Shown: piece by piece, positions 1 to 42,798 of the stretch
How positions within the stretch are numbered: position 1 is the first letter of the stretch
How the letters are laid out: each line of letters starts with the position of its first letter
Assembly: GCA_006503475.1 (NCBI GenBank)
Contig: RSEH01000339.1
Location: forward strand, 1 to 42,798
DNA: 42,798 bases
Reading direction: 5' to 3'
DNA from: Stentor roeselii
Lineage: Eukaryota; Ciliophora; Heterotrichea; Heterotrichida; Stentoridae
The notes under the pieces: model-generated
Databases searched by the model: none
The model's input: only the letters and a program-made list of their open reading frames with translations
Told to the model about the DNA's origin: nothing
Program-made: the position numbers and the translations under genes

Positions 1-2
1 GT

Positions 3-1328
3 GGATATTGCCATCACGGTAATGTTTTATTCCCAGTTTGGCATAGAGCTTATCTTCAAGTTCTGGAAAACGCATTGCAAAGTGTGGTGCCGACAGCTCA
101 TATGGCATATTGGGATGAACTTGATGGTAAAGGTGTTCCTCAAATTTTTACATTAGAAAAATTTAGGTTCTCTGATGGAAGAGAAATAAATAATCCACTC
201 AAATCATTTACTTTGCCTTTGCCTTTGAATGACTTTCCAAGGGAGACTAACTATATTAAGCCTAAAGGGTATACTACTGTGAGGTATCCCTTGTCTGGAC
301 TTGTAGGCACTGAAGAAGATAGAGAAAGAACGGAGATTCATAATGCTCAATTTCCTCCACCCAAAGATACGATTGCGTTACAAGAGAATGTTAAAAAATG
401 GCAAGCTGGTCCACCGCCTTCAATACCTCCAAGAGGAGTAGACGGTATCATGACGAAGATAGAAAAATGTTTAAAAGCTCCAAACTACACTGTATTTTCC
501 AACAACACCTCTGCAAATGCTTACAACTTATCACGCAGAATGGATGAAAATGAAGAAACAATAGTTCCAATAGAAAGTCCCCACGATGATATGCATCTAG
601 CCGTAGGAGGTTTTGACTTCCCTGATTTTCAAGCCGGTATATTACCAGGAGCAAATGGAGATATGGGAGAAAACAACACCGCTTCTTTCGACCCCATCTT
701 TCACTTCCATCATTGTTTCATTGACCACATCTTCTGGCAATGGCAAGTCCGGCATAACTCGACTCATTCCATCACAATAGAAAAAAAATACCCAGGCACA
801 AGTGCATTTGACTCACAAGGACCTACCCCAGGGTATAAACCGAATGAAAACTTCAATGAAAACTCTTTACTCTTTCCTTTTGTTTCCATTCATGGACAGC
901 ATTGGAGTGCTAATCAAATGAGCAATATTGAAAATTGGGGATTTAGTTATCAGGAACCTGAAAAAACTACTCTTCGTAGAAATAATCGTGTTGAAGCTTT
1001 TGCGAATGTGCAAAGATTGACAGAGAATTCGGAAAAGTTTGTAATTGACTCGGTTAGTAGAAGGAGAGTTTCGGGGTCTTCGATTTTAGTGGCTTATGCT
1101 TCTCCTAAGTCGAATCCTTCTGAAAAGTACTTGATTGGATATCAGAGCATTTTAAGTAGAATGAATGTTGAAGGATGTGCTAACTGCTTGACTCATGTTG
1201 ATATGTCTTGTGTCTTTCAGCCTTTTAACATTGCTAGGAGTCTTAGTAATGACCTTGAGTTTGAAGTCAAATTAATCACGCATAAAGGAGTTATTGAAGA
1301 AAAAGTTATCAAAGTAGAAGTTTATTAG
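3..1328 (+). CDS. Tyrosinase (polyphenol oxidase), 5'-truncated by window start
   Basis: A binuclear copper oxidase of the tyrosinase family, expected to oxidise phenols such as tyrosine to o-quinones. The frame is open from base 3, so the N-terminus lies outside; 441 residues are visible. The CuA end is at nt 12-50 (YCHHG, then FPVWHR), where C-x-H matches the Cys-His thioether arrangement of fungal tyrosinases. CuB is at nt 580-612 (PHDDMH followed by GG) and nt 690-746 (FDPIFHFHHCFID, then WQ). TVRYP at about nt 280 and NPLKSF at about nt 196 also resemble ascomycete-type enzymes. The C-terminal third (from nt 750) has a Cys cluster (CANC...C) and resembles the C-terminal region of eukaryotic tyrosinases. 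Stop is TAG. The first His of CuA is upstream of the window. Substrate is unknown; a link to pigment or protein cross-linking is inference. Converges on the ABC transporter gene. Confidence 0.9.
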   Translation, partial: GYCHHGNVLFPVWHRAYLQVLENALQSVVPTAHMAYWDELDGKGVPQIFTLEKFRFSDGREINNPLKSFTLPLPLNDFPRETNYIKPKGYTTVRYPLSGLVGTEEDRERTEIHNAQFPPPKDTIALQENVKKWQAGPPPSIPPRGVDGIMTKIEKCLKAPNYTVFSNNTSANAYNLSRRMDENEETIVPIESPHDDMHLAVGGFDFPDFQAGILPGANGDMGENNTASFDPIFHFHHCFIDHIFWQWQVRHNSTHSITIEKKYPGTSAFDSQGPTPGYKPNENFNENSLLFPFVSIHGQHWSANQMSNIENWGFSYQEPEKTTLRRNNRVEAFANVQRLTENSEKFVIDSVSRRRVSGSSILVAYASPKSNPSEKYLIGYQSILSRMNVEGCANCLTHVDMSCVFQPFNIARSLSNDLEFEVKLITHKGVIEEKVIKVEVY

Positions 1329-2053
1329 TTAAGGATTAGGAATTAGAGAATTTTTTGGAAGGTTGAGTTTATATTTTGGATTAGTTTTGGAAATTGGTTT
1401 TTTTTTGGTTGTGATTCTGTATAAGATTTTTTCTGAACCTTTGAAAGAGATTAAAGCCATCTCATTTTTTAATTATTAGTTAAACTCTATATCAGTACTC
1501 ATCATAAATAATAATATTAAAGAAAGATATACTTCAGTAACTTCATTGGCAAATTTCCATCATCTAAATTGATGTTTCAATAATTTCTGAATCTGAGTCT
1601 AACCTGATAGCTCTCTATTCATATTGAAATTTTGTGATTCTGGGTGTTCTAATAATTCAATTATCCTTTTAATATCCTATGCAACATCTATCATCGTATC
1701 CTTAAAGCTTGTAGAAAGAATTGAAATCCCTTTATTTTATCATTTTAAATAATTTTAAAGAATTAGCTCAAGCTTAGTCAAAGTCTTGAGAAAGTCCTTA
1801 AAACAGTTGTGAGGTACTTGAAAATTATTGATTATTTAGTATTTGGTTACCTGTTTAATTTCCCTATAGGTATCATTATCGATATAAATAATGTGGTTGA
1901 TTAATTATTATTTTCATAGATATTATAAAATTATCCTTTTTAGAATTATTCACTCAAAGTTTTTGAATACCCAATCAAAAAAACCTAACCTAAAAAAATT
2001 TTCAAAATATCTCCTCTAAAACCTTAAACAATAAAACCAACTACCAATCTTAA
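1329..2053. other. Intergenic, convergent gene ends
   Basis: 725 bp, AT-rich, between the 3' ends of the tyrosinase and ABC transporter genes. Both stops are followed directly by TTAAG (TAGTTAAG on each strand). I see no RNA gene, repeat or reading frame of note; it should hold two 3' UTRs. Confidence 0.6.
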
Positions 2054-5000
2054 CTAATCTCTACAAAAATGTTCTTTTTTCAATCCAGCAGTCACAGCTA
2101 ATTTCCTAAAAACTCCATAATTTCTCTCAAAGAGGCAAGCAGGTGTATCAAATTCAACACAATTTCCAGAATCCATGACAATAATCCTATCACTATCAGC
2201 AGCAGTTAAAATCCGATGAGCAATAACAATTAAAGTCGATTCCTCAAACTGACTTTTCATAATTTTCTGAACAAAAACATCAGTTTTCAAATCAATATTC
2301 GAAGTAGCTTCATCAAGTAAAACAATTTTATTTCTCTTTAAAATAGCTCTTGCAATACAAACAAGTTGTTTTTGCCCAGCAGAAAGTTTGACCCCTTCAC
2401 TTCCCATCAAAGATTCAATTCCATGAACCGAGTTCAAGAAAATTCCATTTAACTTGACCATTTCCAAGACATTCCAAATCTGGTCATCAGTGAAAAGTCT
2501 TAAAGGGTCGAGATTATCTCTTAAAGAAGTTGAAAATAAAACTGAACTTTGAGGAATTACTGAAATTTGACTTCTCAGGTTATGAAGGCCGAAGAGTTTA
2601 TAATCCTGCCCATCAAGTAAGACAGTCCCTGAAAGAGGTTCAGTAAGTCTGCATAAAACATGCAAAAGTGAAGATTTTCCTGAACCAGTTCTTCCAACGA
2701 TTCCTATTCTTTCTCCTGGGTGGATCTCTAAACTAATACCGTTTAAAACTGTAGGAAGATGAGGCTGGTACTTGAAAAAAACATTTTGAAATTCGATTTT
2801 TCCTGAAGAAATTACGAAATTTTTTAAAGAGGTTACTTTTTCTTGGTCTAAATCGAAGTACTCAAGTAAGTGTTGAGGGGAAAACATCAGAGAATTTAAT
2901 TCGAGAAGATCTTTTGTTGCGATTGACGAGGTGGAAACGATGTTGATTGAAGAGGATAAACTATAAGCAGCCAAGCCAACTTCAATCAAATCGTCAAATT
3001 TTAGGATAAGGATGATATTAATCAAAACAATCACTAATCCGAATATTTCACTGTAAAGTTGAGTAAATCTCATGAAACTTTGATTTGTGATGAAACATCT
3101 GTAATACTCATTTATTTGCTTGAAAAGGTCAGAAAGGACTTTCGGTTCAATATGTTGAGTTCTGATTGTGCAGAGTCCTTCTAAAGCTGAAGAGACATAT
3201 GAAAGAATTGGTGCTTTTGAAACGTACTCTTTTTTTCTAAGCTTTGAAATAATCGAAGACGTGTAATAAAACATCAAAAACAACACACATAAGTAAAAAG
3301 GAATCACAATTGTAATATAAGGAATCGCTATCAACTGGACCACAATCGATCCCCAAAGAAACCCGAGGTAGCTCAAAGAATCAAACAAGTAATAATTAAG
3401 AGGTCCATCACAATTACTTATATCTCTTGAAAACCGATTCAACATCCTGCCACTTGGGTTCTTATCAAAAAAGACACTTTTAGCACTTGCAATACTTCTT
3501 AAAGACTTATCATGAATGCTATGATTACACCTAGTAAAAAACGTCAAAAGGTAAAAAGCAGACCCGGCAAGAGTCAAGTAAAAAGCAAGAGTCCACATTC
3601 CAAGTCCATATAAAAAGTAACCATCACTTTTATCATCAAGCTTCTCTCTATGCGAGCACCAATAAATAAGTTCTTGATACACAACCATCGTCGCTATCAA
3701 CCCTAAAAGTCCAACAACCATGAAAAACCAGTTCCCAAAGCCTTGTTTTAAGTACCTCCAAAGATTCCTAACTTTCAACTTCTCTAAAATTTCCTCTTCA
3801 TCTAAAATTTCCTGACTTCCTGGAAGCCAAAGTTCAGCTTCATCTTCATGGTCCATAAGTGTTTGTTTCAGTTGAATAGAACTTAAAACTTCGTCTTTTT
3901 TTTCTAGTTCTGAAAAATTTCCAAAAAAAGTTTGAGTCCCGTTTTCAATGACGAGGATTTTATCTGCTTTGCTGAGAAACTGCAACTGATGAGTGACGAG
4001 GATGATTATTTTTCCTTCACGTAACTTTGCCAAGATGCATTCTTCGAAAATCTGATTGGCGACTTGAGCATCGACAGCACTTAAAGGGTCATCTAGCAAA
4101 AGAATATCGAAGTCTTTGTAAAGGGCTCTTGCGAGGTTGACCCTTGCCTTTTGTCCTCCACTTAAAGTGATTCCTCTTTCGCCGATCCAGGTTTCATCTC
4201 CAGAGTTAAACTTTTCCAAATCTTTTTCAAGTGCGCAGGACCTGATGACTTGAAGATAATGGTCTTGGATTAGATCTTGGCCCATTAAAATGTTGTCTTT
4301 TACTGAACCGGAGACTATCCAAGGCACTTCACTTGCGTAAGAAAGTTTTCCATTGACAAGCATTTCACCTTCGGATAAGTGAAACTCTTTCTGTAAAGCT
4401 TGAAGAAGAACTGATTTTCCTCCTCCAATTGAACCGATGACCATCAGGAGCTTTCCACGGGATACTTTAAATGAAAGGTTGTAAAGAAGTGATCTGGCTG
4501 ATGTTTCTTCTAACAGGTTTTCAATTGTAGGGAAATTTTTAGAGGTAGAAGGAAAAAGGGTAAAGGATACCTCTTTTAATTGGATTTGGATTTTTGATTC
4601 TGATGGGTTTAGAACTGATGGACATTCAGGAAGTGTTAAAATTCCTGTGATTCTTTTTAACACACCTCTTATGACGAAGAAGGTGTAAATGGCGACGTTG
4701 TTTTGATGGACTATTGAAACATGGGTGCTGATGTAGATGTTTATTATCAGGTAAATTTCTCCTAATGTCAGTGGCTTCTTTAACCATGTTAGGTAAACGT
4801 AAAATGTTACGAAAATGCATAGACAAACGCCACCCATGCTAAAAATAGTCATCAATGATGTCACATATGCTGACTTGTATCTGAAAGTCATCTCTTTACC
4901 TCGAATCTTGCAAATTTTATCTGCCAGGAGGCTTTCCCAGGCGTAATACTTGAAAATCTTGATCCCTTCGATTAGGTTATGGATTAATTTTAGTCTTCTG

Positions 5001-5734
5001 TCAGAGAGCTCATCACATTTTCCCTTGAAGCTGCTTCCGATGCCAGCCAGGAGAAATATGAGAGGAACATGCAAGATGGAAATCCCTATTCCAATCAATC
5101 CCGACTTATCAAAAAAGTAAACAACCAACACACAAGCCACAATGAGAGTAATCGGCGTTCCTATCAAGTACGGACTATAAAGCATCAAATCAAAAAGTTC
5201 AAGATCACCACTGATAAGGTTAAGTATTTTCCCTTCATTTATAACATTTTTGTTAGTCTTTAACACTTTTTCTGAAACCATTTGAGTGATCAAGCATTTA
5301 AGTTTTCCAGTAAGTAACAAAAGCCGATACTCTGCATTTCCTTTCAAAGTTATTGCCACGAATGAAAGTATCATAAGTCCTGCTATCAAAAGGTTTTCTT
5401 TTGTGGAGTCTTTCGAAGGCTCTTGCAAATAATCAATCATTTCTTTCAAAATAACTGCCATGAACAAGCCTTGAATATTGCCAATGATTTGGATCAACGA
5501 TGATGTGAAGAAATCTTTCCAGATCACTTTGAACAGCGCCCTTGCGAATGAAGGCTTTGAAGAATTTAACTCTTTTTTCCAGGCATTCTGAAGATTGATG
5601 AAAGCGTCTTCGAGCTGAAGGTCTTTCGGGATTTCACAAAGTTTTGGCTTTAGTGAATGTCGAAGGTGCCTAAAAAGCCAGGTAAAGAGCAGGTTACTCT
5701 TAATACAATCAGTCTTTATGCTCTCTTCAGCCAT
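2054..5734 (-). CDS. ABC transporter, ABCC/MRP-type, full transporter
   Basis: ATP-driven membrane exporter, 1226 residues, with two membrane domain/ATPase halves. First membrane domain has segments around residues 75-130, 190-232 and 293-340. NBD1 has Walker A GSIGGGKS (about 433), signature LSGGQ (about 525), Walker B ILLLDDPLSAVD (about 545) and H-loop VTHQ. Second membrane domain has segments around 666-690, 708-732, 785-823 and 891-932. NBD2 has GRTGSGKS (about 1011), LSAGQ (about 1118), VLLDEATSNID (about 1141) and IAHR (about 1173). Asp instead of Glu after Walker B of NBD1, with a normal Glu in NBD2, is the usual ABCC asymmetry, so NBD1 is probably a weak ATPase. There is no TMD0, so it resembles short MRPs. 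Substrate cannot be read from sequence. ATG start has A at -3; stop is TAG. No intron visible. Confidence 0.95.
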   Translation of the reverse strand: MAEESIKTDCIKSNLLFTWLFRHLRHSLKPKLCEIPKDLQLEDAFINLQNAWKKELNSSKPSFARALFKVIWKDFFTSSLIQIIGNIQGLFMAVILKEMIDYLQEPSKDSTKENLLIAGLMILSFVAITLKGNAEYRLLLLTGKLKCLITQMVSEKVLKTNKNVINEGKILNLISGDLELFDLMLYSPYLIGTPITLIVACVLVVYFFDKSGLIGIGISILHVPLIFLLAGIGSSFKGKCDELSDRRLKLIHNLIEGIKIFKYYAWESLLADKICKIRGKEMTFRYKSAYVTSLMTIFSMGGVCLCIFVTFYVYLTWLKKPLTLGEIYLIINIYISTHVSIVHQNNVAIYTFFVIRGVLKRITGILTLPECPSVLNPSESKIQIQLKEVSFTLFPSTSKNFPTIENLLEETSARSLLYNLSFKVSRGKLLMVIGSIGGGKSVLLQALQKEFHLSEGEMLVNGKLSYASEVPWIVSGSVKDNILMGQDLIQDHYLQVIRSCALEKDLEKFNSGDETWIGERGITLSGGQKARVNLARALYKDFDILLLDDPLSAVDAQVANQIFEECILAKLREGKIIILVTHQLQFLSKADKILVIENGTQTFFGNFSELEKKDEVLSSIQLKQTLMDHEDEAELWLPGSQEILDEEEILEKLKVRNLWRYLKQGFGNWFFMVVGLLGLIATMVVYQELIYWCSHREKLDDKSDGYFLYGLGMWTLAFYLTLAGSAFYLLTFFTRCNHSIHDKSLRSIASAKSVFFDKNPSGRMLNRFSRDISNCDGPLNYYLFDSLSYLGFLWGSIVVQLIAIPYITIVIPFYLCVLFLMFYYTSSIISKLRKKEYVSKAPILSYVSSALEGLCTIRTQHIEPKVLSDLFKQINEYYRCFITNQSFMRFTQLYSEIFGLVIVLINIILILKFDDLIEVGLAAYSLSSSINIVSTSSIATKDLLELNSLMFSPQHLLEYFDLDQEKVTSLKNFVISSGKIEFQNVFFKYQPHLPTVLNGISLEIHPGERIGIVGRTGSGKSSLLHVLCRLTEPLSGTVLLDGQDYKLFGLHNLRSQISVIPQSSVLFSTSLRDNLDPLRLFTDDQIWNVLEMVKLNGIFLNSVHGIESLMGSEGVKLSAGQKQLVCIARAILKRNKIVLLDEATSNIDLKTDVFVQKIMKSQFEESTLIVIAHRILTAADSDRIIVMDSGNCVEFDTPACLFERNYGVFRKLAVTAGLKKEHFCRD

Positions 5735-6360
5735 TTGTAAATTGTGGCTTGCAATTTCAATTAAAATAGTTGAAAGGGTTGAACTTAATATATGCGGAAA
5801 ATTTCAGGAAAAATTTTTTTTAAAAGTTAGAATAATTAGAGATTGTTTAGATTTTTGAATATTTCTATTTGTTTTAAAGGCCAAATGTCTTCATTTTGAT
5901 TACCCAAGAAGAGTTTCCTATATATTTAAGATTCCCAAATCTAATATAATTGAAAAAAAATGAATTTGAAAAAAGGTTCAAATAATTTTTCCAAAACTCT
6001 AAATATATAATAATAAACACTACATTATTCATTTTATGTTGAATCATAAGTATTAACAGAATTAATTTTAAATATTTGATCTTATAGATGTCCTACACAA
6101 TTTAGTGTATTCAATCAAAACTATATAATTTACATATTTTTTATCTTAAATATGAGAAATTTCAAGTTGCCAAGTTACTTGAGATATAAATCTTTGATGG
6201 CAAAGTAATTCTAAAATAGATATCACAAAAAAATAGATGAGATAAAGAAATAAAAATTGATAATTTTTGAGGTTATTGAATATAGGGATCTATTAAAAAC
6301 GAAAATTCACAATGAAAGAATAAAGAAATAATAAAGACTGAAATCTATATTATCTAAACC
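5735..6360. other. Intergenic, upstream of the ABC transporter gene
   Basis: 626 bp, very AT-rich. It should contain the promoter of the ABC gene (reading leftward) and the 3' end of the WD40 gene. No clear motif, hairpin or RNA gene seen. Confidence 0.5.
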
Positions 6361-8325
6361 CTAACTAATATTGAAAGTGATGCTAAGATCTGATAAAATA
6401 CTATTTGACTTTTCAATAATAAAGTCCTTCCTGTGTGCTATATGTCTCAATCTTTTCAAACTATCCACTTTTTTCGATAACTGGTCATTTTCTGAATGCT
6501 TCAAATTAAATGTTGAATCAATCATTTTCAACATTATATACTTACTGTCATTGCTTTTGAACAAATATATTTCATAAATTCGATAATAATCAATCTTTTT
6601 AAGCTCACTAAGCTCACTATCAAAAATATAAATCCAATGAAATGAATCTGAAAATACAAACTTATTCTTTTTGAATTTTCCCATCATGATTTTCTGATCA
6701 TGATTTATTAATACCTTAGATTCCTTGAAGTTCTTAATTACTGATTTATTATATGCAGAATATGCTATTCTCTCAAAAGTTAAGGAAGCTTTAACATATG
6801 TAATTTCACCATCTGTTATATTATAAACTTTTTTGACTCTTAGCAAATCAGTATCAAGAATTAATATTTTACCAACACAGTTTCCACATAAAATATATGA
6901 TCCACAAAATGCCAAATTATTAATATAATATTTAAATGATCTACTACAAATATTACTCATTGATTTCAGACTATACAACCATACAGTTTGATAACCATAA
7001 ACAATAAGTTCTAGTTTTACAGAAATAGAAATATTTGAATAAGGAAAGCAATTCAATACACTTTCTTTAATAGATTTTTTAGTTTCAATATCATATAAAT
7101 CAATTTTACAGAGATTTCCTGCTATGAATATTTTTTTTTCTAATACTTGAATCGAATGAACCATAACTTGAAAATCAAAAGTTCTTAAAGACACCAAATT
7201 AGACTCACTCCACATTTTAATAGTTTTATCACGAGAAGCAGAAAAAAAATTTCTATTGATTTTACAATAGTCTATAGAATTCACTTGATCTGAATGAGCT
7301 CGTATATGATCAATAAGTCTAAATGTTTCTATATTCACTAATTGAATGAAACCATCGAAATCTCCAACCATCATTATGTGATTTTTTTTTGCATAGCAAC
7401 AACAGCTGATGATAATTGATATTAAATTTTTTGATTTTTTTTTAGAATTTTCGATGTTGAAGTTTGTGATGTTGCCATCACAACTTATAAATAAAATATC
7501 TTCGATTTTTTCTGTAAATTCAGCATACCTGATACCAGATTTCAAGGTAAGTTTAAATATTAGTGATTTTTTTAAGATATTCCAAAGTCTTAGTGTTCTG
7601 TCTTCTGAGCCACTTAAAAAATATAAACTATTTTCTGAAAAGTTCAGGGTTGTAATTGTATCATCATGACCTTTAAAAACAGTTTTAAGTGATTTCTTTT
7701 CTAGATTCCATAAGCAGATTAACTTATCATCTGCACCTGAAAGAACAAACTTTTTTGAAGAGTCAAGTTCAAGTGTTCTTATTATTGAACGATGATATCC
7801 AAGACAATATAATTGTTTTAAAGTTTTTGAACAAAATACACGAATTCGGCCATCATTTCCACCACTTATTAAAATATTTTGATCGTTTGAATGAAGTAAA
7901 ATAGTAAAAGTGCTTGTACAATTTGATAAAAATTTATTGAAACCTGATTTAAAATTCTTTTTTCTAAGTTTAAAGGGTGTTACTAATTTTACTGATTGTT
8001 TGCTAAGTAAGTGATTTATTTGAGTGGTAAAGTTAAAATTCTTTATATTTATATATGTATTTAAGTATCTTTTGTGATAAAATGACTTGATTATAGACAT
8101 TTGACTCAGAAATACAAACATAATATGCTTTTTGTACAAATACAATTTGGATGACTTTATTACATTTAAACGTTGTTTGATTTTTTTGTTGTACTCAATT
8201 ACTTTTGAAATATTTTTGATTTTTGTAATATTGTGAATAGAATTTTTGAAAATATGATCTTTTAAGTCTATTCCCATAATTACTTGACTTTGGCAAGAAC
8301 ATCTATATCTTGATGTATTCGACAT
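6361..8325 (-). CDS. WD40-repeat protein, no other recognised domain
   Basis: 654 residues, strongly enriched in Lys, Ile, Asn and Ser. The first ~140 residues show no recognisable domain. WD40 blades start near residue 143 with GGNDGRIRVF, then GADDKLICLWN and GSEDRTLRLWN, later GDFDGFIQLVN and SRDKTIKMW. Blades towards the C-terminus (to about residue 600) are degenerate but keep the 40-residue rhythm, so one 7-blade propeller plus extra blades is likely. WD40 propellers are protein-interaction scaffolds; no partner or process can be named. There is no kinase or membrane domain, unlike the next two WD40 genes. Base composition is markedly more AT-rich than the ABC or channel genes. Start ATG with A at -3; stop TAG. 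Transcribed divergently from the WD40-pseudokinase gene across a 3.2 kb gap. Confidence 0.85.
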   Translation of the reverse strand: MSNTSRYRCSCQSQVIMGIDLKDHIFKNSIHNITKIKNISKVIEYNKKIKQRLNVIKSSKLYLYKKHIMFVFLSQMSIIKSFYHKRYLNTYINIKNFNFTTQINHLLSKQSVKLVTPFKLRKKNFKSGFNKFLSNCTSTFTILLHSNDQNILISGGNDGRIRVFCSKTLKQLYCLGYHRSIIRTLELDSSKKFVLSGADDKLICLWNLEKKSLKTVFKGHDDTITTLNFSENSLYFLSGSEDRTLRLWNILKKSLIFKLTLKSGIRYAEFTEKIEDILFISCDGNITNFNIENSKKKSKNLISIIISCCCYAKKNHIMMVGDFDGFIQLVNIETFRLIDHIRAHSDQVNSIDYCKINRNFFSASRDKTIKMWSESNLVSLRTFDFQVMVHSIQVLEKKIFIAGNLCKIDLYDIETKKSIKESVLNCFPYSNISISVKLELIVYGYQTVWLYSLKSMSNICSRSFKYYINNLAFCGSYILCGNCVGKILILDTDLLRVKKVYNITDGEITYVKASLTFERIAYSAYNKSVIKNFKESKVLINHDQKIMMGKFKKNKFVFSDSFHWIYIFDSELSELKKIDYYRIYEIYLFKSNDSKYIMLKMIDSTFNLKHSENDQLSKKVDSLKRLRHIAHRKDFIIEKSNSILSDLSITFNIS

Positions 8326-11300
8326 TACTCTTATTGTTTTATATTTAAATAAAAGTAATATCTAAATCTTTTATTTAGATGTCTATCTTTAAAATAATCA
8401 TTATGAGTAAAATATAATTTAACCTTATAAACATTTAGATATTAGTAAAATCGATTGAATCCAATCTTTAAAATGATATTCATAATTTAGTAGGCTATGT
8501 TTGATTGAGTCACCTTTATAAATTTTTTAGATTCAATTGTTACTAGAGTCTAAATTTATAAAATAATTAAGTTTTTATGTATATAACTTAGTTAAACTAT
8601 TTTATGGTAATCAAATTAATCATCACATTAGGCTTGAACCTCTAAATTTTTTATTAGATAGCATCAACATCTAACGAAGCCAGTTGTATATGCATTTCAC
8701 AAGCAACGCTTAATAATTTGAATAATTTATCTAAAATATAAAAGTTCGAAATAGATTTTCGCAATAAGCATTATATTCTTCATCTAGAATCAATTTTCTT
8801 GAAATTTTTATATAGATGCATATGTTTAGGATATAGATCTAAGAAAATATCATATTGTTTGGAGATAAAGTATACTTATTAAGATTTTAAATATTAAGTA
8901 AACTCTATAAAAGACAATTTGTTCTTCATCAACCTAATAAAAATATTCGCATACTATAGATGAATATTATATAAAGGGTATTCTTAATTTAGCAAAACTT
9001 AAAAATTATACATACTCAGAGTTATAGATTCCTTAGAGTGTCAAAGATTATATAGAAAGAGAAATAAATTAACTGTTTTAGATAAATTTATTAATGAAGA
9101 AATATATTCTTAGAGTAAATCTTTTCAGATTTATTAATCTTTAACATATTCTGAAAAATTGAGTTTGAACCTCATTAAGATTTTTTTTTAATTTTTATCA
9201 TCAACTGCATAAAGCTTAGTTATAGTATAAAAATTGACAAAATTTAATATATATCTATGTGAATTCAATAAAATTACTTCTAATTCAAATTAAAATAAGG
9301 ATATTCAATATTTTGATGAAGCTCTAATATTCGAAATAAATTTTTTGTATAATAGAAATGCTTAGTTTAAAATTTTATAAATATTCAAGAGTTTATCATT
9401 AATAAATTAGAGATATATCTTGGGATTATAAGACTTTAACTCCAAGAAGTAGCTAATAAATTTATAGATATCATATTTATACTTTAAAATTATATCATAG
9501 TAAAGGTGAATTGATATATTTGGACCTAATTTGTATCTAATTTTTGTAGACCTAAAATTGTAGGTGATTTATAAAATATATAGACATCATTTGTTATTTA
9601 ATAAAATTTAATTTTTGTAGCATATGTATTGATAAAATTAATGATTTAATATAATTCAGGTAAACCTGATTCTAAATCAAATTATAATTCGATTAAAAAG
9701 AAAACACATATAAATGAGTTTCATGAATTTTCTTGATCTTCGGTGAGATATGTAGAAGTATAATTAGGAAGCATTTCATTACAATTGAGATAAATTCAAT
9801 AAATTTTTATCAATTTCTCAAATTCAATAAATAAGAGTTATTACTTTGATTCAAGCGCATAATTTTAATAGTACTTCAATATTCGAATTGTGTATTAATG
9901 ATAGTTTCTTATTTTTTCTTAAAGTCAATTTCGATAATCCGAAAATTATTTAACTTTTTGTTTCAATTCAGGTCTGTAAATAAAAAACTAAATCAAGAGG
10001 ATAATATATTTAGACTTAAATAAAAAATTATTAAAGAATAAGAAATTAATATCTTGATACAAATTGCGACTTTAACTGAAAGTAGAGATAATTATTATTT
10101 AACTTAAACTTAAAGAAGTCAATTCTTAAAGGAGCTTAGTAAGTTTCAATTGGTAAAAATAGATTTTGTTCCAAATTTAAATAGTTTTCCTTTGGTTCTT
10201 GGAATTCTTTGAAGCTACTTTGAGAAAAATAAAAAACCCAGAATATTGGAAGTTTTGATAATAAGGTGATTTTTTGTTGATATACTATATTTTAACTAAA
10301 TATCACAAACTTGTAACAAACCAAGAGATTTTAATTTTAATTATGATTCTTTGTTACTTTTAGAGTATTTTAATCATTTAATGTAATTTTATGCTGATTT
10401 AAAAGCTTGAATAAGTTCATTTTCAGTCTAAAAAAATAATAAAATATTATAGCTTCGTTTATATAATCTATTGTTTTCATTAGTAATGTATCTTCAAGTT
10501 TTTTCTGTTTGCTCATAGATAATCAACCAATTCCTTTAAGTTATATATGCTATATTTCAGAATAGACTCAAGAGATATATCATAAAAATAAGAGAGACTT
10601 TATAATTATCTAATTGTAAGTATTTTATAATTCCTTCGATAAGTAATAGCAGATGAATTCTTTGATTGATTTCATACTAACTTTGAGTAAACTAAAGATA
10701 TCTGGATATTGTTTCTTTGATGATAGAGTAGTTCCGATTAAAAAACTTACTCTGATATCTCACTCAAAGAAATCTAATTCAGTAATTATTTATTTCGAAT
10801 GTATTCACTAGGCAAATCTTTGTTAAGATCAAAGTTCAAATTTTTGAGAGAAATATATATGATATTATTTAAATATTGAAGAATATTTGTTAAATTTAAA
10901 ACTTCTCAAGTAAGGTTTTGGTTTTTCGCTTAGCTAAGGATATTTTTAAGCACAGAGTCATTATCAGTTGATATAGATTAAAGAAATTCTAATTTTTATA
11001 TTGATTCAATTCTTTATAAAAATTTTATAGACCTAAGCTGACTCCATTTCATTTATTTTATTTTACCAAGTGTTTATTGTAAAATTCTATAAGAAATTAT
11101 CGACATAATATAGGATAAAATATGTAGCTTATCTTATTCTTAATATAATAATCTTAAATATGATTGACCTAAAGAAAATGGTGTTTCTTGTGGGCGAAAT
11201 TATTCAAATTATTAATTGAATATGATTATTCCTAAATCCTTATCTAGTAAATCAAGCTTTTCAATATATCTTTCTTTAGTATAAATAGATCCATGAGTGA

Positions 11301-11519
11301 TTATTCCAAATTGATTATATTTACTATTATTTAATAAAATTGAACTTTGTTAATAAACTATTATCTTATGATTATGTTTTTGTTCTTAAGGTTATTTTCT
11401 TAGGTGTATAAAATTTTTAACTATCGAATATATGATATAAAAGGACTATATATTCATACTAACTATTTTTAAACTTTAAATAATATTTAAACAATTCAGC
11501 TTCAAATCGAAATCTATAA
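8326..11519. other. 3.2 kb gene-free AT-rich region
   Basis: Lies between two divergent WD40 genes and should contain both promoters. No reading frame of useful length on either strand, no tRNA-like fold, no long direct or inverted repeat recognised. The 9-mer TTGAACCTC occurs twice (8634-8642 and 9165-9173) and again at 32005-32013. It is unusually long compared with the 0.6-1.6 kb spacing elsewhere; it could hold a decayed gene or a non-coding RNA, but nothing in the sequence proves either. Confidence 0.4.
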
Positions 11520-14324
11520 ATGGCAACATCTAAGTCTCCTAAAAGAGCCAGACAAGAGATAATGAAAACTCTTGAAGAAGACAATGCCAGCGAAGAGTCT
11601 GTGCTTCAAAAGAAGATATATAAATACTACTCAAGGTACTCGAAATATCAACATAAAAGTTATTCATGGCCGATGAAAGTCTTTGAGAAACAACATTCGA
11701 GTCAGGTAAGATGCTGTTCTTACTCCCCCGATGGAAATTATTTAGCAACAGGATCAGGAGACAAAAGAGTTAAGATCTGGAATATAAAAGAGCAAAAAGA
11801 AGAGTTCAGCTTAAACGGACATTTAGATATGATTTATTGTTGCTCTTACTCTCCAGATGGAAATTATCTGTCAACTGGATCATATCAAGATATAAAAATC
11901 TGGAATATAAAAGAAAGAAAAGAAGAGTTCACTTTAAATGGACATTCAAGTTGGGTTAATTGCTGTTCTTACTCTCCTGATGGAAATTATCTAGCAACAG
12001 GATCAGAGGATAAATTAGTTAAAATCTGGAATCTTAAAGAACAAAGAGAAGAATTCGTTTTCAATCAACATTCCTATCCAATAATGAGCTGTTCTTACTC
12101 TCCTGATGGAAATTATCTGGCAACTGGATCAGAAGACAAAACGATTAAAATCTGGAATATAAAAGAACAAAGAGAAGAGTTCTTTCTCACTGGACATTCA
12201 AATTGGATTAAATGTTGTTCTTACTCTCCAGATGGAAATTATCTGGCAACAGGATCAGAAGACAGAACGGTTAAAATCTGGAATTTAAATGAAAAAAGTG
12301 AACAATTCACTCTTTATGGACATGCAGGTTCAGTATATTGCTGTTCTTACTCTCCTGATGGAAATTATTTAGCAACTGGCTCATTTGATAAAACAGTTAA
12401 AATCTGGAATATTAAAGAACAAAGAGAGCAGTTTACTTTTAATGGAAATTCATCTTGGGTTTGTTGTTGTTCTTACTCTCCTGATGGGTATTATTTGGCA
12501 ACTGGCTCATTTGATAAAAAGGTGAAAATCTGGAATATTAAAGATATTAGAGAAGAGGTCAGTCTTACTGGAGATTCAGTAAATTACTGTTCTTACTCTC
12601 CTGATGGGAATTATCTGGCGATTGGATCAGAAGATCGAATCGTTAAAATCTGGAATATAAAAGAACAAAGAGAAGAAATAAATTTGGATCTTAATCATGA
12701 AGAAAATAAAGATAGTAAATTTTGTGATTGGGAAAAATTTCAAATAAAGGAAAGATCTTCAATTACTATCCCAATATATTCTAAATATGGATTATTTAAA
12801 ATTGTATGTTGCGATAATGGTAACATTAGAGTTCTGAATAGTTCAAATGGTAAAGAAATCTTTGTTTTATCTTATGGTAACTCAAGTGTTAAAGGTTTGT
12901 TTTGTATTCAAAATGAAAGATTTCTAATAGCCCTTTACAAAAAAAACATATTTAAGATAACTTTTTGGAACAAATTATTATATATAATTCATGAGAATCT
13001 ATCAAGATTCATCATTGAAAGAAAAGATATTAAATTATTATTTAAAGATGCAAAAGTGGCCAAATTTATATTTGATTACAATAATGAATATAATCTAAGT
13101 AAAGTTAAAATTGAAATGCAACTTGTAAGTATAGTCAGCAAGTTTTTTTTTGAATCAATTAAGAATAGAAATATTCAAATGGCTCTGGATTTATGTAAAT
13201 ATATTGTTAAATTTGCAAAATTAAATTATAAAATTTGCCATCTTGAAAAGGATGTCAGTATCATCCTCACAAAATATTATAGTGATACAAAAAATAAAAG
13301 AAATGATATTAAAGGGAAATATGATCTACAGATATTAATGTTTTACTATGACACAATTAGAAAAAGTGATGAAAATCAAAAGATAAGGATTTTATTGAAT
13401 AAGCTAATCAAAATTAGAGAATTTGAAAATTTTAAGATTCAGATCTATGACCCTTGGAGCATTTTAGAAACGAAAAAGTTTATTAATATTGAAGAGCTCT
13501 CAGAAAATAATTTATTTAAAACAATAAAATATAAAGATTTTAGTATCGAATTTTTCATATCATTTTATTCTACAAGAAAAGTGCTTGTCAAGAAATATGT
13601 ATTAAATGAAAAAATTAGTAAAGAACGAAAAAGACTAATTATGATTGAGTTAAAAAAAGAAGCAAAGTGCTATGAGTTATTAGAAAACTATAGAAGTGAT
13701 AATAACTATTTTTGTGAATACTTTGGTTCAATTAATTTAAAAAATAATTTTTCAATAGTCATCAACAGTGATTATTTGGATCTTTTTACATTGATTGATG
13801 AATTAAAAATTCTTAAGTCAAAAGGTGAATATAATCTTCCAGTAACCCAGCTAGCAATTATTGTTAATTCTTTAGTTGAATCATTTGCATTTTTAGCAAG
13901 CCATAACATTCTACATCGTTCTATTAGTTCATCTTCATTATTAGTTGATGAAAATTTTAATTTTTCAATTATCGATTTTTATTTCGCAGCAATAAAAATT
14001 GATGATATATGGTATGAGTCTTTAGATAGTTCTTTAAATCAGTATAAATCTCCTGAAGAAGAAATAGAAAATTCGAAATTAGATCTAGAAAAATGTGATG
14101 TTTACTCATTGGGTTTAGTTATTCTTCAGTTAACTCACTTGGTAGATGTCTCAGAATTAAAGCAAAATTTAGAATCATATATTCAAGTACTGGAAAGAAT
14201 GAACTTGAAATGGTTGCAAACTTTACTTGGAAAGATGTTATGCAAATCTGAAGATCGTTTATACTTTTATCAACTTAGAAAATTTTTAGATTGTGAGGAA
14301 ACCATTTCAAATTCAATACATTAG
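11520..14324 (+). CDS. WD40-repeat protein fused to a kinase-like (pseudokinase) domain
   Basis: 934 residues. Residues 1-55 are charged. Residues about 60-387 hold eight WD40 blades, each with C-S-Y-S-P-D-G and K-I-W-N, followed by weaker blade-like sequence to about 490. A helical middle leads to a protein kinase-like fold near residue 668 onward: VLVKKY keeps the beta-3 Lys, KKEAKCYELL fits helix C, HRSISSSSLL (about 799) replaces the HRDxKxxN loop, DFY (about 819) replaces DFG, KSPEE (about 843) fits APE, and CDVYSLGLVILQL (about 860) fits helix F. Loss of the catalytic Asp and of the Asn/DFG Gly predicts no phosphotransfer, so I call it a pseudokinase; a signalling or scaffold role is inference. 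Start ATG after AT-rich leader with A at -3; stop TAG. Same strand as the WD40-channel gene 945 bp downstream. Confidence 0.85.
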   Translation: MATSKSPKRARQEIMKTLEEDNASEESVLQKKIYKYYSRYSKYQHKSYSWPMKVFEKQHSSQVRCCSYSPDGNYLATGSGDKRVKIWNIKEQKEEFSLNGHLDMIYCCSYSPDGNYLSTGSYQDIKIWNIKERKEEFTLNGHSSWVNCCSYSPDGNYLATGSEDKLVKIWNLKEQREEFVFNQHSYPIMSCSYSPDGNYLATGSEDKTIKIWNIKEQREEFFLTGHSNWIKCCSYSPDGNYLATGSEDRTVKIWNLNEKSEQFTLYGHAGSVYCCSYSPDGNYLATGSFDKTVKIWNIKEQREQFTFNGNSSWVCCCSYSPDGYYLATGSFDKKVKIWNIKDIREEVSLTGDSVNYCSYSPDGNYLAIGSEDRIVKIWNIKEQREEINLDLNHEENKDSKFCDWEKFQIKERSSITIPIYSKYGLFKIVCCDNGNIRVLNSSNGKEIFVLSYGNSSVKGLFCIQNERFLIALYKKNIFKITFWNKLLYIIHENLSRFIIERKDIKLLFKDAKVAKFIFDYNNEYNLSKVKIEMQLVSIVSKFFFESIKNRNIQMALDLCKYIVKFAKLNYKICHLEKDVSIILTKYYSDTKNKRNDIKGKYDLQILMFYYDTIRKSDENQKIRILLNKLIKIREFENFKIQIYDPWSILETKKFINIEELSENNLFKTIKYKDFSIEFFISFYSTRKVLVKKYVLNEKISKERKRLIMIELKKEAKCYELLENYRSDNNYFCEYFGSINLKNNFSIVINSDYLDLFTLIDELKILKSKGEYNLPVTQLAIIVNSLVESFAFLASHNILHRSISSSSLLVDENFNFSIIDFYFAAIKIDDIWYESLDSSLNQYKSPEEEIENSKLDLEKCDVYSLGLVILQLTHLVDVSELKQNLESYIQVLERMNLKWLQTLLGKMLCKSEDRLYFYQLRKFLDCEETISNSIH
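11715..12674 (+). repeat. 126-bp tandem coding repeat (eight WD40 blades)
   Basis: The codons for C/C-S-Y start at 11715, 11841, 11964, 12090, 12216, 12342, 12468 and 12588: spacings of 126, 123, 126, 126, 126, 126 and 120 bp. The DNA block coding SYSPDGNYLATGS is nearly identical between copies, including at third codon positions, which points to recent expansion or gene conversion. Blade 2 is one codon short and blade 7 two codons short. Confidence 0.9.
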
Positions 14325-15269
14325 TTAATAAATAATTTTAGAAATATTCATAATAGATCAAAAGATTTGAAATACTAATAAAGATCGATTAGCTAAGGGA
14401 TTCATATCAAATACGATTATGTTTCAATTAAAATTTGATGTATTTTAACTTCTTGAAGTTTCTGGACTCTTGGGCCTTTAATAATTTGGATTTTTAAATA
14501 TAATGGTCTACTTAAATGTACTGATTAATAATATCTAATATTTTGCACAGAATAAATGCTAATAATGTTTTCCTATATAAATTTTTTTCGAATATATCTT
14601 ATGGAGTGATAAATCTTTTTGTTTTATCATGTTTCTTAACGCAACACAGATACTAAAGACGGAATTCTTATCTGCATATCCTGTAAAACAACTGTCCGAT
14701 TTTATGATTAGCATAACAATTTATATCAAATTATTCACTAAAATTATTCTTCATAAACTATCCTTTAAACATTGAAACATCACGAAAATCCAATCATAGC
14801 AATTCTAATTCCCAAATATTGAATAATGTCTATCTAGTGTTATGAATCAATATAAATTATAGATCAAATTACAAAAACAGCTCAAAACAAGATCTCTTCT
14901 TCTTTGACAAACCAGTTACAGTAAAATATTATAGCAAAAGGTTCCTTGAAGCCCTTAGGTAATAATTACATAAGAATTACCAATACAAGACAAGTTTCCT
15001 TCATGAATGCCATTTCCATAATTTCTAAGTTACCTATACAAGACAATTTTCCTTCATGAATACATTTCCATAATTTCTTAGTTAAACCTAACTCAAACAT
15101 CTCCTAAACAATATCCATGAATAAAAAATCAAGCCAATCAAATCTATCAAACCTAACTCACCCTTCCTTCAATCTTCCTAAAAAAAATTCCTAAATCAAA
15201 AAGTTCATCATTCCAAAAAATCTCTTTTCTCTCATCAAACCAGTCCTAATTAACACCTAACCAAATAAA
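14325..15269. other. Intergenic, upstream of the WD40-channel gene
   Basis: 945 bp. The right half is rich in A and C on this strand (many CCTAAC and CAATC words) and contains a 53-bp tandem duplication; the left half is ordinary AT-rich sequence. It presumably holds the 3' end of the pseudokinase gene and the promoter of the channel gene. No RNA gene seen. Confidence 0.5.
14979..15083 (+). repeat. Two-copy 53-bp tandem repeat
   Basis: Copy 1 is 14979-15031 and copy 2 is 15032-15083. Both run from ACC(A/T)ATACAAGACAA through TTTCCTTCATGAAT to ATTTCCATAATTTCT and end in AGTT. They differ at a few bases and by small indels. Located about 190-290 bp upstream of the WD40-channel start codon. Confidence 0.85.
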
Positions 15270-18200
15270 ATGGAAGGCTTAGAATTGAAGCTTCTCTCCG
15301 GAACAGAGACAGTATCAGCATCAAAGAACCGAATGGACATCATAATGCGTGACCTACGCAAATGGAACCCATTCCACAACATCCCATTCGCAGGCCACAC
15401 AGGAGCCGTATGGTCATGCGCCATGACATCAGACAATTCAACTCTTTTTTCAGGTTCTGAAGACTGTTCAGTAAAGATCTGGGATGTAAAGTCCCAAGCT
15501 TTGCTTGGGACCCTTTCAGGCCACGAGGGATGCGTGAATGGCTTAGAAGTGACTTCAGATGATCAATTTCTTATCTCAGGTGACTGGGAGGGTAAAATTT
15601 ACATGTGGAACTGGAAAAGCCAGGAAAAAGTAGCAGAGTTTGAAGGTCATACAGCAGGAGTTTATTGTTTCGCAATGACTCGAGATGGAAAGTTTTTAGT
15701 CTCGGGCAGTGGAGACTACACTGCGAAGATCTGGAATATTCAAGAAAGAACTCTTGTGGCGTCGCTGGCTTGTGATGAAAACTCAGTCTTCGGATGTGCT
15801 GTTACTCACGATAGCAAAGAAGTCATTTGTGGAGGCTGGGGAGGTGAAATCCGTATTTTTGACTTCAGCTCTTTTGAAAAGACTGAATCATTCAACCCGA
15901 ATGCTGGAGTCGTTCAATGTTTAGGAGTCACTTCAGATAAGAAGTATGTTATTTTTGGGACTAGGAATAATTTGGTCCTGGTTTACAATTTTTCTGACAA
16001 GACTGAGTACTGCAGGTTCACTTCTCATGAGAACTGGGTAAGAAACTTGGTGATCATGTCAGACAATATTCACTTTATCACTGTCAGTGCTGATAAGAGT
16101 ATCAGAGTTTTTAATATCAGAGATAGCAAGGAAGAGTTGATGCTTGAGGGAAGTGAAGGTTATGTCTTTGGCGAGTATATCTCGAAAGATGGAAAATATC
16201 TGCTCACTGGCGCTTCTGATAAAATTATGAGACTTTGGACTGTCGGACAAGGAGTCAGAGCACATAAGTTAAAAGGACATGATAAGACTATCATGTCCTT
16301 AGCAATCAGTAAAGATAATAACTACGTTGTTACTAGTTCTGAAGACCAGACAGTTATCATCTGGAATATGAAAACTCATCAACATGCAAAACTCACGGGA
16401 CACTCTGGAACTGTATGGGCTGTCGCTTTGAGTAGTGATATGAAATATATTGCAAGTGGTTCTGCAGATAAGTCTTTGAAAATCTGGGATTTTAATGATA
16501 TGGGATGTATTGAAACCTTAACGGGACACTCGGCTACCATCTTTTGCGTCACTTTCACACCAGACTGCAAGAAAATCATTTCAGGAGGACAGGATAAAAA
16601 TTTGATAGTTTGGAGTGTGGAAGGACGAAACTTAGTTAAGACACTTGAAGGCCACACTGACACAGTTTTCACAGTAAAGGTCTCAAACGACAAGAATTTC
16701 ATAATATCAGGAGCCGCCGACTACACAATCCGTATCTGGGACCTAAAAGACCAGAAGCAAGTAGAAAAAATCGAGACCCGGGGAGGTATGATCGAAAGCG
16801 TAGCTTTAAGTTTCGACGACAAGTTCCTGGCATTAGGAGACCGAGCCTCGAAGGTGCAGATTTGGGACTGGAACGAGCGAAAGCTTTTAAAAAAGTTCCA
16901 TCACCATAAAAAATGGGTAAAAAGCGTAAACTTTTCATCAGACGGCAACATTTTCGCCTCAGCTTCAAATGATTCAACAGTTCGTCTTTGGAACGCGCAA
17001 GAGGAGAGACCCGAGCTGACTCTTCGAGGACACAGCAGCAGTGTTCGATGTGTGGGGTTCACAAGTGACGGAAAAAATGTAGTTTCAGGTGGAGAAGACG
17101 CTTGTCTTATCATTTGGGACGTCGCAGACACCAGTGCTGCTGACTTGACTGACATCGGAGGGCCGATTGACAGTTTCTTGTTCAAGGCGAAGATCAAAGG
17201 AAAGATTGCTCCAACTGAACTTACCAGTGAACAAGTTTTCAGCGACTTGAGGGTCAACCTTGCACATATTTACGCTTATCTCGGGTATGAGGACCTTCTT
17301 CTTGATGCCCTTCGGCTGGGCACTGACATACGCGTTGACGGCGAAGGCCACTCCCCGCTTTTTTACGCTCTTCAGAGGTCTACACAAGGATGCATCGATA
17401 ACATCCTCGCATTCATGATTGAAATTAAAGAAGAAAACCTTGAAAAGTTCTTAAACTTCGGAAATGCCATTAGAGACGACTTCGCCATTTTACTTGATAA
17501 CAGCTCAGTACAACTTCCTGAATTCTTACAAGCTGCTTATTATAAAGTCCCGAATCTTCCGAATTTCGCTGCTCCCAATCAGGACTTGCCGATTATTTAC
17601 TTTTCTAATTCAAAGAATTTGGACCCGGGTAATTTCGTTTATGATGTCAAAGCAGTGCCTGAAGATATCAAAGAAATTCCTATTGAGTTCAGGGCTTTGC
17701 CTTTTGCTATTCATTATGATAGCGGGTCTTTAGGTAGCATTGACTTGTTAGACAGCATTGCCCAGTGCCCGAATTCGAAAATTCTAGAGACTGACTTTGT
17801 AAGAGCTTTTATTCGGACCAAGTGGAACAATCTTTGGCTGTTTACTTTGATCCTGACAGGACTTATGTGGAGTAACGTCGTGTTGATGTCGATTTTGATG
17901 ATTTTAGCTACTTTTAAAGATGCAGAGACCAAGCCTCTTGACCGGTCCTACATTCCGATAGTCTTCGCGTTTATCACAGTGAACGGACTGATCACTTTTT
18001 ACGAAATCGTGCAGGCCATGTCGACCGGGTGGTCGTATTTCATTGACTTCTGGAACGTTATCGACATGTTACGCTTTTGTCTCTGTTTTTCTTGGAGTTT
18101 CTTGATCTGCAGTTATCCTCATGAAACTCCTGGAATTTACTATCTCGGCTTTTTCATGGTCATCATCAACTTCTTCAGGTCACTTTCTGGCTTTCGTGCT

Positions 18201-18776
18201 TTTGACTCGACACGGTTTTACACTCGGCTGATTTTCAGAGCTTTTGATGATTCAATCGCGTTTGTCTTGGTGTTTTTTTACTCAACTGCCGCATTTGGAA
18301 TGATTAATTACTCGTCGATGGACCCGCAGACGTTCAAACAACCTGACTTTTCACTTTTTTCTATCTGGCAGGCCCCTTACAACCTGAACATGGGCGACAT
18401 TGTCTCTGACCCTACTCCTCTTCAGTATGTTTACTTCATGCTTGCCTCTGTTATTAATGTCATCATCATGCTCAATCTTTTGATCTCAATTCTAGGAGAT
18501 TCTTTTGAGTCTTTTCAAAATGAAGCCCAAGGAATTGACTGCCTTGAAATGACTGAGTTTGTAATTGAACTCGAAACACTCATGTTTTGGAAGAGAAATA
18601 GCATTCAACCGAAAAAGTTTCTTCAGGTTTGTAGGAGTTTGGAAAGTGTTAATGCTGGGGAATGGGAGGGAAGGTTGAAATTGATTCTTGATAGTAATAA
18701 GAGTTTGAGGAAAGAATGCCTTCTTAACTTTGAGAAACTGAATAAGAAGATTGATATTCTGATGAATAAGAAATAG
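15270..18776 (+). CDS. WD40-ankyrin-like-TRP-type ion channel fusion
   Basis: 1168 residues combining a large WD40 region with a six-segment cation channel. Residues about 40-625 hold fourteen blade units, from HTGAVWSC...KIWD to HSSSVRCV...IIWD, enough for two 7-blade propellers. Residues about 650-720 look ankyrin-like (YLGYEDLLLDALRLG, HSPLFYAL). The channel starts near 857: S1 (LFTLILTGLMWSNVV), S2 (IVFAFITVNGLITFYEIV), S3 (FWNVIDMLRFCL), S4-S5, a pore loop WQAPYNLNMGDI near 1031, and S6 INVIIMLNLLISILGDSF near 1060. FWNVID and the LNLLISILGDSF end of S6 are typical of TRP channels; the short S1-S2 loop excludes a polycystin-2 TOP domain. Probably a plasma or ciliary membrane cation channel gated through its cytoplasmic propellers (inference). 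Codon use is GC-richer than the other WD40 genes. Stop TAG; no intron visible. Confidence 0.88.
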   Translation: MEGLELKLLSGTETVSASKNRMDIIMRDLRKWNPFHNIPFAGHTGAVWSCAMTSDNSTLFSGSEDCSVKIWDVKSQALLGTLSGHEGCVNGLEVTSDDQFLISGDWEGKIYMWNWKSQEKVAEFEGHTAGVYCFAMTRDGKFLVSGSGDYTAKIWNIQERTLVASLACDENSVFGCAVTHDSKEVICGGWGGEIRIFDFSSFEKTESFNPNAGVVQCLGVTSDKKYVIFGTRNNLVLVYNFSDKTEYCRFTSHENWVRNLVIMSDNIHFITVSADKSIRVFNIRDSKEELMLEGSEGYVFGEYISKDGKYLLTGASDKIMRLWTVGQGVRAHKLKGHDKTIMSLAISKDNNYVVTSSEDQTVIIWNMKTHQHAKLTGHSGTVWAVALSSDMKYIASGSADKSLKIWDFNDMGCIETLTGHSATIFCVTFTPDCKKIISGGQDKNLIVWSVEGRNLVKTLEGHTDTVFTVKVSNDKNFIISGAADYTIRIWDLKDQKQVEKIETRGGMIESVALSFDDKFLALGDRASKVQIWDWNERKLLKKFHHHKKWVKSVNFSSDGNIFASASNDSTVRLWNAQEERPELTLRGHSSSVRCVGFTSDGKNVVSGGEDACLIIWDVADTSAADLTDIGGPIDSFLFKAKIKGKIAPTELTSEQVFSDLRVNLAHIYAYLGYEDLLLDALRLGTDIRVDGEGHSPLFYALQRSTQGCIDNILAFMIEIKEENLEKFLNFGNAIRDDFAILLDNSSVQLPEFLQAAYYKVPNLPNFAAPNQDLPIIYFSNSKNLDPGNFVYDVKAVPEDIKEIPIEFRALPFAIHYDSGSLGSIDLLDSIAQCPNSKILETDFVRAFIRTKWNNLWLFTLILTGLMWSNVVLMSILMILATFKDAETKPLDRSYIPIVFAFITVNGLITFYEIVQAMSTGWSYFIDFWNVIDMLRFCLCFSWSFLICSYPHETPGIYYLGFFMVIINFFRSLSGFRAFDSTRFYTRLIFRAFDDSIAFVLVFFYSTAAFGMINYSSMDPQTFKQPDFSLFSIWQAPYNLNMGDIVSDPTPLQYVYFMLASVINVIIMLNLLISILGDSFESFQNEAQGIDCLEMTEFVIELETLMFWKRNSIQPKKFLQVCRSLESVNAGEWEGRLKLILDSNKSLRKECLLNFEKLNKKIDILMNKK

Positions 18777-20349
18777 AAGAGTTTAGGTTAATTAGCTTAA
18801 GGATTTTAGAATTTTTAGAGATTAAGGGTTGATTTAGATTGTTCAATCAAAAGCTTTGAATGATTTGGACTTTTGTGTGAAGGAGTAAATGATCAAATTA
18901 CCTACTCCTGCATGTTGATATTATGCTAACGATGGATATTTGAAATGACCAGCTGATCAGCTTTAATACTTCAAAGCTATAAAGCAGCTATGATTGAGAT
19001 GAAGAGTTAGGAGGGTATTTAAAGACTTCATGATAATAAATTCAGACTTGGTGATATCAACTGTGGTTTCATCCAAAAGAAGTAAAGGAAAAAGAAATGA
19101 TCTGTAAATCATATAAAAAAAAATCAAATTACTGAGCCTGGTAGGTAAGTGTGTGAATTATATCAACCATGGAATATCGATTTTAGGCTCTAGCCACTCA
19201 TGCTCTAAACATTTAATAAGAGAACTTTAATTGACAGACTCTACAGGCTTGAACCGAACATGCTTTTATTCACTTACCAGGATATATAGTATGTGCAATT
19301 GTCAAAGATAATATTTTGAACAGATTAAGAGCTAAAAATATTTTTTAATGTTTATCAAAGAATTTTTGATATAAAAGATCTGAAAAATTGTTAATAAATG
19401 CAAAAGCTTATATTGAAATCTTGTTGATCAATTTTAAATAAAGAAGTCCAACTATTATTATAGAAAATCAAAGTCAAGTGCTCTTACTTCTGCTATATTC
19501 TTTATGATTACTTTAAAGTTTGGATCTCTCGCACTGGAAATAGAGTTGTATAGTACTATACTCTCCTATTTTGATAATTTAAGTATGTACTTTAAACTTA
19601 TCTTCAAATATTTCTCTAATTCAAATTATTATTTATTTTAATATACATAGTTTGACTAGAAATGCAAGGTTTGGTTATTCTAAGATATTATTTCAATCCT
19701 AAATAATGATCACTATAATCAATGACATAGAATCATAATAGTTTAAAGTTTCGCAAGGAATTTGATAAATTTATTTAAGGAAAATTGCTATATAATAAAG
19801 TCTTATGCATATTAGAAATAAGATAAAATTAATAAAAGAGGATAATATAATATAAAAAAACTATAAAACCATTGAAGATTTTTTATTACTACTTTTGTAG
19901 GATTATCTAAGGATAAAAACCAATAGGATACTCGTTTCCTGCCCATTATTTTCTCAATAAATTTAATCATGAAATCAGCGTCAAAATCTCTATTTGATAT
20001 AAATCACTTTAATTAGTCATAATCCTATTTAACTAATAATATCATTTCACTTTTTAAATTGATAGTATATTTACCAAATAAACATTCATCAATAAGGTTG
20101 AACATCTATGCTAAAAAATGTGCTAATCAAAATTCCTTGAACCAAAATTCCAGCTTCTTCAAGCACTTTAATTTTGAAAATTTCATTAAATTAATTTTTT
20201 TCATAAATTATTTTCAAAACATCCTCAAAAAAAAAACTCAGGTCTTTCCAGGTTCTGCTTTGAAAATGCATAAAAATTTTAAAATCCACTAAAAAGTATA
20301 AAAAATCCCTCAAAACAAAATTTCAGCCATATTGAATTTATCCTATAAA
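18777..20349. other. Intergenic, upstream of the giant repeat-protein gene
   Basis: 1573 bp. The part from 18830 to about 19290 is less AT-rich than the rest, with an imperfect inverted pair CCTGGTAGGTAAGTG (19138) and CACTTACCAGG (19273-19283). I find no convincing tRNA, snRNA or reading frame. The remainder is very AT-rich and leads into the start at 20350. Confidence 0.45.
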
Positions 20350-23300
20350 ATGTTGTATGCCTTGTTGTTTATTTTCTCTTGTTCTGCGCAAGATCCGATC
20401 ATCGGCAGTTTGAAAATCGAGAGTTTCTCCCCTGAAACCTCGAAGTTGCCGAGGTCCTCGATGGAAACGTTGACTTTGAGTTTCTCGATCGAAATTAATG
20501 AAGGCATCCAGATTCCACTAGAGCCTGCTCTAGTTAATCTTCTAGTTTACAGATATGATGATTTATGGAAGAACATAACCACCCAGGCTTTTGAGTGGCA
20601 GAGTGGAGACTTCTCAAATATCTTCTTGCCTGAAGGAGAGTTCTATTTAAGTCTTTATTCAAGTAACTTGAACCCTTGGATTGGAAGTCGTTTTTACGTT
20701 GAGGAGCCCAGAGCTGACCTTAGAATGAATGAATTGGCTAAGGATAGTTTTTTAATGGTTTCCAATAAATTCTGCTTTACTCTTTTAGATCAGTTTCAAA
20801 ACTTGTGGAATCAAAGTGTTAAGAACTTTCATTGCTCTACAGGCGGAACGGACCTGGCTTATGAAGGAGATGAACTTTGTGTTAATCAAATCTTTATGGA
20901 AAGTGGAGCTGGGTCTATGTATGTCGAATGCAATGAGGAGTTTTTTGAGTTTGGTATTTATGTTAATAAACTTGAGATGAGGTTTGAAAAGTTTCAAGCT
21001 CCTAGTTTTAGCACAGACTATCTTAATGCTTGTGTTGTACTTGTCTGTAATGATACCAGATATGTGGAAGAAGATGGAAATTTCCAAGTTTCGATTGAAG
21101 TCAGAGAAAATAAATTAGAAAATGATCTGCCTTGCTCTGGATTCGTCCTTGATGGAGCCATAAACTCTTCATTTCATTTCGGAAAAGCAAACTTTGAGAT
21201 GATTAAGGTACTTTCAAATGGAAGGTTTGAGCTTGCTGTTGTGTCTTTTGGCTTTCCAATAATATTTTCTCAGAGATTCATGGTGACGAATTTCATAAAA
21301 TCTGTAGAACTATATCCATCTTCTAAACCTATGCATTTTCATTACTTTGAAATGCTTTTAAATGCGATTGGTGATGATGGGAATTTGTTTAAAAGGCAGT
21401 TTGATTTGGAAATGAAATTTAATGATTTTTATTGCATCAGTCACACATATGATTGCTATAATTCAATATGCTATAAATGTCTTCCGTTAAGACTACGAAA
21501 TGAAACTATATTGTTGAAGCTTGTAGACAAAGTATATGAGAGCTATATATTTGAGCAGAATCATACTTTTACTGTTCTTTTTAATCCAAATGCTAAAGTA
21601 ATGATTTATATTCATGATTCTAATAACTATTATCCTTATCCTTCTATGAATTATGATAGTATTTATATAAGGTACTATATACAGGATGATTATCAATTAT
21701 TTTATGATATACCTTGCTATGTAGACAACAATTATATTGAAAGAAAATGTATTTCGGAAAGATGCTCTTATAATGAATCTGTTGAGAAAATTCCTACTTA
21801 TTGTAACAGATATTGGTATGATCAGACCTATAGTTATACAGATTGGAATTATATAAACTCTATTGGAGAATACGTTTATTCGATTCCTTTTATAAATGAT
21901 TTAAGTGCAGAAACAGAATTAATAAGCATTTCATCTTTTGTTTACTATACAGAATTTTATAATATTGAAAATATATACTCAAATGAAGAATCTACATTTA
22001 TTTTAAAACTTAAAGGACCTGATGGATTTCCTTATATTAAATGTAATGATGTCAAAATTGATTCTAATGGCCTTGAAAGTAATTTAACTTTTCGCCTATG
22101 TGAAGGATATCTAGAATCAAGTATGACTTTTAATTCAAATGGGTATCATTGGGTAAAAATAAGTTCAACTCATATGAAAGAAACAAGTGACTACTTATTT
22201 TTTGTTGAACCAAAAATAGAAAGAAAAATAAAAGAAGTTCAAATAAGCACTAATTTGAATACTACTGATTTATTTTATATTCTCTTTACTACTTCATCAA
22301 TTTATGATGAAGATCTAGATTGCCTTCCTGACATTATTATCCCAACTATTAAATTTATTAATAAAGAAAACAATGAAAAGTATAAAATTAATTCAGAAGT
22401 CTCTTGCGAAAATAAAACTTATAACATCACAAGCCTCAGTATAGTCAATCCAGGAAAATACTCTGTTGAAATCCATTCAGATCAATTCAAAAGAAAAATA
22501 CTTGACAGCCAAATAATAGTTGAAGAAAAGATCTATGATATAACAATAAATCCTCTTCAAGCAATCTATAAAAATCACCCTTTTGAAATTTCATTCAATA
22601 TATTCAGCTCCCCTTCTACATCATTCCAATCAAAAAATACATTCTTATTAGAATCTGAGAGTATTTTCGGTCAAAACACTTCAGTTAACTCAAAATGATT
22701 ATTGAAATTTTACATATTTTGTAGCATTGAAGGATCAATAAATTTGAATATAAAAGATTTTCATAGTGCCTTCTCCAAGGATTTCATACTCAACGTAAAA
22801 TCAAACAATGATAAGCAACTTCTTATTTCATCTATTTCACCTATTGTAAGTTTTATTTAGCCAAGTGATTCAACAGACTTTTTTAAAATTCAAGTAAATT
22901 GCAGTGGTTCAGCAGGCAATTTTGAATATATAATTGGATTAATCCCTATTGATACAGTCTCAGGAACTATGATTTTGGGAGCAACAACGAAAATATCAAA
23001 TGAAACTTTAATTGAATTTGAACATTTAAATATCGAATCTTCAGGGACTTTTTTAATTTCGGTTGATTCTTCTGATGATTTATCAGGAACCAGTTATTTT
23101 CCAATTATAATAAAAAATCGAATACTTAATGTAACACTGGAAACTAGCAGTGAAATCGCAGCATATACTGAAGCGACCTTCGTAGTTCGGATATTTGGAG
23201 AGGATGAAAACCTTTATATCGGAAATATCGAAGTGCTTTTAATTGTTACAGACTTCATTGGAGAAGAAAAGATTTTTGCAAATTATGGAGAAGCTGTATT

Positions 23301-26300
23301 TAAAGGGTATTTCAATAAAACTGGAGCAAAAATCATCACTGCAAGAATTAAAGAATCAAACTTCTCAGTTTCGGTTGTAATTGTAATAATTGATCCGAAA
23401 TTTTCTGCTGTTTTTGAGAAAATTAGTCCGATAGTAATTTGTAATTAGCCTTCATTGAGCAAAGACTTCTTTAATTGTTCTGTAAAAATCGTTGACTCTT
23501 TCACTCAGAAGAAAATGATGGGCATTGAAAAAAGACTCAGACTTTCTTTGATACCTGTTGATGAATCAAGATGTTCTGGAAGTGTTATTCAAGGAGACAT
23601 TGAAGTAAATAGCATTGATGGAATTGCTAATTTTGTAAATATTAAAATACTTTCTTCAGGCAAATTTAAACTTGCAGCGAATTATTCGAGTGTAGAAATT
23701 GGTTATAGCAGAATTTTACCAATTACTAACTTTATTCACTCTACAAAGATAATAAATCCTGAAGAGCCATATTTTGTTTATGATATTGTTTATTACAGAA
23801 TAGCTGCTTATGGAGATGATAATAATATTTTTTTGAGATACATAAATAGTTATATCCAATCATCTTCTGGCGTTGCCATTACTGGTCAATATTTTGATTA
23901 CGGTTATCATTCTATATGGTGCTATTCTTATATAACTTGTATGGGAAATTATACCATAGAATTAATGATCTATGATTTTGAAAAATTTTTAAATGAATAT
24001 GAAATTGTTTCTGCACCTAATCCATATGCATATTTAAATATAGTATTATTAGATTACTATAGAGACTATCCTTTTCCTTCTTTAAGCTCGGATTATTTCG
24101 GAGGATTAGAACAGCCGGAGTACATTTGTATTCAGCTCAAATCATTAAGCATGGATTATATGTTTTATTACTACAACTCTTTTTGCAACAAACTATCTGT
24201 TAATATTTTATGTGAATCAGGTAGCTGTTCAAGTGAAAAACTGGAATATGAATACTTTGACTTTTATAGATGGCTTCATTACGACCATTATCACCATGAG
24301 TATTATTTGAAATGTTTTAAAGTGAAAATTCTGAGTAACGGTGACTTTAAATTAATATTTTCATTGCCAGGAGCTAAAGATGTAGTCCTGTCTGATAATG
24401 GTAGAGAAAAGATCTTAAATATAACAAATTTTGTAAAATCAATAACTTTTCAAACTATATACTTAAATCCTATTTTGAATGAAGATTTTCAAGTTCTTTT
24501 CCTAGTCTATGGAGATGATGACGTTTTATATTCGAAAAAAAATAATCTTACAATTAGTTCTGATTGCTTTTCCGAAGAAACAATAGTACTATGTGAAAAA
24601 GGAATTGCTTTGACTAATCTAACTTTTACTATTACTGGGTCATGCTCAATTAATGTAAAGTCAACTCATAACAATCAAAAGTCTTGGACGTTTAATGTAA
24701 CATCTCAAGCAAAAGATTCATCAAAGACAAAGAGCTTAGAAGTGAACCCAATAGTAATTTCTAATTAGCCAAAGACTTCAGATGATCAATTTAACATAAC
24801 ATTAAACAAGGAATCCATTCCTTATACAGATTCATTTCCAAATCTCACAATTATGCCCCAAGATAAGTCAACTGGTTCTGTAATAAAATGTGCTAAAATC
24901 ACAAACGATTCATTATCGATCAACTATAATTCCTGCCGAATTTTATCATCAGGAAGTTTCTTTATAGTTTTTCAAAATATTACTTTTGATGAGACTTTAT
25001 TAAAAATTTCAAATAAAGTGAAATCAGTATTGTCAGTTTCAAATAAATCTCAAGTTTTACTCAACGAGTTATTTGAAGTTAAGGCATTGGTTTTGGGGGA
25101 GGATAATTTAACATATCATAACTTTGCATCAATTGAAATCAGTAATAATGAGATTATTGGACAAAAAAGATCAACTTGTAAAAATAATCAATGCACCTTC
25201 CTTGTTTCATGCATAAAAGAAATGAGTTTCAATTTGATTTACATCATCTATTCTCTAAATAATGATACTCAATATTTTGAATCATCAATGTTAAGATGCA
25301 TAGCAGGAGAAAAAAATTTTATGTCACTTTCTCTGGTGCAAAATACGGAAACATTAATTCAATATCTAAATGCTTCAAGTGTTTTCGAAATTAATATTCA
25401 ATTTAACTTAACTAATATTAATAAATACATAAATCAACCTGTGCAAATAAAAATCTTACCAATCATAGAAAACTATAACCAAGAAAATATATTAATACTT
25501 AACACTCTTACTTTAGAAAACTCATCATTAATTTTTGATAATATGACCATAGAAAACCCAGGAAAGTACCTAGTTTTTGCATGCCTTTCAAACATTTTAC
25601 ATATAAGCTCATTTATTTATCGTCAAGAATTGATAGTGAAAAGTCCTGCTAGTTATATAAAGATTTTTTTGCCAGAAAGAATAAGTGAAATAACAAATTC
25701 AAAGATTGAAGTTAAATTATTTAGTTTGAGTAATGATCTTTATACAGATCAATCATTTGAAGTCACACTAGTAGTTAAAGATACTGAATCAAAAGAATAT
25801 AAATCCACGATCAAAAAAGGAGTATCTTTATTTTTGATCAAGCTTTTATTGTCAAAAACTTACTCTTTTTTAGCGAGAGTAGAAAACTTAAATTTTAATG
25901 ACTCAATACAAGATGTTACTTTTGAAAAGAGCGAAGTAGACTATAGTCTAAAAATTCTAGGAGTGAATAGCGAAGATCTCATGGATTTCCCATCTCTTAG
26001 TTGGGACTCATCTAATATACTAGTCGGAGTGTATGATATTTCTGGAACTATCTTTTTGAACTCAGTAAATGGGTTAATTCTAAACCTGAGTCTTGTTCCA
26101 ATATCTAAATTCTCAGGCTCAATTATAGAAGGTGCACTATATACATATGTAACTAATGGCATAGCCAATTTCACAAATATTTTTATAAAATCTAGTGGAT
26201 TCTTTGAAATAAGTGTAACCTGCATGAGCTGCATTGAAACCAAGAGTCAAGTCTTTGAAATTACAAACTTTTTGATAAATTATGGATGTGTCGGATGTCC

Positions 26301-29300
26301 AGTAGAAAAAAAATATCCAATATATAAAATAAATGATTTATTTATCAACACTACTGCTGATGATCTTAATAAATATAAAAGGCCAATAAACGTAAATTTT
26401 TATGATGTTTCAAATATTATCATAAATTTAACAAGTGTTGAGGGGCAAATAAAATGGTATGGTTATAAACTTGGGCGAGCAAGTTTCAAATTTTCTATTC
26501 TTTCACAGAATTACAGCTTTGAGTTCGAAATAGTAGAAAATCCTGATTCAATTATAATTATAACTGAGAATATAGTACCTCGAAGAAGTAGCGATTCTTT
26601 TTATATAGATGTGACACTTCCTAATGACTTTTCCTACATACTTTTTAACTTTACCATCGAGCTTGTGACTTTAAATCGATCAAAGCCCTTGATGAGTACT
26701 TCAACTACAAATATAATAAAAGATTGGGATAGAATGTGGGAAATAAGTTACTGGTACTCTGAATATTTAAGACAAAGATTTTGTCGTTTCAGTAATATCA
26801 GAATTTATAATTCAGGCTTTTCTTACATACGAGTGACAATGCCTGGTCTCAGACCTGCTAACAGTAATTTGTTTAACATAACCAATTATGTAAAGGAAAT
26901 AATTGTAAATGTTGACAACTTCACAGTGCCAATGTACTATTCAGTTGATCTTGCAATAACTTTGATAGCTGAAGATGACGATCTTTATAAAAACTTCTGG
27001 TCGATGATAATAATGGCTGATAATTTAGTAGGTGATAACAATCTAGACAACTACAATTTAACAGGTCTCATTTCTAGAGAAATCATGTTTGATACTCCAG
27101 GTCAAAAACAAGTAAAAATTTACAGTGAGAATAACCTAGTGAATACCACATTTGTCATCGAAGTGCTAAATAAAACTGCAGAATCTCGATGTTCAATATC
27201 ATTTCCTAATGGTAAACCATCTACAAGCAGAGACCTTTTCTCAATCAGAGTCAGTCTTGTTGATTTCTATGAAGGTGTTGAAAAAGACTACAAAAGAGGA
27301 GGCGAGGTTTCATTAGAGCTTGAACCAATTAATGAAACAAATCTTTCTGGCACAGTTATATCGCGTTCAGGAAGGGAAAAGATACTAAACAGCAAAGCAG
27401 AATTTAATGATATTTCAGTTTACTCATCGGGATTCTTTTATTTTACAGCTCAGCCACAGTTTTCATCCCCTTGCACATCAGAAGGATTTTCAGTGACAAA
27501 TTTCATCAAACGAATCCTCGTTAAATCAAGTCACAAAGCCCAATCAGCTAATTTTGACATAAGCCTTGAAATTTCTTTGCTAGGAGATGATGAGAACCCA
27601 TTTCTAGGCAATGACTTGTTATTAATCCACGATAAGCGACTTTCAGAAATAAAAGGAACAAATTCATTATTTGTTTCAAATCCAAGCCTTAATGCAACCA
27701 TTTATTTCCCTTCAGTTGGAGTTAAGTATTTGCAAATAAATTCAACAATATCTAAAGCAACTTCTTCAGTCACGATTATTTCAATATCGAAACAAAAACT
27801 GGTTTTATCCCAGACTCAAGTTTCCTTGACCAACATCAACCCACAGTCATTTAAAGTCGACGTTTGCAATACTGAAGGCACTTTGATAGAATCTCAGCAT
27901 TCTAATTACACGATAACTTTATCAACTCAGCCGGTAAATAGACTGAAAGGAGAACTTACTGTACAAACCATAAACGGAACTGCATTATTCACTAATTTGT
28001 ATGCGATAAAGCCCGGCATTTTCAGCGTTTATAGTAATAAGAAGAATTTTATTGAAAGTGGCCAGTTTGGGATCAACATCGAGCATTCTTTGCAAAAGAT
28101 GAATTTTACCTTTACAAGTTTTATTCAAACTTCAGTTATTTTCAATTTGCAGGTTACTTTACTGAAAAGTGACAACAGTCTATTTAAATACCCTTGTATA
28201 GTTTCTTTATATTCAGATGGACTTAAAGGAAATCTTACAAAAAATAATACTAATGGAGTAGTAATCTTTGAAATTTACTTTGAAACTGAAGGAGACAAAA
28301 CTATAACAGCCAACTGTAGCGTATTCCAAGATTCTACTGATGTGAATGTAAAAGTTTTCACAACGACTGACGATCTTTGCATCAATCCATTCAATGCATC
28401 TCACTGTCGAGTCTGCATGAAAAAGTCTTTTCCTATAGACGGTAGATGTGAGTGCATTAAGAACAGCATCAAGCGAAAAGTAGTGGATGGTTGTTATTGC
28501 ATCAGTAATAGCTTTGAATACGAAAACGTTTGCTATGCAGATCAAAGACGATTCTTCAAACCTTCTCAGTTGCATGGGTACTTCTCAGAAGACTATAAAA
28601 ACATAATCGTTGACTTCGACACAAGAACAGATGCAATGGTAGGTTCAAGTTGTATCACTCAGATATCATTCCCAGAGACTCTCGAAGACCAAATCATCAA
28701 CTGCATCTGGAAAACTGATTCCACTTTCGAAATTTCGTTACAGAAAGTCCTCCTTGACAGCAATTTAACAATAAAAGTAAACGGGTTCAAATTCTACTCA
28801 TTAACAAACACGATAAGCTACGATTTGAAAGAACTTTCTGTTCTAATTCTCAAGAAATTCAACTATCCAACCCCAACAGCTCAAATCATATCCCCTTCAA
28901 ACATTTCCTCTCAATGCAATTCAGAAAACATAGATATTTCATCAAAAGAAAAAAACTCTCTTTTCAACTATTCATGGGCAGCATCTTCAACTCCATGGAG
29001 AAAAGAAATTGAGTCATTTATCAACTCGACTAAATCATTTTCCTTCACAATTCCCAGCCAGCTGCTGCTCCCGACGCAACTTCAACTCTTCCTGACAGTA
29101 TCCGACCCGATTTTCAACACAAAGTCCGAAGCTTTTCACCGTCTGTCGATCTCCTCAAGTAAAATTCTGATTGTGTCCTTTTCCAACCCAGGCCCGTTGA
29201 AATATTCTCTTTCAGACGAGTTTTTAATCCAGTCTGTGGTGAAAGAGTCCTGCGGCACTCAAGAAAATTATAACTACACCTGGGGCTACTCACTTGTGGG

Positions 29301-31935
29301 CAGAACTCCAGACATTGACTTTCAAAAGATTTTGCTTAACAGACAAAGAGCAGGGTCTTTGAAGATCTTGCAAAATTCATTATCTGTCGGGCAGTATTCT
29401 TTTACAGTCAAAGCATCATCTCAGTCGATATCAGGAAGTAGTTCAGTTGATGTAGAAATAGAGTCTAGTCCTCTAAGCTTGACTCTTTCGAAGTCGAATG
29501 GGACGGTTTCAGGAAATTTGGATGTGACTATCTATGCGACTGCTATGAATCCAGATGACTTGGAAGAAATGGTGAATGTGGATTGGACTTGTAATGAGCA
29601 GGCTTCTGGATTTAAGATCGAAGGAAATGATTTGATTTTGATGAAAAATGCTTTTAGGGACAAAACTTATACTTTCACTGCAACTGCTACCACTTCGAGT
29701 AAGAGGCTGCAAAAAGCACTTTCTTTGACAGTCGATAATCAAATCAATACTGATGTTTCTTTGCAGAGCTTTGATAGGAAAATCAATATTGATGAAGAAA
29801 TCAAGTTAGTAACTACTATTCGAAGTACTGGACAACCTAGCTTTGAATGGAGTATTGAGGAGCCAGTAACACTTCCTTATATATCTTCACCTTATTTACT
29901 AATACCTGCGAATACTTTAGTTGCTGGAAAGGCCTACAAAGTTACTGTTAAAGCTACAGTGAGTGAATATGATAAAACTGAAAGTAGTATATGGATCAAC
30001 ACTAATATGAACCCAAGCTGCTCAGGAGTGTCAGTAGAAACAATTAAAAATAAACTAAAACTCATTGCAAAAGACTGCCAAGACCCAGACGATGACATGC
30101 CTCTAACTTACATATTCGGGATAAGATTCGAGTCTAAAAATCTATGGATAACAAATACACTTTTTTCAAGTACTCTAACAACTTCTCTTCCTTCCTTCAC
30201 CAAGCAAGTATTTTGTAAAGTATGTGACGATCTTCACTCATGCAAGATTTATTTTTCATCGAACCTAACTCTTCGCACAAGACACCTCAACAGCTTCTCC
30301 AGTGAATTTTTATCTGAAGTGAGGAACCCCGAATTGGTTCCAGTCAACATTCTGATCTACTCTGGCAAAGCTGAAACAGTTGCTGAACTTCAGCTTGTAT
30401 TTGAAGTCTTTTATGATTATTTCATGGGAGAGATAATGAGCGAAGACACATTCAACATATTTTATGAATGTTATCAGGCCATCTTCGTTAGAGATGAACT
30501 GGCTTCAGATGAAATGATGAGAAATGGAACTGATTTTATACTAGGGATGACTGAAAAAGAAGGATTTGAGATATCCAAGGAAAATAGTGAAAAACTGTTG
30601 AGGACTATCAAAATATATAAGGATCGATTAACTGTTGCAGAAGTTGTTCAGTGTATTGGAAGAATTGCTAATCGGATGTTCAACGGAAAGCTGCCTCAGG
30701 ACTATCTGGAAGTAGAAAAAACTCTTGTTATTATCAAGGAAATCGGAAGTCAACTTCCTGGGCTTAGCTTAAAATTCGAATCAATGTCGATAGAAATTCC
30801 ATCAACAAGTATTTTTGATGAATTAGCTGTTTATGATATTCAAATAATTCAATTCCAAACTATGAATACTTCAGTTATAGATTTAAAACTACTCTACTCA
30901 GGGTCTTACCATGAGTTTTCCTTGAAAAACTCAGCCTTGAATGACTCTTGGGCTGAACTTGACCAGATCATAAACCTGAAAATTCAAGGTGAGTTCAATA
31001 AAAATCTAAGCTATGATTGTTTGCTTCTGAATCAATCTACTTCTAATCAAACTTGCAAAGTTGATAAAATAAGTAAAAAATCAATTAAACTTAAAGTGAG
31101 TGCTGAAGGAAGTTTTATCATTATGCAAGATGATAAAAGTGAATCTTTTGAAAGTTCTGATGAATCTTGTAAAATTGGATACTACAATATCGGTATTATG
31201 GTTGGTGTGTTCGTAGTTTCATTAAGTTTAGCAACTCTGTCATTGATTTTTGGAAAAAAGGATCAAAATAAGTCTGACGTCGTAAATATGAGATCAATTT
31301 TTTTGCCATCGAGTTTCTTTTATACAATTAAAAAGACATCAAAACTCATTTCATTGTTAGAAATGATGACAATATTTTATATCCTTTTATTAATCATGAA
31401 TGTGGTTATAAGCTTTATGATGAATATCCCAGAAGATATCAGCTTCGACCAAAAGTCACTGAAGGCAGCAGTCATATCATGGGCAATCTGCCAGAGCTAC
31501 TCAATTTTAATTTATTTCGTCTTCAGGACGAATCAATATGCAAATATGAAACCTTTAGTCTTTATCATGCTATTTTCCTCTATTTTGTTTATTTGTGTCT
31601 TGCTAATTACCATAATTTCAACAAAGTATTGCTTGGGATACTCTTTAGCCATACTTCAACTTTATTTGGTTTTACTAGGCTTAGAGATAATGATAGAGCT
31701 AGTTTATGCTTTCGGTTCATTGATTATAATGAAGTTAATAGTGACTGAACCTAAATCTTCTCCTGAAATTTCTTTTAAATTTGAAAATTGCCAAACCACT
31801 GATAGAGGAAAAGAGTTATGTAGGCTAGAAGAAGTTGTACCTCCTTCAATAATCCCTGAACTGATTGAAGAAAATTCTTATGAGTATAAAATATGCCTTT
31901 CAGTAGAAAGCATAATTGCTCAAGATAATAAATAG
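20350..31935 (+). CDS. Giant secreted/membrane repeat protein with REJ-like region, polycystin-1-like
   Basis: Spliced from 20350-22845, 22861-23433, 23449-24753 and 24769-31935: about 3846 codons. The ATG at 20350 opens a signal peptide (MLYALLFIFSCSAQ). The ectodomain repeats a unit of about 200-230 residues marked by TNF(I/V)K(S/R) (nt 21284, 23727, 24423, 26262, 26880, 27496), G-D/E-D-x-N-L-(F/Y), and a G-x-A-x-F-x-N-I...S-S-G-x-F stretch, like tandem Ig-like modules. A Cys-rich piece (nt 28370-28560) precedes REJ-like sequence (nt 28860-30290). Membrane segments lie at about nt 31190-31255, 31361-31424, 31466-31522, 31555-31620 and 31636-31740 (possibly two). No canonical HLT GPS motif is visible. 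The ectodomain has many N-glycosylation sequons. An in-frame TGA at 22696-22698 is unexplained, so the gene is either intact with a sense TGA, truncated, or misassembled. Likely a cell-surface adhesion or receptor protein (inference). Confidence 0.8.
22696..22698 (+). other. In-frame TGA inside the giant repeat-protein gene
   Basis: Frame is open on both sides (…T-S-V-N-S-K then L-L-K-F-Y-I-F) and the protein repeat pattern continues after it. No GT…AG of 15 or 16 nt spans it. Either a rare sense codon, a real stop or mutation, or a base error. Confidence 0.8.
22846..22860 (+). other. 15-nt intron 1 (GTAAGTTTTATTTAG)
   Basis: Phase 0, between codons for I (in SISPI) and P (in PSDS). Its last codon in frame is TAG, and coding sequence of the same repeat family lies on both sides in the same frame. 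Size and ends match heterotrich introns. Confidence 0.93.
23434..23448 (+). other. 15-nt intron 2 (GTAATTTGTAATTAG)
   Basis: Phase 0, between I (in KISPI) and P (in PSLS). Same size, phase and repeat position as intron 1; one base differs from intron 3. Confidence 0.95.
24754..24768 (+). other. 15-nt intron 3 (GTAATTTCTAATTAG)
   Basis: Phase 0, between I (in EVNPI) and P (in PKTS). Differs from intron 2 at one base and sits at the equivalent place in the repeat unit. Confidence 0.95.
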
Positions 31936-31999
31936 CTAATTAGTATTAGTTAAACGTTATAAGAAACTAGTATGTTTTAAATTTCATGAATAATTTATG

Positions 32000-32014
32000 A
32001 GAGGTTGAACCTCT
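32000..32014 (+). repeat. Perfect 7-bp inverted repeat, 1-nt centre
   Basis: AGAGGTTGAACCTCT, about 65 bp past the TAG of the upstream gene. It could be a 3'-UTR hairpin or a protein-binding palindrome; no U-tract makes it look like a Pol III or bacterial-type terminator. Confidence 0.45.
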
Positions 32015-33022
32015 GTTTCATTTAGAACTTTGATGAAAATATATTTAATATATGTATGTCTAGAAATAATTTAATTGAATATAAACTCAATTATAAGAAT
32101 AAAATATAAACGAACTATTGTATTAAATACTTCGAAAGCCTGATATTTATAATCAAATCAAAAAACTATTCACAAATATGAAGACGATAAGAAAGAATTA
32201 TATCTACTCTTAAGTAATATTAAATCATTTGAGGAAGTAATTTACAGCCAATTCTTCAAAGATTCCAAAAAACATAGAACTAGAGGTGAATCAAGTTAAA
32301 ATCCGAGAGAAGCCCCACTTTATCAAAGGATAACAACGACTTACACTACCAAATTTCATTTTATGAAAATTTATCAAGTAAATGTGTGTAAAGTGTATAT
32401 TATTATGATTAAGTTATTAAGTGGTCATTCTTGGTATCCAGAGAGGATCAATAAATTCTTTCAAGTTAGTTCAGTTAAATAATAATATCAAAAATTTGAT
32501 TATAATTCAATTTAAATCTATAACTAAGATAGTAAGCAATATCTATTTATGTTCAAATCTATAATAATTTATTTTTAGCCTAAATTTATTATCTGAAAGT
32601 CCAACTTCCTGACATTCTTTTGAGAAATAGTTCAAGTTGATAAATTTTTTAATTACATTGAAATAGATTTTAGAAAGTTGAGCAAGAATGCTAAAAGAAT
32701 AGTTATATACTTTGAATATGGATTTAGATATAGAAAATTTGTGATTTTTGAATAATGAATATAACAAATTAGTTGAGAATTAAATTTTAGTTAATCTAAG
32801 AATTTTAATAAACCAAATCTTCTTTCCAGTAATGTGAAGCTTCAAAAATATTTAAGTTATCCTCACAAATACTTTGACTCTAAAATCTCAATATAATATC
32901 TAATAATAATCAATTAATAGGTTAAGATATTATAGATGTTTTATATCATGATCTGTTTGATCTCGATTGAATATATATATAAATTTGGCCATAACTCTGA
33001 AAAAAATGTATAATTTAAACTG

Positions 33023-33071
33023 ATTATATATATTTTAGACTAATTATACATATTTTAGACTAATTATGTAT
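33023..33071 (+). repeat. 20-bp tandem repeat, about 2.5 copies
   Basis: Units at 33023-33042 and 33043-33062 share ATTATA(T/C)ATATTTTAGACTA, with a partial third copy at 33063-33071. Located about 280 bp upstream of the Cys-rich receptor start. Confidence 0.8.
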
Positions 33072-33353
33072 AAAAATGTCAGAGAAATTCTTATTTCGAA
33101 TATCAGAATGGAAGGATTTATGTAGTAATCTTTAGAATTAATTTGATTCCTATTTGAAAAATATCTAAAAATTTTCAATATATTGTTGTGGATATTATTT
33201 TTTAGTTTCTGGCTCAGTATACACTCTAGAGTAATGAAATAAATTAGGAAATTAAAGTAAAAGTGAAGTTTAATATAAAATTTTTATTTTTTGTAAGCTA
33301 TAGAGAACTTTATTTAGAAATGACTCATATTTTGATTCTGAATCATAATTATA

Positions 33354-36300
33354 ATGTCTTTTCTCAGATTAATGACTTTGATGGTCTTCGGGAGACCTGA
33401 AGTAATATTTGGGAAGAAACAATTTGAAACAGGCAACTCAAGATTTAAATTACTACTCAAAGGTAGATTGATCTCTTTTGAGCTGCACTGTTCGAGCGAA
33501 TCTTTTGACTTTACAGAGAAAAACCTCATCGAAGCCCTTACAAGTAAAGAAGATGAAACATTTCAGGAGGAACTGGAGGACTACGACAACTCGAAGACCT
33601 GTGAAAAGTACTTCACTCTACCAGATATTCATGAAAAGTACTTTGATGGTTGGATTGGGATTAGCTTCGATTCAAGTTCAAAATCACGAAAGACTAGATG
33701 TTTTGATAAAGATGCTTCATTTTTTGTTTTAGAGTTGAACCATGAAAAAATAAACACTTTAGTCAGTGCTTTAGGAAGTATTTTACATTCTGAGTCGCGG
33801 AAAGAATTAACTTTGGGATTTTTGTTATTCACAGAGGAGTCAATAGTGAGCTTTCAGAATTATAAGAAGCATCAGCGTCATAGCATTGACCTTGTTTGCA
33901 AAGAGGGTAAATTTTTAAATACCAATCATGAATGCACTTCATGTGCACTAGGATGCCTTCAATGTGAAAATTTTGAATTTTGCTTGAAATGTCGTGAAGG
34001 TTACTATTTTGATGAAGGCTTGTGTTTGACTTGTCATAAAAGCTGCTTCACTTGTGCTGACTCATCGCCTTGCATCGGGTTTATTGAAGGCTATCAAGAA
34101 AGAATAAGAAGATCTTTACTTGAAAGAAGCTGTCATGACGGGTGTTTCAAAGATTTCAACTTTCCATGCTTATTTTCTCAAGATTTTTGTGACGTTTGTG
34201 ATTCGATGACTCTGGAGCCAAGAATGTATTATCCTGATTTGTCTTTATATGTTTGTGATTCTTCGAACAGATGTTATTCTAATTGTCTTAAATGTGATTT
34301 GGTGTGCATTTTATGCAAAAAAGGCTTTAGTCTTGTTGATGGAAAATGCAAATGCAGTAATGAATGTCAAATTTGTTATCCTGGTTGTGTGAAATGTGAA
34401 GAAAATCAATGTATCAAGTGTAGTCTTGGATTTTATCTAGTTTCTTGGGGGTGCCTTACTTGTGGAGCTAATGGATGCTTGAAATCTAAGGAATGTATGA
34501 CTGGATATTATATTGATTGGGGAAAATGTCTAGAGTGTAAATATCCTTGCTTACAATGTTTAGATTATTTGGATTGCACTGAATGCGATGTTGGTTATTT
34601 CCTTATGAATGGAGAATGTCAAGGATGTGAACAAAATTGCTTAAAATGTCTCAATTACACTTACTGCCTTAAATGTGATTTATATTCTGATTTGAAATTA
34701 TCAAGATGTATTAAAAAACCTTACATCCCTTATTGCAGTTCATACCTTAATGAAACACACTGCGCAAATTGTATCAATTCTTATTACTTAGATTCTGGAC
34801 AGTGTTTAAACTGTGGTCTAAAATGTCAGAGCTGTTCAAAACGATATGATTGCAATGAGTGTTCTATAAAAAATATTACTCCATATGATGGTAATTGTTA
34901 TGATTGTGATAATAAATGTGAAAAATGCTTATATAACCAGATATGCACAAAATGCGAAGAAAATTACTTTTTATCAGATGATATATGCGTTATGTCGGAT
35001 ATATTGAAATGTAAAACATTCTTGGATATGAATAGCTGTGCTGAATGTTTTCCAGATTATTTTTTATATTTTGGAAGATGCTACCCATGTATTTATCCCT
35101 GTGTAAAATGTTTAAGCGTATATACATGCTTAGAGTGCTCGGATAACGATTATTTGGATCAAGGCTTATGCATATATTTTATGGATGAAAATTGCTTGAG
35201 ATACTACAATAAATCTTATTGTATCGAGTGTATTGATGGCTATTTTGTAAAATCAGGAAAGTGCATTTCATGTGAATATCCATGTTTGAGATGTCTGGAT
35301 GAAATTAACTGTCTTGAATGTGATAGTGATTATCTTTCTCCAATCATAAATAGATGTAGCTATTGTGACTATTATTGTTCAATTTGTACTAATCTAACTC
35401 ACTGCAGTGAATGTTCAGAATCAAGCATGTATTTAGATTCAGGTAGATGTCTGCCTTGCAGTGATGGTTGTTCAGCGTGCAATTCGAGAGATAATTGTAC
35501 AGAGTGTCTATCTGGTTATTATATAAAATCAGGAAAATGCTATGAATGTGCTAAAAATTGCAAAATATGTTTAGATGAAAATAGATGCCTTGTGTGTAAA
35601 ACGATTTATAAATTAACTTATGGAAAATGTTATCAAATTTCGTTTTGTTTAAAGTTTACAAAGGATAGTGAATGTGAGGTTTGCTACTTAAAGTTTTATT
35701 TAGATTCTGGGTCTTGCTATGCTTGTGGCGTTAACTGCTTTAAGTGTATAAATAAAAAATCCTGCCTTGAATGCGACGAGGGCTACTATTTATATTTAGA
35801 ACACTGTTATTTTTGTGGATATGGATGCAAAGTATGTTCAGACAAACATAGCTGCACAACCTGTAGCGATAAATATTATTTGTATAATGAAAAATGCTTT
35901 TCCTGCAGTTTAAATTGCTTGAGGTGTTCAAAAGATGGAAAGTGCACTATGTGTAATAGTAAATCATATTTGATAGAAGGATATTGCTATAGTTGCTCTT
36001 TCCCTTGCCTTGAATGTGGAATTTCAAATAATTGCCTTAAATGCAGCAGTGCCTATTATTTAGAATCAGATAAATGCTTAAGATGTGGAAAACTATGTCA
36101 AAATTGCGACTCAAAATCAAATTGCTATAATTGTATATTGGGGTCATATTTAGAATCAGGAATGTGCTTTCCTTGTGCTAATAATTGTTATATGTGTATC
36201 AGCCATGATATATGCCTTTTTTGTATGGCATCATATTATTTGGAAGATGGTAAATGCTATTCATGCCCAGAAAACTGTAGTTTCTGCTTAACGAAATTCC

Positions 36301-39300
36301 ATTGTTTCGATTGCGTAAAGTCCTATTTCCTTTATCATGTTGAGTGTTTAAGTTGCCCTCAAAATTGCTTAAACTGCTTCAATTCGACTTTTTGTCTTTT
36401 ATGTGAGTCCAGCTATTATTTAAAATCTGGTACATGCTACTCATGCGATATTAATTGTTATATGTGCAAAGATAAAAATGAATGCACTCACTGTATTAGT
36501 GGATATTACTTAAACGATGGTATATGCAACAAATGTGGACCTAATTGTTGGAGATGTGAAAATCCTAAAATTTGTCTAGAATGCCACAATGATAACTACT
36601 ATTTAGATATGAGTGGAGAGTGTCTAAAATGCAAACCAGGAATGAGGTGGGTTCAATATAATGATATTAATAGTTTGACTGTCAATAATAAAATAATGAA
36701 AATCTGTTTCAATAAATTTCTGAATTTTACAAATGAAGAAGATTTAAGGACTATTTCACCTATGCTTGAACTACTGAAAAATCAAATAGAAAGTAAAGAA
36801 AACTGTTTTTATTTTGATTTAAAGCCAAGCTTTCCATTTGATGATGAAATTTATTTATTTCTTGAAGAAATCCAAATTGATAAAAAAGTGTGTAACATTT
36901 ATAATTCCAATAATCCACAAAGTATCAAAATAAATTACATCTCAGAAAAACCGAATCCTATTGTTTTTATGCAACTTAATATAGTATCACTTCCAAATCT
37001 CAATAACAGTTGTGATGTCACTAAGCAATTTTACTTTGATGCCTCTTCATCCTTCAGTAAATATCAAACGAATCTAAATTTTTCCTGGAGTATTTCAATA
37101 AACTCGCATGAGCCTATAATATATGGTAATTACAAAAATTTAAAGATAAAACTGACAAATGTAGAGAAAATTTCAGCGAATTTAACTGTCAAAACTTCAT
37201 TTAATACAAGTGATTCAATTATTAAAAGCTGGGAATTCGAACTGAATAAAGATATTGCAATTGAAATTGGTGATGTAATAATATGCAAAAAATCAATGGA
37301 TTGTGAGATATTAATTGATAGATTGATTTTTTGCACTGATGTAAAGTATATAAAATATAAATGGAGAATAAACAAAGTTAATTTAGATCAAGATAGGCAT
37401 TCGCTTATTGTTTATAAAAATAATCTAGATTCAGGTACTTACAATTGCACATTAAGCATTGAATATGATTCATTTAAAACATCCACAAAAAACTTTACAC
37501 TTATCATATTGCCTGAACCTTTGAAAATCTATTTTAATAGATCTCCAGGAAATATCTCAAGTCAAGATGATCTTATCTTAGATGTATCTGAATCAATCAA
37601 CCCAAATGCGAAATTGCTTGCCTTGCGTTATCTACAAGAATCTCAATTTCGTTCGTTAAGCACTAAAGATTCAGATCTGGTTCTTTTCAATTGGGAATGC
37701 TTATTCCTGTCAAGTAAAAAATCATCGAAAAAATATAGCAAGTGCCCAAATAATGAAGAATCTGTTGAATCCAAATTGATTATTTCGAAAGAAAATCTTA
37801 TAAATTTCAATCAAATTTCAATAAAACTTGGTGTTAACTCCAATAACCAATCTGAATCTTACTATTTCAATGCAAGCATTTCGAGTGAAATAATTCCTTT
37901 AGTCAATATTTTTGAATTTTATACAAAAGGGAAGCCAAATAAGTTCCCTATCTTGAAAACAACTGTATTAGCAGCTGATGTAATATCAATCAATGATAAT
38001 GATATTGCAAAATGGTCTATAGAAAAATTTATTGAATATTCAGGATACTTAATTGAGATTAAACCTGATGAAATAGGATTGAATGAAGGAACTTTTTATC
38101 ATTTAAAGTTTAACCTGGCAAATGAAAGTAGAACTTTAGAGTTTTATTATGATTTCGAAGTCAATCAAAGACCTCGACACGGATCTTTTGTTGTTGACCC
38201 TAGTTCAGGAGAAGAATTTAAGGATATCTTCACTTTTATTGCTAAAAAATGGGAAGATGTTGATTTACCATTAAGATATTATTTCGCTTATGGTGACAAT
38301 TCAAGTGAAATATTACTAAGAATGAGTCTTTTAGATACTTATTCTACTACATTAAAAATGCTCTTCGGAAATACTTTTGCTAATTGTAGAGTTTATGACG
38401 CTCTGGAAGACTTTACAAGTAAAAAATTCAGTATTCAAATCACTGAAACCAATCAAATTGAAAATATTATCAAAGATATTTTTACAGATATTGAACCTCC
38501 TTCAAGTATTCCTGTTAAAGTCACTCATATTTTAATAGCAACACTTTTTCGAGGCAATAATTACTCTCAAAACGATTCAACTATAAATCAACAAATATAT
38601 GAAAGTTCTATTAATCATATCAACATATTCATCAACACAAGTCAACCTTCTGATTTTTTCATTGATCAATCTTTAGAACTACTTAATTTTTCAACTTTTA
38701 ATTCAGAAATTACTAGAAATAATTCATATAATATCAACTTAGGTCTTGATCTAACAGAAAATTTACTTAAAAAGATAGCGAAAATTGGTATAAATGAAAT
38801 TCAAGCTTCAAAATTCTTTGATGTTATTCAAAATATTCAAGAATTGAATGATGAAATCATAATACAAGATACAGAAAAACTGAAAAGATTCATTAACTTA
38901 ACAACTCTTATAAATTTAGAAATTATGAAAAGGATGAATTATGAGTCGAGTATAAAAATAGACTCAAAGAATATTCAGTCTTTTATTTCTGTGATAAAAA
39001 ATAAAAACAGAAAGGAAATTATTTCAGGTCTAAATTATTCCGCTCACATCCCAGCTGATCTTGAATTAGAATGTGAACCTGAAGATTTACTTGGAATTGT
39101 TCACACCCAATTCAAAGAAACTTCAAAAAATTCAATGCATTATTTAGTTTCTTTAAGTATATTCAATAAGTCAGATGATTCATTCGAGATTTCTGTGAAA
39201 TCCAGCAAAAGTAGAATAGTTGCCCAAATACCAATAAGCCAAGATGCTGATGATGTGAAAAATGGGGCTTGTTACTACTTCGATGAAGTTGAAGGAGAAT

Positions 39301-40628
39301 GGAGAACTGATGGATGTAATAAAATAGTATCTGATCCAATTATTGCTGCTTCTGAAGATGCTGTTTTATGCTCTTGCAATCATTTAACCACTTTTGGGTA
39401 TGGAATATTCAAAAGATCATCTCACAAAAGCCATGGAGTTGAAGAATTTACAATCAATACTTTTAGTCTTCCAGGGTTCATCTTGCCAATTATTCTGTTA
39501 TTCATCATGTTTCTTACTTTACTAAGAGCTAAGTTTTTTCAAAAGACTAAAAATAAAATTCAAAGTTCAAATACTCTCGAAAATCAGAAAGAATCATCAT
39601 TTGAAATTGATGATGTTAAAAAATATGAGAAAAATAATCAAAAGGTTTTCAGGAACAACTATGAAAGAAAAACTGGAAAGCATAACCCTGTAAATTTTTC
39701 ATTCGGGATTTCTTCACAAGAACAGAACCATGAAAAAACTCTTGAACAATCTTCTGATAGAAACTTAACTATCGATCTTGACTCACCTATTGAAGATCAA
39801 TCAAATACAGAAATTTATTTTAATGAAGAAAAATCTAAAATTTCTGAAAATCCAGAAACAGGATTCGATGATGATATTGAAGAAGTAAAAGAAAAAAGTA
39901 TATCAGAAAACTATCCGTCTCAGCTTGATAAGCCAGCATTTTTGTCGGAACCTAAAGAATTATCTAGCATGAATCTGATTCAAAAGATCTCAAAACTTTT
40001 TATTTTATATAGTCATCACTGTAAAATAATTTCAGTGGTTATTTTGAACAAATCAGTTAACATAAAATACTACAAAATAACAAAAATATTTTTGATATTC
40101 TTTTTAAAATTACTTTTTGATGCTCTTTTCTTCGATTTTAATTACCGAAAACAGAAAGTAAAAAACTTTGAGAGTATACTGGAAAATAGTTTACAAAGTT
40201 TTATTGCTATCACAGTTCTTTTCACTTCAGCAATAATTACTGGAGTTAAAATAATTTTGTATATCATAGAAGTATTACTTGTTAAAAGAACAATAAAGTA
40301 TCTTTATATGGTTTTACCTGTTATTAATATATTGATCAATGTGTACTTAGTTTATAAAGTCTCTTGCTTGTCCACAGCATTCGGAAAAAAAATCAGCAGG
40401 TATTTATTAATTTGTTTTTTAATCAGTATTTTTACTGAAATACTGATCTTTGAACCTGTTTCTAGTATTTTATTGAAAACGATCACGAAAGTCCTGAAAA
40501 AATCTGAAGTCCTTCAAATGCTTTACAGAAAAACTTTATTTTGGAGATTTTTTAGATGTAAAACTTGTAAAAATTGCATGAATGGGCTAAGCTGTGATAG
40601 TTGCATAATATGCTTAAACTGCAACTGA
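33354..40628 (+). CDS. Cys-rich repeat / REJ-like / GPS membrane protein, polycystin-1-like
   Basis: 2424 residues. The ATG at 33354 gives only a weak hydrophobic leader (SFLRLMTLMVFG), so an unseen upstream exon is possible. Residues about 1-190 form an N-terminal domain I do not recognise. About 24 Cys-rich modules (GFR/furin-like) fill residues 193-1094. Residues about 1190-1700 look REJ-like (F-D-A-S-S-S, SWSI, FNWEC). A GPS-type motif CSCNHLTTFGYG sits near 2005-2016, with the usual HL-T autocleavage site of GAIN domains. Then follow membrane segment 1 (2036-2060), a charged cytoplasmic loop of about 180 residues, segments near 2243-2262, 2280-2310, 2316-2340 and 2349-2372, and a final Cys cluster (KTCKNC, CDSC, CLNC). 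There is no PLAT, polycystin (TOP) or pore region, so it resembles the front half of polycystin-1. The frame ends in TGA, two codons before a TAG. Role as receptor or adhesion protein is inference. Confidence 0.88.
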   Translation: MSFLRLMTLMVFGRPEVIFGKKQFETGNSRFKLLLKGRLISFELHCSSESFDFTEKNLIEALTSKEDETFQEELEDYDNSKTCEKYFTLPDIHEKYFDGWIGISFDSSSKSRKTRCFDKDASFFVLELNHEKINTLVSALGSILHSESRKELTLGFLLFTEESIVSFQNYKKHQRHSIDLVCKEGKFLNTNHECTSCALGCLQCENFEFCLKCREGYYFDEGLCLTCHKSCFTCADSSPCIGFIEGYQERIRRSLLERSCHDGCFKDFNFPCLFSQDFCDVCDSMTLEPRMYYPDLSLYVCDSSNRCYSNCLKCDLVCILCKKGFSLVDGKCKCSNECQICYPGCVKCEENQCIKCSLGFYLVSWGCLTCGANGCLKSKECMTGYYIDWGKCLECKYPCLQCLDYLDCTECDVGYFLMNGECQGCEQNCLKCLNYTYCLKCDLYSDLKLSRCIKKPYIPYCSSYLNETHCANCINSYYLDSGQCLNCGLKCQSCSKRYDCNECSIKNITPYDGNCYDCDNKCEKCLYNQICTKCEENYFLSDDICVMSDILKCKTFLDMNSCAECFPDYFLYFGRCYPCIYPCVKCLSVYTCLECSDNDYLDQGLCIYFMDENCLRYYNKSYCIECIDGYFVKSGKCISCEYPCLRCLDEINCLECDSDYLSPIINRCSYCDYYCSICTNLTHCSECSESSMYLDSGRCLPCSDGCSACNSRDNCTECLSGYYIKSGKCYECAKNCKICLDENRCLVCKTIYKLTYGKCYQISFCLKFTKDSECEVCYLKFYLDSGSCYACGVNCFKCINKKSCLECDEGYYLYLEHCYFCGYGCKVCSDKHSCTTCSDKYYLYNEKCFSCSLNCLRCSKDGKCTMCNSKSYLIEGYCYSCSFPCLECGISNNCLKCSSAYYLESDKCLRCGKLCQNCDSKSNCYNCILGSYLESGMCFPCANNCYMCISHDICLFCMASYYLEDGKCYSCPENCSFCLTKFHCFDCVKSYFLYHVECLSCPQNCLNCFNSTFCLLCESSYYLKSGTCYSCDINCYMCKDKNECTHCISGYYLNDGICNKCGPNCWRCENPKICLECHNDNYYLDMSGECLKCKPGMRWVQYNDINSLTVNNKIMKICFNKFLNFTNEEDLRTISPMLELLKNQIESKENCFYFDLKPSFPFDDEIYLFLEEIQIDKKVCNIYNSNNPQSIKINYISEKPNPIVFMQLNIVSLPNLNNSCDVTKQFYFDASSSFSKYQTNLNFSWSISINSHEPIIYGNYKNLKIKLTNVEKISANLTVKTSFNTSDSIIKSWEFELNKDIAIEIGDVIICKKSMDCEILIDRLIFCTDVKYIKYKWRINKVNLDQDRHSLIVYKNNLDSGTYNCTLSIEYDSFKTSTKNFTLIILPEPLKIYFNRSPGNISSQDDLILDVSESINPNAKLLALRYLQESQFRSLSTKDSDLVLFNWECLFLSSKKSSKKYSKCPNNEESVESKLIISKENLINFNQISIKLGVNSNNQSESYYFNASISSEIIPLVNIFEFYTKGKPNKFPILKTTVLAADVISINDNDIAKWSIEKFIEYSGYLIEIKPDEIGLNEGTFYHLKFNLANESRTLEFYYDFEVNQRPRHGSFVVDPSSGEEFKDIFTFIAKKWEDVDLPLRYYFAYGDNSSEILLRMSLLDTYSTTLKMLFGNTFANCRVYDALEDFTSKKFSIQITETNQIENIIKDIFTDIEPPSSIPVKVTHILIATLFRGNNYSQNDSTINQQIYESSINHINIFINTSQPSDFFIDQSLELLNFSTFNSEITRNNSYNINLGLDLTENLLKKIAKIGINEIQASKFFDVIQNIQELNDEIIIQDTEKLKRFINLTTLINLEIMKRMNYESSIKIDSKNIQSFISVIKNKNRKEIISGLNYSAHIPADLELECEPEDLLGIVHTQFKETSKNSMHYLVSLSIFNKSDDSFEISVKSSKSRIVAQIPISQDADDVKNGACYYFDEVEGEWRTDGCNKIVSDPIIAASEDAVLCSCNHLTTFGYGIFKRSSHKSHGVEEFTINTFSLPGFILPIILLFIMFLTLLRAKFFQKTKNKIQSSNTLENQKESSFEIDDVKKYEKNNQKVFRNNYERKTGKHNPVNFSFGISSQEQNHEKTLEQSSDRNLTIDLDSPIEDQSNTEIYFNEEKSKISENPETGFDDDIEEVKEKSISENYPSQLDKPAFLSEPKELSSMNLIQKISKLFILYSHHCKIISVVILNKSVNIKYYKITKIFLIFFLKLLFDALFFDFNYRKQKVKNFESILENSLQSFIAITVLFTSAIITGVKIILYIIEVLLVKRTIKYLYMVLPVINILINVYLVYKVSCLSTAFGKKISRYLLICFLISIFTEILIFEPVSSILLKTITKVLKKSEVLQMLYRKTLFWRFFRCKTCKNCMNGLSCDSCIICLNCN
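33932..36640 (+). repeat. About 24 Cys-rich modules of roughly 30-31 residues
   Basis: Consensus C-x2-C-x6-C-x2-C-x(4)-YYL-x-SGKC-x2-C, regular from about nt 35280 to 36540, with longer spacers in several earlier units. Similar to growth-factor-receptor Cys-rich repeats that are abundant in ciliate surface proteins. DNA copies are diverged, so this is an old expansion, in contrast to the WD40 repeat at 11715. Confidence 0.9.
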
Positions 40629-41696
40629 ATAAATTAGTTTAGTCAGAATAATTTAGGATTTTAATTTCATTAAAAACTTGCCTAAATAAACTTGATAAAC
40701 TTCCTTAAATATTTACCTTAAACTAGATTATGTTGTTTAATAGTTATATTACTTTGAGAGATTATAAATATATTTACAAGACTTTCCAAATGAAAAAAAT
40801 GCTGGTTAATCATTTTTTGATTCGATCTATAAGATGAATATAACAACATTTGAATTATCTTAATCTTAGAATCCTTGATTTCAATCTCAAGCACTAAAAT
40901 TAAATATTGCTCCAAAATATTAAATTTTACATAAACACCTTGTAATATCAACTTTAATCATTAAGAGATGTGACTCAAATTAAAAATATTAACAAGAATG
41001 ACATAGAAACACGAAATGATTGGATCTAGAAAAGAAAAATTGCATTCTAAAAAATTACTATTGGACGAATTCCAAAAAAAAAAATAAATATAGGATGTGA
41101 AAAATCACTAAGAGAAAAACATAGTTTATTAAAAGAATTGAGATTTTTAACAATAAAATAAGAAAATTATTAAAAAAAGTACCAAAAAAACCAAATCTAA
41201 TTAATTGAAGAAGATTTAAACATGAAAGATGTAAAGAATGCAAACAGGAACTAATTAATTGATAGAACATAATACTACAATCTAAAAGAATTAATATTTT
41301 TCATTCAAGTAATTAACCATTATTTTAAAGGTCGTTGAATTGAGGATATGATAAAAATAAAAAATTAAAAAAATAAAAACTAAGTAATTTAAATTTTGAA
41401 TGACTGAACTGTTAAGATTCATTGTCTCTATTTGGCTAAGTATATTTGATTATTCGATATTGATTTTTAAGAGAAATTAAAAAAGTATGTGCAGCGAAAG
41501 CAGCATTGTTTTATCTTTGAAATCTTAGTACTTTATAATAATTACCTTGGCAGTTGATTGTGATGAATATCTTCAAAACTATATAATAAGTTCTACAATT
41601 CAAATCTTGAGTGATTCTTCTTTTGGGTAGTAGGGCCGAATTACCCTAATGAATCTTAATTCAAGAAGTGTAAAAGTATTCACTTTAATTAATAAT
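40629..41696. other. Intergenic, convergent gene ends
   Basis: 1068 bp, very AT-rich with A-runs (11 A near 41076). Between the Cys-rich receptor gene (+) and the MFS transporter gene (-), so it should hold two 3' UTRs. Nothing else recognised. Confidence 0.55.
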
Positions 41697-42798
41697 CTAA
41701 CGTATGTGATCAGGTCTTGTCTCCTTCAAAAACAGAATAAAAACTCCACCTGAGCAATAGAGAAAAGCGAAAACACAAATAATAATGAAATAGCCTCCAG
41801 AAGTCGAAAGCATAAATCCAGCCAACAAAGGTCCCGCAATCCCTCCACACCTCGAAAACGTGCTGACAAGTCCATATCCCGAAGACCTCACCTGTGTCGG
41901 AAACGATTCAGGTCCAATAGTAAAAATAGCAGCAAATCCAATAAAAGTGAAAAAGTACAAAACAAGAGAAGTCCCAATAGCCTAACTAAACCCTACCAAG
42001 TAAAACTCTCTCAAAAAATAAAACGCGATGCAAACGACTCCAGCAAAAAAAAACCCAATAAAAGTAGTCCACCTTCTTCCAAGCTTGGTTTCGACCATCC
42101 ACGTCCCGATGGCGACTCCAGGGATTCCGATGATCTGTTGAACGACCATAATAATATAAGCTTGTCTTTTAGGCAAAAATCCTAGAAACTCAGGCATGAA
42201 AACTATGAGACCCGAGAAAGTGAGAGTCACGAAACAGAGTCCCTGAATTTCTCTTACAATGCTTAAATTAATCGTCGTCCATCTCAAGTTCCGCCCAAAT
42301 ATTTGCTTCATTATATTCATCAATGAAGGGTTTTCTTCTAAGACTGTCAACATCGATACCTCCTCCCCAATCTGAGAAAGTTCATCGTCTTCAGTAAAAA
42401 TCGAGGAGTTTTCGTCGAATGCGAAGGACTTTTTCAGGTTTGACTGGGAAATTTTGTTTAAAATCGCTTCTGCTTCTTCGAATCTTTGCTTTTCACAGAG
42501 ATAGGCCGGGGTTTCTTCGAGAGAGTATCTCAAAGTTGCGATGATTAAATGGATTATGCACAAAATTCCAGTCGTCATTCGCCAGTTGATTATTGGGGTT
42601 GTGTTTAAATACTCGATCATCAGGGATATCACTGTTGATGTTATTGCTCCTAGGCTTAGGAATAGTGAGAGGAGGGTCAGAACGTATCGGTTTTTGGGAG
42701 GGCAAAATTCAAATAGGATAGTTCCTGTCAAACTTAACTCACCAGACATGCAGAAACCCATGAAAAATAAACAAACTGCAACCATTGCTGGGTTTACG
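41697..42798 (-). CDS. MFS transporter, SLC22/SV2-like, 5'-truncated by window end
   Basis: Membrane transporter of the major facilitator superfamily, 361 residues visible from 41997-42798 joined to 41697-41981; some 130-150 N-terminal residues (first segments and the motif A loop) are outside. The visible part starts in a helix like the SLC22/SV2 fourth segment (MGFCMSGELSLTGTILFEF, P-P-K-N-R), followed by the central loop with EETPAYL and RFEEAEAIL, the GRRWTTFIG loop between segments 8 and 9, and ESFPTQVRSSGYGL with SRCGGIAGPLLAG, a strong SLC22/SV2 signature. It ends with KETRPDHIR and TAG. Substrate could be an organic ion or sugar and cannot be told. It carries one 15-nt phase-0 intron; without splicing the frame stops at TAG. 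Confidence 0.92.
41982..41996 (-). other. 15-nt intron in the MFS gene (GTAGGGTTTAGTTAG on the minus strand)
   Basis: Phase 0, between L of REFYL and A of AIGTSLVLYFF. Removal joins two parts of one MFS fold in frame inside a membrane segment. As in the giant gene, the intron ends with an in-frame TAG. Confidence 0.95.

Follow-up and report, generated by a model that had tools for sequence, protein, structure and literature searches.

Animal TRP-type channels sense heat, touch, and chemicals, and the cytoplasmic arms of many of them are built from ankyrin repeats. What, then, is the role of an arm built from WD40 β-propellers when it is joined to a TRP-type pore? The question is raised by a gene at 15270–18776 in a heterotrich genome. 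The window, meaning the whole stretch of DNA that was analyzed, comprises bases 1–42798 of contig C275 in a 44.4-Mb assembly of 522 contigs, and this assembly was the source for our paralogue searches. We find that the gene almost certainly specifies two WD40 propellers, a short ankyrin-like linker, and a TRP-type S1–S6 region in one frame. Judged from its sequence, the product is very likely a working cation channel.

Architecture of the gene

The gene is a single open reading frame of 1168 codons on the plus strand that runs from ATG to TAG without an internal stop. All 29 of its Trp codons are TGG; thus, neither a reassigned code nor reassigned stop codons need be invoked for this gene. An initial sequence-only reading had described about 585 residues of WD40 blades, fourteen in number, in frame with an ankyrin-like linker and a channel. 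The uninterrupted frame upholds that layout, as does its recurrence in paralogues. A chance open reading frame or a gene-prediction fusion is rejected, because the fusion recurs. The features preceding and following the membrane region are these:

15270–18776, plus strand: complete open reading frame, 1168 aa; 14 WD40 blades, linker, TRP-type channel (from the frame and paralogues of the same architecture)
15387–16268, plus strand: propeller 1, WD40 blades 1–7, residues 40–333 (from the blade HMM and Pfam)
16269–17147, plus strand: propeller 2, WD40 blades 8–14, residues 334–626
17148–17789, plus strand: whole predicted cytoplasmic linker, or membrane-proximal region, residues 627–840 (conserved in paralogues)
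17265–17456, plus strand: ankyrin-like stretch of the linker, residues 666–729 (from Ank_2 in the close set and DARPin profile matches)
18600–18773, plus strand: C-terminal tail, residues 1111–1168, possible coiled coil (from a heptad signal in relatives)

Fourteen consecutive blades of 41–42 residues apiece occupy residues 40–626, a measured 587 residues. Fourteen were counted by eye and fourteen again by a blade HMM, which was seeded from the blades first picked by eye. The Pfam WD40 model matches the protein at E = 1.3e-105, with 12 stretches passing individually. Tandem blades of ~42 residues bearing WD and GH marks, together with a significant profile match, characterize WD40 β-propellers, and here the blades make up two sets of seven. 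Structure prediction had been proposed at the outset as a check on propeller number. The job used four propeller stretches of the window, and its result, which covers propeller 2 only, is a seven-bladed ring with a pLDDT of 91 and an rmsd of 1.0 Å to a solved propeller. As modeled, propeller 2 is a ring of four-stranded blades; the alignment behind the model contains other propellers and biases it toward the propeller fold. A full-length model computed from the single sequence reached a pLDDT of 35.6 and was discarded.

The blades share 6–18 identities in 42 positions at offsets of 5–9, apart from one value of 2 and one of 3. Duplication of a seven-blade block was tested as the origin of propeller 2: the mean blade-versus-blade score at offset 7, 56.4, is among the higher ones, and offsets 10 and 13 score higher with fewer pairs. 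Across eight close family members, only 10 of the 587 WD40 positions are gapped; thus, ring length is constrained.

Residues 627–850, which include the linker, have a mean identity of 39% in nine sequences, with 14 of 224 positions invariant. The description of the linker as ankyrin-like holds up in relatives and is weak in the 1168-aa protein taken alone, in which no Pfam ankyrin model matches at E ≤ 1. The close set has eight members, the 15270–18776 protein among them; at that threshold, Ank_2 is found in six of the eight, with a best value of 2.1e-5. Profile A1 matches DARPins around positions 29–91, each match being weak. A heptad signal is present in the last 40 residues of six of the eight close members, where at most 33 of 1000 shuffles reach it. 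The signal is absent from those residues in the 15270–18776 protein (231 of 1000 shuffles reach it) and in L005 (127 of 1000).

The channel domain

The membrane region contains the following predicted features:

17847–17903, plus strand: S1, residues 860–878 (hydropathy)
17952–18008, plus strand: S2, residues 895–913 (hydropathy)
18057–18113, plus strand: S3, residues 930–948 (hydropathy)
18132–18188, plus strand: S4, residues 955–973, followed by a conserved S4–S5 stretch (hydropathy at the looser cut-off only; alignment)
18249–18305, plus strand: S5, residues 994–1012 (hydropathy)
18366–18398, plus strand: pore helix and selectivity filter WQAPYNLNMGD, residues 1033–1043 (alignment; coincides with the TRPV3 pore)
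18438–18494, plus strand: S6, residues 1057–1075, VINVIIMLNLLISIL (hydropathy and alignment)
18522–18593, plus strand: post-S6 stretch at the place of the TRP helix, residues 1085–1108, lacking the TRP-box Trp (alignment; TRP box as generally described)

Residues 860–1075 hold six hydrophobic segments at a Kyte-Doolittle cut-off of 1.2 and five at 1.6, S4 being the one that drops out. The pore motif sits between the fifth and sixth segments, and the Pfam Ion_trans model scores 30.5 bits on the C-terminal half against a cut-off of 25. The six-segment channel with a pore that had been proposed for this region is therefore borne out, with S4 predicted at the looser cut-off only, and a pore loop between S5 and S6 is the layout of the TRP superfamily. 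By eye, S4 contains a single Arg, and the Arg or Lys at every third position that typifies the S4 of voltage-gated channels is absent.

The filter stretch N-M-G-D corresponds to residues 1040–1043, and the alignment gives the S6 form of the protein as NVIIMLNLLISILGDS. In a channel alignment of 39 members, from which L009 and L043 were excluded, the filter Gly, G1042, is kept in 36. Position 1043 is acidic in 10 of the 39 and variable in the others; thus, selectivity is predicted to differ among members, and Ca2+ permeability may differ between them. In L009, the match to the channel profile is confined to its first half. A TRP box with a conserved Trp after S6 is a classical mark of TRP channels, one that is missing from some subfamilies and is not required superfamily-wide. 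No aligned member has the TRP-box Trp at that place.

A search of the PDB with the single sequence places TRPV3 first, weakly, at 2.6e-4 (7.2e-4 in another search), and its matches include entries titled "Ion transport protein" or voltage-gated sodium channel, from about 0.0023 up. Profile A2, made from the 39 membrane regions, matches TRPV3 at 4.6e-11 over positions 2–243 of 249, followed by TRPM8 (3.1e-9), polycystin-2 (1.1e-8), TRPV1, TRPM2, TRPV2, and TRPA1. The best 60 of its 247 PDB rows all belong to the TRP superfamily (TRPV, TRPM, TRPA, polycystin, and Inactive), 59 of them by printed name; the entry Inactive is a fly TRPV. Judged by those best 60 rows, the nearest kin of the family among six-segment channels are TRP channels. 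Pfam finds Ion_trans in 35 of the 39 membrane regions and PKD_channel in nine. On these profile matches the channel is a member of the TRP superfamily, which gives substance to the earlier term "TRP-like". Since TRPM8 and polycystin-2 score close behind TRPV3, assignment to TRPV in particular is insecure.

A family in the same genome

The gene has many relatives in its own genome. A whole-protein search, in which 40 of 1173 candidates were scored, yields at least 128 matching stretches, and one gene often accounts for several of them. A search with the channel half, in which 82 of 219 candidates were scored, yields at least 82, the 15270–18776 gene included and a degenerate copy on C3 counted twice. 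We fetched 41 channel-bearing frames. L001–L037 came from the full-length search, which favors WD40 carriers, and L041–L044 came from the channel-only search and were picked regardless of WD40. WD40 blades lie in the channel frame in 40 of the 41, specifically in 37 of 37 from the first set and three of four from the second. The exception, L043, has a channel match without blades; thus, not every member requires them. The L034 frame extends past the end of its contig. Four more frames, on C183, C339, C4, and C2, have channel and WD40 matches on one strand with equal printed frame length. All told, at least 44 fused WD40–channel genes are seen.

The members are deeply diverged, with 21–50% identity to the 15270–18776 protein in the membrane regions of 38 of them. 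The architecture had been called unusual. The fusion itself stands, and the gene proves to be one of a large family and no lone oddity; the family's size makes the fusion a feature of the lineage. In nine sequences, mean identity is highest in S5–S6 (53%), followed by the linker (39%), the propellers (37–39%), and the ends (26–27%). Of six paralogue pairs, three are unsaturated, and their whole-frame dN/dS values, which do not cover single sites, are ~0.28 (L021/L022), ~0.39 (L029/L033), and ~0.24 (L014/L018). Between the 15270–18776 gene and its nearest paralogue, L002 (52% identical), pN is 0.32 and pS, which is saturated, is 0.79; across four regions of the pair, pN is 0.27–0.36 and pS is 0.76–0.82. 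The family is under purifying selection.

Blade number varies within the family. When blades implied by spacing are added to those detected, 17 of the 26 blade-bearing frames that are uncut on the 5' side have a multiple of seven: fourteen have 14 blades, two have 21, and one has 35. With outright-detected blades only, the figure is 12 of 26. The nine non-multiples are L011 (25), L012 (16), L013 (22), L024 (15), L026 (15), L036 (15), L041 (12), L042 (13), and L044 (26). The L013 count includes a stray match inside the channel. A further 14 of the 41 frames begin before the fetched stretches, in L018 at the end of a contig, and the counts for these frames are therefore minima; four stand at multiples of seven (21, 28, 28, and 35) and ten do not. 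Because the members are related and their counts non-independent, we attach no probability to the pattern. Its simple reading would be that whole rings have been gained or lost. L001–L008, all with two propellers, form one group in an unrooted tree (96/94). With labels derived from array spans, the two-propeller label is clustered on the tree, with 4 changes against a shuffled mean of 14.0; labels for three, four, or five propellers show no clustering relative to shuffles.

Scans of viral contigs and prokaryote genome contigs with the channel alignment found no relatives in those two collections. WD40 rings and TRP pores are each already known, and what is new here, as far as the literature searched goes, is their fusion. 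No description of a WD40–TRP fusion was found in that literature, which excluded most subscription papers and the pages of domain-architecture databases; such databases may well list WD40–TRP fusions without comment. Neither "WD40" nor "channel" appears in the main text of PMC9882060.

Neighboring genes in the window

Two neighbors bear on the gene. The first, at 11520–14324, encodes a WD40 array N-terminal to a kinase-like domain. The second, at 20332–31935, has three in-frame TAG breaks, each ending a 15-nt GT...AG stretch (22846–22860, 23434–23448, and 24754–24768). These stretches are probably introns that keep the frame. They resemble Stentor introns, which one report gives as 15–16 nt long in a genome using the standard code (PMC9505925). 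Taken with the long open frames and the standard code of the channel gene, they fit a heterotrich close to Stentor. A TGA at 22696–22698 in the same gene is unexplained by 15-nt introns.

What the propellers could do

The best overall explanation, to which we give about an even chance, is a tetrameric TRP cation channel regulated from inside by cytoplasmic propellers acting via the linker. The notion is that four subunits would form a probably Ca2+-permeable pore of the TRP-superfamily type, each contributing two seven-bladed propellers, for eight rings in the cytosol. The rings would hang on short, ankyrin-like, membrane-proximal stalks joined to S1–S6. Most likely, the propellers would bind cytosolic partners, such as cytoskeletal, ciliary, or signaling proteins, and this binding would both hold and regulate the channel from inside. 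Movement or binding of a partner would be relayed through the linker to the post-S6 helix and on to the gate, in the manner of NompC and its ankyrin arms. We infer the tetramer, ion permeability, cytosolic location, partner binding, and gate coupling; that the propellers act directly on the gate falls just short of an even bet. The sequence-only reading had suggested that they could be a sensor or tether gating the pore.

The nearest rival to this gating model sees the rings as doing no more than positioning the channel. As a passive scaffold, they would site it at a cilium base, the cortex, or an organelle, or gather signaling enzymes, and the gate would be unaffected. Blade number varies and L043 has no blades, and conservation peaks in the pore, a pattern that would follow if the arms could change without the gate depending on them. 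A mere scaffold does not, however, sit well with a linker conserved about as well as the propellers, nor with the scarcity of gaps in the WD40 region of the close set, which hints that geometry matters. We regard this alternative as less likely than not.

A large, deeply diverged family with varied blade number would also suit ligand sensing, in which the propellers would be sensors of diversified specificity in an expanded, chemoreceptor-like family, with one set of arms per stimulus. We consider this improbable, given that the blades are not near copies of one another, unlike those of the WD40-kinase gene, and that whole-frame dN/dS, below 0.4 in all three unsaturated pairs, gives no sign of positive selection.

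Could the C-terminal part instead be a membrane domain that resembles a channel but is degenerate or does not conduct? The sequence-only reading had named a C-terminus that does not fold as a channel as one finding that would overturn it. The weak single-sequence match to known channels and the variable filter would fit such a domain, but the TRP matches span the membrane region, S5–S6 is the most conserved part of the protein, and selection is purifying; together these points leave very little probability to a non-conducting domain. Least probable is that adjacent WD40 and channel genes are read through by chance or that the two parts are separate transcripts, the other finding named as fatal: one frame extends from ATG to stop, members as little as 21–23% identical in the membrane region carry the fusion, and its recurrence largely refutes a two-gene reading.

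What regulation from inside could mean

We speculate that a ciliate lineage rebuilt the TRP cytoplasmic arm from β-propellers in at least 44 genes seen, and perhaps ~80, in which the number of propellers per subunit would climb like a ladder, from two through three and about four to five. Such arms would be modular intracellular sensors or tethers that gate different channels by different cytosolic cues. We offer this tentatively, as a possibility somewhat more doubtful than probable. If true, each tetramer would have 8 to 20 rings, and such arms could underlie, at the molecular level, the diversity of mechanical and chemical behaviors in these large single cells. WD40 rings in varied number over one type of pore represent a natural experiment on whether an arm holds, senses, or pushes. 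Given the heterotrich host, members of the family are candidate channels for touch sensing, contraction, and habituation. Wood reportedly recorded mechanoreceptor potentials in Stentor in work from 1982 and 1988, cited in PMC7935092. Feeding-based RNAi has been reported for Stentor (PMC10762896).

Comparison with known systems

Within the genome, the WD40-kinase gene and L038 share with the channel gene a WD40 array placed N-terminal to a signaling domain. The WD40-kinase gene differs in its blades, which are near copies of each other, and in its effector, which is kinase-like and not a channel. Among known systems, the WD40 repeat protein 2ymu is near to the propellers, and its entry has no membrane part.

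The pore shares with TRPV1–3 the six segments, the S4–S5 stretch, the filter Gly, the LN-(L/M)-LI core of S6, and the post-S6 helix. The ciliate channel differs in lacking the TRP-box Trp and in its N-terminus. The N-terminal domain of TRPV channels consists of six ankyrin repeats; in their place, the 15270–18776 protein has 14 WD40 blades, as two propellers, and one short ankyrin-like stretch.

The same replacement sets the protein apart from NompC/TRPN, whose arm consists of 29 ankyrin repeats that form a spring. Nothing in the ciliate sequence points to a microtubule tether or to force gating. According to one study, compression of the cytoplasmic ankyrin arm of NompC pushes the TRP domain and opens the pore (PMC8186909). 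Built from propellers in one case and from an ankyrin spring in the other, the two channels share a long cytoplasmic repeat arm joined to a TRP pore via a linker.

Neighboring WD40 Genes

Three WD40 genes span approximately 12.4 kb of the window, and one of them, at 15270-18776 (+), encodes the focal channel. The other two are as follows:

6361-8325 (-), WD40 protein of 654 aa (Pfam)
11520-14324 (+), WD40-kinase fusion gene, WD40 blades followed by a kinase-like domain

The 654-aa protein has no Pfam match to a channel domain. In the fusion gene, the kinase-like domain lies C-terminal to the blades (Pfam Pkinase, 1.2e-10). Eight blades, with a recurring CSYSPDGNYLATGS-type core, are near copies of one another, and this near identity suggests recent repeat turnover. 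A kinase domain likewise accompanies WD40 blades in L038, a locus of the same genome.

Channel Genes Elsewhere in the Genome

A 14.8-kb contig (G000:C425) carries a pair of oppositely oriented long WD40-TRP genes, L021 and L022, which share 90.7% identity across 1784 aligned codons. Two further relatives of the focal channel are the following:

G000:C3:99317-100422 (-), degenerate copy, pieces 51 and 58% identical to the focal channel
L043:490-3531 (+), relative with a channel match, lacking WD40 blades

The C3 copy contains several in-frame stops and suggests birth and death within the WD40-TRP family. The L043 channel match is split into two parts with approximately 200 residues between them, and Pfam Ion_trans has no match in L043 at E <= 0.1. 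Across the assembly (G000), the Ion_trans search gave at least 162 matches (150 of 344 candidates scored). Aside from the WD40-TRP family, many long frames (approximately 1400-1860 aa) each carry several such matches and look like multi-domain channels.

Large Repeat Genes Downstream

20332-31935 (+), large repetitive surface-protein-like gene, frame interrupted
33354-40628 (+), cysteine-rich repeat protein, 2424 aa

Three breaks in the first gene are 15-nt GT...AG stretches (22846-22860, 23434-23448, and 24754-24768) that look like introns; a TGA ahead of them, at 22696-22698, is not accounted for by these breaks. In the 2424-aa protein, a CSCNHLTTFGYG stretch resembling a GPS autocleavage motif precedes hydrophobic segments that were judged by eye.
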